DNA of 64,000 nt from contig NZ_JAPDOD010000028.1 of the NCBI RefSeq assembly GCF_027587205.1, forward strand, positions 1 through 64,000, in the 5' to 3' direction. A program made the translations under genes and the position numbers. The notes beneath the pieces are model-generated. The model was not told the origin of the DNA, searched no databases, and was given only the letters and a program-made list of their open reading frames with translations. Positions 1 to 64,000 of this stretch are shown one piece after another; within the stretch, counting starts at the first letter, position 1, and each line of letters opens with the position of its first letter. The stretch is from Solirubrobacter ginsenosidimutans. Its GTDB lineage: Bacteria; Actinomycetota; Thermoleophilia; Solirubrobacterales; Solirubrobacteraceae.

Positions 1-1
1 C

Positions 2-919
2 GGGGCCGCGCCTCGTGGCGGTCGGCCGGGCGGCGGTTCCCGCGGCGCCGGCGGCGGGTCCTTCTCCGGCGGCCGGGCCGTGCCCGGACCCGAGGCCCGG
101 GGCGGCAGCGCGCGGCCCGGTGGGCCGGCGTTCGTCGACGACGGGCGGGGGTTCGCGGAGTCCCACAGCGGCGCTCGGGCGCCGGACACGGCGCCGCCGA
201 TCCCCGAAGGGGCGGTCACTTCGCGGCGGATGGTCATCTACGGGCGCAACCCGGTCCGGGAGGCGCTGCGGGGCAAGCGCAAGGTGCACCGGATCTGGGC
301 GACGTCCGCCGAGGGGTGGGGATCGGCGAAGGTGACGATCGCCACGGCCGAGGAGATCGAGGAGCGGGCCGAGAGCGACGCCCACCAGGGCGTCTGCGCG
401 CTCGTGGACCCGTACCCGTACTCCGACGCGACCGAGTTGCTCGCGAACATCGACGCCCCGCTGTTCGTCGCGCTCGACGAGATCACCGACCCGCAGAACC
501 TCGGCGCGATCTGCCGCACCGCAGAAGCCGCGGGCGCGACCGCGGTCGTGATCCCCGAGCGCCGTAGCGCCGAGGTCACCCCCGCCGTGTGCAAGGCGTC
601 GGCGGGCGCGGTCGAGCACATCCCGATCTGCCGCGTGAAGAACCTCGCGGACTTCCTGGCCGAGGCCAAGGAGAAGGAATGCTGGGTCTACGGCGCGGCG
701 GCCGGCGGCACGACGAGCTACGACCAGCCGGACTACACGGGCGGCGTCGTGGCGGTCCTCGGGGCCGAGGGCAAAGGCCTGCGACCGCGGGTTGCGTCGA
801 TGTGCGACGACCTCGTCGCACTGCCGCTGCTCGGCCGCATCGAGTCGCTCAATGTGAGCGCCACGGCAGCGGTCCTTCTGTACGAGATGTTGCAGCAGCG
901 GCTTGACACCTCGACATAA
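2..919 (+). CDS. rlmB: 23S rRNA 2'-O-methyltransferase RlmB (TrmH/SpoU family), 5' end outside window
   Basis: The SPOUT-fold methyltransferase is expected to 2'-O-methylate a guanosine in 23S rRNA using S-adenosylmethionine. Counting from ATG 230, a SpoU substrate-binding domain (MVIYGRNPVREAL onward) is followed by the catalytic domain. SPOUT motif 1 is DEITDPQNLGAICRTAE, motif 2 is VLGAEGKGL and motif 3 is SLNVSATAAVLLYE. The frame is open to the left edge through a Gly/Arg/Pro-rich stretch like the basic N-terminal extensions of actinobacterial RlmB, so the true start probably lies upstream; GTG 80 and ATG 230 are fallback starts. It lies directly before a Spo0H-type sigma gene, the same neighbourhood as in Bacillus. 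Family certain; exact target base inferred. Confidence 0.9.
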   Translation, partial: GAAPRGGRPGGGSRGAGGGSFSGGRAVPGPEARGGSARPGGPAFVDDGRGFAESHSGARAPDTAPPIPEGAVTSRRMVIYGRNPVREALRGKRKVHRIWATSAEGWGSAKVTIATAEEIEERAESDAHQGVCALVDPYPYSDATELLANIDAPLFVALDEITDPQNLGAICRTAEAAGATAVVIPERRSAEVTPAVCKASAGAVEHIPICRVKNLADFLAEAKEKECWVYGAAAGGTTSYDQPDYTGGVVAVLGAEGKGLRPRVASMCDDLVALPLLGRIESLNVSATAAVLLYEMLQQRLDTST

Positions 920-946
920 GCGTGCCAACCTCGCCCACATAAACGT

Positions 947-978
947 GAGCTTGAGGGTAAGCGATGACCCTCAAGCTC
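947..978. terminator. 12-bp perfect inverted repeat between rlmB and sigH
   Basis: GAGCTTGAGGGT (947-958) and ACCCTCAAGCTC (967-978) are exact complements separated by 8 nt. The element lies 28 nt after the rlmB stop and about 80 nt before the sigH start. It has no T-tract, so it could equally be an operator or attenuator for sigH. The half-site CTCAAGCT recurs inside the first codons of sigH near 1081. Confidence 0.4.
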
Positions 979-1055
979 TCGGTCATTCGGCGCCGCGGGA
1001 GGTGTGCGCCACAAGCGATTCAGCCCTGGGAATGGGCTGAGAAGGGCATGCGCTC

Positions 1056-1706
1056 GTGGCTAGACTCTCACCCACAAAGTCTCAAGCTCAACTTCAGCTT
1101 GATGATGGTTACCTCCTCGCACTGGCGCGACAGGGAAGCCATGACGCGTACGACCGGTTGGTTCGGCGTTATGCCTCCTTCGTGCGGTTGAAGGCGTCGT
1201 CCTACTTCCTGGTCGGCGGCGACAGCGAGGATCTGATCCAGGAAGGCCTGGTCGGCCTCTACAAGGCGATCCGGGATTTCCGCCCGGACCGCGAGTCGTC
1301 GTTCCGCAACTTCGCGGAGCTCTGCATCACCCGCCAGATCATCACCGCGGTCAAGACCGCGACGCGCAACAAGCACACCCCGCTCAACGGCTACGTGTCG
1401 TTCAGCGCGACGCCGGCCGGGTCCTCGGAGTCAGAGCCCAGCCTCGACGAGATGCTCCCCGGCTCGACCGTGCACGACCCGGTCAACCAGGTCATCTCCT
1501 CCGAGGAGCTGCGCTCGCTCGTGGCCTGCCTGTCGACGGTCCTTTCAGAGCTCGAGTCGCGGGTCCTCGGCCTCTACCTCGACGGCTACTCCTACACGTC
1601 GATCGGCGAGAAGCTGGGCTGCGACTGCAAGACGGTGGACAATGCGCTTCAACGCGTCAAGCGCAAGGTCGGCGCGCATCTGCAATCTCGCGCAGTTTTG
1701 AACTAA
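1056..1706 (+). CDS. sigH: RNA polymerase sigma factor of the SigH/Spo0H type
   Basis: This 216-residue alternative sigma-70 factor lacks region 1.1 and should direct RNA polymerase to a stress or stationary-phase promoter class. Region 2 contains YFLVGGDSEDLIQEGLVGLY and FAELCITRQIITAVKTATRN; region 4 ends with DNALQRVKRKVGAHL. These blocks resemble Bacillus SigH more than actinobacterial ECF or SigB/F-type factors. The chosen start is GTG 1056, preceded by GAGAAGGG at about 10 nt; no upstream in-frame ATG fits. No anti-sigma gene adjoins it. The rlmB-sigH order matches Firmicutes, although there yacP lies between and rpmG/secE/nusG follow; here a small membrane-protein gene follows. Class is confident, physiological role is inferred. 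Confidence 0.88.
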   Translation: MARLSPTKSQAQLQLDDGYLLALARQGSHDAYDRLVRRYASFVRLKASSYFLVGGDSEDLIQEGLVGLYKAIRDFRPDRESSFRNFAELCITRQIITAVKTATRNKHTPLNGYVSFSATPAGSSESEPSLDEMLPGSTVHDPVNQVISSEELRSLVACLSTVLSELESRVLGLYLDGYSYTSIGEKLGCDCKTVDNALQRVKRKVGAHLQSRAVLN

Positions 1707-1725
1707 AGGCGCTCATACTCTCTTC

Positions 1726-2085
1726 ATGCTCTGGCTCATCATCCTGGTCGTCTTCGCCGTACTGATCGGCGGCGGCATCTACGCCCGCAACCGCCAGCTC
1801 GCCCGCTCACGCCCCGCGTTCGAGCGAGCTCTGGCTCAGGTCGACCGCGACCTCGCCAACGCCGCGGCCACCGACCGCGGCTGGGACCGCGGGGTCTTGG
1901 AGGCCGCCGTGCGCCGGATCAGCACCGAGCAGTTCGGCGCCGAGCCCCAGGAGCTGACGCTGGTCGAGGTGATCGACCGCCCGGGGACCGACGAGGACCA
2001 GGCGGTCTTCGACGTCACCGCGAGCGGCACCCACCACCGCGTCGTCCTCGGTCGCCGCGACGGCGACTGGGTTCCCGCCGCCTGA
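1726..2085 (+). CDS. Small membrane-anchored protein of unknown function
   Basis: This 119-residue protein starts with one hydrophobic helix (residues 2-19, LWLIILVVFAVLIGGGIYA), then basic residues and a soluble domain that probably faces the cytoplasm. The soluble part carries alternating charges and ends in predicted strands (AVFDVTASGTHHRVVLGRRDGDW), suggesting a small alpha/beta fold. It begins 19 nt after sigH and may be cotranscribed. No family recognised and no catalytic motif seen. Composition and third-position GC match its neighbours, so it is a real gene and not a shadow frame. Confidence 0.65.
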   Translation: MLWLIILVVFAVLIGGGIYARNRQLARSRPAFERALAQVDRDLANAAATDRGWDRGVLEAAVRRISTEQFGAEPQELTLVEVIDRPGTDEDQAVFDVTASGTHHRVVLGRRDGDWVPAA

Positions 2086-2088
2086 GCC

Positions 2089-2826
2089 TCAGGCGGCGCG
2101 CCGCGGGGCGACCCGCGGCCGCCGGTGCTCGATCGCGTCGAGCTCGGCTCGCACGTCGGCGAACGAGTCCGTGACCACGAGCGAGCGGACGTCGTCCTCG
2201 ACGACGTTCCCATCGCGCCGGACCGTGTTCTCGAGCCAGTCGGTCAGCCCGCTCCAGTACGCCGAGTCGAACAGGACGATCGGGAAGTAGCGGATCTTCT
2301 GCGTCTGGCGCAGCGTCGCCGCCTCGAAGGCCTCGTCCAACGTCCCGAACCCGCCCGGGAAGACGACGAACCCGCTCGCGTAGCGGACGAACATCACCTT
2401 CCGGGTGAAGAAGTAATGGAACGTCACGCCGACGTCGACGTACTCGTTCAGCGACTGCTCGTGCGGCAGCTCGATGCCGAGCCCGACCGAGATCGCCCCC
2501 GCCTCGCGGGCGCCCCGGTTGGCCGCCTCCATGATCCCCGGCCCGCCGCCCGTGACGATCGCGTAGCCCTCCTCGCCCAGCTGACGGGCGAGGCGCCGCG
2601 CGGCCTCGTAGCGGGGATGGTCGCGCGGCGTGCGGGCGGAGCCGAAGATCGAGACCGCCTTGCCCACGTGCGAGAGCGCGCGAAAGCCGGCCCGCAGCTC
2701 GTCCTGGATGCGCAGCAGGCGCTGCGCATCCGTGAACTCGGAGAGGACCGCGGTGGTCTCGGCCTCGAGCAGCTCCTCGTCGTCGGAGGTCGCGGGGCGT
2801 GGGTCGTGCGGAGGCTGGGTCAACAC
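2089..2826 (-). CDS. LOG-family Rossmann protein (TIGR00730, cytokinin riboside phosphate phosphoribohydrolase-like)
   Basis: The 245-residue lysine-decarboxylase-like Rossmann protein has the hallmarks of the LOG family: SIFGSARTPRDHP near the first strand, GGGPGIMEAANRGA, then PGGFGTLDEAFEAATLRQT, where the PGGxGT motif with the following Glu forms the nucleotide phosphoribohydrolase site. Family members release nucleobases from nucleoside 5'-monophosphates; many bacterial ones are of uncertain substrate. The frame is open far upstream because it shadows the next gene, so GTG 2826 was chosen. It follows the DUF2339 stop by 17 nt and begins just before a charged helix. It converges with the small membrane protein gene, 3 nt separating the two ends. 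Confidence 0.85.
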   Translation of the reverse strand: MLTQPPHDPRPATSDDEELLEAETTAVLSEFTDAQRLLRIQDELRAGFRALSHVGKAVSIFGSARTPRDHPRYEAARRLARQLGEEGYAIVTGGGPGIMEAANRGAREAGAISVGLGIELPHEQSLNEYVDVGVTFHYFFTRKVMFVRYASGFVVFPGGFGTLDEAFEAATLRQTQKIRYFPIVLFDSAYWSGLTDWLENTVRRDGNVVEDDVRSLVVTDSFADVRAELDAIEHRRPRVAPRRAA

Positions 2827-2843
2827 GCCAACTGTAGGGCGCG

Positions 2844-5075
2844 TCAGCGCGCTTTCGCCCCGTTCGGGCGCACCTGCTGCCACGCGAACGCGCCGCACAA
2901 CAGCAGCAGCCCGAGCCCGACCAGCGACCCGACGCGATACAGCGACTCCAGCGACGCGAGGTCGTAGAGGAAGACCTTCGAGACGGTCAGCGCGAGCAGG
3001 GCGAACGCGGCCTGGCGCAGTTGCCGGTCGTCGATCACCAGGCCGCGGATCAGCGCGCCGACACCCGCGAGCGCCCACAGGACGCTCAGCAGCGTCTGGC
3101 CCGTGAGGGTCGGCCCGGCGGCCGTGACGACCTCCACGCTCGCCAGGTACAGCACGGTCACGGCGGCGGCGGTCTCGAGGATTCGCCGGCCGTCCGGGAT
3201 GCGCAGGTCGACGCGGCTGACCATGAACAGCGCGGCGGCGGACGCGGCGAGGCCACCGGCGGCGGCGAGCGGGGCGTCGAGGCCCACGAACAGCGCGTCC
3301 GGCGTCGCCAGCGTGCCGAGCGTGTGGGTGAGGCTCAGGAGCGCGAAGCCCGCGGCCGCCCAGGCGGCGTACGGATCGTCGTGGCGGCGCGCGAAGGCGG
3401 CGAGCGCGAGCGCCTCGGCGGCGAGCGTGGCGGCGAGCGCGGCGCCCTCGAGCGCCAGGCCCGTGAAATGCGCGACGGCGGTCAGCGCGAGCGTGTCGAG
3501 CCAGATCCGGTAGCGCTGGCCGGCGAGCCGGCCGCAGGCCCAGGCGACGACGGCGATCGCGCCCGCTGCGGCCAGCGCCGTACCCGAAGCGAGCGGGCCG
3601 CTCAGCTGCGTGACGGGCGCGTCGAACGCCAGGCCCTGGAAGGCGGAGAGCGCGATCTGGCCCAGCAGGCCGCCGATCGCGAGGATGCGGTCCGCGCGGC
3701 GGGCGGCCTCGTCGTCGGCGGGGCCGATGACGGTGTCGACGAGCTTGGTGAACGGGCTCGGCGTGTCCGAGCGGGCGCCGAGGAGGGCGGCGAACGGCAG
3801 CGCGGAGAGCGCCCAGCCGAGCACGAGCGGCAGGCCCGTCGCGATCGACGCGAACGCGATGTTGGCGAGCACGACGCCGATCGAGAGGACGATCAGCGCG
3901 AGCTCGCGGGAGATCCGCCTGACGTGCGTCAGGGCGAGACCGAGCCCGATGTGCGCGAGCGCGAGCCCGACGAGCCACGGCTCGCCGTCCAGGGCGCCCC
4001 AGCCGACCGCGGCGAGCGTGGTGGCGTTGAGGGCGAGCAGGGTGACGGCCAGCGGGTGGGTGTGCAGGCGCGGGCGCGGGCCGATGACGACCGGGTGCGC
4101 GCCGCGGCGGTTGAACTCGATCCCGAGCGCGAACGCGGCGGTCAGCGCGCCGAAGACGATCAGCGCCGGCAGCGAGGCGGTGTCGAACGCGACCCACGTG
4201 ACCCACTGCATCGTCGTCACGACGTACGCGAAGACGCCGAGGTCCGTCCAGCGCTGGGAGCTGACGACGCCGATCGTCGCCGCGAACGCGATCGCGAGGA
4301 AGACCATGCCGCCGCCGTCGAACGCGGCCAGCGCGGTGGGTGCCGACAGCGCGCCGAGCAGGCCGAGCCAGCCCATGACCTGCGCGCGCCAGTGGATCGC
4401 GAGCCACGTCGCGAACGCGCCGGTGGCGAACGCGCCGGCGAACGCGAGTGGGACGGGAACGAGGTGGTAGACGGGGCCGGCGACGACGAGCGTGCCGAAC
4501 AGTCCCGCGATGCCGACCGCGGCCGCGGCGAGCGACGCCTCGGTCTGACCCTTGCGCTCGCGCAGCCACACGCCCGCGCCGAGCAGCCCGGCGGAGACGA
4601 CGCCGGCGAGCGCCGTGCGCGCGCCCTCGCCGATCCACCCGCGCGAGACCGCGATCGTCAGCAGGAACGCGAGCCCGGCGAGGACGGCGACACCGCCCAG
4701 CCACGCGAGCAGGCTGCCGCCGACGAAGTCCTCGAAGTCACGCTTGGGCGCCTCGGGCGAGAGCTTGGCCGGGACGGGGCGGACCGGGATGAGCGGCGTG
4801 GAGGCGCGGCCGGACATCGACGCGGCGCCACGCGCCCAGACGGGCGGGGCCTGCGAGGCCCTCGCGGCGGGCGGTGCCCCCACGTACTCCGGGCCCGCGT
4901 GCGGCGGGGCGAGGCGCTCCGCGGCGCGGGCCGCCGCCACGTACTCCGCGCCCGTGCGCGGCGCGGCCGCACTGGCCTGGTCGTCCTCCCACCACGCCCG
5001 GCGTCGTGCCGGCGGGTGCTCCTCCAGTCGTGCGACGCGTTCCTCAAGCGCTGCGAGCCGATCCTCTGCGACCAT
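2844..5075 (-). CDS. DUF2339 polytopic membrane protein
   Basis: This protein of about 743 residues opens with a short coiled coil (RLAALEERVARLEEH), then a Pro/Ala-rich cytoplasmic linker to about residue 125. About 20 closely spaced hydrophobic helices follow, starting with SLLAWLGGVAVLAGLAFLL. This architecture is diagnostic of DUF2339, whose function is unknown. ATG 5075 was preferred to GTG 5081 because AAAGGAG lies at proper distance only from the ATG. It is divergent from a TetR gene across a spacer holding three operator-like repeats, so the regulator probably controls it. The downstream LOG-family gene is likely in the same transcript. Confidence 0.85.
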   Translation of the reverse strand: MVAEDRLAALEERVARLEEHPPARRRAWWEDDQASAAAPRTGAEYVAAARAAERLAPPHAGPEYVGAPPAARASQAPPVWARGAASMSGRASTPLIPVRPVPAKLSPEAPKRDFEDFVGGSLLAWLGGVAVLAGLAFLLTIAVSRGWIGEGARTALAGVVSAGLLGAGVWLRERKGQTEASLAAAAVGIAGLFGTLVVAGPVYHLVPVPLAFAGAFATGAFATWLAIHWRAQVMGWLGLLGALSAPTALAAFDGGGMVFLAIAFAATIGVVSSQRWTDLGVFAYVVTTMQWVTWVAFDTASLPALIVFGALTAAFALGIEFNRRGAHPVVIGPRPRLHTHPLAVTLLALNATTLAAVGWGALDGEPWLVGLALAHIGLGLALTHVRRISRELALIVLSIGVVLANIAFASIATGLPLVLGWALSALPFAALLGARSDTPSPFTKLVDTVIGPADDEAARRADRILAIGGLLGQIALSAFQGLAFDAPVTQLSGPLASGTALAAAGAIAVVAWACGRLAGQRYRIWLDTLALTAVAHFTGLALEGAALAATLAAEALALAAFARRHDDPYAAWAAAGFALLSLTHTLGTLATPDALFVGLDAPLAAAGGLAASAAALFMVSRVDLRIPDGRRILETAAAVTVLYLASVEVVTAAGPTLTGQTLLSVLWALAGVGALIRGLVIDDRQLRQAAFALLALTVSKVFLYDLASLESLYRVGSLVGLGLLLLCGAFAWQQVRPNGAKAR

Positions 5076-5088
5076 CACCACTCCTTTG

Positions 5089-5160
5089 TTGACCGTCGGT
5101 CGATACCGGCACCATACACTCTTGTTGACCGACGGTTACCAACTTGTCGACCGATGGTCA
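5089..5160. promoter_or_regulatory. Three operator-like GACCGNCGGTC repeats between DUF2339 and tetR genes
   Basis: Three near-palindromic sites occur: GACCGTCGGTC (5091-5101), GACCGACGGTT (5127-5137) and GACCGATGGTC (5149-5159). TTGACC at 5089-5094 and 5125-5130 resembles a -35 box embedded in the sites. Spacing of 36 and 22 bp starts and position between divergent genes suit autoregulation by the adjacent TetR protein. Binding is inferred from position only. Confidence 0.6.
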
Positions 5161-5175
5161 GCTAATGTTCGATAC

Positions 5176-5784
5176 GTGACCCCCGAGCCCGCCTACACGC
5201 GCCTGGACGTCGACGAGCGGCGGCGCAGGCTGCTCGAGCTCGGCGCGGACCTGTTCACCCGCTTCGCGTACGACGAGCTGTCGATGGCGAAGATCGCCAA
5301 GGAAGCGGGGATCTCGAAGGCGCTCCTGTACCACTATTTCCCCTCCAAGGAGGCGTACTTCGTCGCCACGCTGGAGGAGAAAGCGGAGGAGCTGGCGGCG
5401 CGCACGGCGCCGGATCCGGCGCTCGAGCCGTTCGAGCAGCTCGCCGGCTCGCTCGACGCCTACCTGGGCTGGATCGAGGAGAACGCGAGCAGCTACGACA
5501 AGATGATCCGCTCGGCGGGAGCGGTGTCCGAGGTGCGGGCGATGCTCGACCGCGTGCGCGGGGACACCGCGCAGCGCATCGTCGACGGGCTGCGCGGGGA
5601 CGGGCCGGCCTCACCCGCGCTGAGGACGGCCGTGCGCGGGTGGCTGGGGTTCATGGACGGCGCCTGCCTGGACTGGATCGCGCACGATCGCGACCTCGCC
5701 CGCGAGGCGCTCCACGGGCTCCTGCTCGGCACCCTGATGGGCGCCGTGTTGGCCGCCGAAGGGGCGGCCGAGGAAGCTACTTAG
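5176..5784 (+). CDS. TetR/AcrR-family transcriptional regulator
   Basis: This 202-residue one-component repressor has an N-terminal TetR helix-turn-helix at residues 15-60 (LFTRFAYDELSMAKIAKEAG, then ISKALLYHYFPSKEAYF, the typical recognition helix and LYYHFxxKE-like motif). The helical C-terminal ligand/dimer domain is unassigned. GTG 5176 gives a standard-length protein just after the third operator-like repeat. It is divergent from the DUF2339 gene and probably represses both itself and that gene. The stop codon overlaps the end of the convergent FKBP gene by 8 bp. Ligand unknown. Confidence 0.9.
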   Translation: MTPEPAYTRLDVDERRRRLLELGADLFTRFAYDELSMAKIAKEAGISKALLYHYFPSKEAYFVATLEEKAEELAARTAPDPALEPFEQLAGSLDAYLGWIEENASSYDKMIRSAGAVSEVRAMLDRVRGDTAQRIVDGLRGDGPASPALRTAVRGWLGFMDGACLDWIAHDRDLAREALHGLLLGTLMGAVLAAEGAAEEAT

Positions 5785-6379
5785 GCGCCTTGATCGCGTC
5801 GAGGTCGACGACGAAGACGAGCGGGGCGTTCGGGGGGATCGGCCCGCTGCCCTGGGCGCCATACCCCAACTCCGGCGGGATGATCAGCAGGCGGCGACCG
5901 CCCTTCTGCATGCCGGCGATGCCCTGATCCCAGCCGGGAATGACCATGCCGGCGCCGAGCGTGAACGTGAACGGCTGGCCGCCGCGGTCCCACGACGCGT
6001 CGAACTTGGTGCCGTCCTGGAACAGCACGCCCGAGTACTGCATGTCGACGCTCTGACCGGCCGTCGCCTTCGGGCCGGTGCCCTTCTTGATGTCCTTGAT
6101 CATCAGGGTGGTCGGCGCGGTGCCGCCCTTCGGCACCGTGATCTTCGGCTCGGCGCCGAGCTTGCCGCTCACCTTCACGCCCGCGTCGCCCTCCTTGATC
6201 GCGCCCGCCGCGTCGGTGGGCGCCTCGGTCGCCGCCTCCGTGGGCGCTTCAGTCGGCGCCTCGGTGGCGGTCTCGGTGGGCGCGGCGGCGGATTCGCTCG
6301 AGGATGAGGAGTCGTCACCGCACGCCGCGAAGGCGAACACGGCGAGCAGGAGTGGCAGCGTGAGGAGGTATCGGCGCAT
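5777..6379 (-). CDS. FKBP-type peptidyl-prolyl isomerase lipoprotein
   Basis: The 200-residue protein begins with a lipoprotein signal (MRRYLLTLPLLLAVFAFAAC, Cys20 lipidated), then a Ser and Thr/Glu/Ala/Pro spacer with TEAP repeats. A C-terminal FKBP domain follows: VDMQYSGVLFQDGTKFDASW, VIPGWDQGIAGMQKGGRR and IPPELGYGAQGSGPIPPNA. It should catalyse prolyl isomerisation and help folding of exported proteins outside the membrane. ATG 6379 is preferred to TTG 6391 because it gives a compact signal peptide, though no good Shine-Dalgarno is visible for either. It converges on the TetR gene with an 8-bp overlap. Confidence 0.9.
   Translation of the reverse strand: MRRYLLTLPLLLAVFAFAACGDDSSSSSESAAAPTETATEAPTEAPTEAATEAPTDAAGAIKEGDAGVKVSGKLGAEPKITVPKGGTAPTTLMIKDIKKGTGPKATAGQSVDMQYSGVLFQDGTKFDASWDRGGQPFTFTLGAGMVIPGWDQGIAGMQKGGRRLLIIPPELGYGAQGSGPIPPNAPLVFVVDLDAIKAPK
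6216..6287. repeat. 12-nt tandem repeats encoding the TEAP spacer of the FKBP lipoprotein
   Basis: Six degenerate 12-nt units of the form GTGGGCGCCTCG lie in tandem. Read on the minus strand they encode T-E-[AT]-[PA] units of the lipoprotein spacer. Slippage at such a repeat would change linker length without shifting frame. Confidence 0.6.
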
Positions 6380-6430
6380 GGCGGTCGGCAAGGGTAGCCA
6401 TCCACGCCCCGACCCGACTGAAGGATTGGC

Positions 6431-6607
6431 TTAAGCGGGAGGGGCCGCCGACGGCGGCATCGGCCGCTCAGGCGCCGACACCATCGGAGATCGGAACCGG
6501 TCGCGCGGTTCCATCGTGGTCAAGCAGCGCGGGCACTGATCACCGCGCATGTAGGTCGCCGTGGCAGGCACGGTCAGCTTGCACTCGGGGCACTGCATAT
6601 AAGCCAT
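6431..6607 (-). CDS. Small zinc-ribbon protein
   Basis: This 58-residue protein carries two Cys pairs, CPEC (residues 6-9) and CPRC (25-28), 15 residues apart, a classic rubredoxin-like zinc ribbon. A Pro/Ala-rich tail follows. ATG 6607 has an AGAGGAC Shine-Dalgarno at suitable spacing. Such proteins in actinobacteria are usually unassigned; a role in nucleic acid or protein binding is only suggested by the fold. It lies downstream of upp in the same direction with 67 nt between. Confidence 0.72.
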   Translation of the reverse strand: MAYMQCPECKLTVPATATYMRGDQCPRCLTTMEPRDRFRSPMVSAPERPMPPSAAPPA

Positions 6608-6674
6608 GGAAAAGTCCTCTTGGTCAGGGAGGGACCAGACCAACGATAACCCGTTTGTTCGCGTCCAACAAACC

Positions 6675-7304
6675 TCAGCGATCGGTGCCGAAGATCCGGT
6701 CGCCCGCGTCTCCAAGCCCAGGGCGGATGTAACCGGTTTCGTCCAATTCCCGGTCTATCGCGGCCGTGATGATCGAGACATCCGGGTGCGCCTCGCGGAG
6801 CGCGGCGACGCCCTCGGGCGCGGCCACGAGACAGACGAAGTGCAGCCGCTGAGCGCCCGCGCGCTTCAGACGCGCGACCGCCTGCACGCCCGACCCGCCC
6901 GTCGCGAGCATCGGGTCCACGACGAACACCTCGGCGTCCTCGACCCCGGACGGGATGTTCTCGTAGTACCCGACCGGCCGCAGGGCCTCCTCGTCGCGGT
7001 ACATCCCGAGATGCCCGACCCGCGCCTCGGGCACGAGCCGCAGGAACCCGTCCACCAGCCCCAGCCCCGCGCGCAGGATCGCCACGACGAACACCTCGTC
7101 GGCCAACCGCACGCCCGACGTGGTCTCCAGCGGCGTCTGGACCGAGACCTCGGCACCGCGCAGCCCGCGCATCGCCTCATACCCGAGGATCAGCGCCGCG
7201 TCGGTCATGGTCTCGCGGAACACGCGATGCGGCGTGTCCTTGTCACGCAGGATCGAGAGCAGCCGCCGCAGCAGCACGTGATCGACCACCGTCACCCCAT
7301 CCAT
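6675..7304 (-). CDS. upp: Uracil phosphoribosyltransferase
   Basis: This 209-residue enzyme converts uracil and PRPP to UMP and pyrophosphate in pyrimidine salvage. The PRPP-binding loop is VFVVDPMLATGGSGVQAV, and the C-terminal uracil-binding segment DETGYIRPGLGDAGDRIFGT is intact. VFVVAILRAGLGLVDG is the other conserved Upp block. Length equals the family norm. It is divergent from the nucleoside salvage operon with only 27 bp between starts, so the two promoters overlap. It would capture uracil released by the thymidine/uridine phosphorylase encoded opposite. Confidence 0.96.
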   Translation of the reverse strand: MDGVTVVDHVLLRRLLSILRDKDTPHRVFRETMTDAALILGYEAMRGLRGAEVSVQTPLETTSGVRLADEVFVVAILRAGLGLVDGFLRLVPEARVGHLGMYRDEEALRPVGYYENIPSGVEDAEVFVVDPMLATGGSGVQAVARLKRAGAQRLHFVCLVAAPEGVAALREAHPDVSIITAAIDRELDETGYIRPGLGDAGDRIFGTDR

Positions 7305-7331
7305 GCGCAGGAACGTACTAGTGTCGGGCCC

Positions 7332-8240
7332 ATGGCCGCGCCGCGCCGCAACATCGAGCTCAAGGCGTCGGACCCGGACCCCGAGCGCTCACTGGCCGTC
7401 GTTCTCGGCCTCGGCGCTCGCGATCGTGGGCTCCTGCGCCAGCGGGACACCTACTTCCGCGTCACCACCGGTCGCCTCAAACTGCGTGAGGAGGACCCCG
7501 GGGGCGCCGTGTTGATCCAGTACGACCGCGTCGACGCCGACGAGGCGCGCGAGAGCCGGTACCGGCTGATCCCGATCGAGGACCCCGGGGCGCTGAAAGC
7601 CGCCCTGGAAGCGAGCCTCGGCACGCTCGCGGTGGTCGAGAAGGAGCGTCACCTGCTGCTGTGGCAGAACGTGCGCATCCACCTCGACAAGGTCAAGGAC
7701 CTCGGGAACTTCCTCGAGCTCGAGGGCGTCGCGACCGCGGACTCCGACCTGGCCGACGAGCTCGAACGCGTCACCCGCCTGACGGAGGCGCTGGCGATCC
7801 AGCCCGAGCGCATCCTGCGCAACTCCTACTCCGACCAGGTCGTCGGCTCCTCCGCGCTCGTCGACGCCGCCCGCCAGGTGATGGAACGCGCCCACGCGCC
7901 GTATTCCCGCTACCGCGTCGGCGCCGCGCTGCGCGCCGAGGACGGCTCGATCCACGTCGGCGCCAACGTCGAGAACGCCGCCTACCCGCAGGGCCAGTGC
8001 GCGGAGGCCTCGGCGATCGGGGCCCTGATCGCGGCGGGCTGCAAGCAGATCACGGAGGTCGCGGTGATCTCCGACGGCGAGGACTTCTGCGTGCCGTGCG
8101 GCGGCTGCCGGCAGCGGCTGCGCGAGTTCATCGTCCCCGGCGCCGAGATCCACGTCTGCGCCAACAACGGCGCGCGCCAGACGACGACGCTCGACGCGCT
8201 GCTCCCGCGCTCCTTCGGCCCGGAGTTCCTCCCCGGGTGA
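7332..8240 (+). CDS. cdd: Fusion of a CYTH domain and cytidine deaminase
   Basis: One 302-residue frame joins two enzymes. Residues about 5-168 form a CYTH (CyaB/thiamine triphosphatase-like) domain: RNIELKA at the start, alternating basic and acidic strands (TGRLKLREE, IQYDR), and FLELEGV near the end. Residues about 175-302 form cytidine deaminase: HVGANVENAAYPQGQCAEAS supplies the zinc ligand Cys223 and catalytic Glu225, and PCGGCRQRL supplies Cys256 and Cys259. The deaminase converts cytidine or deoxycytidine to the uracil nucleoside. The CYTH substrate is probably a triphosphate or polyphosphate and is not known here. First gene of a tightly coupled operon; its TGA overlaps the next GTG. 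Confidence 0.9.
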   Translation: MAAPRRNIELKASDPDPERSLAVVLGLGARDRGLLRQRDTYFRVTTGRLKLREEDPGGAVLIQYDRVDADEARESRYRLIPIEDPGALKAALEASLGTLAVVEKERHLLLWQNVRIHLDKVKDLGNFLELEGVATADSDLADELERVTRLTEALAIQPERILRNSYSDQVVGSSALVDAARQVMERAHAPYSRYRVGAALRAEDGSIHVGANVENAAYPQGQCAEASAIGALIAAGCKQITEVAVISDGEDFCVPCGGCRQRLREFIVPGAEIHVCANNGARQTTTLDALLPRSFGPEFLPG

Positions 8241-9016
8241 GACGCCTCGAGGACTTCACGCCCCGCCTCGGGATCATCCTCGGCTCCGGCCTGGGTGGCC
8301 TGGCGGACGCGCTCACCGACCCCGCGCGGTTCCCCTACGCCGACCTCGACGGCTTCCCGCAGCCGACCGTCGCCGGCCACGGCGGGACCCTGCACATGGG
8401 CGAGCTCAACGGCCTGCCGGTCGCGGTCTTCCAGGGCCGCAAGCACATCTACGAGGGCGGCGATCCCGGCGCGATGCGGGTGCCGATCCGGGTCCTGAAG
8501 ACGCTCGGCGCCGAAGCGCTGCTCGTGACCAACGCGGCGGGCAGCCTCCGCGCGGAGGTCGGCCCGGGGCGGCTGATGGCGATCTCGGACCACATCAACC
8601 TGCTCGGCGTCAACCCGCTCACGGGGCCCAACGACGACGCGGTCGGCCCGCGCTTCCCGAGCCTCAGGGACGCGTACGACCCCGCGCTGCTGCAGCGGCT
8701 GCGCGACGCCGCGCACACGCTCGACATCGACCTCGCGGAGGGCGTCTATCTCGCCACCGCCGGCCCGACGTTCGAGACCCCGGCGGAGATCCGGATGTTC
8801 CGCACGGTGGGCGCGGACGCGGTGGGGATGTCGACCGTCCCCGAAGTGATCCTCGCCCGTCATGCCGGGCTGCGCGTCGCCGCGGTCTCGGCGATCACGA
8901 ACCTCGCCGAGGGCATGGGCGGCGAGGAGCTCTCGCACGAGCAGACGTTGCGCAACGCCGAGGTCGCGGCGCGCGACCTCATCCGGCTGGTCGGCAAATT
9001 CGCGGAGGACTATTGA
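8237..9016 (+). CDS. punA: Purine-nucleoside phosphorylase (trimeric type)
   Basis: This 259-residue enzyme phosphorolyses purine nucleosides to base and (deoxy)ribose-1-phosphate. Motifs in order are ILGSGLGGLADAL (phosphate loop), GHGGTLHMG, GRKHIYEGG, TNAAGSLR, GPTFETPAEIRM, VGMSTVPEVI and ITNLAEG. The Asn in ITN is the residue associated with 6-oxopurine preference (inosine, guanosine), which fits the adenosine deaminase encoded two genes on. GTG 8237 overlaps the previous stop (GTGA), implying translational coupling. Slightly short N-terminus compared with mammalian PNP, normal for actinobacteria. Confidence 0.95.
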   Translation: MRRLEDFTPRLGIILGSGLGGLADALTDPARFPYADLDGFPQPTVAGHGGTLHMGELNGLPVAVFQGRKHIYEGGDPGAMRVPIRVLKTLGAEALLVTNAAGSLRAEVGPGRLMAISDHINLLGVNPLTGPNDDAVGPRFPSLRDAYDPALLQRLRDAAHTLDIDLAEGVYLATAGPTFETPAEIRMFRTVGADAVGMSTVPEVILARHAGLRVAAVSAITNLAEGMGGEELSHEQTLRNAEVAARDLIRLVGKFAEDY

Positions 9017-10323
9017 CTTTCCTGGCACCTGAGGTCATCCGGCGCAAGCGCGACGGGAGCGCGCTGACGGCGGAGGAGATCTCGTTCCTGGTCGGCGGCA
9101 TCACCGACGGCGGGCTCTCCGACGCCCAGGTGGGCGCCCTGGCGATGGCGTTCTTCCTGCGTGGGCTCGACGCCGGCGAGCGGATCGCGCTCACCACCAG
9201 CATGCGGGACTCCGGGACGGTCCTGGAGTGGGAGCTCGACAAGCCCGTCGTCGACAAGCACTCCACGGGCGGCGTGGGCGACAAGGTCTCGCTGATCCTG
9301 GCCCCGATCCTGGCGGCCTGTGGCGCCGCGGTGCCGATGATCTCCGGCCGCGGCCTCGGCCACACCGGCGGGACGCTCGACAAGCTCGACAGCATTCCCG
9401 GCTACCAGTCGGTTCCCGCGACCGAGGTCATCCGCCGCGTCGTGCAGGAGGCCGGCTGCGCGATCGTCGGCCAGACCGCCGACCTCGCGCCCGCGGACCG
9501 CCGCCTCTACGCGGTCCGCGACGCCACCGGTACCGTCGAGTCGATCCCGCTGATTGTCGCCTCGATCCTGTCCAAGAAGCTCGCCGAGGGTCTCGACGCG
9601 CTCGTGCTCGACGTCAAGACCGGCTCCGGCGCGTTCATGGCGCGTCGCGACGAGGCCCAGCAGCTCGCCGAGGCGCTGGTCGAGGTCGCCAACGGCGCCG
9701 GGCTGAACACCGTCGCGCTGATCACCGACATGGACGAGGTGCTCGGCACGACCGCGGGCAACGCGCTCGAGGTGCGCGAATCGATCGACCATCTCACCGG
9801 CGCGTCGCGGGAGGCCCGCCTGCACGAGGTGACCCTCGCGCTGGCCGCCGCCGCGCTCGTCCAGGCCCGCCTGCACCCGGACGAGGAGTCCGCGCGCGCC
9901 GCCGCGCAGGCGACGCTCGACGACGGCAGCGCCGCGGAGCGCTTCGGCGCGATGGTCACCGCGCTCGGCGGGCCGGCCGACCTCCTCGAGAACGCCGGAA
10001 GCCATCTCCCGCACGCCAGCGTGACCAAGCCGGTCGCGCCCGAGCGGCCCGGCTACGTGACCCGCGTCAACGCCCGCGCGGTCGGCCTCGTCGTCACCGG
10101 CCTGGGCGGCAACCGCCGGCGCGAGGACGACCAGATCGACTACGCGGTCGGGCTGAGCCGAGTGGCGCCGATCGGGGCCGAGGTCGGCCCGGACCGCCCG
10201 CTGGCGATCGTGCACGCGCGCGGCGACGCCAGCGCCGAGGAGGCGGCGGTCGCGCTGCGCAAGGCCGTGCAGGTCTCAGACGAGCCGCCCGCCGAGCGCC
10301 GGGTGCTACTGGGCCGCGTATGA
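9013..10323 (+). CDS. deoA: Thymidine/pyrimidine-nucleoside phosphorylase
   Basis: This 436-residue enzyme cleaves thymidine or uridine with phosphate to base plus sugar-1-phosphate. The signature SGRGLGHTGGTLDKLDSIPG is intact, as are KHSTGGVGDKVSL (phosphate binding) and LDVKTGSGAFM. The C-terminal PYNP domain carries GLGGNRRREDDQIDYAVGL. TTG 9013 overlaps the PNP stop by 4 nt (TTGA). Its product uracil can be reused by Upp, encoded divergently at the operon head. Length fits DeoA/Pdp; the sequence alone does not separate thymidine-specific from broad enzymes. Confidence 0.95.
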   Translation: MTFLAPEVIRRKRDGSALTAEEISFLVGGITDGGLSDAQVGALAMAFFLRGLDAGERIALTTSMRDSGTVLEWELDKPVVDKHSTGGVGDKVSLILAPILAACGAAVPMISGRGLGHTGGTLDKLDSIPGYQSVPATEVIRRVVQEAGCAIVGQTADLAPADRRLYAVRDATGTVESIPLIVASILSKKLAEGLDALVLDVKTGSGAFMARRDEAQQLAEALVEVANGAGLNTVALITDMDEVLGTTAGNALEVRESIDHLTGASREARLHEVTLALAAAALVQARLHPDEESARAAAQATLDDGSAAERFGAMVTALGGPADLLENAGSHLPHASVTKPVAPERPGYVTRVNARAVGLVVTGLGGNRRREDDQIDYAVGLSRVAPIGAEVGPDRPLAIVHARGDASAEEAAVALRKAVQVSDEPPAERRVLLGRV

Positions 10324-11315
10324 AGCTCCCGCTCGCCGAGCTGCATGTCCACCTCGAGGGAACGGCGCCGCCGGCGTTGATCCAGAAGCTCGCCGACCGC
10401 AACGGCCTGAAGGTCCCCGACGGCGTCTTCGCCGGGCCCGATCGCTTCCGCTGGGTCGACTTCCTGGACTTCCTGAACACGTACGACCTCGCGGCGAGCG
10501 TGATCCGCACCGAGCAGGACTACCGCGACGTCACCTACGAGTACCTGATGAGCTGCGCGGCCGACGGCGCGATCTACATCGAGCTGATCGCCTCGCCCGA
10601 CCACGCCGCCAACGTCGGGCTGAGCGACGCCGAGCACTTCGGCGGGATCGCGCAGGGCATCGACGACGCGCGGCGCGACTCCGGCATCGAAGCCCGGATC
10701 CTGGTCGTCGCCGTCCGCAACTTCGGCGTCGAGCGAGCGGTCGAGATCGCCCGCGCCTACGCCGACGATCGCCACCCGTACATCGTCGGCTTCAACCTCG
10801 CGGGCGACGAGGCGGGCTACGGCGCGGCGCAGTTCGCGCCGGCGTACGAGATCGCCTCGCGCTCGGGCCTCGGCTGCACGGTCCACGCGGGCGAGCACGA
10901 CGGGGCCGGTTCGATCCGCCAGGCGCTCACGCTCCCCGGGGTCACGCGCATCTCCCACGGCGTGCGCGCGGTCGAGGATCCGGAGCTGGTGAAGGAGCTC
11001 GCCGACCGCGGGTTGATCCTCGAGGCGTGCCCCACTTCCAACGTCGCGACAAAGGTGTTTTCCGGATACGAATCCCACCCATTGAGGGCGCTTCACGAAG
11101 CCGGTGTGAAGCTCACGTTGGGTTCTGATGACCCTCCCTATTTCGGCGCTACGATCGCCGGCGAGTACGCCGTCGCGCGGGAGCGCTTCGGTTTCGAGGA
11201 GGGTGAGTTGGAGACGATCACGCGGACGGCAGTCCAGGGGTCCTTCGCGGAGGATGCGGTGAAGAGCGCCCTGCTCAATCGAATTACTGCCACAAGCGAC
11301 CGACGCACCGAATAG
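10320..11315 (+). CDS. add: Adenosine deaminase
   Basis: This 331-residue amidohydrolase deaminates adenosine and deoxyadenosine to inosine. The zinc site is complete: ELHVHLEGT (two His), TVHAGEH (His, catalytic Glu context), SHGVRAVED (His) and GSDDPPYF (Asp). ATG 10320 overlaps the preceding stop (ATGA). The inosine product feeds the neighbouring 6-oxopurine PNP. A stretch near 11030-11150 is noticeably less GC-rich than the rest of the gene. Last of the four enzyme genes; a 41-bp gap follows before the transporter genes. Confidence 0.95.
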   Translation: MKLPLAELHVHLEGTAPPALIQKLADRNGLKVPDGVFAGPDRFRWVDFLDFLNTYDLAASVIRTEQDYRDVTYEYLMSCAADGAIYIELIASPDHAANVGLSDAEHFGGIAQGIDDARRDSGIEARILVVAVRNFGVERAVEIARAYADDRHPYIVGFNLAGDEAGYGAAQFAPAYEIASRSGLGCTVHAGEHDGAGSIRQALTLPGVTRISHGVRAVEDPELVKELADRGLILEACPTSNVATKVFSGYESHPLRALHEAGVKLTLGSDDPPYFGATIAGEYAVARERFGFEEGELETITRTAVQGSFAEDAVKSALLNRITATSDRRTE

Positions 11316-11356
11316 GCTCGCGCCGGTCGCGTTCTTCGACAAAAGGAGTTCCGGCC

Positions 11357-12415
11357 GTGCGCCGTCCTCTTCATCTACTCGCCCTGCTGCTCCTCGTGGG
11401 GTCCTGCGCGGTCGTAACCGCCTGCGGCAGTGACGACTCCGACTCCGGGACCTCATCCGGTTCCAGCGGTAGTGCAGCGACGAGTACCCCCGCCCCCAAG
11501 TCGATCAAGGTCGGGTTGGTCACCGACATCGGCGGCCTCAACGACCGCTCGTTCAACCAGCTCGCCAACCAGGGCCTGGAGCGCGCGAAGTCCGAGCTCG
11601 GCGTCGAGACGCGCGTGCTCGTCTCCAAGTCCAACGCCGACTACGTGCCGAACCTCTCCACGCTCGCGCAGCAGAAGTACGACCTCGTCATCGGCGTCGG
11701 GTTCCTGATGGCCGACGCGATGGACACGGTCAGCTCGAAGTTCCCCGACACGAAGTTCGCGATCATCGACGTCGACGCCACCGGCCTCAAGAGCAAGCCG
11801 GCCAACGTGTCCGGCGCGCTGTTCAAGGAGCAGGAGGCGGGCTACCTCGTCGGCTACATGGCGGGCCTGTACCTGAAGGACAACGGCGGCGGCACCGCCG
11901 GCTCGGTCGGCGGCCAGAAGATCCCGCCGGTCGACCACTACATCGCCGGCTACCAGGCGGGCGTGAAGGCGGCCGACCCGGACGCCAAGACCGTCAACGC
12001 CTACTCGCAGAAGTTCGACGATCCGGCACCCTGCAAGGAGATCGCGCTCGACCAGATCTCCAAGGGCGCGAAGGTCATCTTCCAGGTCGCCGGCGGCTGC
12101 GGTCTCGGCGCGCTGGACGCGGCCAAGGAGAAGAGCGTCCAGGGCATCGGCGTCGACGCCGATCAGGCCTACCTCGGAGCCCACATCATGACCTCGGCGC
12201 TCAAGAAGGTCGACAACGCCGTCTATGACGAGATCAAGGCCGTTCAGGGCGGGACGTTCAAGGGCGGCGACAACACGATCTTCGACGTCAAGTCCGGCGG
12301 CGTGGGGATCGGCGACACCAACGACGTGGGCGCCAAGTACGCCGACCAGGTCAAGGCGATCCAGGACAAGATCGCCTCCGGCGAGCTGACCGACATCCCA
12401 AATACGGTCAAGTAA
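11357..12415 (+). CDS. BMP-family nucleoside-binding lipoprotein of an ABC importer
   Basis: This 352-residue substrate-binding protein has a lipobox VVTAC (Cys23) and a Ser/Gly linker. The BMP fold shows KVGLVTDIGGLNDRSFNQLA, DLVIGVGFLMADAM, EQEAGYLVGYMAGLY and IFQVAGGCGLGALDA, typical of BmpA/PnrA/NupN proteins that bind purine and other nucleosides. It should sit on the outer face of the membrane and deliver nucleosides to the permeases encoded next. GTG 11357 has an AAAGGAG site. Position directly after four nucleoside-catabolic genes supports a nucleoside ligand over the older membrane-lipoprotein annotation. Confidence 0.93.
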   Translation: MRRPLHLLALLLLVGSCAVVTACGSDDSDSGTSSGSSGSAATSTPAPKSIKVGLVTDIGGLNDRSFNQLANQGLERAKSELGVETRVLVSKSNADYVPNLSTLAQQKYDLVIGVGFLMADAMDTVSSKFPDTKFAIIDVDATGLKSKPANVSGALFKEQEAGYLVGYMAGLYLKDNGGGTAGSVGGQKIPPVDHYIAGYQAGVKAADPDAKTVNAYSQKFDDPAPCKEIALDQISKGAKVIFQVAGGCGLGALDAAKEKSVQGIGVDADQAYLGAHIMTSALKKVDNAVYDEIKAVQGGTFKGGDNTIFDVKSGGVGIGDTNDVGAKYADQVKAIQDKIASGELTDIPNTVK

Positions 12416-12418
12416 GCA

Positions 12419-13951
12419 GTGGCTGACGCGCCCGCGCTAGAGCTCCGTGGCATCACCAAGCGGTTCGGACCATTGGTCGCGAACCGCTCGGTGGACTTCG
12501 AGCTGCGCCGTGGGGAGATCCACGCGCTGCTCGGGGAGAACGGCGCGGGCAAGTCGACCCTGATGAACGTCCTCTACGGGCTCCACCAGCCCGACGAGGG
12601 CGAGATCCTGCTGGGCGGCGAGAAGGTGGAGATCCGGTCGTCCAGCCGTGCCATCGGCCTCGGCATCGGCATGGTGCACCAGCACTTCATGCTCGTGCCG
12701 GTGATGACGGTCGCCGAGAACCTGGTGCTCGGCGCCGAGCCCAAGAAGGGCCCGCTGCTCGACTACAAGACGGCCGCCGCGCGGACGCGCGAGCTGTCGG
12801 AGCGCTTCGGCCTCGCGGTCGATCCCGACGCTCGCGTGCAGGACCTCGGCGTGGGCGCGCAGCAGCGGGTGGAGATCCTGCGCGCGCTCTTCCGCGGAGC
12901 GAAGGTGCTCGTCCTGGACGAGCCGACCGCGGTGCTCACCGCCCAGGAGGCGCAGGACCTGTTCGTCGTCCTGCGCAACCTCAAGGCCGAGGGCACCGGG
13001 ATCATCTTCATCTCGCACAAGCTCAACGAGGTGCTCGACGTCGCCGACCGGATCACGGTCCTGCGGCGCGGCGAGAAGGTCGACACGGTGCCGGCGGAGG
13101 GTGCGACCGAGCGCTCGCTGGCGACGCTGATGGTCGGCCGCGACGTGCTCCTGCGCGTCGAGAAGGACGACGTCAAGCCCGGCGAGACGCTGCTCTCGCT
13201 GACGGGGGTCTCCGCGCGCGACGACCGCGGCCTGCCGGTCGTGCGCGACGTGTCGCTGGACGTGCGGGCGGGGGAGATCGTCGGCCTGGCGGGCATCGAC
13301 GCCAACGGCCAGAGCGAGCTGATCGAGACGATCATGGGCCTGCGCAAGCCCGACGAGGGGACGATCATGGTCGCCGGCCACGACGTCACCCACGAGGGCC
13401 CGCGCGCCACGCTCGCCTCGGGCGTGAGCCACATCGCGGAGGATCGCCACCGGCGCGGTCTCGTGCTCGAGTTCGACCTCGCCGAGAACCTCTGCCTGCG
13501 CGAGTACAAGTCTCCGGCCTTCTCGCAGCACGGCTTCCTCTCGCCGAAGAAGATGGTCGCCCGCGCGCGCAAGCTGCTCAAGGAGTTCGACGTCCGCGGC
13601 GGTGCCCCGGAGACGCGTGCGGGGTCGCTGTCGGGCGGCAATCAGCAGAAGGTCGTGATCGCCCGCGAGCTCAACGCGGACCCGCAGGTGATCATCGCCG
13701 CGCAGCCGACGCGCGGGCTGGACGTGGGCGCGATCGAGTTCGTGCACCGGCGGCTGGTCGAGGAACGCGACGCGGGGCGGGCGGTGCTGCTCGTCTCACT
13801 CGAGATGGAGGAGATCCGGTCCTTGAGCGATCGTGTACTGGTGATCTACGAGGGGCAGATCGTCGCCGAGATGCCGCCTGAGTCCTCCGAAGAGGACTTC
13901 GGGATGATGATGACCGGCGGCGGCCGTGGTGTCGGTAAGGACTCGGCTTGA
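12419..13951 (+). CDS. Nucleoside ABC importer, tandem ATP-binding protein (NupO/YufO type)
   Basis: This 510-residue protein carries two ABC domains. The first has Walker A GENGAGKST, a degenerate signature LGVGAQQRVEIL and Walker B VLVLDEPTAVL. The second has a degenerate Walker A (GIDANGQSEL) and an intact signature LSGGNQQKVVIARE. This asymmetric pattern is normal for RbsA/YufO-like importers, with one competent site. It energises uptake through the two permeases encoded downstream. GTG 12419 begins 3 nt after the binding-protein stop; its own stop overlaps the next start. Confidence 0.94.
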   Translation: MADAPALELRGITKRFGPLVANRSVDFELRRGEIHALLGENGAGKSTLMNVLYGLHQPDEGEILLGGEKVEIRSSSRAIGLGIGMVHQHFMLVPVMTVAENLVLGAEPKKGPLLDYKTAAARTRELSERFGLAVDPDARVQDLGVGAQQRVEILRALFRGAKVLVLDEPTAVLTAQEAQDLFVVLRNLKAEGTGIIFISHKLNEVLDVADRITVLRRGEKVDTVPAEGATERSLATLMVGRDVLLRVEKDDVKPGETLLSLTGVSARDDRGLPVVRDVSLDVRAGEIVGLAGIDANGQSELIETIMGLRKPDEGTIMVAGHDVTHEGPRATLASGVSHIAEDRHRRGLVLEFDLAENLCLREYKSPAFSQHGFLSPKKMVARARKLLKEFDVRGGAPETRAGSLSGGNQQKVVIARELNADPQVIIAAQPTRGLDVGAIEFVHRRLVEERDAGRAVLLVSLEMEEIRSLSDRVLVIYEGQIVAEMPPESSEEDFGMMMTGGGRGVGKDSA

Positions 13952-15146
13952 GCGACGTCGACGACGAACTCCCGCCCGACGCGACCGTCGCGGCGAGGCT
14001 CGCCACCTACGTGCGCGCGGGTGGCGTCGTCACCCCGCTGATCACCCTGCTCGTCGCGTTCATCGTCGGCGGCCTGGTGGTGCTGATCACCGGCCACGAC
14101 CCGATCGCCACCTACAAGGCGATCTTCAACGGCACCGGGCTGAACTGGTTCTTCCCGTGGGTCACCGGCGCCGACCGCGCGCTCGCGGCGGTGAACCTGC
14201 AGCAGACGCTGATCGTCACGACGCCGCTGATCCTGACCGGCCTGGCGGTGGCGTTCGCGTTCCGCTGCGGCCTGTTCAACATCGGCGGCCAGGGGCAGTA
14301 CATCGTCGGCAGCGTCTTCGCGGTCTGGGTCGGCTCGTCCTTCGAGGGCATGCCGAGCCTCCTGCACATCCTCTTCGCGATCGTCGCCGGGATGCTCGGC
14401 GGCGCCTTCTGGGCCGGCATCGCCGGCCTGCTGAAGGCGCTCACGGGCACCAACGAGGTGATCACGACGATCATGCTCAACTGGATCGCGATCTGGACGG
14501 GCAACTACCTGTTCAGCCTCGGCGGCCCGCTGCAGAACTCCAACCCGACGCAGAAGGACGTCCCGGTCTCCAACGACGTCGTCGCGGGCGCCAGGCTGCC
14601 GGTCTTCTGGGGCGACCCGGACCTGCAGGGCCTGCACGTCGGCCTGTTCATCGCGATCGCGGCGCTGCTCGTCTTCTGGGTCCTGCTCAATCGCACGACG
14701 CTCGGCTTCGAAGTGCGCGCCGTCGGCTTCAACCCGGACGCGGCAGAGGCCTCCGGCATCTCCGTCGCCCGCAACTACATCGTCGTGATGGCGATCTGCG
14801 GCGCGTTCGCCGGCCTTGCGGGCACGCTCGACGTGCTCGGCTGGCAGTTCCGGATCGCCACCAACGACATCCAGGCCAGCCAGCTCGGGTTCTTCGGCAT
14901 CGCGGTCGCGCTGCTCGGGCGCAACACCGCACTCGGCACGTTCTTCAGCGCGCTGCTGTTCGGCGGCCTGATCACCGGCACATCGGTGCGCAACCTGGAC
15001 CCGACGGTGTTCGAGCCGGCGCTGGCCACGAACCTCACGTACATGATCCAGGGCCTCGTCGTCCTGCTCGTCTCGACGGACGTCCTCGTCCTCTACCTGT
15101 GGCGGCTGCGGCGGCGCAAGCGCCCGGCCGTCGCTGAGGTCTCCGT

Positions 15147-15150
<4 letters not shown>
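13948..15150 (+). CDS. Nucleoside ABC importer permease 1 (NupP/YufP type)
   Basis: This 400-residue BPD_transp_2-family permease has about 8-10 membrane helices. Family blocks are visible: FRCGLFNIGGQGQYIVGSVFAV and, around residue 165, LTGTNEVITTIMLNWIAI, then AEASGISVARNYI and GFFGIAVALLGRNTALGT. It forms half of the membrane channel with the next gene product. The start is TTG 13948, overlapping the ATPase stop as TTGA, with reading frames shifting between the two genes; translational coupling is likely. Confidence 0.93.
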
Positions 15151-16310
<1,160 letters not shown>

Positions 16311-16346
16311 CCCGGCGGCGTCCGGCCGACGTACAATCGGTCAGGC

Positions 16347-16958
16347 ATGAAGTCGTGGAGGGCGGTTGCAGCTCTGGGTCTGGTGGTCGCCGCGTGCGGC
16401 TCCACTAAGCCCAACCGCCTGGACCTGACGACTCCCGGCGCCCACACGGGCGACCCGCTGCCGGCCGCCACCGCGGCGCCGAGCGCGACCGCGACCGCCA
16501 CGCCGGAGGCCAGCGCGACGCCCAGCGCCGGCAAGGTCACGGCCGCGGAGAAGCGGATCATCAAGGGCTGGTCCGACAGCCTGCGCAAGGGCCAGGTGGA
16601 GGCGGCGTCGCGCTACTTCCAGATCCCGGTGCTGATCTCCAACAACACGCCGGGCTACATCATCCTCGGCACGCAGGACGAGGTCATGGAGTTCAACCGG
16701 ACGCTGCCGTGCGGCGCGAAGCTGATCAGGACCCGTCGCGGCGCGGACGGCTTCGTCGTCGGCGACTTCAAGTTGACCGAGCGCAAGAACTCCCCCGAGC
16801 CGTGCGGGACCGGGGTCGGCGCGACGGCGTCGGTGGCGTTCCAGATCGACAAGGGCCACATCACCAAGTGGGTGCGGGTCGTCGAGGCGAGCGAGCAGGA
16901 CCCGATGGGGACGCCCACGCCCGACGCGAGTCCGACCCCGGAGCCGACGATCAGCTGA
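16347..16958 (+). CDS. Putative lipoprotein of unknown function
   Basis: This 203-residue protein has a short signal peptide with lipobox VVAAC (Cys17), then an Ala/Thr/Pro linker to residue 60. A globular domain follows (KRIIKGWSDSLRKGQVEAAS, then RYFQIPVLISNN) that looks like an NTF2/SnoaL-type fold. A Pro/Thr tail ends the protein. It should be anchored outside the membrane. No catalytic signature seen. It starts 36 nt after the permease gene and could share its transcript, but has no obvious nucleoside link. It converges with the response-regulator gene. Confidence 0.75.
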   Translation: MKSWRAVAALGLVVAACGSTKPNRLDLTTPGAHTGDPLPAATAAPSATATATPEASATPSAGKVTAAEKRIIKGWSDSLRKGQVEAASRYFQIPVLISNNTPGYIILGTQDEVMEFNRTLPCGAKLIRTRRGADGFVVGDFKLTERKNSPEPCGTGVGATASVAFQIDKGHITKWVRVVEASEQDPMGTPTPDASPTPEPTIS

Positions 16959-16964
16959 GCGCGC

Positions 16965-17390
16965 TCAGCGGAAGCTCGGGCTGAGGTAGCGCCCGCCGCC
17001 GCTGACCGCCTCGAGCCCTTCGATCAGCTCCGGCAGGCCGCCCTCTTTGAGGACGATCCCGTCGGCGCCCGCCTGCAGGACGTCGTGCAGCTCGGTCGGA
17101 TCCGTCGTCGCCGTGAAGACGACGAGCTTGGTGTTCGACCCGCACTCGGCGAGCCGGCGGATCAGCGCGTCGCCGCCGCCCTCGGACGCGAGGTGCAGGT
17201 CGACGACGGCGATGTCGGGGGCCGTCTCGAGAACGAGCGCGGCGCCGGTCTCGGCGGTGCCGGCGACGCCGGTCACCTTCCAGCCGAGGCGGGTGAGGAC
17301 GTCACGCAGGAAGATCCGCAGCGCGCCGTGGTCCTCGACGATCGCGACGCGGCGTACGGGGGTCAGCTCGGGGGTCATCACACGCATCAT
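16965..17390 (-). CDS. Stand-alone response-regulator receiver protein
   Basis: This 141-residue protein is almost entirely one REC domain. Acidic pocket residues lie at VEDH (residues 18-21), the phospho-acceptor is Asp64 in AVVDLHL, Thr93 (VVFTATTD) and Lys114 (IVLKEGG) complete the site. The C-terminus GGRYLSPSFR corresponds to the linker where NarL-type regulators continue into a DNA-binding domain, but the stop codon follows, so there is no output domain. It may act by protein contact or phosphotransfer. Starts at 17390, 17387 or 17378 (MTPEL) are possible; none has a clear Shine-Dalgarno. No histidine kinase gene is adjacent. Confidence 0.85.
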   Translation of the reverse strand: MMRVMTPELTPVRRVAIVEDHGALRIFLRDVLTRLGWKVTGVAGTAETGAALVLETAPDIAVVDLHLASEGGGDALIRRLAECGSNTKLVVFTATTDPTELHDVLQAGADGIVLKEGGLPELIEGLEAVSGGGRYLSPSFR

Positions 17391-17445
17391 CGGCAGCCAC
17401 GGGGCGAACCGTGACCGCCGATTGCGTGAATGCGGCTCGCGTCGC

Positions 17446-18453
17446 TCAGCCGAGGACGCGGCGGACGGTTATGACTTCGTAGACCGACCCGCGGGTCACG
17501 CTCGACGTGCCCTTGAACGAGTAGCGCACGCGGTAGGTGCCCCGGGCGAGCCGGAAACGCAGCGTGAAGGTGCCCTTGCTGTTGATCTTGGGCTTCCCGA
17601 GGGTGCGGAACCGCTTGCCCTTCTTGCCCTTCGCGACGGCAACCGTCACGCGGCTGCCGGCCGCGGTGGCCTCGCGCACCGCGCCCCGGAGCTGGTAGCT
17701 CGGGCCGCGCGGGTCCGGGAACGAGACGTCCGAAAGATCGAACGGCGCGACCAGCGTGATCGTCACGGGCGGGCTCCAGCTTGTGAAGTAGTCACCGAAC
17801 TGGGCGCGCGCCACCATCGTGTATTGCCCGGGGCCGGTGAAGTTCCAGAAGCGGATCTTGCCCGTCGTGTCGACGATCGCGGTCTCGCTCGGACCGGAGA
17901 TCGAGCCGTCCGGCGCGAGCACCGCGCCCTTGGCGAAACGCACTTCGTAGTTCTGCGCACCGGGGTTGCCCGCGAAATCGATCAGGTGCGTGTTCGTCGT
18001 CAACGTGTTCGCGGGGCGCGTCATGAGCGGCCCGGCGGGCGGGACGATCCCCACCGACGCGGCGGTGGTCCACTGATACGACGAGGTCGAGATCACACTA
18101 CCCGTGCAGCTGGAGCCGCTGAACAGCTGGACGTTGAGCGTGTAGGTGCCATTGCCGCGGTAGTTCACGCGGCTGCTGTCGTTCTGCAGCGTGCTCCAGC
18201 AGTACTCCGAAGCGGCCAAAGCGCCGGTCGGGTCGCTGACGGACCACTTCCAGGACTTCTGCGCGCCCGGCGTCACCTGGACCGCGGCGGTCGCGCCCAT
18301 GAAGCGGTACGTCGGCACCGCTCCGGCCGTCAGCGGCGCCGGCTGTCCATCGTCACCGGTGACCGTCGCCGACACTGCCGCGTTCGCCGTCGCCGGCCCG
18401 CAAAGCGCCGCCGCGACGATCGCCGTCGCGAGGAACCTTCCCCCTGACTTCAT
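17446..18453 (-). CDS. Secreted beta-rich protein of unknown function
   Basis: This 335-residue protein has a cleavable signal peptide (about residues 1-26, ending ATANAA) and no further membrane segment. The mature part is rich in Thr, Ser and aromatic residues in strand patterns consistent with Ig/PKD-like modules (YRFMGATAAVQVTPG, TVSPPVTITL-like blocks). It ends in a basic Ig-like domain (SKGTFTLRFRLARGTYRVRY) common in Solirubrobacterales surface proteins. Three Cys pairs may form disulfides. No enzymatic motif seen. The upstream spacer holds a perfect inverted repeat at 18501. Confidence 0.75.
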   Translation of the reverse strand: MKSGGRFLATAIVAAALCGPATANAAVSATVTGDDGQPAPLTAGAVPTYRFMGATAAVQVTPGAQKSWKWSVSDPTGALAASEYCWSTLQNDSSRVNYRGNGTYTLNVQLFSGSSCTGSVISTSSYQWTTAASVGIVPPAGPLMTRPANTLTTNTHLIDFAGNPGAQNYEVRFAKGAVLAPDGSISGPSETAIVDTTGKIRFWNFTGPGQYTMVARAQFGDYFTSWSPPVTITLVAPFDLSDVSFPDPRGPSYQLRGAVREATAAGSRVTVAVAKGKKGKRFRTLGKPKINSKGTFTLRFRLARGTYRVRYSFKGTSSVTRGSVYEVITVRRVLG

Positions 18454-18500
18454 CCTGCCTCCTGCCGTAAATCGATCCGTCGTCTACTTGGCCCAAGATC

Positions 18501-18519
18501 CTGGCGAACGATTCGCCAG
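18501..18519. promoter_or_regulatory. Perfect 8-bp-arm inverted repeat between divergent genes
   Basis: CTGGCGAA (18501-18508) and TTCGCCAG (18512-18519) are exact complements with spacer CGA. The site lies between the start of the secreted protein gene (minus strand) and the DUF4031 gene (plus strand), a position typical of a dimeric repressor site. The regulator is unknown. Confidence 0.45.
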
Positions 18520-18556
18520 CTTCAAGACCCAACCGCCAAGATGGGCCGCCGGACCC

Positions 18557-19243
18557 ATGCCCGTCCTCGTCGACCCCCTCCGCCACTACGCCCACGTCCG
18601 CCTCGCGGTGAAGGACTGGTGCCACATGGCCGTCGACGGGTCCTTTGAGGAACTGCACGCGTTCGCGGCAGGGCTCGGCATTCCGCGCCACCGCTTCCAG
18701 GGCGACCACTACGACCTCCCGCCGTGGCTGCGCTCGCGCGCGGTGGAACTCGGCGCGGAGGAGGTCCCGACCGCGGAGCTGCTCGTCCGCATGGCGGGCC
18801 CGCGCGGCGACCGGGCCCGGCGCCGGGCCGCACGCACCGTAAAGTCCGCCGCGATGACCGAGCAGCCCTACTTCGACGACTCCGGCGAGCCGTCCGATGC
18901 CGCGGGGATCTTCGTCCGGCCGACCGAGGACGTCGCGCCGCTGGAGCTCATCCCCGGCCTGCGCTTCCAGCCCGTCACGACCGACGCCGTGATGACGAAC
19001 TTCGTCACGTTCGAGCCCGGCGCCGACGCCGCGATGCACCACCACTTCGAGCAGCAGATCGCGATCGTCGTCTCGGGCGAGCTGACGTTCACCGTCGGCG
19101 CCGAGACCCGGGTGATGCGCCCCGGCGACCTGGTCGTCATCCCGCCGCACGTCCCGCACGGGGGTTTCGCCGGCCCCGAGGGCTGCGTCGCGATCGACGT
19201 GTTCACGCCGCCGCGCCAGGGCATCGCGCGGGCGATGGAGTGA
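18557..19243 (+). CDS. DUF4031 domain joined in frame to a cupin domain
   Basis: One 228-residue frame holds two small domains. Residues 1 to about 90 match DUF4031: VLVDPLRHYAHVRLAVKDWC, FEELHAFAAGLGIPRHRFQ, DHYDLPPWLR. After a basic linker (RARRRAARTVKSAA), residues 100-228 form a single cupin barrel: MHHHFEQQIAIVVSGELTFTVG has the metal-binding His/Glu set and MRPGDLVVIPPHVPHGG is cupin motif 2. ATG 18854 is an in-frame internal start that would give the cupin alone; no stop separates the two. Whether one or two polypeptides are made cannot be decided here. Function unknown; cupin may bind a metal and a small ligand. Confidence 0.8.
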   Translation: MPVLVDPLRHYAHVRLAVKDWCHMAVDGSFEELHAFAAGLGIPRHRFQGDHYDLPPWLRSRAVELGAEEVPTAELLVRMAGPRGDRARRRAARTVKSAAMTEQPYFDDSGEPSDAAGIFVRPTEDVAPLELIPGLRFQPVTTDAVMTNFVTFEPGADAAMHHHFEQQIAIVVSGELTFTVGAETRVMRPGDLVVIPPHVPHGGFAGPEGCVAIDVFTPPRQGIARAME

Positions 19244-19245
19244 AA

Positions 19246-19319
19246 AGCCGGAGACGGGATTCGAACCCGTGACCTACCGCTTACAAGGCGGTTGCTCTGG
19301 CCAGCTGAGCTACTCCGGC
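19246..19319 (-). tRNA. tRNA-Thr (anticodon TGT)
   Basis: Read on the minus strand, a full cloverleaf forms: acceptor GCCGGAG pairs with CTCCGGC, D stem GCTC/GAGC, anticodon stem ACCGC/GCGGT with loop CTTGTAA (anticodon TGT), and T stem ACGGG/CCCGT with loop TTCGAAT. Length is 74 nt including the discriminator; CCA is not encoded. The 3' end is 2 nt from the stop of the convergent cupin gene. TACACT 10 nt upstream of the 5' end may be its -10 box. Confidence 0.95.
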
Positions 19320-19377
19320 GAAGACGGGCAGTGTAGGCGCGTCAAGGTCTGGTGGTCGTCGACCGATTAACCGGCTT

Positions 19378-21651
19378 GTGTCTGTATACGTTCGCCCGGA
19401 AGTGGGTCGTGGGTCTGCGCTCGAAGCGCTGGTTGAGGCCGCAGCCGGGATCCTGGCGGCGGACTCGCTGGAAGGGACGCTGGGCCGCATCGCGCACCAT
19501 CTGCGCGCGCTGCTGCACTACGACGACCTGACGGTGTATGAGATCGACGAGGCGGCGAGCCTGCTGCGGCCCGTCTTCGCGGTCGGTGACTGGGTCGACG
19601 AGGTGCTCGCGAACCCGATCCCGCTCGGGACCGGCATCACCGGGTGGGTGGTCGAGCATCGGCGCACCCGCAACGTGCCGAACGTGTGCGAGGACCCGCT
19701 GTCGAACGTCGTCGCCGGCACGCCTGATGAGCCCGAGGCCTTCGTGTGCGTGCCGCTGCTCGCGCGCGAGCGGGTGCTGGGTGCGCTGAACGTGTATCGC
19801 AACGGCATCGATGCGGCGTTCACGGACGAGGAGGTCGAGCTGGTCGAGCGCTTCGCGACGATGGCCGCGCTCGCGTACGACTCCGCACGCCAGCGCGAGA
19901 CGCTGCGCGAGCAGGTCAAGCGCGACGGGCTGACGGGGCTGCTCAACCACCGCGCGTGTCACGAGCGGCTGGGCCAGGAGCTCGAGGCGGGTGCGACGGT
20001 GGCGATCGTCTGCCTCGATCTCGACCACTTCAAGGTGATCAATGACGAGCTCGGGCACGCGGAGGGCGATCGCGTCCTTGCCGCGACCGCGGAGCGGCTG
20101 CGGTCGGTCGTGCGCTCGTCCGACGTCGTGGGCCGGCTCGGGGGCGAGGAGTTCGTGCTGATCCTCCCGGGGGTCGATGCCGAGGCCGCTGAGGATTGCG
20201 CCGAGCGTGCGCGGGCGGCGCTGGCCGAGCTGACGGTGCGCGGACGGCCGCTGGCCGCCTCGGCGGGTGTCGCGGTCTCGCCGCTGGACGGCGTCGAGCC
20301 GAGCGAGCTGCTCGCCAACGGCGACACGGCTCTGTACTGGGCCAAGCGCACGGGGCGCGGGCGGACGGTCCGCTACGTGGCGGGTGCGGTGCGGCCGGAG
20401 GCGCAGCAACGCCACGAGATCGCGACGCTGCTCGAGCAAGGGCCGCGCGCGTTGCGCATCGTGTTCCAGCCGGTCGTCGAGCTGGCCACGGGCCGCCCGG
20501 CGGGCTATGAGGCGCTCACCCGCTTCGAGGACTCACGTGGGCCCGACGAATGGTTCGCGCAGGCGCACCGGGTCGGGCTGGGGGAGGAACTCGAGGCGCT
20601 CGCGCTGCGCTCCGCCCTCGCCGTGGGTGGCCGGCCCGAAGGGACCTTCCTCGCCTTGAACGTCTCGCCGCGCGCGCTGCTCTCCGCTCCTGTGCGCTCA
20701 GCGCTCCCTGACGATCTCACCGGGATCGTGGTCGAGCTCACCGAGCACGAGCTGTTCGGCGCCGAGGGCGAGCTCGAGGCGGAGCTGGTCGCGCTGCGCG
20801 CTCGCGGTGCCCGGGTCGCGTTGGACGACGCGGGCGCGGGTTATGCCGGGCTGCAGCAGATCATCCGGATCGCTCCCGACATCCTCAAGCTCGACCGCGC
20901 GCTGGTGCACGGCGCGCACGCCGACGGCTCGCGCCAGGCGCTGCTTGAGGCCTTGATCGGCTTCGCCGGGACCACCGGCGCCGCGGTCTGCGCGGAGGGT
21001 GTCGAGGATCTCGACGACCTGCGCGCGCTCGTGGCGCTCGACGCCACCTACGCGCAGGGCTACGGCCTCGCCCGCCCGGGCCCGCCGTGGCCGGCGCCGC
21101 TGCACGGTGCCACCGAGGCGGGTGCGTCGGAGATCCGTGCCGGGCTGCGCGTCTCGATCGCGCCGCGCGGTGCGGCGGGCGCCTTCGCGAGCGGAATGGC
21201 CGACCTCTCCGACGACCTCGCCGCGGCGACGACGATCGCCGACCTCGACGCGGCCATCGGCCGCGCCGCGGGCATCCTGCGCGCCGACGACGTCGCGCTG
21301 ATGCAGGTCGACCGCGAGACCGACTCGCTCGTCCTGCTCTCCGCGCACCACGCCAACCCGGCGGGCATGCACTGGCCGCTGGCCGACTTCCCCGCCACCC
21401 GCTACGTGCTCGACAACCGCATCCCGGGCCAGGTCGTCGTCGGCGACGAGGCGGGCGACCCGGCGGAGCTCGCCGAGCTCGAAGCCCTCGGCATGGCCAC
21501 CGTCCTGATCGTCCCGATCGTCTTCGGCGGCCGCGAGCTCGCCGTCCTCGAGGTCTACCGCGTCCTGCCGCAGGCCTTCACCGCCCGCGAGGTCGACCGC
21601 GCCCGCGTGCTCTCCCAGCAGTTCGGCGCAGCCCTCGACCGCCTCGCCTGA
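19378..21651 (+). CDS. GAF-GGDEF-EAL-GAF cyclic-di-GMP turnover protein
   Basis: This 757-residue cytoplasmic sensor joins both activities of c-di-GMP metabolism. An N-terminal GAF domain (residues 10-170) is followed by GGDEF (about 180-335) with GGEEF at 255-259 and an RSSD product-inhibition site five residues before it, so cyclase activity is plausible. The EAL domain (about 350-580) has EAL at 378-380, LNVSP, VVELTEHE, DDAGAGYAG, ILKLDRALV and CAEGVED, so the phosphodiesterase metal site looks complete. A second GAF-like domain (about 605-757) ends the protein. No membrane segment. GTG 19378 is the start. Net activity cannot be judged from sequence. Confidence 0.92.
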   Translation: MSVYVRPEVGRGSALEALVEAAAGILAADSLEGTLGRIAHHLRALLHYDDLTVYEIDEAASLLRPVFAVGDWVDEVLANPIPLGTGITGWVVEHRRTRNVPNVCEDPLSNVVAGTPDEPEAFVCVPLLARERVLGALNVYRNGIDAAFTDEEVELVERFATMAALAYDSARQRETLREQVKRDGLTGLLNHRACHERLGQELEAGATVAIVCLDLDHFKVINDELGHAEGDRVLAATAERLRSVVRSSDVVGRLGGEEFVLILPGVDAEAAEDCAERARAALAELTVRGRPLAASAGVAVSPLDGVEPSELLANGDTALYWAKRTGRGRTVRYVAGAVRPEAQQRHEIATLLEQGPRALRIVFQPVVELATGRPAGYEALTRFEDSRGPDEWFAQAHRVGLGEELEALALRSALAVGGRPEGTFLALNVSPRALLSAPVRSALPDDLTGIVVELTEHELFGAEGELEAELVALRARGARVALDDAGAGYAGLQQIIRIAPDILKLDRALVHGAHADGSRQALLEALIGFAGTTGAAVCAEGVEDLDDLRALVALDATYAQGYGLARPGPPWPAPLHGATEAGASEIRAGLRVSIAPRGAAGAFASGMADLSDDLAAATTIADLDAAIGRAAGILRADDVALMQVDRETDSLVLLSAHHANPAGMHWPLADFPATRYVLDNRIPGQVVVGDEAGDPAELAELEALGMATVLIVPIVFGGRELAVLEVYRVLPQAFTAREVDRARVLSQQFGAALDRLA

Positions 21652-21666
21652 AACCTAAACCCAACT

Positions 21667-21685
21667 TAAGGGGTCTGGCCCCTTA
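21667..21685. repeat. REP-like palindrome, copy 1
   Basis: TAAGGGG and CCCCTTA flank the loop TCTGG. The core GGGGTCTGGCCCC is repeated exactly 87 nt further on. It lies 15 nt after the GGDEF/EAL stop, in the spacer before the convergent L,D-transpeptidase gene. Confidence 0.55.
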
Positions 21686-21748
21686 TCTCGCGCTTAGGTT
21701 TCGCGCGGCTCGCTGCGGTCCAGTGTGGGGCCAAATCCGACCTAAAGG

Positions 21749-21777
21749 CCACCTAAGGGGTCTGGCCCCTTAGGTGG
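21749..21777. terminator. REP-like palindrome, copy 2: 12-bp perfect hairpin, possible bidirectional terminator
   Basis: CCACCTAAGGGG (21749-21760) and CCCCTTAGGTGG (21766-21777) pair perfectly around TCTGG, the same loop as copy 1. It sits between two convergent genes, 9 nt past the L,D-transpeptidase stop, so it can serve as a terminator for both; there is no long T-tract. Similar GGGGTCnGACCCC palindromes are dispersed repeats in many bacteria, so it may also be a mobile REP-type element. Confidence 0.5.
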
Positions 21778-21786
21778 GGTTTAAGT

Positions 21787-22518
21787 TCAGCGGCGGATGA
21801 GGACCGGGGTTCCGCGGGGGGCGAGTTTGAGGAGGCGGTCGAGGGTGTGCTGGGCGACGCGGATGCAGCCGTGGGAGGCGGCGGTGCCGAGGGGTGAGCC
21901 GAGCTTCTCGTAGGCGTGGAAGGCGGTCTGGGGGATGCCGCCCTGGTAGCGGGCGAGTGCGCGGGAGTAGGCGGCGATCGCGAGGATGCGGCGGCCGAGG
22001 TTGCTGTCCGCCGGCTGGTTGACCGGGGCGTCGATCGCGAACTGGCCGACGGGGGTGGGCGTGGAGGGGGCGCCGATGACGGCGCGGGCGCGCAGGAGCG
22101 CCTTGCCCGCCTCGCGGATCGTGACGGTGCGCGAGGAGAGGTCGACGACGACCCGGCGGGTCGTGCGGGCGAGCTTGACGCGGTCGGCCTCGATCCACCC
22201 GCTCGAACCGGCGGGCATCTGCTTGAGCAGGACCTTGAGGTAGTCGACGCCGTCGACGGTCTTCGCGTCGAGCACGAGCAGCACGTTCGGGCCGCCCCAG
22301 TAGGGCGCGTGGCGCCCGAAGGTCTGCAGGGCCGCTCCCTCGCCGGGACGCTCCAACGCGTCCACCGGCTCGAGCACCCGTGCAGTCCACGCGGACTTCG
22401 CCCCGGGCTGCGGGTGTGCTGGGAGCTCAACGGCCTGTGCCGCCGCCGGGAAGGCGACGGCACAGGTCACAGCGAGCGCACAGGCCGCGCGCAGGCGGCT
22501 CATGCGGGAGGCGCGCAT
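21787..22518 (-). CDS. Secreted L,D-transpeptidase (YkuD family)
   Basis: This 243-residue protein has a signal peptide (MSRLRAACALAVTCAVAFPA, cleaved after AQA). An SH3-like/linker region follows, then a YkuD domain with the catalytic signature SHGCIRV preceded by IPQTAFHAYEKLGSPLGTAA; the Cys of HGC is the nucleophile. It should make 3-3 cross-links or attach proteins to peptidoglycan. ATG 22518 overlaps the upstream gene's stop (TGATG) and gives coupling; ATG 22503 is an alternative. The catalytic motif is intact. Convergent with the GGDEF/EAL gene over two palindromes. Confidence 0.9.
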   Translation of the reverse strand: MRASRMSRLRAACALAVTCAVAFPAAAQAVELPAHPQPGAKSAWTARVLEPVDALERPGEGAALQTFGRHAPYWGGPNVLLVLDAKTVDGVDYLKVLLKQMPAGSSGWIEADRVKLARTTRRVVVDLSSRTVTIREAGKALLRARAVIGAPSTPTPVGQFAIDAPVNQPADSNLGRRILAIAAYSRALARYQGGIPQTAFHAYEKLGSPLGTAASHGCIRVAQHTLDRLLKLAPRGTPVLIRR

Positions 22519-24011
22519 CAGCCGGTGAAGCGCGGAGCCTGCTTCGGGGCGGCCTCCTTCTTGGCGGCCGCCTTCGGGATGCGGATCACGACGTGCTCCT
22601 GGCGGGTGGCCTTGGAGCCGTCCGTGAAGGTCGTGTTGACGGTGAGGGTCGCGTGGATCAGCCGGATGCCGCGCTTCTGGGCGGCCTTGATGAACGCCGG
22701 CGACAGCTTGAGCTTGATCTCGCGGACCTTGCCGGCCGCCACACGGACGCCCGAGAAGCGGGCGACGGTCTGGGTGGCGACGGCCGCGGCGCGGACGGTC
22801 TTGTTCTTGAGCAGGTCGTCGGTCGAGATGACGACGGTGCCGTCGAGCGTGCACGCGACGCCGTTCGGGCAGCGCAGCGGCACGGTGACCGTGCTCGGGC
22901 CGCCGGCGCTGGACGTCGTGGCGGTGAAGGTCGTCTTGGCGTTCGGCGGCAGCGTCGCGCCCGACGGCGGCGTGCTCGTGGGCGCGGCGACGCCCGTGGC
23001 GGTCAGCGCGACTTCAGGCGAGCCCGCGTCGCTGGCGATCGTCAGCGCGCCGGTGGCGTCGCCCGTGGCGGCCGGCGCGAAGGCGAGCGTGATGACGCAG
23101 GACGCGCCCGCGGCGAGCGTGTCGGCGCAGGTGCTGGAGGCGATTGTGAACGGGCCGCTGACGGTCACGCCGCCCAGGCTCAGCGTGCGGGTGCCGCTGT
23201 TGGTCACCGTCACCTGCTGCGTGCCCGTGGCGCCGACCTTCACCGAGCCGAAGGCGAGCGTCGAGCTTGAGGTCGAGATTCCCGGAGCGGTGACCTCGAA
23301 GTCGTCCGTGCCCTGCGACGTCGTCAGGAAGCTGTCGTCGTTGCCGACGTAGGACGCCGTCACGGTGTGCTTGCCGCCGGCGGCCGGAGCGACCGACGTC
23401 TTGCAGGTCGCGATGCCGGTCTCGAGGTCCACCGGGCGCAGGAGGCAGCCGGCGATCGGCGCGCCGTCGAGGGCGAAGTCCACGGTCTCGACCGGGGCGC
23501 CGCAGCCCCCGGCGCACGCCGACGAGACGCCGCCGTCCGGCGGGCGCGGCGTGGTCTTGGCGATGTAGGTCATCGTCGCGCCCGGGTCGGCGAGCTTGGG
23601 CGACGCGGTGACGACGGTCTTCGACGGCGTGGCGACCGGCAGGTACAGGTACTTCGGCGACGGGTCGTACTGGCCGAATCCGGAGTACAGCGAGCTGATG
23701 GAGTGATTGCCGGCCGTGACCGGCGCGGTCGTGGTACAGGTCGTGACGCCGTTGGTGAGCGCAAGCGCAGCACAACCCGCGACCGGCTGGCTGTCCTGGA
23801 AGACCGTGACCGTGCCGCCGCTGGGGACCGGCGAGACGGCGACGGTGTAGACGACGGGACCGCTGACGACCAGCGGGCTCACCGAAGGCGTGATCGTCGT
23901 GGTCGTCGGGATGTTGATCGTCGCCAGCGCGGCGGGCGTGCCGAGCGCGGCGAGGGCGATTGCAGCCGCGGCGGTGGCGCGCGCGAGCTGCAGCAGGGTC
24001 CGTCGGTTCAA
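22518..24011 (-). CDS. Secreted protein with Ig-like repeats and a choice-of-anchor D domain
   Basis: This 497-residue secreted protein has a signal peptide (about residues 1-30, ending AALA). Two Ig-like (Big_3_5-type) repeats (VYTVAVSPVPSGGTVTVFQD and TMTYIAKTTPRPPDGG segments) precede an ASPM/choice-of-anchor D module (STLAFGSVKVGATGTQQVTV, then SCVITLAFAPAATGDATGAL). A basic Ala/Lys-rich tail ends the protein. It is probably a wall-associated structural or adhesive protein. TTG 24011 is chosen because GAAGGA lies 8 nt upstream. Translation is coupled to the L,D-transpeptidase gene, which suggests a joint wall function. Confidence 0.85.
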   Translation of the reverse strand: MNRRTLLQLARATAAAAIALAALGTPAALATINIPTTTTITPSVSPLVVSGPVVYTVAVSPVPSGGTVTVFQDSQPVAGCAALALTNGVTTCTTTAPVTAGNHSISSLYSGFGQYDPSPKYLYLPVATPSKTVVTASPKLADPGATMTYIAKTTPRPPDGGVSSACAGGCGAPVETVDFALDGAPIAGCLLRPVDLETGIATCKTSVAPAAGGKHTVTASYVGNDDSFLTTSQGTDDFEVTAPGISTSSSTLAFGSVKVGATGTQQVTVTNSGTRTLSLGGVTVSGPFTIASSTCADTLAAGASCVITLAFAPAATGDATGALTIASDAGSPEVALTATGVAAPTSTPPSGATLPPNAKTTFTATTSSAGGPSTVTVPLRCPNGVACTLDGTVVISTDDLLKNKTVRAAAVATQTVARFSGVRVAAGKVREIKLKLSPAFIKAAQKRGIRLIHATLTVNTTFTDGSKATRQEHVVIRIPKAAAKKEAAPKQAPRFTG

Positions 24012-24123
24012 CTTGATGTCCTTCAGCGAGAAGAGGCGGCTACCGTGCCGCCCGGATGTCCCCGCTATCGACCCGATGCCGGGAAACCCTGAGGCGGGCG
24101 TCCCCCGTCTGACGGAATCGCCC
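24012..24123 (-). other. GC-rich structured leader upstream of the Ig-like secreted protein gene
   Basis: The 112-nt stretch has no gene. Read on the minus strand it can fold into several hairpins: GGCGGC/GCCGCC around hexaloop ACGGTA (24035-24052), and CCCG/CGGG around GCAT (24072-24083), with an alternative CCCGG/CCGGG pairing across 24051-24083. Segments GATAGC and GGTAGCC recall parts of cyclic-di-GMP-I riboswitches, but the order of blocks does not match the consensus and the GACGCAAAGC core is absent. The nature of this leader is undetermined. Confidence 0.3.
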
Positions 24124-25023
24124 TCAGCGGGCGCGCCACCACGCCAGCGTGTCGCGCAGCGTCTGCTCGAGCGAGATCTCCGGTCGCCACCCGGTGGCGG
24201 CGGTGAGCTGGTCGTTGGCCCCGCGGATCTCGAAGACCTCGTGCGCGCGGACCTTGGCCGGGTCGATCTGGTGGTCGACGGCCACGCCCGCGACCTCGCC
24301 GAGGGCGACGAGCAGCTCGCGCGCGGACCGCGACACGCCGGAGCAGACGTTGTAGAGGCCCGGCTCGCCCCGCTCGGCCAGCGTGCGGTAGGCGCGCACG
24401 ACGTCGCGCACGTCGGTGAAGTCGCGCCGCGTGTCCGGGCTGCCGGTGACGATCACGATCGGGTCGGCGCCGGCCTCGAGACCCTCCGCGAACTGGCGCG
24501 CGAAGTTGGCGATCGCGTAGATCGGCTCCTGCCCCGGGCCCGCGTGGTTGAACGCGCGGGCGTGGATCACCCGCAGGCCGTACCCGTCGGCGTAGAAGCG
24601 GGCGAGCAGCCCGCTCGACGCCTTGGAGACCGCGTACGGGTTCTGCGGGCGCAGCGGATGCGACTCGGTCGTCGGGACCGTCTCCGGCGGCCCGTACTCC
24701 TCGCCGGAGCCGACCGAGACGACGACCGCCTCGGGCGCCTCGTGGCGTACTGCCTCCAGCAGCGCGGACGTCATGGCGACGTTGTCGGCGAGCGTGCCGA
24801 TCGGGTCCTCCCACGACATGCCCACGTGCGCGCGCGCGGCGAGGTGGAAGACCGCGTCCGGGCGGGCGCCGGCGACGAGCGTGCGTGCGGCCGCGGGGTC
24901 GCGCAGGTCGAGCTGGGACGAGGGCGGCGCGGCGACGACGTCGTCGCCCGCGGCCTCGCAGGCGGCGACGAGATGGCGTCCGGCGAAGCCGGTTGCCCCG
25001 GTGATGAGGACGCGTCTACTCAT
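24124..25023 (-). CDS. NAD-dependent epimerase/dehydratase (GDP-6-deoxymannose reductase-like SDR)
   Basis: This 299-residue extended SDR binds NAD(P) through TGATGFAG (residues 8-15) and has the catalytic YAVSK motif, with SVGSGEEYG containing the active-site Ser. RAFNHAGPGQEP and RDFTDVRDVVRAY are typical of GDP-4-keto-6-deoxymannose reductases (Rmd) and related sugar-nucleotide enzymes. It probably supplies a deoxysugar for surface polysaccharide. The exact substrate cannot be fixed from motifs. It stands alone on the minus strand, 37 nt from the following membrane protein gene. Confidence 0.87.
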   Translation of the reverse strand: MSRRVLITGATGFAGRHLVAACEAAGDDVVAAPPSSQLDLRDPAAARTLVAGARPDAVFHLAARAHVGMSWEDPIGTLADNVAMTSALLEAVRHEAPEAVVVSVGSGEEYGPPETVPTTESHPLRPQNPYAVSKASSGLLARFYADGYGLRVIHARAFNHAGPGQEPIYAIANFARQFAEGLEAGADPIVIVTGSPDTRRDFTDVRDVVRAYRTLAERGEPGLYNVCSGVSRSARELLVALGEVAGVAVDHQIDPAKVRAHEVFEIRGANDQLTAATGWRPEISLEQTLRDTLAWWRAR

Positions 25024-25060
25024 CCCAGTCCTGGGGGGAACGACGGGTCGGCGCTCACGG

Positions 25061-25591
25061 TCAGTTCAGAGACACGACGTACTCGGCGTGGCCGTGGCCG
25101 TTTGAGGCTGCGGCGGCCGGGTCGATCGGGCTCGGTTCGGAGTCGGGCGGGTTCAGGCGGCGTTCGAGCTCGCCCAGGACCGTGCCGAAAAGCAGGTGAC
25201 GCCAGGTGGCCTGGGCGAACGCCGCGCCGGAGCCCCACAGCTGGGGGAGGTCGTCGGCGGCCGGGTGGAACCGCGACAGGGCCGCCGTTCCCGGCCACGT
25301 CGCGAGGTGCTCGGCGAGGCCGGCGAGCGGCCCGCGCAGCACGCCCGGGACCGGCAGCGCGCGACCCGCGTTCGCGTACAACGCGCCGAACACCGCGCCA
25401 TTGGCGACGTGCAGCGCGAGCCCGAGCGGGTACGCCGCGCGCCCGTTGGTCACGAAGCGCCCGAGCAGCTCCACGTCGTCGTAGTCGACCCCGAAGACAC
25501 GCTGGTCGAGCGGCTGCTGCGCCGCCCACACTGCCGCGGCGGCGGCGCCGGCGAGTGCGCCTCTGAGAGTTCGGGTTCGATCCAGAGCCAT
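25061..25591 (-). CDS. Hypothetical membrane protein
   Basis: This 176-residue protein has three or four weakly hydrophobic Ala-rich helices, starting with TLRGALAGAAAAAVWAAQQP, then YPLGLALHVANGAVFGALYA and a segment near HLLFGTVLGELERRL. A polar tail follows. The conserved-looking LHVANGAVFGALYA block resembles DUF-type membrane proteins of actinobacteria with no assigned role. It is divergent from the PlsC-GpsA gene, 65 nt separating the starts. No catalytic motif seen. Confidence 0.68.
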   Translation of the reverse strand: MALDRTRTLRGALAGAAAAAVWAAQQPLDQRVFGVDYDDVELLGRFVTNGRAAYPLGLALHVANGAVFGALYANAGRALPVPGVLRGPLAGLAEHLATWPGTAALSRFHPAADDLPQLWGSGAAFAQATWRHLLFGTVLGELERRLNPPDSEPSPIDPAAAASNGHGHAEYVVSLN

Positions 25592-25656
25592 CCCGCGACT
25601 GTAACGCCCCGGGACGCCTCGGTGTACGGAATCGGCGAGGAGGAGTCACCCACCCT

Positions 25657-27321
25657 ATGGATCACACGAAGAACCACCATGTGCGCGCCCGCACGAAGGG
25701 CGTCAACCCGATCGTGTACTGGCTGATGCGGGCCTGGCTGCAGCCGTTCGCGCATCTCTACTGGCGTCTGAGCCGGATCGGTCGCGAGCACGTGCCCACC
25801 AGCGGCCCGGTGATCTTCGTCTCCAACCACCGCTCCTTCATCGACCCGTTCATCATCGGGCTCTGCAACCGGCGGCCGGTGTACTACGTGGCCAAGGAGG
25901 AGCTGTTCCACAACCGCTTCCTCGGCTGGTTCCTCGGCTCGCTCGGCGCCTTCCCGGTCCGCCGCGGCGCGGGTGACGCGGACTTCATCGAGACCGCCAA
26001 GGCGATCCTCAAGCGCGGCGACCCGGTGCTGATCTTCCCCGAGGGCACGCGCACCCGCCCGGGCGCGCTCGGCAAGCCCAAGCGCGGCGTCGGCCGGCTC
26101 GCGCTGGAGACCGGCGCGACCGTCGTCCCCGTCGCGATCATTGGCACCGAGGCGATCCGCAAGGGCATCCGCATCCGCCCGCACAAGATCCGCGTGCGGA
26201 TCGGCGCGCCGCTGAACTTCCCGCAGGTCGAGCAGGCCACCGGCCCGCTCGCCGCAGCGGTCACCGACCGCATCTGGCCCAACGTGATGCTCCAGTGGGA
26301 GTGGCTCGGCGGCCTCCCGCCGTTGAGACGAGCCGCCGTCATCGGCGGCGGCAGCTGGGGCACGGCGGTGGCCGTCGCCCTCGCGCGGGCGGGGATCGAC
26401 GTCGACCTCGGCACCCGCACTCGCGCGCAGGCGGAGCTGATGGCCGCCTCGCGCCGCAACGAGCACTACCTCCCGGGCGTCGATCTCCCGGAGCGCGTGC
26501 GGCCGGTCAAGGCCTCAGAGCTCGAGCTCTCGACCCACGACCTGGTCGCGTTCGCCGTCCCCGCGGCCGAGCTGCCCGCGGTCGTCGCCGAGCACGGCCC
26601 GAACATCACGACCCGCACCGGCGTGCTCGTGCTCTCCAAGGGCCTCGTGCCGCCGCTCGGCACGCTCCCGAGCGCGTTCGTGGCCGAGCGCACCCACACC
26701 TGGGCGACGGGCGTCCTCGGCGGCCCCGCCCACGCCGTGGAGGCGCTCGACGGCGGCGCGAGCCTCGTCCTCGCCGCCAAGAACGACGCCTTCGCCCGTC
26801 AGGTCAGCGACGCGCTGAGCGCCGCCAAGCTCCAGGTCACCCACACGACCGACGTCATCGGCGTCGAGCTCGCGGGCTGCGCCAAGAACGCCGCCGCGCT
26901 CGCCGCCGCCGCGGCCAGCCCCGCCGGCCCGAACGCCGCGGGCGCCGCCGCCGGCAAGGTCTTCGCCGAGGTCGACGCGTTCGCGCGCGGCTACGGCTCC
27001 CAGCCGCAGACGTTCGCCGGCCTGGCGGGAACGGGCGACCTCGTCGCCACCGTGCTCGCCGAAGGCTCGCGCAACCGCCGCGCGGGCGAGCTGCTCGCGC
27101 AGGGCATGCCGGCCGCCGACATCGCGGGCGTGCTCGGGCAGACGCCCGAGGCCGTGGCGTCGGTCCCGCTGCTCGCCGCCCGCCTCAAGCAGGCCGGCGT
27201 CGACGCGCCCGTGCTCAACGGGCTCGCGGGCATCATCGAGGGCCGGATCGACGCCGAACGCTGGACCGCCGGCCTCACCGCCCCCAAGCCGGCGGGCAGA
27301 AAGACGGCAAAGGCCGCGTAG
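25657..27321 (+). CDS. Fusion of PlsC-type acyltransferase and glycerol-3-phosphate dehydrogenase GpsA
   Basis: One 554-residue frame joins two phospholipid enzymes. Residues about 30-215 form a 1-acylglycerol-3-phosphate acyltransferase: the HX4D motif is HRSFID (58-63) and the phosphate-binding motif is EGTR (129-132). Residues 223-554 form NAD(P)-dependent glycerol-3-phosphate dehydrogenase: VIGGGSWGTAVAVAL binds NAD, GGPAHA, VELAGCAKN carries the catalytic Lys, GLAGTGDLVAT and SRNRRAGELL complete the site. The GpsA part begins at codon 223 (TTG 26323) without an intervening stop. One protein would then make glycerol-3-phosphate from DHAP and also acylate lysophosphatidate. The PlsB/PlsY step between is not encoded here. 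Confidence 0.92.
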   Translation: MDHTKNHHVRARTKGVNPIVYWLMRAWLQPFAHLYWRLSRIGREHVPTSGPVIFVSNHRSFIDPFIIGLCNRRPVYYVAKEELFHNRFLGWFLGSLGAFPVRRGAGDADFIETAKAILKRGDPVLIFPEGTRTRPGALGKPKRGVGRLALETGATVVPVAIIGTEAIRKGIRIRPHKIRVRIGAPLNFPQVEQATGPLAAAVTDRIWPNVMLQWEWLGGLPPLRRAAVIGGGSWGTAVAVALARAGIDVDLGTRTRAQAELMAASRRNEHYLPGVDLPERVRPVKASELELSTHDLVAFAVPAAELPAVVAEHGPNITTRTGVLVLSKGLVPPLGTLPSAFVAERTHTWATGVLGGPAHAVEALDGGASLVLAAKNDAFARQVSDALSAAKLQVTHTTDVIGVELAGCAKNAAALAAAAASPAGPNAAGAAAGKVFAEVDAFARGYGSQPQTFAGLAGTGDLVATVLAEGSRNRRAGELLAQGMPAADIAGVLGQTPEAVASVPLLAARLKQAGVDAPVLNGLAGIIEGRIDAERWTAGLTAPKPAGRKTAKAA

Positions 27322-27343
27322 CGGAGGTAGGCTCCCATGCCGC

Positions 27344-27898
27344 ATGGCCACCGCACCGGACAAGGCCAAGCTCGACGCCGACTTCTCCGAGCTGTACAAG
27401 GCGCACCTCAAGGACGTCTACTCGTACTCGTACTACCGCGTCGGCAACCATCACGACGCGGAGGACCTCACCGAGCAGACGTTCCTGCAGGCGTACCGGC
27501 ACTTCGCGCGTGCGCAGGAGGAGTCGAAAGGGCGGCCGCTACGACCTTGGCTGATCCGCATCGCCCACAACCTCGCGGCGAACTACTACCGCGACCGCTC
27601 GCGGCGGCCGCAGACCAACATCGACGACGCGGGCGCGATCTCCACGCCGCACACGACCGAAGGGCTGGTCGAGGATCGTGACGACCTCGCGCGCATCCTG
27701 CGCGGCGTCCAGCTCTTGCCCGACGACCGCCGGGAGGCGCTGATCATGCGCTTCGCGCTCGGGATGGACAACCGCGAGATCGCCCGCGCCCTCGACCGCA
27801 CCGACGGCGCGACCAAGGTGTTGTTGCACCGTGCCATTCGCCAGCTCGAAGACATCGTGCAAGCCGACATGAACGGCGACGGGCCCAAAAATGCCTGA
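27344..27898 (+). CDS. ECF-type RNA polymerase sigma factor
   Basis: This 184-residue ECF sigma factor has region 2 (FSELYKAHLKDVYSYSYYRV, then DAEDLTEQTFLQAYRHF) and region 4 (LLPDDRREALIMRFALGMDN, REIARALDRTDGATKVLLHR). Upstream GGAGGTAG supports ATG 27344. The final codons overlap the next gene by 8 bp, implying coupled translation with a membrane protein that may restrain it. It starts 22 nt after the PlsC-GpsA gene, so cotranscription with phospholipid synthesis is possible. Target promoters unknown. Confidence 0.9.
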   Translation: MATAPDKAKLDADFSELYKAHLKDVYSYSYYRVGNHHDAEDLTEQTFLQAYRHFARAQEESKGRPLRPWLIRIAHNLAANYYRDRSRRPQTNIDDAGAISTPHTTEGLVEDRDDLARILRGVQLLPDDRREALIMRFALGMDNREIARALDRTDGATKVLLHRAIRQLEDIVQADMNGDGPKNA

Positions 27899-28271
27899 GC
27901 AGGGCTCGACGTTCGAGGACATGGAGCGCCTGCTGCGGGCCGCGCTCGCGCCGGTCGACCCGCCGATCCACCTGCAGCGCCGGGTGGAGAACACGCTGGA
28001 CTCGGTGCTCGAGCTGGCCGCGGACGAGCTTGAGTCGTGGGAGCTCGTCGCGATCAAGGACCCGCGCAACTGGCCGCGGGCCGCGATCGGCCCCGCCACG
28101 GCGGTCGTCGTCGGCTCCGGCGCGGCGGTCGGCCTGGTCGTCCTGCGGACCCAGCACAGGCGCCACAAACGACGCGCGCAGTCCAAGGGCCTGCGCGACC
28201 TCGCCGCCCGCACCGTGAGGGACGCCGCGCGCGAGGCGAAGAAGGTCTTCGACGAATTGGCGCCGGACTGA
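27891..28271 (+). CDS. Small single-pass membrane protein coupled to an ECF sigma factor
   Basis: This 126-residue protein has an amphipathic N-terminal part (FEDMERLLRAALAPVDPPIH, LQRRVENTLDSVLELAADEL), one membrane helix (ATAVVVGSGAAVGLVVL, near residues 65-85), and a strongly basic tail (RRHKRRAQSKGLRDLAART). It lacks the HxxxCxxC zinc motif of ZAS anti-sigma factors. The 8-bp overlap with the sigma gene suggests an anti-sigma-like or membrane-tethering role, which is an inference from position only. Confidence 0.7.
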   Translation: MPEQGSTFEDMERLLRAALAPVDPPIHLQRRVENTLDSVLELAADELESWELVAIKDPRNWPRAAIGPATAVVVGSGAAVGLVVLRTQHRRHKRRAQSKGLRDLAARTVRDAAREAKKVFDELAPD

Positions 28272-28304
28272 TCCAAGAGAGCGGCTCGCGCGAATCTAGT
28301 CCCA

Positions 28305-28871
28305 ATGGACGTACGCGCGCTCGCCGATGAGGATCTCGTGCCCCTGATGGCCAGGGGTGACGCGAGGGCGTTCGAAGCGGTCTATGAGCGCCATTCGGGC
28401 GCGGCCTACTCGCTCGCCTACCGGATGGTGGGCACGCGCTCGGTCGCGGAGGACGTCACGCAGGAGGCGTTCTTGAACCTGTGGCGCAGCGGGGCGCACT
28501 ATGACCGCATGCGCGGTTCGGTGCGGACGTGGATCCTCGGGATCGTCCATCACCGCGCGATCGACGCGCTGCGACGCTCGTCGGTGCACTCGCGAAGGCG
28601 CTCGGACGACGAGACCGCCGCGGAGCGCCTGGAGGCTCCCGACCGCGTCGAGGAGGACGTCGCCCGCCGTGACGAGGCCGCGATCGTGCGCAACGCCATG
28701 GACATCCTGCCCGCCGACCAGCTGAAGGTCATCGAGCTCGCCTACTTCGGCGGTTTCACCCACGTGGAGATCGCCGAGATGCTCGAGGCGCCGGTCGGCA
28801 CCGTCAAGGGGCGCATGCGCCTGGGGTTGAAGAAGATGCGCGAAGTCCTTGCGCAGGGAGCGGTCGGATGA
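28305..28871 (+). CDS. ECF-type RNA polymerase sigma factor (SigK-like)
   Basis: This 188-residue sigma factor has region 2 (FEAVYERHSGAAYSLAYRMV, SVAEDVTQEAFLNLWR, WILGIVHHRAIDALRR) and region 4 (QLKVIELAYFGGFTHVEIAE, APVGTVKGRMRLGLKKMRE). Pattern and length match the SigK/SigL ECF group controlled by RskA-type anti-sigma factors, and such a gene follows with a 4-nt overlap. It should be held inactive at the membrane until a signal releases it. Confidence 0.92.
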   Translation: MDVRALADEDLVPLMARGDARAFEAVYERHSGAAYSLAYRMVGTRSVAEDVTQEAFLNLWRSGAHYDRMRGSVRTWILGIVHHRAIDALRRSSVHSRRRSDDETAAERLEAPDRVEEDVARRDEAAIVRNAMDILPADQLKVIELAYFGGFTHVEIAEMLEAPVGTVKGRMRLGLKKMREVLAQGAVG

Positions 28872-29590
28872 CGGATTCTCACGAGCGCTGGGAAGACGCC
28901 GCGGGCAGCTACGTCCTGGGCGCGCTCACGGACGAAGAGCGCACCTCCTACGAGGCGCATCTGGAGACCTGCCCGAGCTGCCGCGCCGAGGTCGACGAGC
29001 TGCGCGTCGCCGCGGAGGCATTGCCCGTCTCACCGCCGCCGTTGCTGCCGCCCCCCGCGCTGAAGGCGCGGATCATGGCCGAGGTGGAGCGCGAGGCGGC
29101 GCTGCTGGCGTCCGCCGGCAAGCCGGACCGGGCCGCCGCATCGGCGCCGGAGCGCCGCAAGCGCCGCTGGCTTGGCGGCGGCATCGCGTTCCCGCGCGCC
29201 GCGCTGGGTGCGCTGGCCTGCGTGATGCTGGTGATCGGACTCGGGCTGGGCGCGGTCGTCTTCAGCGGCGGAAGCGGCCGCACGGTGCCGGTCGAGTCGA
29301 CGATCCCGACGGCCAAGGCCGAGCTGGAGGTCAACGGCGACACCGCGACCCTGGTCGCCAACGGCTTGCCGCTTCCGCCGAACGGCAAGACCTACATGGT
29401 GTGGCTCTCGCGGCCCGGGCACGCGCCCGAGCCGACGTCGGCGCTCTTCACGCCGCGCCGCGACGGCTCGGCCACGGCGTCGGTGACCGGCGACCTCAAG
29501 GACGTCGATGCGGTGCTGGTGAACATCGAGCCGGTGGGCGGCTCGACCACACCGACCTCAGACGTCCTCATGACGGCCAAGCTCAGCTGA
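28868..29590 (+). CDS. Membrane anti-sigma factor with zinc motif (RskA-like)
   Basis: This 240-residue protein has an N-terminal anti-sigma domain with HLETCPSC, the HxxxCxxC zinc motif of ZAS proteins, around residues 31-38. A Pro-rich linker, one membrane helix (LGALACVMLVIGLGLGAVVF) and an extracytoplasmic RskA domain (LPLPPNGKTYMVWLSRPG, GSATASVTGDL) follow. It should bind and sequester the sigma factor encoded just upstream and release it after an outside signal. ATG 28868 overlaps the sigma stop (ATGA). Its 3' end overlaps the convergent TetR gene by 33 bp. Confidence 0.93.
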   Translation: MTDSHERWEDAAGSYVLGALTDEERTSYEAHLETCPSCRAEVDELRVAAEALPVSPPPLLPPPALKARIMAEVEREAALLASAGKPDRAAASAPERRKRRWLGGGIAFPRAALGALACVMLVIGLGLGAVVFSGGSGRTVPVESTIPTAKAELEVNGDTATLVANGLPLPPNGKTYMVWLSRPGHAPEPTSALFTPRRDGSATASVTGDLKDVDAVLVNIEPVGGSTTPTSDVLMTAKLS

Positions 29591-30265
29591 CCCCATCGCT
29601 TCGAGTCCGCGGACCAGCAGGTCGATCGCGAACTCGAAGCGCGCGTCGTCGTCGCCCGCGGTCAGCTCGCTCGAGAGCCGCGTGAGCGTCGGGAACTGCT
29701 CGGGCGGAAGCGACGCCAGGTAGGCGCCGAACTGCTCGGGCGAGGCCTGGCTTTCGTGCTGCAGGCTCTCCTCGTAGGCGAACGCCCCGACGTAGAGCGC
29801 GAACATGTCCGCGGCATAGGCGATCACGGCCGCCGGCAGCTTCGACGCCGCCAGCACGGCCAGATTGCGTTCCAGGATCGGCAGCGAGTTCGGCCCGGCG
29901 GGCACGCGGCCGAGTGAGAGCTGTGCGGCGTCGCGGCGCTGCGAGAGGTGCTTGCGCACGCCGCGGGCGAGCTCCTTGACGGTCCGTTGCCAGTTCTCCG
30001 GGTCCGGCTCGGGGACCGGCGTCTCGCCGACGATCCGGTCCAGCAGCAGGCTCAGCAGCTCCTCTTTGTCGCCCACGTGCCAGTAGAGGGACGCGGCGCC
30101 GGACCCGAGCTCCTGCGCCAGCCGGCGCATGGAGAGGCCCTGCAGGCCGTCGCGCTCGAGCAGGACGAGGGCGGCCTCGACGATCTTCTCGCGCGTCAGC
30201 GGCTGCTTCTCGCGGGCCGGTTCGGCGCGCTGTCGCCACCACGGGGGGTCGGGTACCGAAGCCAT
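29558..30265 (-). CDS. TetR-family repressor with TetR_C-type domain, likely regulator of the adjacent exporter
   Basis: This 235-residue regulator has a DNA-binding domain LTREKIVEAALVLLERDGLQ, GLSMRRLAQELGSGAASLYWHV and a tetracycline-repressor-like C-terminal domain (FALYVGAFAYEESLQ). The related sites GAACACTGTTC lie between it and the divergent ABC exporter genes, and one overlaps the exporter promoter, so autorepression and exporter control are likely. ATG 30265 is preferred to GTG 30277. The gene runs 33 bp into the anti-sigma gene end on the other strand. Ligand unknown, possibly a drug exported by the neighbour. Confidence 0.9.
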   Translation of the reverse strand: MASVPDPPWWRQRAEPAREKQPLTREKIVEAALVLLERDGLQGLSMRRLAQELGSGAASLYWHVGDKEELLSLLLDRIVGETPVPEPDPENWQRTVKELARGVRKHLSQRRDAAQLSLGRVPAGPNSLPILERNLAVLAASKLPAAVIAYAADMFALYVGAFAYEESLQHESQASPEQFGAYLASLPPEQFPTLTRLSSELTAGDDDARFEFAIDLLVRGLEAMGSAELGRHEDV

Positions 30266-30321
30266 TGACACGAACACTGTACTGCGCTAGAACACTGTTC
30301 GAGATGACTCAAACAGTGTTC
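30265..30321 (+). promoter_or_regulatory. Exporter promoter with three GAACANTGTTC operators
   Basis: A consensus -35 box TTGACA (30265-30270), 17-bp spacer and -10 TAGAAC (30288-30293) precede the ABC exporter start at 30304, so transcription would begin only a few nt before the ATG. Palindromic sites occur at 30272-30282 (GAACACTGTAC), 30290-30300 (GAACACTGTTC) and 30311-30321 (AAACAGTGTTC). The first lies in the spacer, the second over the -10/start, the third inside the first codons. The -35 overlaps the TetR start codon on the other strand. Confidence 0.7.
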
Positions 30322-31263
30322 GAGAACGCGATCGAGGCCGACGGCCTCGTCAAGCACTACGGCGAGGTGCAGGCGCTCGACGGCCTGGACCTGACCGTCG
30401 AGGCCGGGACGGTGTTCGGCCTCCTGGGCCCCAACGGGGCGGGCAAGTCGACGACCGTCCGCATCCTCACGACGCTCTCCACGCCCGACTCCGGGTCGGC
30501 GCGCGTGGCGGGGCACGACGTCCAGCGCGATCCCCTGAAGGTGCGTCGCACGATCGGCGTCGTCGGCCAGAAGCACGGCTGCGACATGGAGGCCACCGGC
30601 CGCGAGAACCTGGTCCTGCAGGCCGAGCTCTACGGGATCTCCGGCGGGCGCCGGCGCGCGCAGGAGCAGCTGGAGCGCTTCGATCTCGCCGACGCCGCCG
30701 ACCGTCAGGTCAAGACCTACTCGGGCGGCATGCAGCGGCGCCTGGACGTCGCACTGGGCCTGATCCACCGCCCGCAGGTGCTCTTCCTCGACGAGCCGAC
30801 GACCGGGCTGGACCCCGAGGCGCGGGCGCTGATGTGGGCGGAGATCGAGCGCCTCGCGCGCGAAGAGGGGATGACGATCCTGCTGACCACCCACTACCTC
30901 GAGGAGGCCGACCGCCTCGCCTCGCGGTTGGCGATCGTGGACCGGGGGCGCATCGTCGCGCGCGGCACGCCGGACGAACTCAAAGCCGAACTCGAGGGGG
31001 ACGCCGTGCAGGTCGAGCTGGCGGGTGACGACGGCGGGACGGCGCAAATCGCACTGGAGCGCGTGGCCGGGCTTGGCGACGTGCTGATCGACGGCCGCAC
31101 CCTGCACGCCCGCGCGGCCAACGGCGCCGCGGCGATCCCCGCCGTGCTGGCGGCGCTGGAGTCCGTCGGCGTGCGCGCCGCGTCGGTGACCCTCGCGCGC
31201 CCCTCGCTCGACGACGTCTATCTGCGCCACGCCGGGCGCGCCTACGAAGGAGCGGCGGCATGA
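30304..31263 (+). CDS. Drug-resistance ABC exporter ATP-binding protein (DrrA family)
   Basis: This 319-residue ATPase has Walker A GPNGAGKST, the Q-loop region GVVGQKHGCDMEATGRENL, signature YSGGMQRRLDVALG, Walker B VLFLDEPTTGLDP and the H-loop LLTTHYLEEADRLA. The C-terminal ASLDDVYL-like segment (RPSLDDVYLRHAGR) is typical of DrrA (daunorubicin resistance) proteins. With the permease encoded next it should form an exporter for a hydrophobic compound. ATG 30304 follows a strong promoter with operator repeats; the transcript is nearly leaderless. Confidence 0.93.
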   Translation: MTQTVFENAIEADGLVKHYGEVQALDGLDLTVEAGTVFGLLGPNGAGKSTTVRILTTLSTPDSGSARVAGHDVQRDPLKVRRTIGVVGQKHGCDMEATGRENLVLQAELYGISGGRRRAQEQLERFDLADAADRQVKTYSGGMQRRLDVALGLIHRPQVLFLDEPTTGLDPEARALMWAEIERLAREEGMTILLTTHYLEEADRLASRLAIVDRGRIVARGTPDELKAELEGDAVQVELAGDDGGTAQIALERVAGLGDVLIDGRTLHARAANGAAAIPAVLAALESVGVRAASVTLARPSLDDVYLRHAGRAYEGAAA

Positions 31264-32036
31264 ACCTCGCCTACCGTCAGACCGTCCAGGTCAGCCTGCG
31301 CTATCTGCTGGCGCTGCTGCGCCAGCCCGCCTTCGTCGTGATCACGCTGATCCAGCCGCTGATCTGGCTGCTGCTCTTCGGAGCGCTGTTCAAGGCCGTG
31401 ACCCAGATCCCGGGCTTCACCGGCAAGTCCTACATCGACTACCTCACGCCGGGCGTCGTCGTGATGCTCGCGGTCTCGAGCGCCGGCTGGACCGGCATGG
31501 CCTTCATCGAGGACATCAACAGCGGCGTGATGGATCGCCTCCTCGTCACACCCGCCTGGCGCGGGGCGTTCAACCTCGGCAGCGTCGCCCAGTCGATGCT
31601 CTCGGTCGTCATCCAGACGCTGCTGATCGTGCTGCTGGCGTGGGCGCTCGGCGCCCACTACGAGAACGGGATCGGCGGCGTGCTCGTGCTGCTGCTCGTG
31701 GCGGCGCTGCTGGCCGCGATCTTCGCCTCGTTCTCCAACGGGCTGGGGGTCCTCACGGGACAGCGCGAGACGCTGATCGGCGCCGTGTCGAGCCTGCTGC
31801 TGCCGCTGACGTTCCTGTCGAGCGCGCTGATGCAGACGAGCCTCGCGCCCGCGTGGATCGGCACCGTCGCCAAGTTCAACCCGGTCGACTGGGCCGCGAC
31901 CGCGGCGCGCAACGCGACGACCGAATCCTTCGACTGGGGCGTGGTCGCGGGCCGCGTCGGCCTGCTGGCCGCGCTGACCGTGCTCGCCGCGTGGTTCGCA
32001 ACACGCGCCTTCGGTGTGTACCAACGGAGTCTCTGA
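31260..32036 (+). CDS. ABC-2 type exporter permease (DrrB family)
   Basis: This 258-residue membrane protein has six predicted helices (for example FVVITLIQPLIWLLLFGALF and LIGAVSSLLLPLTFLSSALM) and the ABC-2 family block PLIWLLLFG. FKAVTQIPGFTG and MDRLLVTPAWRGA are typical of DrrB permeases, and NPVDWAATAARNAT near the C-terminus matches the family. It pairs with the upstream ATPase; ATG 31260 overlaps its stop (ATGA). Substrate unknown. Confidence 0.92.
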   Translation: MNLAYRQTVQVSLRYLLALLRQPAFVVITLIQPLIWLLLFGALFKAVTQIPGFTGKSYIDYLTPGVVVMLAVSSAGWTGMAFIEDINSGVMDRLLVTPAWRGAFNLGSVAQSMLSVVIQTLLIVLLAWALGAHYENGIGGVLVLLLVAALLAAIFASFSNGLGVLTGQRETLIGAVSSLLLPLTFLSSALMQTSLAPAWIGTVAKFNPVDWAATAARNATTESFDWGVVAGRVGLLAALTVLAAWFATRAFGVYQRSL

Positions 32037-32077
32037 ATATGTGACCTAAAGGAACCGGCGCTATCGTCGCGGCTCGA

Positions 32078-32887
32078 ATGGCCACCTGTTACCGCCACCC
32101 GAGCCGCGAGACCGGCGTGTCCTGCTCCAACTGCGGCAAGCCGATCTGCCCGGACTGCATGACGGCGACCCCCGTGGGCATGCGCTGCCCGGACTGCTCG
32201 CGACAGAAGACGCAGACGCGCTCACTGCAGTCGATCGCCGTCGACCCGATCGCGACCTACGTCCTGATCGCGATCAACGTCGCGGTGTACTTCGGCGTGC
32301 ACAGCTCAAGCCAGTTCTCCTACCACGACCTCACGCTCTTCGGCTCCGGCGTCTACCAGGACGGGACGCTGCACGGGGTCGCGGAGGGCGAGTGGTGGCG
32401 GCTGGTCACGAGCGGCTTCCTGCACACCGAGACCGTGCATCTGCTGCTGAACATGCTGTCGCTGTTCTGGCTCGGGCGGATGATCGAGCCGGCGCTCGGC
32501 CACGCGCGCTACGTCGCGATCTATCTCGTGTCGCTGCTGGCGGGCTCGCTCGGCGTGATGCTCCTCGATCCCAACGCCGAGACCCTCGGCGCGTCGGGCG
32601 CGATCTACGGCCTGCTCGGCGCGGCGATCGTGATGGCGCGCAACCGCCAGATCAGCCTGATCCAGTCCGGGCTGCTGCCGATCCTGGCGATCAACTTCAT
32701 CTTCACGCTCTCCGTCCCCGGCATCTCGCTCGGCGGGCACCTCGGCGGGCTGGTCGGCGGGCTCGTGTCGACGTTCGTGGTCGAGCAGATCTCGATGCGG
32801 CGCCGCGACTCGCTGGTTCCGTCCGTGGCCGCCTGCGCGGTCCTCGGCGTCGCCGCCGCGGTCGCGTCGGTCGTCGCGGTCTCCTAG
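32078..32887 (+). CDS. Rhomboid-family intramembrane serine protease with N-terminal zinc finger
   Basis: This 269-residue protein starts with a Cys/His-rich B-box-like zinc finger (CYRHPSRETGVSCSNCGKPI, CPDCMTATP, CPDCSRQ). The rhomboid core follows: WWRLVTSGFLHTETVHLLLN (the conserved HxxxN helix), LGASGAIYGLLG with the catalytic Ser of GxSG, and SLGGHLGGLVGGLVS with the catalytic His. It should cleave membrane proteins within the bilayer. Two hydrophobic helices follow the core. The stop codon overlaps that of the convergent BtuF-like gene (CTAG). Confidence 0.93.
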   Translation: MATCYRHPSRETGVSCSNCGKPICPDCMTATPVGMRCPDCSRQKTQTRSLQSIAVDPIATYVLIAINVAVYFGVHSSSQFSYHDLTLFGSGVYQDGTLHGVAEGEWWRLVTSGFLHTETVHLLLNMLSLFWLGRMIEPALGHARYVAIYLVSLLAGSLGVMLLDPNAETLGASGAIYGLLGAAIVMARNRQISLIQSGLLPILAINFIFTLSVPGISLGGHLGGLVGGLVSTFVVEQISMRRRDSLVPSVAACAVLGVAAAVASVVAVS

Positions 32888-33768
32888 AGCGTCACGACGC
32901 CGCCCGGGGGCTCCGGGACGAGGTCGGGGTGCAGCGCGTGGCCGAGCCACTCGAGGCCCTCGACCAGCCGCGGGCCGGGGCGCGAGAACCACCCGCAGGC
33001 GTCGGCGATGACGATCTTCTGCGCGCCGAGGGCGTGCAGCCGGTCCGCGTAGTCGTAGGCCTCCAGGCGCCCGCGCTCGACGTCGTAGCCGCACGGGGCG
33101 ACGATCACGACCTCGGGCCGCGCCGCCGCCACCTCCTCCCACGAGCGCTGGACCGACGGCTCGCCCGCCAGGCCGAGCAGGTCGACGCCGCCGGCGTACT
33201 CGATCAGCTGCGGCACCCAGTGGCCGCCGACGAAGACCGGGTCCAGCCACTCGAGCATCGCGACGCGCACCCGCGGGGCTTCGCGCACCGCGAGGCGGAC
33301 GCGGTCGATGCGCGCGGCGGCGTCCTGGACGAGGTCCACGCCCGCGTCCTTGGCGTCGGTGGCCTGGGCGAGCGTGCGGACGTCGCCGAGCACCTCGCCG
33401 AGCGTGTGCGGGTCCAGCGAGACGATCTGCGGGACCGGGTCCATCTCGGCCGCGATCGCCCGCACGTCGTCCACGGACACCGCGCAGACGCTGCACAGCG
33501 CCTGCGTGACGATCAGGTCGGGCTTGAGGTCGCGCAGGCTCACGCCGTCGAGCTGGTAGATCGAGCGGCCCTGCTCGGTCAGCTCGCGCACGGCGCGATC
33601 GATCTCGTCGGGTCTCAGACCAGGGCCGATCACGTCGCGGGTGACCTTGGGTAGATTCCGCGCATCCGCCGGGAAGTCGCACTCGTGCGTGACGGCGGCG
33701 ACGTGTTCGCCCAGTCCCAGGGCGAAGAGCGTCTCGGTGGCGGAAGGGACGAGGGAAACGATGCGCAT
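32884..33768 (-). CDS. Cobalamin-binding-like periplasmic-binding-fold protein without signal peptide
   Basis: This 294-residue protein has the TroA/BtuF fold: RIVSLVPSATETLFALGLGE, VTHECDFP, PDLIVTQALCSVCAV, LDPVFVGGHWVPQLIEYAGG and VIADACGWFSRPGPR. It has no signal peptide or lipobox, which is common for this actinobacterial and archaeal subgroup annotated as cobalamin-binding. It may act in the cytoplasm or be wrongly assigned to transport; no ABC genes adjoin. The ATG at 33768 overlaps, head to head, the start of the pterin dehydratase gene. Role in corrinoid handling is inferred from the family only. Confidence 0.85.
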   Translation of the reverse strand: MRIVSLVPSATETLFALGLGEHVAAVTHECDFPADARNLPKVTRDVIGPGLRPDEIDRAVRELTEQGRSIYQLDGVSLRDLKPDLIVTQALCSVCAVSVDDVRAIAAEMDPVPQIVSLDPHTLGEVLGDVRTLAQATDAKDAGVDLVQDAAARIDRVRLAVREAPRVRVAMLEWLDPVFVGGHWVPQLIEYAGGVDLLGLAGEPSVQRSWEEVAAARPEVVIVAPCGYDVERGRLEAYDYADRLHALGAQKIVIADACGWFSRPGPRLVEGLEWLGHALHPDLVPEPPGGVVTL

Positions 33769-34024
33769 GGCTGCGGATTCAGTATGGCGCCAAGAGGGTG
33801 AGTCGCTCGTGCGCGACTACGAGTTCGACGACTTCGCCGCGGCGATGGGGTACGTCAACCGGGTCGCGGACGCCGCCGAGGAGGCCAATCACCACCCCGA
33901 CATCCTCGTGCACGGCTGGAACAAGGTGCGTTTGACATTGACGACGCACGACGACGGCGGATTGACCGAGAAGGACCATGCGATGGCCGAGCGCATCGAC
34001 GCTATCCTCGGCACGTCGCCCTGA
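33761..34024 (+). CDS. phhB: 4a-hydroxytetrahydrobiopterin dehydratase (pterin-4a-carbinolamine dehydratase)
   Basis: This 87-residue protein matches the small PCD/DCoH fold: YEFDDFAAAMGYVNRVADAA, EEANHHPDILV and VRLTLTTHDDGGLTEKDHAM. The HHP motif and the later His of TTHD are the dehydratase residues. Family members dehydrate the 4a-carbinolamine formed by aromatic amino acid hydroxylases; in actinobacteria without such hydroxylases the role is less clear. The N-terminus is short, beginning close to the usual conserved Trp. Starts at 33761 and 33767 are both possible; GAGGG precedes the first. Confidence 0.87.
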   Translation: MRMAADSVWRQEGESLVRDYEFDDFAAAMGYVNRVADAAEEANHHPDILVHGWNKVRLTLTTHDDGGLTEKDHAMAERIDAILGTSP

Positions 34025-34064
34025 TGAATGACGACGACAAACCTCGAAGTAGGCCGGAGGATCG

Positions 34065-35387
34065 ATGATCGCCCTGTTGCTGGTGGCGGTTGTTGTCCTC
34101 GTCCTCCTCAACGCCTTCTTCGTCGCGGCTGAGTTCGCGCTCGTCCGTTCGCGCAAAGCGCACCTCCAGACCGACGCCGATCTCGGCAAGCGCGGCGCCG
34201 CGACAGCGGTGAACATGATGGACGACCTGTCGCGGTATCTCTCCGCGGCGCAGGTCGGCATCACGCTCACCTCCCTCGGGCTCGGCTTCCTCGGCGAGCC
34301 GGCGATCGGCTCACTGCTCGAGGACCTGTTCGGCGACGACGTGCCGCACTGGGTCTCGACGACGGTCTCGATCACCCTCGCCTACCTGATCACGACCTCG
34401 ATCCACATCACCTTCGGCGAGCAGGTCCCGAAGATCTACGCGATCCAGAAGGCCGAGCCGGTCGCGCGCTGGGTCTCGCGGCCCCTGCTGATCTTCTCCA
34501 AGATCTTCAGCCCGTTCATCGGGATCCTCAACGCGGCGTCCAACGGCATCCTGCGGCTGCTCGGGGTGCGCACGTCGGGCCAGCTGGACGAGGGCGAGAC
34601 GCCCGAGGAACTGCGCGTGCTGATCCAGGAGTCGCTGACCGGCGGCAAGCTCGACGCCAACGAGGCCGGAATGCTGACCGGCGTCTTCCACCTGCACGAG
34701 CAGCAGGCGCGTCAGGTGATGACGCCCGCGCCGGCGGTGGTCACGGTCGACACGTCCGAGGACGTCGAGACCGCCCTGCGCCGCTGCGTCTCCTCCGGCC
34801 ACACCCGCCTGGTCGTGACCGAGGACGAGAACCGCGACCGGGTCAAGGGCATCGTGCACTCCAACGCGCTCGCGCAGCTGCTGCTGGCCGAGGGCCCGCA
34901 GGCGACGCTGGACGGCCTCGTCCGCGAGGTGCCGATCGTGCCCGAGACCAAGCCGCTCGACGACCTGCTGGCCGACCTGCAGCGCCAGCGCTCGTCACTC
35001 GCCGTTGTCATCGACGAATACGGCCGCACGGCGGGGATCGTGACCGTCGAGGACATCATCGAGGAGGTCGTCGGCGAGATCGACGACGAGACCGACCCGC
35101 AGGGCGGGGAGGTCCGCCGGCTCGCCAACGGCGACTGGTTCGTCCGCGGCCACGTCGCCATCACCGACCTGATCGACTACGGCCTCCAGCTGCCGGTGGA
35201 CTCCGACGCCTACAACTCCGTCGGCGGCTTCGTCTTCGGCGAGCTGGGGCGCCTGCCCAAGCGCGGCGACACCGTCACGCACAACGGCTATTCGATCCGC
35301 GTGGAGTCGGTCCGGGAGAACCGGATCGAGGCGGTTCGCATCCGCGAACGGCAGCATCCGCGACCCGAAACGAAGGTCCAGTCCTAA
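34065..35387 (+). CDS. CNNM/CorC-family transporter with CBS domains (HlyC/CorC type)
   Basis: This 440-residue protein has an N-terminal DUF21/CNNM membrane domain with about four helices ([40 protein letters not shown]). A pair of CBS domains follows ([20 protein letters not shown] through [15 protein letters not shown]) and a C-terminal CorC_HlyC domain ([36 protein letters not shown]). Relatives handle Mg2+/Co2+ or Na+-coupled Mg2+ export. ATG 34065 has GGAGG upstream. The downstream spacer is unusually long and structured. Confidence 0.92.
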
Positions 35388-35785
35388 ATTGAAACTGCGT
35401 GCGGAATTGCACATTGGCCTCTGACGCGCTACCTTCCCGCCAGCCAACTTGCCGCTCCGGCGGTTGAGGAGGAGAGAGAGGGAGATCCTGGGGAGGATCG
35501 ACCGAGTAAGCACGAAGCGCCCGGGCTCAGGGGAGCGAGGCCGGGCGCGACGTGTTTAACGGCCCGTTTTCGCGGCGCTGGAAGCGCGAGCGTCGACTTT
35601 CGCGAGTAGAGCGCCAGAAACTCGACGCTCGCGCGTGCACGCCGGCCCGTTAAACACTTACGCCCGCCTCAGGGGAGCGAGACGGGCGCAAATGGTTCTG
35701 GAGGAGGGGTGCGATGAGAAGATCGTCGCGAAGCGGATACTCCCAACGCGTTCTCAATCCTAGCTAAACATTCCCTCGATGTAAA
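35388..35785. other. 398-bp gene-free region with repeated hairpins; candidate non-coding RNA or complex terminator
   Basis: No convincing gene lies between these convergent genes. H1 (35484-35499) is GATCCT/AGGATC around GGGG. H2 (35517-35548) and H3 (35661-35688) share the apical part CTCAGGGGAGCGAG: a CTC/GAG stem with loop AGGGGAGC, one mismatch, then stems of 8 and 6 bp. Between them, GTGTTTAACGG (35552-35562) and CCGTTAAACAC (35647-35657) enclose a hairpin of 13 bp plus 4 bp (35584-35601 with 35617-35634, one C-C mismatch). GGAGGAGG at 35468 and GGAGGAGGGG before an 18-codon frame at 35714-35767 look like ribosome sites. It does not match RNase P, tmRNA, 6S or SRP RNA. Confidence 0.5.
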
Positions 35786-36577
35786 TCAATACGAGTGGAA
35801 TCCTCGGCCCGTTTTCCGGCCCAACGCGCCCTCGGCGATCAACTCCTGGATGCGAGTTGGCACGTCGGCACCGATCGTGCGCCCGATCGCGGCGCTGACG
35901 TCGAGGCCCACGAGGTCCAAGAGTGCCAGCGGCCCCATCGGATGCCCCGCGCCGAGCCGCATGCACGTGTCCACGGCCTCGGCGTCCAGCCCCGTGCGCT
36001 CCATCAGCCGGACCGCGTCGAAGAGGAACGGGAACAGCAGGCGGTTGACGACGAAGCCCGGCGTGTCGGGCACCTCGACCGCGGTCTTGCCCAGCGCGAC
36101 GCAAAGCGCGCGTGCGCGCCCGCGCGTGACCTCCGTGGCCGCGTCCGGGAACGCGAGCTCGATCAGGTCCATCTTCGGCACCGGGTTGAACACGTGCAGG
36201 CCGACGAAGCGGTCGGGCCGGCCGCTCGCGAGCGCCAACTCGCCGATCGGCAGCGAGGAGGTCGTCGTGGCCAGCACGGCGTCGTCGGCGAGATGGTCAC
36301 CCAGGCGACGGAACAGCTCCGCCTTGGCGGCCGGGTCCTCCGCGATGGCCTCGATGACGAACGTCGCCCCCTCGAGCACGGCGGGGTCGCGGCTGATCAC
36401 GACGTTGCCGTTCACGCTGGCGCCCATGCGCTCGCACAGCGCCCGGACCTTCGCGCCGGCCTTGTCGCAGGAGCCCTCGGAGCGCGCGAATACGGCTACG
36501 TGGCCCTGGGTGGCGGCGACGGCTGCCAGCCCACATGCGATGGCCCCGGATCCCGCAATTGCCAAGCGCTCCGACAC
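35786..36577 (-). CDS. 3-hydroxyacyl-CoA dehydrogenase family protein
   Basis: This 263-residue protein is a stand-alone 3-hydroxyacyl-CoA dehydrogenase. The NAD loop is AIAGSGAIACGLA (GxGxxA), EAIAEDPAAKAELFRRL and TTTSSLPIGELA follow, then the catalytic HVFNPVPKMDLIEL with His, and PGFVVNRLLFPFLFDAVRLM starts the C-terminal dimer domain. It should oxidise 3-hydroxyacyl-CoA in beta-oxidation or work in butyryl-CoA-like pathways. The start is GTG 36577 with GGAAGGA upstream. A TTGACT/AGTCAA palindrome lies 19 bp upstream, suggesting repression by a TetR-type fatty-acid regulator. Slightly shorter than the usual 280-290 residues. Confidence 0.9.
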   Translation of the reverse strand: MSERLAIAGSGAIACGLAAVAATQGHVAVFARSEGSCDKAGAKVRALCERMGASVNGNVVISRDPAVLEGATFVIEAIAEDPAAKAELFRRLGDHLADDAVLATTTSSLPIGELALASGRPDRFVGLHVFNPVPKMDLIELAFPDAATEVTRGRARALCVALGKTAVEVPDTPGFVVNRLLFPFLFDAVRLMERTGLDAEAVDTCMRLGAGHPMGPLALLDLVGLDVSAAIGRTIGADVPTRIQELIAEGALGRKTGRGFHSY

Positions 36578-36595
36578 AGCGATCCTTCCGATTGA

Positions 36596-36611
36596 TTGAC
36601 TCGCCAGTCAA
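36596..36611. promoter_or_regulatory. Operator-like palindrome TTGACT-CGCC-AGTCAA
   Basis: Perfect 6-bp arms (36596-36601 and 36606-36611) surround CGCC. On the minus strand TTGACT could also serve as the -35 box of the 3-hydroxyacyl-CoA dehydrogenase gene starting at 36577. Such palindromes are typical of TetR-type fatty-acid-degradation repressors, but no such regulator gene is adjacent. Confidence 0.5.
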
Positions 36612-36709
36612 CTCCAAGCGTAGTCCGCTGGATGACAGCGTGTGGAGCTTGGTCACACGGTCCACGGACTTGCCTCCAAGCCCGACGCGGCGTAGGGTCC
36701 CAGCGACCC

Positions 36710-37402
36710 ATGGAGTCCCACGCGACGCTCGGCAGTAAGACACCGGAAGAGCACGAGGAGCGCCAAGCGGCACTGGATCGGGGCGAACCGTTCCTGCTGT
36801 TCCGCGACGGTGATGGCCGCCAGCGGATCGTCCCGCTCAGCGAGGACGCCGACGCGGTCACGATCGGCCGGCGTTTCGAGGCCGACATCTCGCTGCCGTG
36901 GGACCCTGAGGCCTCGCGGCTGCACGCCGAGCTCTCGCTGCGCGCGGGGGAGTGGACGATCGTCGACGACGGCTGGTCGCAGAACGGCACGTGGGTCAAC
37001 GGGCTGCGCCTTGCGGGGCGCCGGCGCCTGGCCGACGGCGACCTGGTGAAGATCGGCCGCACGATCCTCGGGTTCCACGCGCCCGGCGCCACGGGCCCAG
37101 GCCCGACGATGGTCCAGGGCGAGCTGAGCGCGACCCCGCGCTTCTCCGAGCAGCAGCAGCGAATCCTGAAGGCGCTGTGCCGCCCGCTGTTCGCCGACGG
37201 CGACGGCTTCAACCCCTCCAGCGACCTCGAGGTCGCCGACGAGACGGGGATCAACGTCGACGTCGTCACGCAGGAACTCGACCTGCTCGCCCGCCTGTTC
37301 GGCCTCGAGGACATGCCGCGCCCCGAGCGCCGCGCCGAGGTCGCACTGCTCGCCGTGCGCTCCGGCCTGGTCGGAGCCGACGAGGGCGGCACACAGGGAT
37401 AA
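36710..37402 (+). CDS. FHA-domain protein
   Basis: This 230-residue cytoplasmic protein carries one forkhead-associated domain (about residues 45-125): VTIGRRFEADISLPWDPEAS, RLHAELSLRAGEWTIVDDGW, SQNGTWVNGLRL. The conserved Gly-Arg, Ser/His and Asn residues for phosphothreonine recognition are present. The C-terminal part (FSEQQQRILKALCRPLFADG, LEVADETGINVDVVTQELD) resembles a winged-helix module seen in many such actinobacterial FHA proteins. It probably reads Ser/Thr kinase signals. No kinase gene is adjacent. ATG 36710 is the first start giving the conserved length. Confidence 0.85.
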   Translation: MESHATLGSKTPEEHEERQAALDRGEPFLLFRDGDGRQRIVPLSEDADAVTIGRRFEADISLPWDPEASRLHAELSLRAGEWTIVDDGWSQNGTWVNGLRLAGRRRLADGDLVKIGRTILGFHAPGATGPGPTMVQGELSATPRFSEQQQRILKALCRPLFADGDGFNPSSDLEVADETGINVDVVTQELDLLARLFGLEDMPRPERRAEVALLAVRSGLVGADEGGTQG

Positions 37403-37462
37403 GGGCGTAAGCCCGCCCCACCGCCCCCGGCCCATCATCCCTTTACTCGATAGGCTCGCTCG

Positions 37463-38419
37463 ATGCGGGCCTTCGTTGCGGAGAAGCGGGGAGACGAAGT
37501 CGTGCGCGGTGTGCGCGACGACTTCGAGATCGGTGACCTCGGCGAGGGCGACGTGCTCGTCAAGGTCGGCTGGTCGAGCGTGAACTACAAGGACGCGCTG
37601 GCGACGATCGCCAAGGGGCAGGTGGCGCGGATCTCGCCGCTGATCCCGGGGATCGACCTGGCCGGCGTCGACGAGGACTCCGGCGAGGAGGTGCTCGCGC
37701 ATGGCTACGACCTCGGCGTCGCCCACCACGGCGGCTACGCCGAGTGCGCCCGCGTGCGCTCGGAGTGGGTCGTCCCGCTGCCCGGCGGCCTGTCGGCCAA
37801 GCAGGCGATGACGATCGGCACGGCCGGCTACACCGCGGCCCGTTGCGTGATCGCGCTCGAGGACGCGGGCCTGACCCCCGACAGCGGCCCGGTGCTCGTG
37901 ACGGGCGCCAGCGGCGGCGTCGGCTCGACCGCGGTCGACATCCTCGCCGCCCGCGGCTACGAGGTCGTCGCCTCCAGCGGCAAGGACCCCGAGTACCTCG
38001 AGCTCCTCGGGGCGTCCGAGGTGATCACGCGCGAGGACGCGGCGGGCGATGCGGGGCGGCCGCTGGAGAAGGCGCGCTGGGCCGGCGCGGTCGACTGCGT
38101 CGGCGGAGAGGTGCTGGCGGGCGTGATCCGCTCGCTGCACTACGGCGGGGCCGTGGCCGCCTGCGGCAACACCGGCGGCGTGAAGCTGCCTGCGACGGTC
38201 CTGCCGTTCATCCTGCGGGGCGTCTCACTGCTCGGCGTGGATTCGGTCCAGACGCCGATCAAGGAGCGCACGGAGACCTGGAGGCGGCTCGCGACCGACC
38301 TGCGGCCGCCGCACCTCGACGACTCGCTGGGCCACGAGACCGACCTCGACGGGCTCGAGGACGTCCTTTCGAAGATCCTGCGGGGCGAGGTCTCCGGCCG
38401 TACCGTGGTCAGGCTCTAG
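37463..38419 (+). CDS. MDR-type NADPH oxidoreductase (YhdH/AcuI acrylyl-CoA reductase family)
   Basis: This 318-residue zinc-free medium-chain reductase shows the family blocks WSSVNYKDALATIAKGQVAR, PGIDLAGVDEDSGEEVLAHG, VTGASGGVGSTAVDILAARG (NADPH site) and GVDSVQTPIKERTETWRRLA. AcuI/YhdH members reduce acrylyl-CoA to propionyl-CoA or act on quinone-like substrates. Length fits. It follows the FHA gene by 60 nt; no DMSP-related genes are seen. The exact substrate is uncertain. Its last 4 nt overlap the convergent XseB gene. Confidence 0.9.
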   Translation: MRAFVAEKRGDEVVRGVRDDFEIGDLGEGDVLVKVGWSSVNYKDALATIAKGQVARISPLIPGIDLAGVDEDSGEEVLAHGYDLGVAHHGGYAECARVRSEWVVPLPGGLSAKQAMTIGTAGYTAARCVIALEDAGLTPDSGPVLVTGASGGVGSTAVDILAARGYEVVASSGKDPEYLELLGASEVITREDAAGDAGRPLEKARWAGAVDCVGGEVLAGVIRSLHYGGAVAACGNTGGVKLPATVLPFILRGVSLLGVDSVQTPIKERTETWRRLATDLRPPHLDDSLGHETDLDGLEDVLSKILRGEVSGRTVVRL

Positions 38420-38727
38420 GCGGCTGCGGAGCCGCTCTCAAGGCGAGCGACGAGCTCGTCGAGGCGCAGCTCCTCGAGCCCCTGGCCGACGGCCTCGAGC
38501 TCGGTGGCGCAGAATTCGACCAGCGTCCGGCCCTCGCGGCAGAGGTCCAGCGTCTCGCGCAGGCCGGCCTCGCCGGAGTCCAGCCGAGCGATGATCGCCT
38601 CCAGGCGCGCGCCGGCCGCTTCGTAGGTCAGGATCTCCTCGCCGTCCACGCGAACGAGGGTACCGGCGGCACCGGCGGCGGTCTCGCGTTCACAAGCGAT
38701 CACAACGCTTATCGACATGGTTCCCAT
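38416..38727 (-). CDS. xseB: Exodeoxyribonuclease VII small subunit XseB
   Basis: The conserved XseB coiled-coil hairpin is clear: LTYEAAGARLEAIIARLDSG, EAGLRETLDLCREGRTLVEF, ELEAVGQGLEEL. Exo VII is a processive single-strand nuclease formed with XseA. The full frame gives 103 residues, 20-25 longer than usual; GTG 38649 would give a normal 77-residue protein, ATG 38718 is another option. The N-terminal extension has no recognised motif, so the later start is plausible. The xseA gene is not in this window, unlike the usual xseA-xseB pairing. Confidence 0.82.
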   Translation of the reverse strand: MGTMSISVVIACERETAAGAAGTLVRVDGEEILTYEAAGARLEAIIARLDSGEAGLRETLDLCREGRTLVEFCATELEAVGQGLEELRLDELVARLESGSAAA

Positions 38728-38777
38728 CCATTCACAGACGCTGGACCGAGGCTCCGTAGTTTCGGCCAGACGAGCAG

Positions 38778-39176
38778 ATGGAGAGGGCCGTGAACCATCC
38801 AGAGATCGAACGCATCATCGTCGGACCGCTGGAGATTCGCCCAGATCGCTATCTCGTGCTGCTCGGTGAGCGCACGCTGCCGCTGTCAGCCCGCGAGCTG
38901 ACGCTGCTGACGGTGCTGGCGCGACGGCGCGGCGAGGTGGTCGCCCGCAGCGAGCTGTACGAGCTGGCCTGGGGCGCCAGCCTGGCGCGCGCCGACCGTT
39001 CAGTCGACGTCTACGTGCACAAGCTGCGCCGCAAGCTCGAGGCGGCGGTGCCGGACGTGCGCTTCATCCACACCCACCACACCATCGGCTATCGGCTGGA
39101 CCCACAGCCCACGCCGCTGAGCGGGGCAGGTGGTGCGAGGCCGCCGGGCGAGTTACACCCGGCGGCCATGCACTGA
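38778..39176 (+). CDS. Stand-alone OmpR/PhoB-type winged-helix DNA-binding protein
   Basis: This 132-residue protein consists of a Trans_reg_C winged-helix domain: LPLSARELTLLTVLARRRGE, VVARSELYELAWG, RSVDVYVHKLRRKLEAAVPD and FIHTHHTIGYRLD, the wing motif. It has no receiver domain, only a short N-terminal beta segment (IIVGPLEIRPDRYLVLLGE) as in OmpR proteins. It may be a constitutive or partner-controlled regulator. The 3' end contains a 10-bp hairpin. It is divergent from xseB, with 50 bp between maximal starts. Target genes unknown. Confidence 0.87.
   Translation: MERAVNHPEIERIIVGPLEIRPDRYLVLLGERTLPLSARELTLLTVLARRRGEVVARSELYELAWGASLARADRSVDVYVHKLRRKLEAAVPDVRFIHTHHTIGYRLDPQPTPLSGAGGARPPGELHPAAMH
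39139..39167. terminator. 10-bp perfect hairpin inside the end of the winged-helix gene
   Basis: GGCCGCCGGG (39139-39148) and CCCGGCGGCC (39158-39167) pair perfectly around a 9-nt loop. It ends 9 bp before the stop codon and lies just beyond the end of the convergent lipoprotein gene, so it may end transcription from either side. No T-run follows. Confidence 0.4.
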
Positions 39177-39184
39177 CCAGCGAA

Positions 39185-39826
39185 TCAGCTGTCGCGCGCG
39201 TCGAGGCAGTCGGCGACCGCGTGGACCGTCTTCTTGGCCTTGGTCGCGAGGCTCGCCGAGACGACGTAGTTGCCCCCGACCTCGGCGTCGGAGACGCCCG
39301 CCAGGCTCTCGACGGAGAGCTGGGCGTCGCGCGGGGACGGATACGGGCCGTCGACGGCGACGAGGGCCTCCGGGCCGCCGAGCGTCCCTGACCACAGGCC
39401 CGCGCCGCTCTTCTTGGTCTGCTTGAGATCGGCCGCGCTCAGGCAGATCAGCGGGCCGTTCTTCTTGGCCGCCTTCGGCTTGGGCGTCGGCGTCGCGGTC
39501 GGCGCGTCCTTCGGCAGCGGCGTCGCCGTGGGAGCGGGCGTCGACTTCGCCTTGGCCGGGTCCGGCGTGGGCGTGTCGACGGGCGCCTGCGTGGCGGCGG
39601 GCGTGGGCGTGGACGTGCTCGTGGGCGCCGTCGTGGGCGCCGTCGTGGGTGCCGTGGTGGGCGCGGCCGACGCCGTGGCCACGGGTGGCGCGGTCTGCGC
39701 CGGGGAGGCCGACGGCGAAGCCGCGACCTGCGCCACCTGCTGGGCCGCCGGAGCCGGCTGCCCGCCGCCTCCGCACCCGGCCAGGGCGAGCGCGAGCAGC
39801 GCCGGCGCGAGCGCGGCCGCCCTCAT
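39185..39826 (-). CDS. Putative lipoprotein with Thr/Pro-rich spacer
   Basis: This 213-residue protein has a signal peptide with lipobox (LALAGC, Cys18), then about 110 residues of Ala/Pro/Thr-rich spacer including APTT repeats and PTPTP stretches. A globular C-terminal domain follows (GPLICLSAADLKQTKKSGAG, then SVESLAGVSDAEVGGNYVVS) and a final Cys that may pair with the earlier one. It should be anchored outside the membrane with a wall-crossing stalk. Its ATG overlaps the stop of the giant secreted protein gene (ATGA). Function unknown. Confidence 0.8.
   Translation of the reverse strand: MRAAALAPALLALALAGCGGGGQPAPAAQQVAQVAASPSASPAQTAPPVATASAAPTTAPTTAPTTAPTSTSTPTPAATQAPVDTPTPDPAKAKSTPAPTATPLPKDAPTATPTPKPKAAKKNGPLICLSAADLKQTKKSGAGLWSGTLGGPEALVAVDGPYPSPRDAQLSVESLAGVSDAEVGGNYVVSASLATKAKKTVHAVADCLDARDS
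39621..39668. repeat. 12-nt tandem repeat in the lipoprotein spacer
   Basis: GTGGGCGCCGTC occurs twice exactly, followed by the variants GTGGGTGCCGTG and a partial unit. On the minus strand it encodes the APTT repeats of the stalk. Copy number could vary by slippage while keeping frame. Confidence 0.65.
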
Positions 39827-42800
39827 CGCCGGTCCCTCCGGCGCGTCTCGACCTTCGCGAGCGCGGGCGTGGCACGCCGGCGCGGGTCGGGGCGGACGCC
39901 CCCGGCGACCAGGAGCAGCGTGAGCAGGGTCATCGCTCCGACGCCTCCGTAGAACCACGGCACACCCGGCTGGTGGGTGGTGAATGCGGACTGACTGGCA
40001 TGTTTCTGGGCCTTTTCCTTTCTGCGGGCGGCGGCCTGGGCGGACGCGGCCCCTCCGGGCGGGATCGGCTGGATGTTCGGTGGGATCGGCGGCACGGCCA
40101 CCGGCGGGACGTTCGGAACCGTCGGCGGCGGCTGCGGGTGAAAGACCGCAGGGACGAGCGGCGGCGCGGGCTGCGGCGGCGCGACGCGCGGCTGGGGCTT
40201 CGGCGGCGCAGGTCGCTCCGGGGCGGCCGGCGGCAGGGGAGCCGGGAACGGGACCGCGAAGTTCGGCAGCTTGGCGGGCGGTGACTCGCCGCTCGGCCCG
40301 GGTGGCGGGGGCGGCGGGGCGCCCGCCCCGCTCGGAGCCCCCTGCGACCGCACGGTGCGCGTGCTCGGCACGATCACGACCGGTCGCACGCCCTCGCGGA
40401 AGACCGTGCCGCACGGGCGGCCGAATCCGCCGGCGAGCACCGTCACCGGCAGCGACGCCCGGCGCGAGCCGACGGTCACGGAGACGGTGGTCGTGCCCGA
40501 GTTGTAGGCGCAGAAGAGGCCGGAGGAGCGGGCGGGGATCGGGCGGCCGTCGTTGTCGAGCTCCGGAAGCCGGGAGCCGAGGCCGCTGGGCAGCACGAAG
40601 TCGCCGATCGTGGGATCGGAGCTCGTGAACGTGTAGCTCGGCAGCACGCACGTGACGCAGTCCGCGGGCGCCGGAATGTTGAGGTAGTTGTCAAAGCCCG
40701 GGAACGTCGGGTCGATCGGCGTCGTCGCGAGGGTCCCGGTCGGGCGCCGGCCGACGGCCTCGAACGCGAGCGTCTGGCTGCGCGCCACCGTCAGCCCGAT
40801 CAGCGGCTTGAGCGCGAGCGAGTCGACCAGCGGGCGGGCTTGGACGCTGACCGTACGCTTGGCGACGTCGACCGCGATCGAGTACCAGGCCACGCCGTTG
40901 TTCTTGGCCTGCTGGTAGCCGAGCGTGGCGCCGGAGATCAGCGGGATGCGCGACTCGAGCGCGACCTCGGGGGGCCATGGGCGGTTGTCGTTGGTGTCGC
41001 CGGGCACGACGACGGCCAGCACGCCCGCGTCGATGAACCGCAGTGCGAGCAGGAACTGATCGCTGTTGCTGGACGTGTTCAGCGGCTGGCTCAGGAACAC
41101 GACGGTCGGCAGGTTCGTGCTCTTGACGGCCTCGAGCTGGGCGTCGAGCCACCTCGACTGGGCCGCGTCGAGCGCCGGCCCGTCCGAGAGCGCCGTCGAG
41201 TTGTCGAGCACGATCGCCCGCATCACGGAGCCGTTCTGGTTGACGTCGAAGGCGTAGTAGCGATGGACGGCGCCGACCGCCGCGCCGCTGTCGACCGGCG
41301 TGAAGCCCGCCGGCGCCGGCCGGGAGCCGAACGGCGCGGGCGCCTGGGCGAACGCGCCGGCCCACGGCGCGAGCTGATCCGAACGGTTGACGAGGTGGTC
41401 GCGCGGGCCGACGACGGCGAACAGGGGCACGTGGCTGAGCGGCTGGAGCAGGCTCGGGAGCCGCAGGAAGTCCTTCTCCGCATTGCCGCTCTGGAACGCG
41501 GTGAGGTCGACGGGCCCGCGCGCGTTGCCGCCCAGGACCGCGAACGCCGGCCCGCCGGGCTGCTGCGCGTACTCGTCGATCTGCTCGAGGGCGGCGTGCA
41601 GGTTGACGTCCGGCTGCGCGTCCTGGGTGCCCGCGCACTGGAACTTGCACTGGACGTTGGAGAAGTACGCGAAGTTCACGGTGTTGGGTGCCGCGACCTG
41701 CGGGTTCACGGTGACCTCGACGTCGGCCGGCGACGCCGTCGGACGGCCGCTGTCGTAACGCCAGATGTGGGCGGTGCGCCAACCGGCCGGCCGTGCTTGC
41801 AGGATGTCGTCGAGTCCCTGCCCCGCCGCGCTGCGGGTGCCCGCGTACCCGCCGACCGCCCACGCGTGCTCGCCGTCCGGGCTCGCGGCGACCGCCAGCA
41901 CGGGGTCCGGCTTGATCAGGCCGTCGCCGACCAGTTGCGTGAGGTTCTGCGTCTGCGTCGGCGGCTGGCTGTGGCTGAGGTCCAGCCATCCGTCCGCGGT
42001 CTGGCGCAGCAGCACGCCGTCCCCGGCCGGGAAGCCGCCGATGTCCCCGCCGAGGACCACGCCGCCTCCCGTCGGGATCGGCGCGGCCGATGAGACGAAC
42101 GCGCGGACCACCCCGTCGCGATCGCGGAACGCGCTCGCGGCGACCGCGATGCCCGAGATCGGCTGGTCGGCGTAGGCGAAGGTCCCGCCGGAGCGTTGCC
42201 GGACCAGCACGACCGAGCGGCCCGCGGCGACGACGCCGCCGTCCGGCAGCCCGGAGACCACGCGCAGGTCGCGATCGAACGGCAACCGCGCGGCCGACGG
42301 ATCCGGCAGGTCGGTCCGCTCGACGTGCTGCCACCGACCACCCGCGCCGCGCTTGATCAGGTTGCCGTCGGAGATCGCGAAGACGTCGTCGCCGGCGACG
42401 GTGACGGAGCTGATCGTCAACCCGTCGTCCTCGGGCGGCGCCTCCTCCGGCGACCACGACTTGCCGTCGTAGTGCAGGATCGTCGAGAAGCGCCCGACCG
42501 CCCAGCCCTGTCCGTCGGGCGCGAAGGCCAGGCCCTGGAGCTCTGATCCGGTGATCTGCGTCGACTGCGGGTCCTCGGTCCAACTCGTCCCGTCCCAGCG
42601 GAGGATCAGGCCCGCACCACCGACCGCGAACGCCGTCGTGGGGCTGTTGAAGGCGACCGCTCGTACCGGCAGCCGGTGCGAGCGCGCCGGGGTGTTCTGG
42701 ATCTGCCAGCCGGCGCTCGCGTCGTACCCGAGCGCGGTGCCGTCGAGCCCGACGGCGAGCGCGCCGGACTCACCGACCGCACCGGTGCTCCCGGGCGGCA

Positions 42801-45144
42801 GAGCGACGCTCAAGAGCGTCGAGCGGTTCGCCTGCGGCCAGGTGGCCATCGGCTCCGGGAGGCGGGCCGTCGCGACGCGTCCGAACGCCACGGAGCCCGC
42901 GAGCCAGCCGTCTTCGGGGGCGCCGAGCAGCAGGCGCCCGGCGCCGGGGCTGAACCCTGGGGCGGCGACCTTCGCCCAGTCGCCGTATTCGAACGTGTGG
43001 ATGAAGTTGGTCTGCAGCGACACCCCCACCGGGCCGCGTGCGGTCTGGAACATCTGATCCGGCACGGCGGCGTCGCCCAGCGGCGCACCGCAGTTCGTCG
43101 CTCGCCCCAGTGGGTCGCACCAGGTGCGCGTCACTCCTCGCGCCGCGTCCTCGTAGTGGGCGACGATCTTCCGGGTCGGATTGCCCGCGGTGGCGGCCCC
43201 GATCCAGACGCCGCCGGCTTCGGCGCGCAGCCCGGTGGTCGTCACCGCCGGCGGGTTGACGGCGAACTCGCCCGTCGCGTCGAGTGCGTCGAGCCCGGTG
43301 ACGATCGGGTCCCAGGGACTGTCGCTGAGCCTCCCGATCCGCGGTGGGATCGGCGCCTGGTTGGCCGTGTTGACGACGTCGACCGCCACCCAGCCGGTGC
43401 CGGGGCCGGTGAGATCGGCGAAGTCAAGCCGCAGCGTGTCCGCGTTGCGGGCTGCGTATCCGCGCGGGCGCGGCAGGGTCTTCAGTCGCCAGGTCCCGTC
43501 GGACAACGCGCCGTACTGGAGGACCGATTTGACCTGGATCGTGCCGCCGTCCGGGCCCGGCTCGCCCTTGAACGGCGGCTCCTGGTTGGGGACGACGAGC
43601 AGTCCGAAGTCGCGGCCGTCGGTCGTCTCGCCCACCTGGAGCTGTTTTGGGGCGAGGCCGTTGACCGGCGTCGAGAGCAGCGGCGCGAGCTCCGTCGAGG
43701 CCGCGCCGTCGCGGCGAAACTGGCCGTCAAAGCGACTCGGGACGCGATGGAAGACGGAGGCGGAGTCTCCGAACACGACGATCCAGGCCTCGCCGCTGGG
43801 TGTCATCTGGCCGCGAACGTCCGTGCTGCGGACGTCGTACGCCGCCCCGTCGCGGTCGGGGTGGCCGGGCTGGTCGGCGTCGCGCAGCACGTCCTGGATG
43901 CGCCAGCCGCCTGCCTCGGTGTACCGCAACAGCACGAGCTGGTTCCCGCGTCGCGTGTAGTCGAGCTGGTGGCCGTCGACGACCGCGGGGGGGCCGGTGG
44001 AGATCCCGGTCGCCCACGTCTCGCCCGTGTTCGTCGTGCCCAGCAGCTGGAGGTTCGTCGCCGGCGCGACCACGTTCGTGACCGCCCGCCCGCCCGGTGC
44101 GACGCGCCCCGGGTTGCTCACCGCGACGTTCTTCGCGATCGGCGACGCGGCCGAGTTGCCGGCCGTGTCGGTGGCGACGACCCGGAAGTCGTATGTGCCG
44201 TCCTCGAGGATCCGGGTATCGAAATCGGTCGCGTAGGGCTCGCGCCCGAGCGACGTGATCGCGGTCCACGAGTCCGCGCCCGCCGGCGAGTGCTCGAAGC
44301 GCACCGAAGCCACGCCGCCCCCGTCCTGCGCCGTGGCGGCGAGGCGGACGACCCCCTGCAGCGGGCCGGCCGGGATCTGCAGCTCCGAGACGGGCGCCTC
44401 CCGGTCGAGCAGCAGGTTGCGCCGCGGGCGCGAGACGAACCTCGCGTCGGGCTCGTCGGTGCTCTTGGCGACCGCGCGGAGGTCGTACCTCCCGCCGGTG
44501 AGGTCTGTCGCGTCGAAGTCGACGCTGAAGCTCGCGTCGAAATCGTCCATCGTGGTGTCGAGCGCGATCTGCTTCCAGTCCTCGGCCCCGGACGGGGAGA
44601 TCTGGAAGCTGACCTCGGTGGGAAAGCTCCTGGAGACCGGCGTCGTCGAGCGCAGGGTCATGTGCGCGCGCAGGGCGGTTCCGGGATCGTCGAGGACGAC
44701 GCTCGTGGCGTCGTTGGCGACCGCGACGTCGCGGACGACGACCGTGGTCTGGTCCCCGACACTGTCGGTGGCGACGGCGCGCAACTCGATGAGCCCGTTG
44801 AGCCGGTCGGGGAAGGTGGTGTCGAACGGCTGGTTGGCCTGGTCGGACCTGACGGGCTGGCCGATCTGCGTCCAAGCTCCGTTCGCGTCACCCTGCGGCC
44901 GGAACGCGAAGACCACGTTGGAGATGGTCCGCCCTGTGCTCGCGACCGCGGTCGCTCGCAAGGTCACCCCACCGAGCAGGCAATCCGGGCACGACTCGCT
45001 CGACGGCGGCGCCGCGAACGTCACGACGGGTGCGGTCGGCGACTGCGCGAGCGCCGAAGGGCCGCCGTCGGGCCCGGTCACCGCGAGGATCGCGAGCACC
45101 GCCGCGCACAGCGCGGCGCAGACCAGCGGACGTCGTCGCCTCAC
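39823..45144 (-). CDS. Giant secreted, C-terminally membrane-anchored protein with degenerate metallophosphoesterase region
   Basis: About 1773 residues. A signal peptide (RRPLVCAALCAAVLAILAV) is followed by three Ig/FN3-like modules (for example VSFQISPSGAEDWKQIALDT and SVRFEHSPAGADSWTAITSL), then propeller-like repeats with AVG-type motifs (AVGGAGLILRWDGTSW, AVGRFSTILHYDGKSW). A region of about 300 residues resembles calcineurin-type phosphoesterases (VPLFAVVGPRDHLVN; VLAVVVPGDTND), but the usual DxH, GD, GNHD and GHxH residues are replaced. A Pro-rich stalk, one membrane helix (GGVGAMTLLTLLLVAGGV) and a basic tail end it. GTG 45144 overlaps the upstream stop (GTGA). Domain calls inferred by eye. 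Confidence 0.82.
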   Translation of the reverse strand: MRRRRPLVCAALCAAVLAILAVTGPDGGPSALAQSPTAPVVTFAAPPSSESCPDCLLGGVTLRATAVASTGRTISNVVFAFRPQGDANGAWTQIGQPVRSDQANQPFDTTFPDRLNGLIELRAVATDSVGDQTTVVVRDVAVANDATSVVLDDPGTALRAHMTLRSTTPVSRSFPTEVSFQISPSGAEDWKQIALDTTMDDFDASFSVDFDATDLTGGRYDLRAVAKSTDEPDARFVSRPRRNLLLDREAPVSELQIPAGPLQGVVRLAATAQDGGGVASVRFEHSPAGADSWTAITSLGREPYATDFDTRILEDGTYDFRVVATDTAGNSAASPIAKNVAVSNPGRVAPGGRAVTNVVAPATNLQLLGTTNTGETWATGISTGPPAVVDGHQLDYTRRGNQLVLLRYTEAGGWRIQDVLRDADQPGHPDRDGAAYDVRSTDVRGQMTPSGEAWIVVFGDSASVFHRVPSRFDGQFRRDGAASTELAPLLSTPVNGLAPKQLQVGETTDGRDFGLLVVPNQEPPFKGEPGPDGGTIQVKSVLQYGALSDGTWRLKTLPRPRGYAARNADTLRLDFADLTGPGTGWVAVDVVNTANQAPIPPRIGRLSDSPWDPIVTGLDALDATGEFAVNPPAVTTTGLRAEAGGVWIGAATAGNPTRKIVAHYEDAARGVTRTWCDPLGRATNCGAPLGDAAVPDQMFQTARGPVGVSLQTNFIHTFEYGDWAKVAAPGFSPGAGRLLLGAPEDGWLAGSVAFGRVATARLPEPMATWPQANRSTLLSVALPPGSTGAVGESGALAVGLDGTALGYDASAGWQIQNTPARSHRLPVRAVAFNSPTTAFAVGGAGLILRWDGTSWTEDPQSTQITGSELQGLAFAPDGQGWAVGRFSTILHYDGKSWSPEEAPPEDDGLTISSVTVAGDDVFAISDGNLIKRGAGGRWQHVERTDLPDPSAARLPFDRDLRVVSGLPDGGVVAAGRSVVLVRQRSGGTFAYADQPISGIAVAASAFRDRDGVVRAFVSSAAPIPTGGGVVLGGDIGGFPAGDGVLLRQTADGWLDLSHSQPPTQTQNLTQLVGDGLIKPDPVLAVAASPDGEHAWAVGGYAGTRSAAGQGLDDILQARPAGWRTAHIWRYDSGRPTASPADVEVTVNPQVAAPNTVNFAYFSNVQCKFQCAGTQDAQPDVNLHAALEQIDEYAQQPGGPAFAVLGGNARGPVDLTAFQSGNAEKDFLRLPSLLQPLSHVPLFAVVGPRDHLVNRSDQLAPWAGAFAQAPAPFGSRPAPAGFTPVDSGAAVGAVHRYYAFDVNQNGSVMRAIVLDNSTALSDGPALDAAQSRWLDAQLEAVKSTNLPTVVFLSQPLNTSSNSDQFLLALRFIDAGVLAVVVPGDTNDNRPWPPEVALESRIPLISGATLGYQQAKNNGVAWYSIAVDVAKRTVSVQARPLVDSLALKPLIGLTVARSQTLAFEAVGRRPTGTLATTPIDPTFPGFDNYLNIPAPADCVTCVLPSYTFTSSDPTIGDFVLPSGLGSRLPELDNDGRPIPARSSGLFCAYNSGTTTVSVTVGSRRASLPVTVLAGGFGRPCGTVFREGVRPVVIVPSTRTVRSQGAPSGAGAPPPPPPGPSGESPPAKLPNFAVPFPAPLPPAAPERPAPPKPQPRVAPPQPAPPLVPAVFHPQPPPTVPNVPPVAVPPIPPNIQPIPPGGAASAQAAARRKEKAQKHASQSAFTTHQPGVPWFYGGVGAMTLLTLLLVAGGVRPDPRRRATPALAKVETRRRDRR

Positions 45145-47108
45145 CGGGTGCTGCCGCTTCGCGTGTAGAAGCGGACCCTCGTGGGCCAATGCTTACGGGT
45201 GATCTCGAGCTTGAGGGTTCCCCGCTTGCCCTTGAAACGCTTGAGCCCGCTGCGCGACACGACCTTGTTCTTGCGCAGCGCCTGCACCCCGACGGTGACC
45301 GGGCGGCGAACGCGGAACGTGACCACCATGACGTAGCGGTTGCCCTTGATCCGCCGCGGCTTGGACACCTTCGGCGAGTAGATCGACGGCTTCTGCTTGA
45401 CGCGCTTGGGCTTCGTCGGCACGGTCGTGATGACCGGTGGCTCGTCGGGCGCGGGCGGCGGCTCGGGCGGCGGCGCGTCCTCCACGAAGATCGGCGGGTC
45501 CGCCACCACCTCGAAAGGCCGGTCCTCGACATCGTCTCCGGCGGTTGCGGCAGGCTTTGCGGTGTCCGTCAGGCGGTAGAGGTGGGGGCGCTGGTAGAAG
45601 CGTTGGTCGACGCCTGTCGGGATGCCGCCGCCAATCGCGGAGCCGCTCGACGTCGCCGCCCAGGCGTCATTGGCCGCGTTCGCGGCAACGGCATCGAGCG
45701 AGCCGCGGTAATTCGCTGGAGCGACCGCGGCGTCGTTCGTCGTCGGGTCAGGCTCGCGGAAGCGGGTCTCCGTCACCGCGCCGGCGCAGCCCACGCGGGT
45801 GAGCACGGGCTCGGCGTACCCGTTGTCGTTGCGAGACGTCCCGCCCACGGCTGGGCGCTCGGTCCCGCCGGCCAGGGCGTCGCCGCTGTCCGGGAACACG
45901 GAGAGCGAATTCCAGATGTACGACGACTGGCCGTCCGGAAGGCCGCTCGAAGTAGGCGCGTACGTGAAGGCCGTGGCGGAAGGCGTGCAAGCCGCCCGGC
46001 CGCTGAGGGCGAACGGCACCACTGGAGCCGCTTGCCGGCCAGGGAGGATGCGGCCGGTGATCTGGAGGTTTCCCGCCCCGACGGTGTTGCCGGCCACCCA
46101 CCCGCGCCCGGACGGGTCGAGGTCGACCGCGACGAGGTTGGTCCGCCATGGATCGTCCGGACCGGGAACCGTGGGTGGCGTGAAGGGAAAGGGCGCGAAC
46201 GCGCCGCCATCGGAGCGCAGGAGCTGAGCGGGTGCGGACTCGCCAGGGTCCGGCCGCACCTGATCTTCGGGTTTGACGCCATCTTGGGAGCTGTGGCTGG
46301 TCCACCGGACCGCGACGCCGATGCGGTGACCGTCGGCGTCCACCCTGGCGGCCGCCGAGCCGAACCGTCCGCGCAGCGACGGCGAAGAGATGTCGGGTGT
46401 GTCGTCGTTGAGCTTTGTCCCGTCCCAGTGCAGGCGCACGCCCTCGGGGCCGAAGAACCAGCAGTCGTCCCACGCGTAACATGCGCCCGCGCGGACGCTT
46501 GCGATCTCCGGCGACAGCACTTTCACGCGGGTCTCGGCAGGTATCTCGAGCGGCTGCCAGGCGAAGCTCGAACCGTCATAGCGGCAGACGGTGGGAACGC
46601 CGGAACCGGTGAGCGAGCCGCCGATCAGCCAGTAGTCGAGCTTGCCGGCCCACACGACCGTGTCGCCGTAACAGGTGCTTGCGCCGGGAAACGTGGGGTC
46701 CGGATACCAGCGGGTGCCGTTGAAGAGCCAAACGCCGAATGGCGTCGGCGGCGGCGAGGGGTTGATCTGGAACCTCGTCGTAGCCGCCAAGCCGCGGTTC
46801 CATGCGCGGAACGCCATCGAGGTGACGCGCAGGTAGCACTGGCTCTGATAGCCGCGGTCCTTTTCCGCATTGACCGCCGGACAGCCGAGCGATGAGGTGT
46901 CCACCGGCAGGCCATCGGTGCCGAACGGGTACGGCGTGATATCGACCCAGCAAGGCTTGCCCGGGCTCGGGGCGGCCGGCGTCGCCGGATCGGTCGTCTT
47001 CGCGCAGGCGGTCGCCGCGCTCGCCGACGGCGCGGCGATGGCAAACATGGACGCGACGCAGGCACCCACGATGAGGGCGAATGAACGCGTAGAAGTTCCG
47101 ACCCGCAC
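45141..47108 (-). CDS. Large secreted protein of unknown function, first gene of the giant-protein set
   Basis: From GTG 47108 the product has 655 residues with a signal peptide (TRSFALIVGACVASMFAIAA, cleaved near ASA); ATG 47198 would add 30 residues that do not look like a signal. The mature part has paired Cys, Trp-rich propeller-like segments (YWLIGGSLTGSGVPTVCRYD, CWFFGPEGVRLHWDGTKLND), a Pro-rich linker with PPPEPPPAPDEPP, and a basic C-terminal Ig-like domain (RRPVTVGVQALRKNKVVSRS). It resembles the propeller part of the next gene product. No enzyme motif seen. Its stop overlaps the start of the giant protein gene. Confidence 0.78.
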   Translation of the reverse strand: MRVGTSTRSFALIVGACVASMFAIAAPSASAATACAKTTDPATPAAPSPGKPCWVDITPYPFGTDGLPVDTSSLGCPAVNAEKDRGYQSQCYLRVTSMAFRAWNRGLAATTRFQINPSPPPTPFGVWLFNGTRWYPDPTFPGASTCYGDTVVWAGKLDYWLIGGSLTGSGVPTVCRYDGSSFAWQPLEIPAETRVKVLSPEIASVRAGACYAWDDCWFFGPEGVRLHWDGTKLNDDTPDISSPSLRGRFGSAAARVDADGHRIGVAVRWTSHSSQDGVKPEDQVRPDPGESAPAQLLRSDGGAFAPFPFTPPTVPGPDDPWRTNLVAVDLDPSGRGWVAGNTVGAGNLQITGRILPGRQAAPVVPFALSGRAACTPSATAFTYAPTSSGLPDGQSSYIWNSLSVFPDSGDALAGGTERPAVGGTSRNDNGYAEPVLTRVGCAGAVTETRFREPDPTTNDAAVAPANYRGSLDAVAANAANDAWAATSSGSAIGGGIPTGVDQRFYQRPHLYRLTDTAKPAATAGDDVEDRPFEVVADPPIFVEDAPPPEPPPAPDEPPVITTVPTKPKRVKQKPSIYSPKVSKPRRIKGNRYVMVVTFRVRRPVTVGVQALRKNKVVSRSGLKRFKGKRGTLKLEITRKHWPTRVRFYTRSGSTR

Positions 47109-47379
47109 GGCGCAAGTGACCGTAGCCCAGCGCCGGTGCACCAAGCAATGGGTTACACAAATGGTTAACGTCGAACACGCGGGTTGTGAACGGTTCATTC
47201 ACGCTTGTTCTGAGTTGTGAATCGATGTCATCGAGCGTCGCCAAAGGTGAAGCGAGTCTTCACCGGTCCATTACCTAGCGTCATCCGCGGGCGGATTACC
47301 TCCCGCTTAGCAGTCACGTCGGCCCGAGGGGGGCCGCCGGAGCGCTGTTTTCTCGCAACAACTCAAAGGAGCAACTCGC
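47109..47379. promoter_or_regulatory. Divergent intergenic region with TGTGAACGGTTCA site
   Basis: The 271-bp spacer separates two secreted-protein genes. It contains TGTGAACGGTTCA (47185-47197) followed by TTCAC, then TTGTGAATCGATG at 47214, and GGTGAA/TTCACC around GCGAGTC (47244-47262). A closely similar site, TGTGAACGATTCA, occurs upstream of the RTX-like gene at 54971. It is less GC-rich than surrounding DNA, as expected for a promoter region. AAAGGAG lies before the gene at 47380. Confidence 0.4.
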
Positions 47380-48801
47380 ATGACGGGTCGCATGACTGGT
47401 GCGCGCAAGCGCGCCGGCGTGATCGCGGTCGGGGCTGGGATCGTCGCCTCCTTGGCCTTCGCAGCACCAAGCTTCGCCGCGCCGCCTGCCGCGGGCGCGA
47501 ACTGCCAGCCGAACGGGCGCATCGCCGCGGGCGGCGCCACGCTCGCCAACAACGCGCAGCGCATCGTGTTCGAGCCGGCCTTCCGGCGCGAGATCTGCGG
47601 GCCGGTCCCGGGGGGCCCGACCGACGCCAACAACGAGCCCAACAGCGATACGCGCATGGTGCTCTACAACTACGTCGGCCGCCCCACGGGCTCGGGCAGC
47701 GGCATCAACGGCGCCCAGTGCCGCGCCGACGCGTTCGAGGGCTCCGACGTGCCGTACACGACGGCTCAGCTCGCGCTGCTGCGTGCTGCCAAGCCGGCCA
47801 CGACGGATCCGAACTGCTCGCTCTTCCAGAGCCTGACGGTCCCGTTCGCGCCGCAGCCGGCGTACCCGGATGCCTCCGATGCCACCACCGTCGGCATCAT
47901 GTCGTTCCCGCTCGCCGGCTCCGCCGTCGCGATCGGTTACAACCTCACCGCGGCCGCGTGCGGCGGCTCGACGCCTCCCGCGTCGATCCAGCTCGACTCC
48001 CTGCAGGCCTCGCGCCTGTTCGGCGGCGACACCGCGACGTGGAATGACGCCGCGCTCGTGGCGATCCAGCCGGTCGGCTCCACGCTGGCCAACTGCGCGG
48101 TCGGCGTGAGCCGCTTCGCGCGCCTGGACAACTCGGGCACGACGACGATCTTCAAGAGCTACCTGAACAAGGCCGATGGTGCCCGCGCGCTGTGCGACGG
48201 CACCACCTGGAGCGCCCGTAGCGGCCAGAACGGCTCGAACTTCCCGTCCGGTGGCACGTGCACGCCGGTCTCCTACGTCAGCGGCAACCCGGCGGTCATC
48301 GACGCGACGGCCGGCACGGTCGGCGGCCTCGGCTACGGCGATCTGTCCGATTGGCGTGTGCGCCAGCCGCAGCTCGGCCTCGCCTCGGTCCGCAACCAGG
48401 CCAACGACGCGTACGTCAGCCCGCTCGCGGGCCTGGGCTCCAACTGCTCGTTCGCGGGCGCGTCGCTGCCGGCCGGTGGCGCCAACGGCGCCGTCGGCAT
48501 CGCCGGCAACGCTTGGGCCTCAGACCTTCCCCCGGCCACCAACAAGTCCGACGTCACGTTCGTCGGCGCCGGCTACCCGATCTGCGGCTTCACGTTCGGC
48601 CTGGTCCGTCCGGGCCTCAGCGCGGGCGCCGGCACGGGTGCCGTCGCGCGTCTGAGCGACAACCAGCGCCGCACGCTCTACTCCTACCTCCTGTTCGCGC
48701 TGTCGCCCACCACCCAGGCGCAACTCTCGGCGAACTTCTACGCCCCGGTTCCCGCGACGTTCCTGACGTCGATCCGCACCGGCTACAACTCGAACTTCTA
48801 G
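47380..48801 (+). CDS. Secreted PstS-like substrate-binding-fold protein
   Basis: This 473-residue protein has a signal peptide (RAGVIAVGAGIVASLAFAAP, cleaved near SFA). The mature part matches the phosphate-binding PstS fold: GGATLANNAQRIVFEPAFRR, FEGSDVPYTTAQLALL, FPLAGSAVAIGYNLTA, LDSLQASRLFGGDTATWND and RLDNSGTTTIFKSYLNKADG. Residues of the SGT phosphate loop are present. It has no lipobox and no Pst transport genes nearby, so it is likely a secreted or wall-bound binding protein, perhaps adapted to surface structure. AAAGGAG precedes ATG 47380; the beta-helix protein gene follows after 16 nt. Confidence 0.83.
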   Translation: MTGRMTGARKRAGVIAVGAGIVASLAFAAPSFAAPPAAGANCQPNGRIAAGGATLANNAQRIVFEPAFRREICGPVPGGPTDANNEPNSDTRMVLYNYVGRPTGSGSGINGAQCRADAFEGSDVPYTTAQLALLRAAKPATTDPNCSLFQSLTVPFAPQPAYPDASDATTVGIMSFPLAGSAVAIGYNLTAAACGGSTPPASIQLDSLQASRLFGGDTATWNDAALVAIQPVGSTLANCAVGVSRFARLDNSGTTTIFKSYLNKADGARALCDGTTWSARSGQNGSNFPSGGTCTPVSYVSGNPAVIDATAGTVGGLGYGDLSDWRVRQPQLGLASVRNQANDAYVSPLAGLGSNCSFAGASLPAGGANGAVGIAGNAWASDLPPATNKSDVTFVGAGYPICGFTFGLVRPGLSAGAGTGAVARLSDNQRRTLYSYLLFALSPTTQAQLSANFYAPVPATFLTSIRTGYNSNF

Positions 48802-48817
48802 AAAGGCGACTCCTTTC

Positions 48818-50071
48818 ATGAGCCACACACTCGCCGCGTCGCGGCTGAGCCGGTGGGGTATCGCGATGGCTGCGGCCACCGCGGGCCTGCTGAGCGTCAG
48901 CGCCGCCGCGAACGCGACGGTCTACCACCCGTCGAGCTCCGGTAACGCCTTCCGCCAGGCCGTCCTGGACGCGAACGCCAACCCGGGCTTCGACAAGATC
49001 ATCGTCGACACGACGTTCACCACCTTCACGGCGACGAACCTCACGATCACCGACGATCTCTACATCACGAGCGACCACAAGCACGACGGTGGCGACCCGA
49101 ACTTCTTCGGTCCGGCCGTCAGCGGTGGCTCGGTCGACGTCCGCCCGGCCAACTTCATCACGGTCAACCCGGGCGTGCGCCTCGAGATCGCGGGCATCGA
49201 GTTCAACCAGGCGTCTGAGAACGGCTTCGCCACGATCTTCAACAACAACGGCAAGCTGCGCCTGGACAACATGGCGTTCCTGGGCAACTCGGGCAACATC
49301 GTGTCCCAGGCGGGCGCGAACGCGTCGACCGTCATCACCAACACGACGGTCACCGACAACGCCTACACCGCCCCGACGGTCCTTTCCAACGGCGGCGGCT
49401 CGGTCACGATCAACAACTCGACCCTCGCCGACGCCCCCGGCGGCGGCCCCCAGGTCGACGGTCCGTTCGTGATGCGCAACACCGTGCTCTCGTTCGTCGG
49501 CTCGCAGAGCTGCTTCACGACCCCCGGGCCCGGCTCGTCGAACAACTGGTCCACCGACACCTCCTGCGGCCCGACCGCCGGCGTCGGCGATCCGAAGATC
49601 GACTTCGTCTTCTACTACAGCGGCCCGACGCAGACGCGTCCGCCGCTGGCCGGGAGCCCGCTGATCAACGCCGGCAACCCCGCCACCTGCGCCTCCAGCG
49701 ACCAGGGCTTCCGCGTTCGCCCGGCCGCCGGCGGCACGTGTGACATCGGCGCGGTCGAGGACGGCGCCGTTCGCGACACCACTCCGCCCACGTGCGCGGT
49801 GACGGCGACCCGCCGCGGCCCGGACGAGCAGGACGTCACGGTCTCCGACACCGGTTCGGGCCTCGGCTACGACAGCGTCTTCTCCGAGGAGATCGCGATC
49901 ACCAACGGCACCGTCGCGTTCACCGGTCTCCCGCCGCTCGGCGGCATCCCGGCTGATCCGGCGCGTCCCGGCAACACCGTCGTGACCGCGGTCAAGGCCA
50001 ACCAGTCGCTGAAGACGCGCTGGTCGTTCACTGCCCGCGACTGGGCCGGAAACACCCAGGCCTGCTCGTGA
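48818..50071 (+). CDS. Secreted right-handed beta-helix protein (choice-of-anchor Q type)
   Basis: This 417-residue protein has a signal peptide (RWGIAMAAATAGLLSVSAAA, cleaved near ANA). The body has parallel beta-helix repeats (NPGVRLEIAGIEFNQASENG, GKLRLDNMAFLGNSGNIVSQ, STVITNTTVTDN, SVTINNSTLAD) and ends its helix with PLINAGNPATC, RVRPAAGGTCDIGAVE, the choice-of-anchor Q motif. A C-terminal Ig-like domain with Cys (PPTCAVTATRRGPDEQDV) follows. It is probably a surface polysaccharide-binding or structural protein. No catalytic residues identified. GAAAGGCGA precedes the ATG. Confidence 0.85.
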   Translation: MSHTLAASRLSRWGIAMAAATAGLLSVSAAANATVYHPSSSGNAFRQAVLDANANPGFDKIIVDTTFTTFTATNLTITDDLYITSDHKHDGGDPNFFGPAVSGGSVDVRPANFITVNPGVRLEIAGIEFNQASENGFATIFNNNGKLRLDNMAFLGNSGNIVSQAGANASTVITNTTVTDNAYTAPTVLSNGGGSVTINNSTLADAPGGGPQVDGPFVMRNTVLSFVGSQSCFTTPGPGSSNNWSTDTSCGPTAGVGDPKIDFVFYYSGPTQTRPPLAGSPLINAGNPATCASSDQGFRVRPAAGGTCDIGAVEDGAVRDTTPPTCAVTATRRGPDEQDVTVSDTGSGLGYDSVFSEEIAITNGTVAFTGLPPLGGIPADPARPGNTVVTAVKANQSLKTRWSFTARDWAGNTQACS

Positions 50072-50103
50072 GCCTTCAGACCTCGACCAGCGAGACAGAA
50101 ACC

Positions 50104-50181
50104 ATGAACAAGCGCACCTACCGCAAGCCGGTCCTGAAGCGCCTCGGGCTGCTTCGCCGCCTCACCCGCTACACGTTCTGA
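50104..50181 (+). CDS. 25-residue peptide with lasso-peptide-type leader motif (candidate RiPP precursor)
   Basis: The peptide begins MNKRTYRKPVLKRLG and ends LLRRLTRYTF. It fits the RRE-recognition motif of lasso leaders exactly, YxxPxLxxxGxxxxxT: Tyr6, Pro9, Leu11, Gly15, Thr21. After the Thr only Arg-Tyr-Thr-Phe remain, so there is no normal core peptide. The stop overlaps the next ATG (TGATG), and the beta-helix gene lies 32 nt upstream. Four genes facing it encode a PqqD/RRE protein, B2-type protease, HPr-kinase-like protein and nucleotidyltransferase. Too short for routine gene calls. Alternatives are a chance frame or a peptide tag used by the RRE protein. Confidence 0.6.
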   Translation: MNKRTYRKPVLKRLGLLRRLTRYTF

Positions 50182-50420
50182 TGCTGCGGGCCGTACTCGT
50201 CACCGCCTCCCTCGCGCTCGCCACCGGACCGGTGGCGGCCGCGGGGGCGGCGACACCCGACCGCGCCGCCTGCAAGGGCGGAACGGTCGCGCGGATCTCA
50301 GGCAAGAGCACGTGCCTGGCCAAGGGCCGGGCGTGCGCTTCGAGCAAGCAGAAGGAATACAAGAAGCACGGCTATGCCTGCTCGCACGGCCGCCTGAAGA
50401 AGGTCAAGCAGGAGTTCTGA
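50181..50420 (+). CDS. Small secreted Cys- and Lys-rich protein
   Basis: This 79-residue protein has a signal peptide (LRAVLVTASLALATGPVAAA). The mature part has four Cys (ACKGGTVARI, STCLAKGRACASS, YACSHGRLK) likely forming two disulfides and is strongly basic. The pattern Cx6-7C, then Y..YGF/YAC..G.L occurs as a short module in Solirubrobacterales secreted proteins. ATG 50181 overlaps the stop of the 25-residue peptide gene, so the two are translated together. Its 3' end overlaps the HPr-kinase-like gene by 17 bp. Function unknown. Confidence 0.72.
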   Translation: MLRAVLVTASLALATGPVAAAGAATPDRAACKGGTVARISGKSTCLAKGRACASSKQKEYKKHGYACSHGRLKKVKQEF

Positions 50421-51351
50421 GCAGCGCTCGCACGAGCTCTGCCGTGTAGCCCAGGTCGGTGCCGGACCGCAAGGTGTAGCACCGGACCTGGGCCAGCAGA
50501 GCCGCGATGGCCTTCAGATGCGCCTGGGTCCCGGCGGGCTGCGTGAGCAGCACGTCGGGGACCAGCCGCAGATACGCCTCACCGGGATCGAGTGGCATGA
50601 CCTCTCCCGGGGAGTCATAGACCACCTCGGGGAACACGATCACGCGCGGTTCGCAGCGCTCGACCGGGGTCACGCCGAACGCGTCCTCGAGCCGGATCAG
50701 GCGCTTGGGGAACCCGTCGCGCCGCGGCGTGCCCTCGAGCGCGAAGCGCTCCGCACTGGCATCGGTGACGCCGGCCGCGTCGGCGAAGCCGAGGGCCTCC
50801 AGACGATCCTCGCCGTGGGCGAGGAAGACGAGGTCGTCGGAGACGAAGCCCAGCCCGGCGCGCACGAGCGCCACCGTCAGGGTGGACTTGCCCGAGCCGG
50901 TCGGGCCGGCGACGAGCACGCCGCGGCCGTCGAGCTCCAGGCAACCCGCGTGCAGGCAGTAGCGGTCACGGCGCTCGAGCAGCTCCATCAGCGCGATCGT
51001 GGCCAGCGGGTGGGTGGCGAGATACAGCTCGCGCCCGCTGAAGCCGGTGTCGCACTGCAGCCGGGCGACGCCGGAAGTGGCATCGCAGCGCAGCCGCACG
51101 CCGCGCAGGTCGCCCCACAAGGTGTCGGTGTCCGGGAAGTAGGCGACGTCGCCGTAGGGCGTCTCATACACCGGCCGGCTGGCATCGGTGGGAGGCGCGA
51201 TCGCGCGATCGGGCCCTTCGAGGAACTCCAGCCGCAGCGGATGCGCGCCGACCGGTGAGCGGAACGCGCGCAGGCGCAGCTCCATCTCGAGCTGGATGTC
51301 GGGCGCGCCGTGGACCTCGAGGTCGACGCCGTGAAGTGAGTAGGTACTCAC
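50404..51351 (-). CDS. HPr kinase-like (HprK-related) ATP-binding protein of a peptide-modification cassette
   Basis: This 315-residue protein has an HPr-kinase-type P-loop GPTGSGKST (149-157) preceded by YCLHAGCLELDGRGVLVAG and followed by GLGFVSDDLVFLAHG, the Walker B-like SDD. The N-terminal half lacks the HprK regulatory domain and resembles HprK-related kinases of exopolysaccharide loci and of paeninodin-type lasso clusters, where the enzyme phosphorylates the precursor peptide. GTG 51351 overlaps the B2 stop (GTGA), so it is the last gene of an NTase-PqqD-B2-kinase operon. No HPr or PTS gene is near. Substrate unknown, possibly the facing 25-residue peptide. Confidence 0.85.
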   Translation of the reverse strand: MSTYSLHGVDLEVHGAPDIQLEMELRLRAFRSPVGAHPLRLEFLEGPDRAIAPPTDASRPVYETPYGDVAYFPDTDTLWGDLRGVRLRCDATSGVARLQCDTGFSGRELYLATHPLATIALMELLERRDRYCLHAGCLELDGRGVLVAGPTGSGKSTLTVALVRAGLGFVSDDLVFLAHGEDRLEALGFADAAGVTDASAERFALEGTPRRDGFPKRLIRLEDAFGVTPVERCEPRVIVFPEVVYDSPGEVMPLDPGEAYLRLVPDVLLTQPAGTQAHLKAIAALLAQVRCYTLRSGTDLGYTAELVRALLRTPA

Positions 51352-51785
51352 GTGACCGGGACGCGGTAGATCTCCGCGAAGCGCGGACGTGGGTCCTCGC
51401 GCTCGAGGTACGGCTCGCCGTCGAGCGTCAGCCAGCAATGGCCGTCGGCGACGCCGGTCGGGTCCAGCCCGAAGCGCAGCTCGACCGCCACGCCCTGGCG
51501 CCGCAGGAACCAATAGAGCGTGAGCCCGCGGGTCAGGCAGCCGGTCCGCACGACGGGGTGCGCGAGCCGCGGGGCGAGCGCGACCAGGCGGTCGACGCGG
51601 TCGGGCGACAGCGGCCGCCGCGGCGTGCGCGGCGGGCGGGTCAGTAGGCGGCTCATGCGCGGCAAGGGCAGCCGCAGCAGCAGCGGGACGCCGCTCGCGA
51701 ACGCGGTCACCGAGGCGAACAGCGCGAACTCGCGCGGGCTCTGCAGCTGCGCGAACGCCCCGAGCCGGTCACGGAGCCTCGACAA
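51348..51785 (-). CDS. Lasso-peptide B2-type transglutaminase-fold protease
   Basis: This 145-residue protein matches the Transglut_core3/B2 family that cleaves RiPP leader peptides. The catalytic Cys83 lies in RTGCLTRGLTLYWFLRR, His116 in ADGHCWLTLDG and Asp122 follows. The N-terminal part has two weakly hydrophobic segments. The TTG at 51785 gives a 17-bp overlap with the PqqD gene; no other start is available before the conserved part. Full-length for a stand-alone B2. The neighbours (RRE protein, kinase, nucleotidyltransferase) match lasso-type clusters, but the cyclase is missing. Confidence 0.85.
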   Translation of the reverse strand: MSRLRDRLGAFAQLQSPREFALFASVTAFASGVPLLLRLPLPRMSRLLTRPPRTPRRPLSPDRVDRLVALAPRLAHPVVRTGCLTRGLTLYWFLRRQGVAVELRFGLDPTGVADGHCWLTLDGEPYLEREDPRPRFAEIYRVPVT

Positions 51786-52047
51786 GCAACCGCTCCTCGC
51801 GAAGCTCGTCGATGAACTCGAGGACGTCGGCCGTGATCGTGGCCGCCGGGGCCTCGAACTCGCCGGTCATCACGGCCACGATGTCATCGACCGAGCGCTC
51901 GCCGTCGCACAGCTCCCACACGCGCGCGCCCACGTCGTCGAGGGCGTAGTAGCTGCCGTCGTCGAGCCGCAGGAGGACCGTCTGACCCTGGGCCTCTTGC
52001 GCGAGGACCCCGTCGCGCTGGCGGGGACGGAGGGCGATGTCTGGCAT
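51769..52047 (-). CDS. PqqD-family peptide chaperone (RiPP recognition element, B1-like)
   Basis: This 92-residue protein is a complete PqqD/RRE fold: LLRLDDGSYYALDDVGARVW, ELCDGERSVDDIVAVMTGEF and a C-terminal helix ADVLEFIDELREERLLV. RRE domains bind the leader peptide and present it to tailoring enzymes. In lasso systems B1 reads the YxxP motif, which is present in the 25-residue peptide encoded at 50104. ATG 52047 lies 6 nt after the nucleotidyltransferase stop. Second gene of the four-gene operon. Confidence 0.9.
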   Translation of the reverse strand: MPDIALRPRQRDGVLAQEAQGQTVLLRLDDGSYYALDDVGARVWELCDGERSVDDIVAVMTGEFEAPAATITADVLEFIDELREERLLVEAP

Positions 52048-52053
52048 GTGCGG

Positions 52054-53253
52054 CTACTCCCGGTGCTCGAGGGCGTGGATCTGGCCGTTCAGCCGATAGT
52101 CCTGCACGACCGACCAAGGACGGGAGAGCGCGGCGCGCGCCAGCGGCGCCTGCGCACGGGCGCGGCGGACGTACGCGCGGGCGAGCGAGCCGCGGGCGCC
52201 GGGCTCGCCGTCCCACCCGCTCACCAGCACCTCGCGCGGCGGCGCGGCCATCCAGCGCAGCGAGCGCACCGGAAGCTTGCGACCGGAGCGCAGCACGCGC
52301 AGGCCGACGAGCCGGCGCCCGACGCGCGGGTCGAAGGCGGCGGGCCGCAGCGCGTCGAGGCCCTCGGCCGGGATGTCGAATCCGACCTCGTGGGCGGCGA
52401 AGAGCGCGAGGAAGAGGCGCGCGTCGAGCCGGTAGGCGCTCGAGTCGGCGGCCAGTCGCGACCAGTCCAGCGGCTCGGCGGCGACGATCCAGGCCATGTC
52501 GCCGAGCTGGCTGAGCGCGCCCCCACTGCCGTAGCGGTCGTGGTTGCCGCCGAGGCGATTGCGGGTGAAGTGGAAGCCGACGTGCAGGAGCAGGTCCTCG
52601 CCGGCGGGCAGGCGGTGGCCGGGGACGGTGGGGTGCGGCCGCGAGCGCTCCCACAGGCCGGCGACGTCGAAGTGGCGGCGCTCGTCCTTCATCGCGATGT
52701 GGTGGTGCAGCTCGATCGCGAGCAGCCCGTCCTCGGCGACCAGCGCGGGGTCATGATGGTGATTGGCCCGCATCCACCCGGCCGAGTGCTGCTCCTCGCC
52801 GCTGCCCGGCGGGCTGCGGTAGCCGAGCGCGGCGAGCGCGGCGTGCGCGGCGTCGAGCTGCTCGCTGCGCACGAGCATGTCGACGTCGAGCATCTCGCGC
52901 ACGGCCGGGTCGTCGTACACCGTGGCGGTCAGCGCCGCGCCCTTGAGCAGCATCGCCTCGACCCCGGCGGCGGTGAGCGCGGTCAGCGCGGCGCTCAGGG
53001 AGGCGGCCACGAACGCGCTGCGCGCGGCGTTGGCGAAGTAGCGCTCCTGCAGGCGTGCCTGGAGGTCGGCGGGCACGCCCGTGTCACCCGCCAGGTGTTG
53101 CGCGAGCATCGGCTCGAGCCGATGCCAGGCCGCCGCCTCGACGGCGCGCTCGTAGCTCGCCCGCGCCCACGACGAACGATCGGCCGCGGTGGCGGGGGTC
53201 GGGCGCGCGGCTTCGACGAGCAGCGCGAATTCGGGAGTGAGAGCTTTGGACAT
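52054..53253 (-). CDS. Nucleotidyltransferase family protein (NTP_transf_5) of the peptide cassette
   Basis: This 399-residue protein has the NTP_transf_5 active site LKGAALTATVYDDPAVREML followed by DVDMLVRSEQLDAAHAALAA, where DVD is the metal-binding pair. ELHHHIAMKDER and LLLHVGFHFTRNRLGGNHDR are typical later blocks. Such proteins accompany HprK-related kinases and PqqD proteins in exopolysaccharide and lasso-peptide loci; one studied group adds sugars or nucleotides to phosphorylated peptide. ATG 53253 is preferred because the longer frame adds 27 residues without conserved features. First gene of the operon; a terminator hairpin lies upstream. Confidence 0.85.
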   Translation of the reverse strand: MSKALTPEFALLVEAARPTPATAADRSSWARASYERAVEAAAWHRLEPMLAQHLAGDTGVPADLQARLQERYFANAARSAFVAASLSAALTALTAAGVEAMLLKGAALTATVYDDPAVREMLDVDMLVRSEQLDAAHAALAALGYRSPPGSGEEQHSAGWMRANHHHDPALVAEDGLLAIELHHHIAMKDERRHFDVAGLWERSRPHPTVPGHRLPAGEDLLLHVGFHFTRNRLGGNHDRYGSGGALSQLGDMAWIVAAEPLDWSRLAADSSAYRLDARLFLALFAAHEVGFDIPAEGLDALRPAAFDPRVGRRLVGLRVLRSGRKLPVRSLRWMAAPPREVLVSGWDGEPGARGSLARAYVRRARAQAPLARAALSRPWSVVQDYRLNGQIHALEHRE

Positions 53254-53302
53254 GGGCGCGCCGCAATCTTCCGGTGACGCGGACGCCGAGTCGTTAAATG
53301 CT

Positions 53303-53335
53303 CGTGGCGGCGCGCGTCGTCCGCACGCCGCCACG
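53303..53335 (-). terminator. Terminator-like hairpin downstream of RTX-like gene
   Basis: CGTGGCGGCG (53303-53312) and CGCCGCCACG (53326-53335) pair perfectly around 13 nt. It lies 18 nt past the stop of the RTX-like gene (minus strand) and just upstream of the nucleotidyltransferase gene, and probably insulates the two units. On the minus strand ATTTAA follows the hairpin. Confidence 0.5.
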
Positions 53336-53352
53336 AACCTCGGACCCTCGCG

Positions 53353-54150
53353 CTAGTACGTGATCGTCTCGCAGCCTGAGATCACGTCGAGGTTCCTGTC
53401 GGCCGTGACCTTGTCGGTGCCGTTGGCACCGCAGTCGATCACGTCCTTCTCGCCGTCCTTGGCTGAGATCGTGTCGTTGCCGTCGCCGGCGGTGACCGTG
53501 TCGCGTCCGCTGCCCGGGTCGATGACGTCGTTGCCGTTGCCGGCCGAGATCGCGTCGTTGCCGTCGCGGCCGTAGATCGTGTCGTTGCCGTCGCCGCCGG
53601 AGATCGCGTCGGCGCCGTCGGTGGCGGCTTCGCCGGTCGCGGCGTCGCCGTAGATCGTGTCGTTGCCGTTGTCGGCGGTGATGTTGTCCGCGCCCGCGCC
53701 GCCGATCATGCGGTCGGTGCCGTCGCCGCCGGAGAGGTTGTCGCCCCCGGCGCCGCCGTCGACCCGGTCGTCGTTGTTGTCGCCGCTGAGGTTGTCGGCG
53801 CCGCCGAGCCCGTAGAGCGCGTCGTTGCCGTCCTCACCGCGGACCGAGTCGCCGCCGTCGCCGGCGCGCTCGTCGGTCGAGCAGTAGTCGGCGTTGGTTG
53901 CGCCCGCCGGGCAGCTGCCGTCGCCGTAGACGGTGTCGTCGCCCTGGCCTGCGCTGATCGAGTCCGCTCCGCCGAGGCCGAGCACCAGGTCATCGCCCGA
54001 CTGTGCGTTGATCGAGTCGGCGACGCTCGTGCCGATCAGCGTGTCCGGGCCGTTGGTACCCGTGATCGTGGCCGCCAGCGCGACCGAGGCGGTGACGCCG
54101 AGGGTCGCGGTCGCGAGTACGAGCGGGCGCAGGATGCGGGAGCTGAGCAT
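53353..54150 (-). CDS. Secreted RTX-like calcium-binding repeat protein, copy 2
   Basis: This 265-residue secreted protein has a signal peptide (ILRPLVLATATLGVTASVAL) and is otherwise built of hemolysin-type nonapeptides: GGADSISAGQGDDTVYGDGS, GGDGNDTIYGRDGNDAISAG, GRDTVTAGDGNDTISAKDGE. Such repeats form calcium-filled parallel beta-rolls. An inserted loop CPAGATNADYC and a C-terminal GCETITY are shared with the next protein. RTX repeats usually mark type I export in Gram-negatives; here a Sec signal is used. ATG overlaps the upstream stop (TGATG). Confidence 0.88.
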   Translation of the reverse strand: MLSSRILRPLVLATATLGVTASVALAATITGTNGPDTLIGTSVADSINAQSGDDLVLGLGGADSISAGQGDDTVYGDGSCPAGATNADYCSTDERAGDGGDSVRGEDGNDALYGLGGADNLSGDNNDDRVDGGAGGDNLSGGDGTDRMIGGAGADNITADNGNDTIYGDAATGEAATDGADAISGGDGNDTIYGRDGNDAISAGNGNDVIDPGSGRDTVTAGDGNDTISAKDGEKDVIDCGANGTDKVTADRNLDVISGCETITY

Positions 54151-54917
54151 CAGTAGTCGACGTTCTCGCAGTCGCGGTTGATGACGTCCACGCGGTCCGC
54201 GAAGACGTAGTCGCTGCCGCCGCCGCAGGTGATCGTGTCCTTCTCGCCGTCGCGCGAATAGACCAGATCCAGCGACGAGCCGCCCTTGATCGTGTCCTTG
54301 CCCGAGCCGCCGGTCATCGCGTCGCTGCCGCCGTCGGAGTTGATCTGGTCGTCGCCGGAGCCGCCGTCGATGACTTCGCTGCCCGAGCCGCCGTTGATGA
54401 TGTCAGCGCCCGCGCCGCCTTCGATCACGGTGCCGCTGCCCATCGCGGTGATCGTATCGTTGCCGTCGCCGCCGTCGATCAGATCGAAGCCGTCCGTGCC
54501 CGAGTTCAGGGTGTCGTTGCCGCCGCCGCCGAAGATGGCGTCGTTGCCGGTGCCTCCGGTGATCGTGTCGTTGTTGCCCTGGCCGTAGATGACGTCGTTG
54601 CCGGCGTCGCCCTTGAGGTTGTCCTTGCCGTCGGTCGAGGTCTCGGCCGTCGAGCAGTAGTTCGCGTTGGTGGCGCCGGCCGGGCAGGTCGCGTCGCCGT
54701 AGATCGTGTCGTCGTCGTTGCCGCCACTCACGGTGTCATCGCCACGAAGGCCATACACCGAGTCGTCGCCATCCTTGGCTGTGATCGTGTCGTTGCTCGT
54801 CGTCCCGACGAGGAAGTCGTTGCCGTTGGTGCCGTTGATGGTCGCGGCCATCGCGACAGCCGCGGTGGCGGTGAAGATGACCACCGCCAACAGCATTGAT
54901 CGCTTCAGGAGGGACAT
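54150..54917 (-). CDS. Secreted RTX-like calcium-binding repeat protein, copy 1
   Basis: This 255-residue paralogue of the following gene product has a signal peptide (KRSMLLAVVIFTATAAVAMA), then GGxGxDxI/L-type nonapeptides (GGNDDDTIYGDATCPAGATN, GGDGNDTITAMGSGTVIEGG, GGGGNDTLNSG). It has the same CPAGATNANYC loop and an equivalent Cys near the C-terminus (NRDCENVDY). The pair likely arose by tandem duplication and is translationally coupled. They probably build calcium-dependent surface material in the polysaccharide island. A TGTGAACGATTCA site lies 54 bp before the start. Confidence 0.88.
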   Translation of the reverse strand: MSLLKRSMLLAVVIFTATAAVAMAATINGTNGNDFLVGTTSNDTITAKDGDDSVYGLRGDDTVSGGNDDDTIYGDATCPAGATNANYCSTAETSTDGKDNLKGDAGNDVIYGQGNNDTITGGTGNDAIFGGGGNDTLNSGTDGFDLIDGGDGNDTITAMGSGTVIEGGAGADIINGGSGSEVIDGGSGDDQINSDGGSDAMTGGSGKDTIKGGSSLDLVYSRDGEKDTITCGGGSDYVFADRVDVINRDCENVDY

Positions 54918-54970
54918 CGCGCGAGGGTCCTTTCAAAAGGGGGGCTAAAGAGCGCATCCCTCCCTACGTC

Positions 54971-54983
54971 TGTGAACGATTCA
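54971..54983. promoter_or_regulatory. TGTGAACGATTCA palindromic site upstream of the RTX-like pair
   Basis: TGTGAACGATTCA followed by CA makes a palindrome with arms TGTGA and TCACA. It matches the site at 47185 at 12 of 13 positions. It lies between the sugar transferase end and the RTX-like gene start, in a promoter position for the latter. Confidence 0.4.
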
Positions 54984-55014
54984 CACTGACCCTGGACACC
55001 GAATCTTCACGCAT

Positions 55015-56475
55015 TTACATATTTCGGCGGGCTAACAGGTACGGCACCGTCCGCATCAGGATCTTCACATCGGTCCACAACGACCAGGTGGCGACATAGA
55101 GATAATCGAGCTTGAGCATCTCGGCGAGCGGCAGGCGGGTGGCGCCCATGACCTGCCAGTGGCCGGTCATGCCCGGCGTCAGGAACAGGCGGCGGCGGTC
55201 CAGCCCGGTGATGCGCCCGTCGTCGTCGGCGACCAGGGGCCGCGGGCCGACGAGGCTCATCTCGCCCTTGAGGACGTTGACCAGCTGCGGCAGTTCGTCG
55301 AGTGACAGCGAGCGCAGCGTACGCCCGACGCGGGTGATCCGGGGATCGCCCGCGACCTTGAACAGGTGACTGTCCTCGTTGGCCGCGGTGAGCGTGGATT
55401 TCAGTGTGTCGGCGCCACGCACCATCGTGCGGAACTTCCACATGTCGAACAGCCGCCCCTCGCGGCCGACGCGGGGCTGGCGATAGATGACTCCGCCGGG
55501 ACTGTCGAGGCGGATCGCCACCGCGATCACCGCCAGCAGCGGCGACAGGACCGCCAGCAGGAAGGCGGCGCCGACGGCGTCGAAGGAGCGCTTGAGCAAC
55601 GCGGACGAGCGCGAGAGCCCGAAGTGGCGCAGCCCGAGCAGGGTCAGGCCCTGCACGTCGTCGATCTCGATCGCGGACCCGACGACCTCGAGGATGCGCG
55701 GCAGCACGCTGACCCGCGCACCGGTGGCCTTGGCCTCGCGCACCAGGTCCAGCGTCATCTGCGGGCGCGGCGCGTTGGGCTCGATGATCACGCGATGGAC
55801 GGCGAACTCGTCGACGAGGCGATGCAGAGTGGCCGCCGCCTCGACCGCGAGGGCGTCGTCGGGCGCCTCGGGGAGGTCGATGCGGACGACGACCGCCGCG
55901 TGTGAGCCGGTGGCGGCGAGCTTGTCCTGCAGCCGTTCGCATGAGCTCTGAACGCCGACGAACAGGCAGCGCTCCTGCGGTGTCAGCGAGCGCGCGACGC
56001 CCCGCGCTCCGCGGCGCGCGAGCAGCGTGAAGACGAACATCGTGCCCCACAGGACGACCAGCTGCAGCGCGCCGAGGTCGCCCTTGAGCAGGTGGTCCTG
56101 CAACACGACGAACAGCAGCGTGTAGAGCGTCGCGAGCTGGAAGAGCTGCGGCGCCTGGTCGAGCGTCGTCTTGTTGACGACGATCTCGTCGCGGTCATAG
56201 ACGCCGCCGAGCTTGGCGGCGATGAGCACGAGCGGCAGCGCGAGCAGCAGCTGGAGCCGGAGCTCGTCGGCGCCGACGACCGTCACGCAGATGACGACGG
56301 CGCCCGCGGCGGCGAGCACGTCCGCCGTCGCCAGCGCGCGGCGGAAGAGCGCGTCGCGCCGGCGCACCTCCGCGCGCGGGTCGCGCTCGCGGATCGGCGC
56401 CGGCAGGCGCGTCAGGCGCCGGCGGCGGCGCGGACTCGTTTCAGACGCCCGTGGGCCGTCGAGGAGTTCCGGCAT
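55015..56475 (-). CDS. Exopolysaccharide polyprenyl glycosylphosphotransferase (WbaP/CpsE-type sugar transferase)
   Basis: This 486-residue enzyme transfers a sugar-1-phosphate to undecaprenyl phosphate to start polysaccharide synthesis. A cytoplasmic start and four to five N-terminal membrane helices ([60 protein letters not shown]) are followed by a nucleotide-binding-like domain and another helix. The catalytic domain follows ([56 protein letters not shown]). The catalytic Asp-Glu of LSLDELPQ is present. It is probably the initiating enzyme of the island's polymer. Confidence 0.94.
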
Positions 56476-56526
56476 GTCCGCGCAGACGCTGCCGACTCCG
56501 GACGCCCCGCGTGTGAATCTGTCGTG

Positions 56527-57915
56527 TCAGCGCACCCGCCACGCGAGCGTCTGATCGTCACCGAGCCGGGCGCGGACGCTGCTCGCGCCACTCGCCCTGA
56601 TCGTCGTCTGGAACGTATTGCCCGCGGTGACGGTGAGCGTTCGGACCGTCCGCCACGCGGTGCCGGCCCGGCGTTCGATGCGGACCGTCCCGCTCGTCGG
56701 CGGCCGGCCCCAGAGCGCGACCTTGGCCTTGCTCGCGCGATGGGCGTAGAACGGGAAGCGGAACGACTTCTGGGCGGGCTTGGGCCGGCCGTCGAGGTAG
56801 TAGATCCCGGACTGGTTGGTGGCCGCGTAGCTCGGGTCGGGCGCCTGGTCGCGGACCTGGAACCAGAACACGGCGTCCACGCCCGCCTTGGCGAGGAGAA
56901 AGAACGTCTGCGACAGGTACCCGGCGTGCGTCGTCGCGGGGATGCCGTCCGGGTCGGGGGGCGAGGAGTCGTAGGAGACCTCGGTCACCCAGAGGCGATG
57001 GCGGGGCGCGCCGAGCGCGAGCTTGTCCCGCTCCGCCGCGCGCAGAACGGTGCTCAGCTTCCCGAGGTCGGGGATCGAGACGTCGTCGGGGTTGAGCGCC
57101 TTGCGCGTCGGAGCGCCGACCGAGTACGGGTGGTGCGCGAGCACGTCGAAGTGCGCGGGATCGGGGCACTCGGTGGCCTGCAGGGTGCGCTTGGCGGTCT
57201 GCCTCTCACACAGCAGCTCGCGCACGAAGCGGGCCGGCGGCATGCGGTTGCCCGTCGTGCCCGGATCGCCGAACGGCGCCGTCCCGGCCGTGACGACCAG
57301 CGCGCTGCTCGCCGTCGCATGGACCCCGCGGTAGAACGCGTTGAGCATGTCGCGGTAGTGGTTGGGCGCCACGGGCCGGCCGGCCTCCCACTGCGGGCTC
57401 AGGTACTTGCTCAGGTTCGGCTCGTTCCACGGTTGGAACGCCCGCACCTTCGGCAGCGTCTGGCCGGGCTCGGCGGGGTCCGGATAGGTGCCGTCGTAGC
57501 GGGTCGCCAGCGCGGTGCCGTACGCCTCCAGCGCCGCCGGGTCCGGGCGCCAGCTGGCGGGCGGGGCATCGGCGGGACGGTTGGGCCCCTCCGCCCACGT
57601 GGGCGCGCCGGTGAACGTCGCGAGGACGTCCAGCCCGTCGGCGACGGCGGCCTTGACCGATGCGTCGGCGCTGGTGAAGTCGTACGCGGGATCGGCCGGG
57701 TCGCGCGGGTTGGTGGGCGGCGTGGCGGCGTTCCAGCCGATGTCGACGCGGACGATGTCCGCCCCCGAGTCGGCGGCCCGCTGCAGCCACGGCCCCCGCT
57801 CGCCGGTCGAGAAGACGCCGTCGAGGAAGCCGAGCTGCAGCGGCGCCGCCTGGGCGGGCGCGGCGGTCGCGAGCGTGGCCGCCGCGACGGCCACCGCCAG
57901 GAGCCCGCGGTTCAT
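56527..57915 (-). CDS. Secreted glycoside hydrolase (GH5/GH39-like TIM barrel)
   Basis: This 462-residue protein has a signal peptide ending AQA. A clan GH-A barrel follows: GADIVRVDIGWNAATPP, DVLATFTGAPTWAEG, VRAFQPWNEPNLSKYLSPQW with the acid/base Glu of NEP, and RLWVTEVSYDSSPPD with the likely nucleophile Glu at the end of strand 7. A C-terminal beta-sandwich (VRIERRAGTAWRTVRTLTVT) follows. It probably trims or releases surface polysaccharide. Family number is uncertain by eye. GGAGG precedes ATG 57915. Confidence 0.85.
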   Translation of the reverse strand: MNRGLLAVAVAAATLATAAPAQAAPLQLGFLDGVFSTGERGPWLQRAADSGADIVRVDIGWNAATPPTNPRDPADPAYDFTSADASVKAAVADGLDVLATFTGAPTWAEGPNRPADAPPASWRPDPAALEAYGTALATRYDGTYPDPAEPGQTLPKVRAFQPWNEPNLSKYLSPQWEAGRPVAPNHYRDMLNAFYRGVHATASSALVVTAGTAPFGDPGTTGNRMPPARFVRELLCERQTAKRTLQATECPDPAHFDVLAHHPYSVGAPTRKALNPDDVSIPDLGKLSTVLRAAERDKLALGAPRHRLWVTEVSYDSSPPDPDGIPATTHAGYLSQTFFLLAKAGVDAVFWFQVRDQAPDPSYAATNQSGIYYLDGRPKPAQKSFRFPFYAHRASKAKVALWGRPPTSGTVRIERRAGTAWRTVRTLTVTAGNTFQTTIRASGASSVRARLGDDQTLAWRVR

Positions 57916-57964
57916 AGGACGACCTCCGGTCCGTGGGTCCCTGGGCTGCGCGTGTGGGCCTCGC

Positions 57965-58507
57965 TCACATCGGCAACCGGCGGCGGCGCAGCGTCAGCGC
58001 GATCATCCCCACCAGGCTGGCCACCAGGATCACGGGAAAGAAGATCCCGAGCCCGCCGGCGTCATTGGGGCCGATCGCGGCGGCGAGCGTCGCCTTCACG
58101 GGCGAGGTCGCGCGTTCGTCCGCGACGGTCAGCGCCGTCGTGGCAGCGCCGGCGACGGGCGTGGTGACCGGCGGCGTGGTCGCGGTCCCGGTCGCCGGGG
58201 TGGACCGCTTCGCCGCGGGCTTGCCCGGCGCCGGCGCGGGGGGTGCCGTCTCGTCGATCAGCTGTGCGAGCTGCTCGCCGACCTCGCCCTCCCGCTCGAG
58301 GGCCGCGCGCTGCGGGCGGGTGAGCGCAGGCGACGGCGCCTGGCCCGGGGGGCGCGGCGACCGGTTGCCGGTCGCTCCCGGGACGGTCTCGACGTACTCG
58401 TCGATCGCGGAGTTGCCGGGCGGGGCCGTGGAGCCGGCCTGCTGCGCGTGGGCGGCGGGAGCGAGGACGGCGAGGCCGAAGGCGGCGAGGACGAGCGTAC
58501 GGCGCAT
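57965..58507 (-). CDS. Surface protein with signal peptide and C-terminal membrane anchor
   Basis: This 180-residue protein has a signal peptide (RRTLVLAAFGLAVLAPAAHA). A low-complexity Pro/Ala/Thr-rich middle with a short helical part (TRPQRAALEREGEVGEQLAQ) follows. A membrane helix near the end (GIFFPVILVASLVGMIALTL) and RRRRLPM form a stop-transfer tail. No LPXTG signal. It starts 4 nt after the neighbouring gene's stop, so the two are cotranscribed. Function unknown; likely a wall-spanning scaffold. Confidence 0.75.
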   Translation of the reverse strand: MRRTLVLAAFGLAVLAPAAHAQQAGSTAPPGNSAIDEYVETVPGATGNRSPRPPGQAPSPALTRPQRAALEREGEVGEQLAQLIDETAPPAPAPGKPAAKRSTPATGTATTPPVTTPVAGAATTALTVADERATSPVKATLAAAIGPNDAGGLGIFFPVILVASLVGMIALTLRRRRLPM

Positions 58508-58511
58508 GTGA

Positions 58512-59045
58512 CTAGGGATTCGTGGTGGACAGCGTGAACGTCAGGGTCTTGCCGTACGGGCCCGTGCGCAGCGGCTCGGACGCGGCGATCGACTGGGCGA
58601 ACGCAATCGTCACCTGGTCGTTGCTGACCGGGCCGGAGTAGGCGAGCAGCGGCGTGGGCGCGGCGCTGGAGCCGACCGCGCCCTCGGTGCCGCCCGTCCC
58701 GGCGGGGCTGGTCGCCTTGGCGCGCAGCGGCGAGGCGAGCGAGAAGCTGCCGTTGACGAGGTGGCCGGTGGAGGTCGAGCTCGGATCGGCGACGGCGAGC
58801 GTGGCGTCGCCCGCGGTGGAGATCACGGTGCCGGTGGTCGAGGCGGTGTAGTCGGTGCTCACACCGGGAGCGAACGCGCCGAACGTCGCGGCGGGGCCGA
58901 GCGTGAGGCTCAGCGTCGATGCCACCGAGCCGCCGACGGTCGTCTCCTGGTATTCAGGAGCGTCGGTGCCAGGCGGGGTCTGGGCGGAGGCGGACGGGAC
59001 GATCACGAGGGCGAGGCCGAGCAACGGGAGCAGCATTCGGTTCAT
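58512..59045 (-). CDS. Small secreted beta-rich surface protein
   Basis: This 177-residue protein has a signal peptide (RMLLPLLGLALVIVPSASA). The mature part is Gly/Thr/Ser-rich with strands: VGGSVASTLSLTLGPAATFG, FAPGVSTDYTASTTGTVIST, AGDATLAVADPSS. The pattern suggests a fimbria-like or jelly-roll surface protein. No Cys in the mature chain. GGAG precedes the ATG. It is the first gene of a likely four-gene minus-strand unit, with a 23-bp palindrome just upstream. Function unknown. Confidence 0.75.
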   Translation of the reverse strand: MNRMLLPLLGLALVIVPSASAQTPPGTDAPEYQETTVGGSVASTLSLTLGPAATFGAFAPGVSTDYTASTTGTVISTAGDATLAVADPSSTSTGHLVNGSFSLASPLRAKATSPAGTGGTEGAVGSSAAPTPLLAYSGPVSNDQVTIAFAQSIAASEPLRTGPYGKTLTFTLSTTNP

Positions 59046-59075
59046 ACCGGCTCCATACGGGCGCGCGGCGCCGAA

Positions 59076-59098
59076 GCTGACAACGAGTCGTTGTCAGC
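59076..59098. promoter_or_regulatory. 23-bp perfect palindrome in a divergent promoter region
   Basis: GCTGACAACGA (59076-59086) and TCGTTGTCAGC (59088-59098) are exact complements around one G. Outer arms CATACGG (59054-59060) and CCGTATG (59114-59120) add a second inverted repeat. The site lies midway between the surface-protein gene (minus) and the O-antigen ligase-like gene (plus), the right place for a dimeric regulator of both. Regulator unknown. Confidence 0.65.
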
Positions 59099-59128
59099 CT
59101 GTTCACGCCTGATCCGTATGAAGGGGCG

Positions 59129-61117
59129 ATGCAGGTCACCTACACCCGCTCCGCGCCCGCCCGGGCCGCGGCCCGGAGCCGCTCGCTGGCCGCGCGCGTG
59201 GACCCGCAGGCGCTCGCGGCGTGGACGCTCGCGTTCGCGCTCGTGTGCTATCTCGCGCTGCGCGGCGGCGGCTATGACACGGTGGTGCGCAGCGAGGTGG
59301 GCGTCGCGATCTGGTGGATCGTGCTGCTCGCCGCCGCGGCCGGTGTGCTGCCGATGCGCTTCCGCGTGCCGGGCCTGGTCGCCATCGGCCTGCTCGCCGG
59401 CTTCGTCGCGTGGACGGGGCTCGCCGTCACCTGGTCTGAGAGCAGCGAGCGCAGCGTCGTCGAGCTCGGGCGCGTCGCGGCCTATCTCGGCGTGCTCGTG
59501 CTCGCCATCGCGCTGCAGGGCGCGACCGCCGCGCGGCACACCGTCAACGGCCTGGCGTCCGCGATCGGCCTGATCACGCTGATCGCCGTGCTCTCGCGGT
59601 TGCACCCGCAGGCGTTCGGGCCCAACGACCACTTCGCGTTCCTGGCCGAGACGAGCGCGCGCAAGCTCAGCTACCCGCTCAACTACTGGAACGGGCTGGC
59701 CGCCTTCGCCGCGATCGGCGTCCCGCTGCTGCTGGCGGTCGCGGTCAACGCGCGCACGCTGCTCGGCCAAGCTGCTGCTGCGGCGGCGCTGCCCGTCACC
59801 GCGCTGTGCGTGGAGATGACGCTCTCGCGCGGCGGCGTGCTGGCCGTGGCGGTGGGCGTGGCCGCCTTCTTGGTGCTCGCGCCGCGCCGCCTGCACGCGT
59901 TCGCGACGCTCGCCGCGGCGGCCGCGGCGGGGGCGATCCTGATCTGGGCCGTCACACGGCGCGCCGCCCTCGACAGTGGCCTCCCGTCGCCGGCCGCGCT
60001 CACGCAGGGCTCGCAGGTCCTGTGGCTGCTCGTGATCGCGTGCGCGGGGGTCGGCCTGCTGCAGGTCGCGTTGGGCTTGACGGCGCGCCACGTCGCGCGC
60101 CCGCGGATGCTCTCGCTCGACCGTCGGCGGCTCGCCTTCGCGTGGCTCGCAGCGGGTGCGGTCATGTGCGTGATCGCGGTGGGAGCGGGTGCGCCGGGCA
60201 AGGTGCACGACCAGTGGCGCACGTTCACCGCGCCCGTCGGCACGGTCGCCCCCGGAGGCGAAGCGACGGTGTTCACGCGCCTGTCGGCCGCCAACGGCAA
60301 CGGCCGCTACGAGTTCTGGAAGTCCGCACTGGACGCCAACGCCACCCATCCCTTCAAGGGCATCGGGCCGGGGACGTTCGAGCTGTGGTGGGCGCGCCAT
60401 TCGACCGGCGGCGGCTTCGTGCGCGACGCGCACACCCTGTACTTCGAGACGCTGGCCGAGACCGGGATCGTCGGCTTCGCGGCGCTCGGCGGGCTCTTCG
60501 CCTTCCTGCTCGTCTTCGGTGTCGTGCGGCTGCTGCGCGCGCGTGGCGAGCTGCGGGTGACGCTCGCCGCCGCGCTCGCGGGCGTGGCCGCGTTCATGAC
60601 CTCGGCGGCGCTCGAGTGGGTGTGGGAGCTGGCGGCGATCGCCGTCGCCGTGCTGGCGCTGGCGGCCGTGATCGTCGCGGGCCGCGAGGAGGCGCCGCCG
60701 GCGCCGGAGCCACGCGCACGCCCACTGCCGCGCATCGCGCTCTGCGCGCTGGCCGTCGTCGCGCTCGCCACCGTGGCGATCCCGCTCGCGAGCGCGCTGG
60801 CGATCCGCGACAGTCAGGCCGCCGCGGCCGACGGCCGCTACGTCGCCGCGCTCGAGGACGCGCGCACCGCCGAGCGCATGCAGCCCTACGCGGCCACACC
60901 GCACCTGCAGCAGGCGCTCGTGCTCGAGCAGGCCGGCGCGATCGGCCCCGCCGTCACCGCCGCCCGGGCCGCGACCGGCGACGAGCCGACGAACTGGCGC
61001 ACGTGGGTCGTGCTCGCACGTCTGGAGGCCCGCAGCGGCGAGAACGCGCAGGCGCTGGCCGCCTTCACCAAGGCCAAGCAGCTCAACCCCAACTCCAATC
61101 TGTTCAGGACGCCATGA
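59129..61117 (+). CDS. O-antigen ligase/polymerase-like membrane protein with TPR tail
   Basis: This 662-residue protein has about 12 membrane helices and the Wzy_C block around the periplasmic loop: NGNGRYEFWKSALDANATHP, FKGIGPGTFELWWARHSTGG, FVRDAHTLYFETLAETGIVG. These match O-antigen ligase/Wzy-type polymerases that join lipid-linked sugar chains. The C-terminal part after the last helix has TPR-like repeats (YVAALEDARTAERMQPYAAT, AQALAAFTKAKQLNPNSNLF). AAGGGG precedes ATG 59129. It probably polymerises or attaches the island's polysaccharide. The last 4 nt overlap the next gene. Confidence 0.9.
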   Translation: MQVTYTRSAPARAAARSRSLAARVDPQALAAWTLAFALVCYLALRGGGYDTVVRSEVGVAIWWIVLLAAAAGVLPMRFRVPGLVAIGLLAGFVAWTGLAVTWSESSERSVVELGRVAAYLGVLVLAIALQGATAARHTVNGLASAIGLITLIAVLSRLHPQAFGPNDHFAFLAETSARKLSYPLNYWNGLAAFAAIGVPLLLAVAVNARTLLGQAAAAAALPVTALCVEMTLSRGGVLAVAVGVAAFLVLAPRRLHAFATLAAAAAAGAILIWAVTRRAALDSGLPSPAALTQGSQVLWLLVIACAGVGLLQVALGLTARHVARPRMLSLDRRRLAFAWLAAGAVMCVIAVGAGAPGKVHDQWRTFTAPVGTVAPGGEATVFTRLSAANGNGRYEFWKSALDANATHPFKGIGPGTFELWWARHSTGGGFVRDAHTLYFETLAETGIVGFAALGGLFAFLLVFGVVRLLRARGELRVTLAAALAGVAAFMTSAALEWVWELAAIAVAVLALAAVIVAGREEAPPAPEPRARPLPRIALCALAVVALATVAIPLASALAIRDSQAAAADGRYVAALEDARTAERMQPYAATPHLQQALVLEQAGAIGPAVTAARAATGDEPTNWRTWVVLARLEARSGENAQALAAFTKAKQLNPNSNLFRTP

Positions 61118-61359
61118 CCGTGCAGCGCGACATCCGCGACGACCTCGAGCCCGGCAGCAGCGACGATCTCGTCGCGCTGGCCCGGCGCCTGCAGGCGCAG
61201 CGCCCGCTCCCGGCGCCCGCGTTCCGCGGGCGGCTTCGCCGGCGCTTGATCGCGCAGACCGCTCCGCGCGGCCTGGGGGTGCGCATCGCGGCGTTCGCGG
61301 GCTCGGGCCTTGGCCTGCTGGCGCTCGCCGCGGCCGGCGCCGCCGGATTGGGTACGTAA
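61114..61359 (+). CDS. Small C-terminally anchored membrane protein
   Basis: This 81-residue protein has a charged cytoplasmic part (RDIRDDLEPGSSDDLVALAR, RLQAQRPLPAPAFRGRLRRR) and one helix at the end (IAAFAGSGLGLLALAAAGAA). The pattern, an acidic helix then PxPAFRGxLRRRL and a membrane helix, recurs in actinobacterial small proteins near sigma or envelope genes without known role. ATG 61114 overlaps the ligase stop (ATGA), so expression is coupled. It may regulate or assist the polymerase. Confidence 0.72.
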   Translation: MTVQRDIRDDLEPGSSDDLVALARRLQAQRPLPAPAFRGRLRRRLIAQTAPRGLGVRIAAFAGSGLGLLALAAAGAAGLGT

Positions 61360-61410
61360 AGTCTCTCGAACTTCACAGTAAGCGGGCCGCTCACAAATAG
61401 CGTCCCGCGG

Positions 61411-62553
61411 GTGAATGACACCGGTCGCGTGGCGCTCGTCCACGACTACCTCAACCAGCGCGGTGGGGCCGAACGCGTCGTACTGGAACTCGCGGCGCTG
61501 TTTGACTCGGCCCCGATTTTCACATCGCTTTACAGACCGGATTCCACGTTCCCGAAATTTCGTGAACATGTGATTCACACTTCGCCGCTCGACCGCCTCA
61601 AAGTGGATCGCGGCTTCCGTAATTGCTTTCCGCTGTATCCCGCCGCGTTCCGGTCGTTCGGGGTGCTCGACCACGACCTCGTCATCTCCAGCTCGAGCGC
61701 CTGGGCGCACGCGGTCCGCACCGCTCCGGGAGCACTCCACGTCGTCTACTGCCACACCCCGGCGCGCTGGCTCTACGGCACGGAGTACCTGGGCTCCTCG
61801 CGCCGCCAGGCGGCGCTGACCCCGGCGCTGGGCGCGCTGCGCCGCTGGGACCGGCGCGCCGCGCGGCGCGCGGACCTCTACGTCGCCAACTCGCACGAGG
61901 TGCGCCGGCGGATCGAGCGCAACTACGGCATCGACGCGGCCGTCGTGCACCCGCCGGTCGACGTCGACCGGTTCGTCGCCCGCCCGCGCGGGGAGCGCCT
62001 GCTCGTCGTCTCGCGGCTGCTCCCCTACAAGCGCGTCGACGCGATCGTCGACACCGCCACGCAATTCGGCATCGGGCTCGATGTCGTTGGCATCGGCCCG
62101 TCGCTCGAGGACCTCCAAGCCCGCGCCGGTTCGACCGTCACCTTCCACGGCCGGCTCCCCGATCGCGACGTGACCGCCCTGATGCAGAACTGCCGCGCGC
62201 TCTGCCTGCCCGGCTATGAGGACTTCGGCATCACCCCGGTCGAGGCGCAGGCCGCGGGCAAGCCGGTGGTGGCGTTCGCCGCCGGCGGCGCGCTGGAGAC
62301 GATCGAGGAAGGCCGGACCGGCGCGTTCTTCAAGCGCTACGACACCGAGGACGTCCTCGACGCGATCCGTCGCTGCGATGCCCTGGAGACCTCGCCGGAC
62401 GCGATCGCCGCGGGCGCGCGCCGCTTCTCCCGCCAGGCGTTCCGGGAGCGCCTGCTGGCGGTGATCGGGCTGCGCTCCGCGGCGCGCGAGAAGGCGGGGC
62501 GCTTCGCGCCCGCACGCGGCCTGGAGCCCGGCTTCGCGCCGTCGCGTCCATGA
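61411..62553 (+). CDS. Glycosyltransferase family 4
   Basis: This 380-residue cytoplasmic enzyme has the N-terminal acceptor part (ALVHDYLNQRGGAERVVLEL, VVYCHTPARWLYGTEYLG) and donor-binding domain (LLVVSRLLPYKRVDAIVDTA, FHGRLPDRDVTALMQNCRAL, PGYEDFGITPVEAQAAGKPV). The EDFGITPVE motif is the GT4 EX7E site. It resembles WbaZ/mannosyltransferase-type enzymes of polysaccharide clusters. The GTG start is used. A stretch near 61490-61640 is clearly less GC-rich than the rest. Its stop overlaps the next start (ATGA). Confidence 0.92.
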   Translation: MNDTGRVALVHDYLNQRGGAERVVLELAALFDSAPIFTSLYRPDSTFPKFREHVIHTSPLDRLKVDRGFRNCFPLYPAAFRSFGVLDHDLVISSSSAWAHAVRTAPGALHVVYCHTPARWLYGTEYLGSSRRQAALTPALGALRRWDRRAARRADLYVANSHEVRRRIERNYGIDAAVVHPPVDVDRFVARPRGERLLVVSRLLPYKRVDAIVDTATQFGIGLDVVGIGPSLEDLQARAGSTVTFHGRLPDRDVTALMQNCRALCLPGYEDFGITPVEAQAAGKPVVAFAAGGALETIEEGRTGAFFKRYDTEDVLDAIRRCDALETSPDAIAAGARRFSRQAFRERLLAVIGLRSAAREKAGRFAPARGLEPGFAPSRP

Positions 62554-64000
62554 ACGATCGCCCGCTGCTGCTGGGCAAGGGCTGGTTTCCCGACCAGCTC
62601 GGCGGGCTTGACCGGTATTACCGCGACCTCCTGGAGCACCTCCCGGAGGCCCGCGGCATCGTCGTCGGGGGTACGGCCGCGCAGCCCGAGCGGGTGGGCC
62701 GCGGCGCGGGCGGCGCGCTGGGGAGCGCGCCGCCCGCCCGGGTCGTGATCGCCTCCGGGCACGACCGGCCGCTGCCGCACCGGCTCGTCGCCTACTGGCT
62801 CGCGGCGGCTCGCGCCGGGCGCGGGGTCGACGTCGTCGACGCGCACTTCGCGCTCTACGCGCTCGCGCCGCTGTATCTCGGCCCGCTGCGCCGCAAGCGC
62901 GTCGTCCTGCACTTCCACGGGCCGTGGGCCGACGAGAGCGTCGCGGCGGGTGAGCGCTCGCGGGTGAAGGTCGCGGCCAAGCGGGCGCTCGAGCGCGCCG
63001 TCTATCGCCGCGCCGACCACGCGGTGGTGCTCACCAGCGCGTTCAAGCGCGTGCTGGTCGAGCGCTACGGCGTCAAGCCGTGGATCGTCGCCGTCGAACC
63101 GCCTGGGGTCGACCTCGAGCGTTTCAGCCTCGGCTCACCTGCCGCGGCGCGGGAGCGGTTCGGCCTGGGCAACGAGGCGTTCGTCGCCGTCGCCGTACGG
63201 CGCCTCGTCCCGCGCATGGGCCTGGAGGTGCTGCTCGACGCGTGGGAGGACGCGCGGCCGTCGCTTCCCCCCGGCAGCACGCTGCTGATCGCCGGCGACG
63301 GGCCGCTGCGGGGCGCGCTCGAGGAGCGGGCGGGAACCGGCGTGCAGATCCTGGGCCGGATCGGCGAGGACGAGTTGACCGACCTCTACCGCGCCGCGGA
63401 CGTCGGCGTCGTCCCCACGCTCGCGCACGAGGGCTTCGGGCTCGTCGTGATCGAGGCCGCCGCGTGCGGGACGCCGAGCATCGTCACCGCCGTCGGCGGC
63501 CTGCCCGAGGCGGTCGCCGGCCTGGACGAGACGCTGATCGTGGAGCCGGGCAACACGGCCGCGCTGGCGGACCGGCTCATCAGCGCCCAGCACGACCGGC
63601 CGACCCCGCGGACCACCCGCGAGTACGCCGAGCGCTTCGCGTGGCCGCGGGTCGCCGAACGCCACCGGGCGATCATGCGCGGCGGGGTCGGCGACGAGCG
63701 GATGAAGGTCGTCTACGTCGACCACGTCGCCCGCCTCTCCGGCGGCGAGATCGCGCTCCTGCGGCTGCTCCCGCACCTCGATCGCGTCAACCCGCACGTG
63801 ATCCTCGCCGAGGAGGGGCCGCTGATCGACGCGCTGCACCGCGAGGGCATCTCGACCGAGGTCCTGCCGCTCGACGACGCCGCCCGCAGCCTGCGCAAGG
63901 CGCGCGTCCAGGCCGGTGGCGTGTCGCCCCGCGCCGCGGCGGCGACCGCCGCCTACACGCTGCGGCTCGCGCGCCGCCTGCGTCAGCTCCGCCCCGATCT
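62550..64000 (+). CDS. Glycosyltransferase family 4 protein with a second glycosyltransferase domain in frame; 3' end outside window
   Basis: From ATG 62550 the frame stays open to the window edge (483 codons). Residues 1-384 form a full GT4 enzyme: LGKGWFPDQLGGLDRYYRDL, VVLHFHGPWADESVAAGE, VAVRRLVPRMGLEVLLDAW and EGFGLVVIEAAACGTPSIVT (EX7E). After GGVGDER a second N-terminal GT domain starts at ATG 63702, in the same frame: MKVVYVDHVARLSGGEIALL, RLLPHLDRVNPHVILAEEGP. With no stop between, this is a tandem transferase unless translation restarts internally. It overlaps the previous gene by 4 nt. Probable role is adding consecutive sugars to the island's polymer. Confidence 0.85.
   Translation, partial: MNDRPLLLGKGWFPDQLGGLDRYYRDLLEHLPEARGIVVGGTAAQPERVGRGAGGALGSAPPARVVIASGHDRPLPHRLVAYWLAAARAGRGVDVVDAHFALYALAPLYLGPLRRKRVVLHFHGPWADESVAAGERSRVKVAAKRALERAVYRRADHAVVLTSAFKRVLVERYGVKPWIVAVEPPGVDLERFSLGSPAAARERFGLGNEAFVAVAVRRLVPRMGLEVLLDAWEDARPSLPPGSTLLIAGDGPLRGALEERAGTGVQILGRIGEDELTDLYRAADVGVVPTLAHEGFGLVVIEAAACGTPSIVTAVGGLPEAVAGLDETLIVEPGNTAALADRLISAQHDRPTPRTTREYAERFAWPRVAERHRAIMRGGVGDERMKVVYVDHVARLSGGEIALLRLLPHLDRVNPHVILAEEGPLIDALHREGISTEVLPLDDAARSLRKARVQAGGVSPRAAAATAAYTLRLARRLRQLRPD

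Follow-up and report, generated by a model that had tools for sequence, protein, structure and literature searches.

The 64,000 nucleotides analysed here (the window) carry a 25-aa peptide gene on the plus strand (50104..50181), whose frame translates as MNKRTYRKPVLKRLGLLRRLTRYTF and then stops. The peptide consists of a leader with the YxxPxL...T motif of lasso precursors, Y6xxP9xL11xxxG15xxxxxT21, and the tail R-Y-T-F; as originally predicted, it matches YxxPxLxxxGxxxxxT exactly and ends four residues past the Thr. Opposite lies a cassette of four minus-strand genes, which encode an NTP_transf_5 nucleotidyltransferase (NTase; 399 aa, 52054..53253), a PqqD/RRE protein (92 aa, 51769..52047), a B2-type leader peptidase (Transglut_core3; 145 aa, 51348..51785) and an HprK-like kinase (315 aa, GTG start, 50404..51351). 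The tight spacing described earlier holds, with a 6-nt gap between the NTase and PqqD genes, a 17-nt overlap between PqqD and B2 and a 4-nt overlap (GTGA) between B2 and HprK. The peptide gene had also been described as directly facing the cassette; the two are indeed convergent, but 222 bp separate the peptide and HprK stops, and a 79-aa ORF (50181-50420), which has no counterpart in loci L001, L003 or L062, lies between them.

Profile matches confirm the four families assigned to the cassette, and their order is the same in L001 and L003. Specifically, the NTase matches PF14907 (E 1.5e-41), the RRE matches PF05402 (E 6.8e-22) and B2 matches NF033537 with 59.9 bits against a cut-off of 33. 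Residues C83, H116 and D131 of B2, which we take to be its catalytic triad, are invariant across 46 aligned relatives. The kinase contains a Walker A motif (GPTGSGKST), aligns with the His and Asp-Asp of the solved HPr kinase 3tqf and is 53-56% identical to its L003 and L001 counterparts; its best profile is TIGR04352 (E 1.9e-15; 56.7 bits, far under the cut-off of 200), and its match to Hpr_kinase_C (31.6 bits) falls slightly under the cut-off of 33.3. In the RRE, D74 aligns with LppB D70, the residue binding the leader Tyr, and F78 corresponds to F74/F83, the pocket divider; the residues for reading YxxP are present. The solved RREs nearest by sequence are TbiB1 and PbaB1. The B2 protein found no match in viral contigs or plasmids, nor did the B2 profile in the PDB. 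Among the 43 genomes of the order of G002 there was one further, weak B2 match (E 2.5e-7), and in a sample of 121 genomes from the order of G001 only G001 itself matched; the L001 contig may have been wrongly assigned to G001.

In line with the original prediction, the set is associated with an island of polysaccharide and surface-protein genes. An exported beta-helix protein immediately preceding the peptide (choice-of-anchor Q; 48818..50071, plus strand) has a distant counterpart directly upstream of the peptide of genome G003. It is preceded by a PstS-like exported binding protein (47380..48801, plus strand; weak PBP_like_2 match, below cut-off) with a 32% identical counterpart in the G003 island. 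Two exported proteins lie on the minus strand: one of 685 aa (45141..47198), with a 40% counterpart directly downstream of the G003 peptide, and one of 1788 aa (39823..45189), with counterparts (41-43%) adjoining the cassette in L001 and L003. Additionally, a bacterial sugar transferase (Bac_transf, E 4.7e-61; 55015..56475, minus strand) is 66% identical to its counterpart in the G003 island.

Across its six frames, the window holds three matches to the leader motif (0.017 expected from 60 order-3 Markov simulations), two of them with a stop no more than 6 residues past the Thr (0.0 expected under the same model); proof of the gene must therefore come from conservation rather than from the motif alone. 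In G003, a syntenic island has a gene for MKRKYRKPVLRRLGLLRRLTRFTF at the equivalent position. Between the two peptides, 24 codons show 11 synonymous and 3 non-synonymous changes (dN 0.17, dS 1.26) and 21 of the 24 residues are kept, whereas the gene directly upstream is only 29% identical; this comparison shows purifying selection on the peptide. The frame could also start at a GTG at 50068, giving 37 aa, but the ATG is favoured because an ATG occupies almost the same position in the frames of G003 and genome G411. The 25-aa ORF is a real and strongly conserved gene of a soil actinobacterium.

A protein-database search added 20 peptide clusters (E<=0.0031), each ending R-[YF]-[TS]-F-stop; since candidates of 22-70 aa were admitted, the shared stop position was not imposed by the search. 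Among 25 peptides in all, the tails are RYTF (18), RFTF (3), RFSF (2), GAFSF (1; its spacing from the Thr moved by one residue) and GSDWRW (1); GSDWRW comes from a match at chance level (E 6.9). All others, 24 of 25, end [YF]-[ST]-F-stop, with Thr rather than Ser in 21 of the 24, and the tail is conserved about as well as the leader. The exchange of Thr for Ser keeps the hydroxyl that a kinase would require, and the exchange of Tyr for Phe shows that the Tyr hydroxyl is dispensable. A database search with the peptide of genome G249 returned one protein, P0143, which is 100% identical, and no title or abstract in the open-licence literature was found to describe the 25-aa peptide.

In G411, one of two peptide copies lies about 160 bp from, and divergent to, an RRE-HprK gene pair (PqqD, E 3.5e-22; Hpr_kinase_C, 25.8 bits, under the cut-off of 33.3) in a context unlike the window island. 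B2 and NTase do not adjoin this set; in G411 a B2-like protein, matched only weakly (E 7e-5), and the NTase are encoded elsewhere, in a locus with Asn_synthase genes. The peptide thus shares a contig with RRE and HprK genes in the window (222 bp), G003 (~10 kb) and G411, and the expectation that it would accompany all four families in relatives holds in G411 for RRE and HprK and fails for B2 and NTase, so that the minimal association is peptide, RRE and HprK rather than four genes. The peptide starts 12-43 nt past an exported-protein gene in the window, G003 and G411-C85. Among the 232 genomes of the order of G003, which is also the genome there with a strong B2 match, only G003 has a peptide at a convincing E value (1.9e-14); the second-best match (E 0.003) lies inside a 315-aa frame, and 158 of the 232 give some match at E<=5. 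An NF033521 search picked up the G003 peptide itself, though only weakly (E 2.6), at a distance of 10 kb from the cassette. G003 and G411 are also the only two of 399 genomes in a class sample with a peptide at E<=0.01, and the 129 genomes of the order of G411 yielded no additional one. L001/G001 carries the cassette with no peptide detected (best E 1.49; the L001 contig is only 10.3 kb), and a motif scan found none in L001 or in L003, where the flank is too short.

The absence from the window of an asparagine-synthetase-like cyclase, noted originally, is borne out. In particular, two Pfam-confirmed Asn_synthase proteins of G411 gave a best E of 0.78 in the window, and none of 55 window proteins scanned with Pfam (the peptide and ORFs of at least 80 aa) is an Asn_synthase cyclase. 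Nor was a cyclase found in L062, L003 or L001, and the G003 assembly, as available, gave no PF00733 match. A lasso core is long enough to thread and carries an Asp/Glu ring acceptor. In 24 of the 25 peptides, the stretch behind the Thr is just 4-5 residues long and contains neither Asp nor Glu, so these have no lasso core; the chance-level match has six, one of them Asp. The window cassette does contain a lasso-type discrete RRE (B1) and a B2 peptidase, but having these in common with lasso systems does not make the peptide a lasso peptide.

We propose that the locus encodes a minimal RiPP system with lasso-type recognition and without lasso cyclization, and consider this slightly more probable than even. 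A lasso-type leader with hardly any cargo, beside genes that would read, phosphorylate and cut it and with no ring-closing enzyme, suggests that this is a miniature type of modified peptide that is new. Specifically, the 25-aa peptide would be a precursor that is nearly all leader, whose YxxPxL motif would be bound by the discrete RRE (PqqD). The HprK-like kinase would place a phosphate on the Ser or Thr within the C-terminal [YF]-[ST]-F, and the NTP_transf_5 enzyme would then probably add a sugar or nucleotide to the tail phosphate. Cleavage by B2 near the leader Thr, in cis in the window and perhaps in trans in G411, would release three or four residues, [R]-[YF]-[ST]-F. The product probably has a role at the cell surface, since the peptide is co-produced with an exported surface protein and its gene lies in a polysaccharide island. 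The substrate had been predicted to be either the leader itself or the tail; the near-invariant tail ending favours the tail and makes the leader less likely. The G411 peptide beside an RRE-HprK pair outside a window-type island counts for the proposal. Counting against it are the ~10 kb between peptide and cassette in G003, the G411 set without B2 or NTase beside it, the cassette without a detectable peptide in L001/G001, the remoteness of the HprK-like matches and the shifted spacing of GAFSF.

More tentatively, the locus could represent an undescribed mini-RiPP class, in which cyclase-less lasso-type RRE/HprK machinery makes a small phosphorylated or sugar-decorated product from [YF]-[ST]-F, peptide genes sit directly behind exported-protein genes, and G239-type genomes form a parallel clade where one HprK-RRE-B2 operon acts on scattered lasso-leader peptides; taken jointly, these points are possible but doubtful. 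Two lasso-leader peptides of G239-type genomes end ..GSFTF and ..GSFGF. If the proposed system is real, Actinomycetota would have lasso recognition parts that work in the absence of lasso chemistry and on a substrate tail far shorter than LPP (linear polyphosphorylated peptide) precursors described to date, which may also hint at the role of HprK/PqqD/nucleotidyltransferase sets in polysaccharide loci. Gene callers readily overlook genes of this length and would thereby miss such systems; a 25-residue substrate and four defined enzymes make the proposal directly testable.

Decay or truncation of a lasso cluster, or a mere chance ORF, could explain a motif that by itself appears three times in the six frames, yet this is scarcely credible: the peptide shows purifying selection against G003, frame and short tail are kept in relatives and G003 does not have a longer precursor plus cyclase at the equivalent place, so that neither of the refuting conditions originally set applies, and the conserved tail and stop, together with the selection, led us to reject it. 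A stand-alone cationic peptide with another job, such as polysaccharide or membrane binding, that lies beside the cassette by descent would suit a charge of +9 in 25 residues, near-invariance over the whole length and a surface island. We consider it unlikely, as it leaves aside the exact lasso-type RRE motif and the matching pocket kept in the RRE, the neighbouring RRE-HprK pair in the differing G411 context and a presence that follows the cassette in the 232-genome order. Alternatively, the peptide might be a core-less free leader that docks on the RRE in trans and activates the kinase or NTase towards a different target, perhaps the exported proteins encoded in the island. Its position just behind exported-protein genes fits this, as do exported proteins of related loci that end ..GSFTF (L003) and ..GTYGF (L001) and so resemble the peptide tails; but a mere leader would not need a tail as conserved as itself, and the window protein judged by eye to be the counterpart (frame end 39185) ends ARDS, not FTF, making this account quite unlikely.

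Several known systems share parts of this arrangement. PQQ and mycofactocin systems likewise combine a PqqD-like RRE with a conserved precursor of which only a very short part is cut out as the product, but they use radical SAM enzymes and no B2, HprK or NTP_transf_5. In HPr-rel-A systems (TIGR04352), genes for an HprK-related kinase, a PqqD-like protein and a nucleotidyltransferase occur together close to polysaccharide genes; the window kinase scores far under the TIGR04352 cut-off, and the window adds B2 and the peptide. Phosphorylated lasso peptides of the paeninodin/pseudomycoidin type (PMC9266682) share the RRE, B2, kinase and nucleotidyltransferase-like gene; there, the C-terminal Ser of the lasso precursor is the target of HprK-like kinases and PsmN, and nucleotidyltransferase-like PsmN is linked to a hexose on the phosphate. 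Those systems combine a cyclase with a threaded core, whereas in the window no cyclase was found and the peptide has just four residues past the leader Thr.

The LPPs of Bacillota, to which they are reportedly restricted (Popov et al., 2026; PMC13381572), have in common with the window a discrete RRE, an HprK-like kinase, an NTP transferase, the lack of a cyclase and a polysaccharide locus, as well as a YxxP leader with Thr at the LPP cleavage site. According to the same study, LppK phosphorylates S3 of the linear core and an S3T variant is not phosphorylated, which speaks against the phosphorylation proposed here for tails that mostly have Thr. The window could hold a true LPP system with an exchanged peptidase, and G002, a MAG named Bacillota, does combine an RRE-B2-HprK-NTase set with longer precursors whose leader is similar (..LGLLRRITHVLSGVGDPDPPRG..). 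We nevertheless regard this as very unlikely. The LPP leader motif, given there as YxxPxVLxHQxIxFETxxS, is not matched by the peptide, which lacks HQxIxFETxxS; the 55 scanned window proteins include no match to an SpI-like peptidase or MsbA-like transporter; and LPP precursors span 35-200 aa and vary at their C-termini, against a peptide tail of four residues here, not tens. LPPs are the closest known system, and they differ in using an SpI-like serine peptidase where the window has B2, in leader motif and in core length.

The 25-residue mini-peptide MNKRTYRKPVLKRLGLLRRLTRYTF, an ORF read from the window at 50104-50181 on the plus strand, starts 32 nt 3' of the stop codon of the gene for an exported beta-helix protein, and a compact cassette operon encoding NTP_transf_5 (nucleotidyltransferase, NTase), PqqD/RRE, a B2 leader peptidase and an HprK-like kinase converges on it. 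The original prediction had described this mini-peptide facing the four-gene cassette, and the arrangement is confirmed; the peptide is conserved in two other genomes, G003 and G411, and in database clusters. Specifically, G003 holds an island syntenic with 39.8-58 kb of the window, in which MKRKYRKPVLRRLGLLRRLTRFTF lies immediately 3' of a beta-helix-like gene. Across the 24 codons compared between the window and G003, 10 are identical, 11 synonymous and 3 non-synonymous (dN 0.17, dS 1.26), and the identity of the adjoining exported protein is low (29%). Judged by these sequences, the mini-peptide is a real gene. Its ORF overlaps through TGATG with a 79-aa Cys-containing exported ORF (50181-50420), which has no counterpart in the loci L001, L003 or L062. 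Elsewhere in the window, two neighbouring sigma-70-family genes are followed by an anti-sigma-K-like gene (27344-29590).

A protein-database search with the mini-peptide returned 22 clusters. One is the window's own peptide, 20 others have E<=0.0031 and the last has E 6.9; this number would be a minimum should gene callers miss frames below about 29 aa, the shortest listed. In the 20 clusters, the last 23 residues are almost constant and the N-termini variable. The tails of 25 peptides (21 database clusters with the window's own left out, the window, G003 and two of G411) read RYTF in 18, RFTF in three, RFSF in two, GAFSF in one and GSDWRW in one, the last being a chance-level database match. 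Because of the Y/F and T/S swaps, Ser/Thr is the sole hydroxyl common to the tails.

In the class sample of 399 genomes, a mini-peptide profile gave matches at E<=0.01 in G003 and G411 only. G411 carries two copies: MTTRKRYAKPRLRRLGLLRTLTRFSF lies 12 nt 3' of the gene for a 399-aa exported protein, and MRRRYVKPKLTRLGLLRKLTGAFSF is divergent from a PqqD-HprK gene pair. These two proteins are the only counterparts of window proteins of at least 80 aa in the 18.5 kb round MRRRYVKPKLTRLGLLRKLTGAFSF, a locus that, by its gene content, is an independent context for the mini-peptide. Near MRRRYVKPKLTRLGLLRKLTGAFSF, neither a cyclase nor a B2 was found; of the five queries used for B2, the best reached E 0.61, in L119.

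The predicted absence of the lasso cyclase family, Asn_synthase (PF00733), from the window held, and no match occurs in L062, L003 or L001. The search for such a gene elsewhere also found none in the G003 assembly, which may be incomplete, versus at least one in 23 of 24 genomes tested, and found two in L120, a separate polysaccharide-type locus of G411 with one NTP_transf_5 gene, an HprK-like match (E 1e-8) and a weak B2-like match (E 7e-5).

All four cassette genes, in the same order, occur in L001 and L003, where they adjoin a gene for the counterpart of the 1788-aa exported protein in the window; identities to the window are 49-53% for NTase, 62-65% for RRE, 59-60% for B2 and 54-56% for HprK. 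Among database B2 proteins other than the window's own, the nearest shares 94% identity and carries the name of a Solirubrobacter MAG. In all, 237 database proteins are relatives at E<=0.001, and 3 of 76 matches in a pattern scan of named genomes were relatives. A B2 profile matched at least 2 of 232 genomes in the order of G003 (E 2e-73 in G003, and 1.7e-6) and at least 22 of 399 in the class sample (G003 top, next 1.4e-21), with at most 16 and 9 candidates scored per genome, respectively, so that misses are possible. Two exported proteins, related by eye, end in ..PGSFTF (L003:15189-15923) and ..TGTYGF (L001:4182-4637); their likeness to mini-peptide tails may be coincidence. Another genome, G002, encodes longer precursors (L112:6275-6451 and L113:1181-1384) with leaders ending GLLRRIT and C-termini rich in His/Pro/Gly/Asp, on contigs other than the cassette's.

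The window RRE aligns gap-free to PbaB1 (9x90) and TbiB1 (5v1u). In LppB, according to PMC13381572, D70 hydrogen-bonds the leader Tyr and a Phe divides the pockets; in our mapping, these positions correspond to D74 and F78 of the window RRE. D74 and D37 are identical across the window, L003, L001 and L002, and F78 is Leu in L002.

In the class sample, 17 loci from 16 genomes of 1.5-2.5 Mb carry a B2 match near HemW/HrcA/DnaJ-like genes, named by eye (L030-L041, L043, L044, L046, L048 and L050), with RRE also in 16 of the 17 and HprK in 15. No Asn_synthase match lies near these loci in the 16 genomes; one of them, G249, has a weak match on the contig of the B2 locus, more than 200 kb off. Lasso-leader matches above the family cut-off occur in 13 of 24 genomes, in every case on a different contig from the B2 match, and that of G076 alone among the 13 lies just 3' of an Asn_synthase match. 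Among the scattered leader peptides (L056-L061, match near 1501, and L063-L076), a WQCS core is common to 10 of the 14 loci L063-L076 (for example, ECSNWQCSVTVPP), several lie directly 3' of cytochrome-like or other exported-protein genes, and 11 of 20 loci place the peptide within 120 nt 3' of a gene whose product has, by eye, an export-like N-terminus. Two on the reverse strand, ending CQGSFTF (L064, near 6360-6410) and CQGSFGF (L067, near 5360-5450), follow genes for related 659/682-aa exported proteins. This suggests one processing set serving the scattered leader peptides, a lead rather than a result.

By analogy with linear polyphosphorylated peptides (LPP; PMC13381572) and the phosphorylated lasso peptide pseudomycoidin (PMC9266682), we propose as the most likely working scheme that the RRE would present the mini-peptide, the HprK-like kinase would phosphorylate the Ser/Thr adjoining its last residue, the NTase would act on that phosphate, and B2 would cut at the leader Thr. 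The product would be YTF under the lasso rule, as stated in PMC10368454, that Thr is the leader's penultimate residue and the cut falls one residue after it, or RYTF under the LPP rule, from PMC13381572, of a cut directly after the leader Thr. Counting against the kinase scheme, 21 of 24 tails carry Thr, which the LPP kinase, according to that paper, did not accept at its target site. The predicted peptide-modification system is partly supported, by conservation and cyclase absence. Two defining features of lasso peptides are missing, and we reject that assignment; LPP as defined is likewise rejected, since the leader motif differs and neither the LPP-type peptidase nor the LPP-type transporter was found among the 55 window proteins scanned. 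The mini-peptide system nevertheless probably works in the LPP manner.
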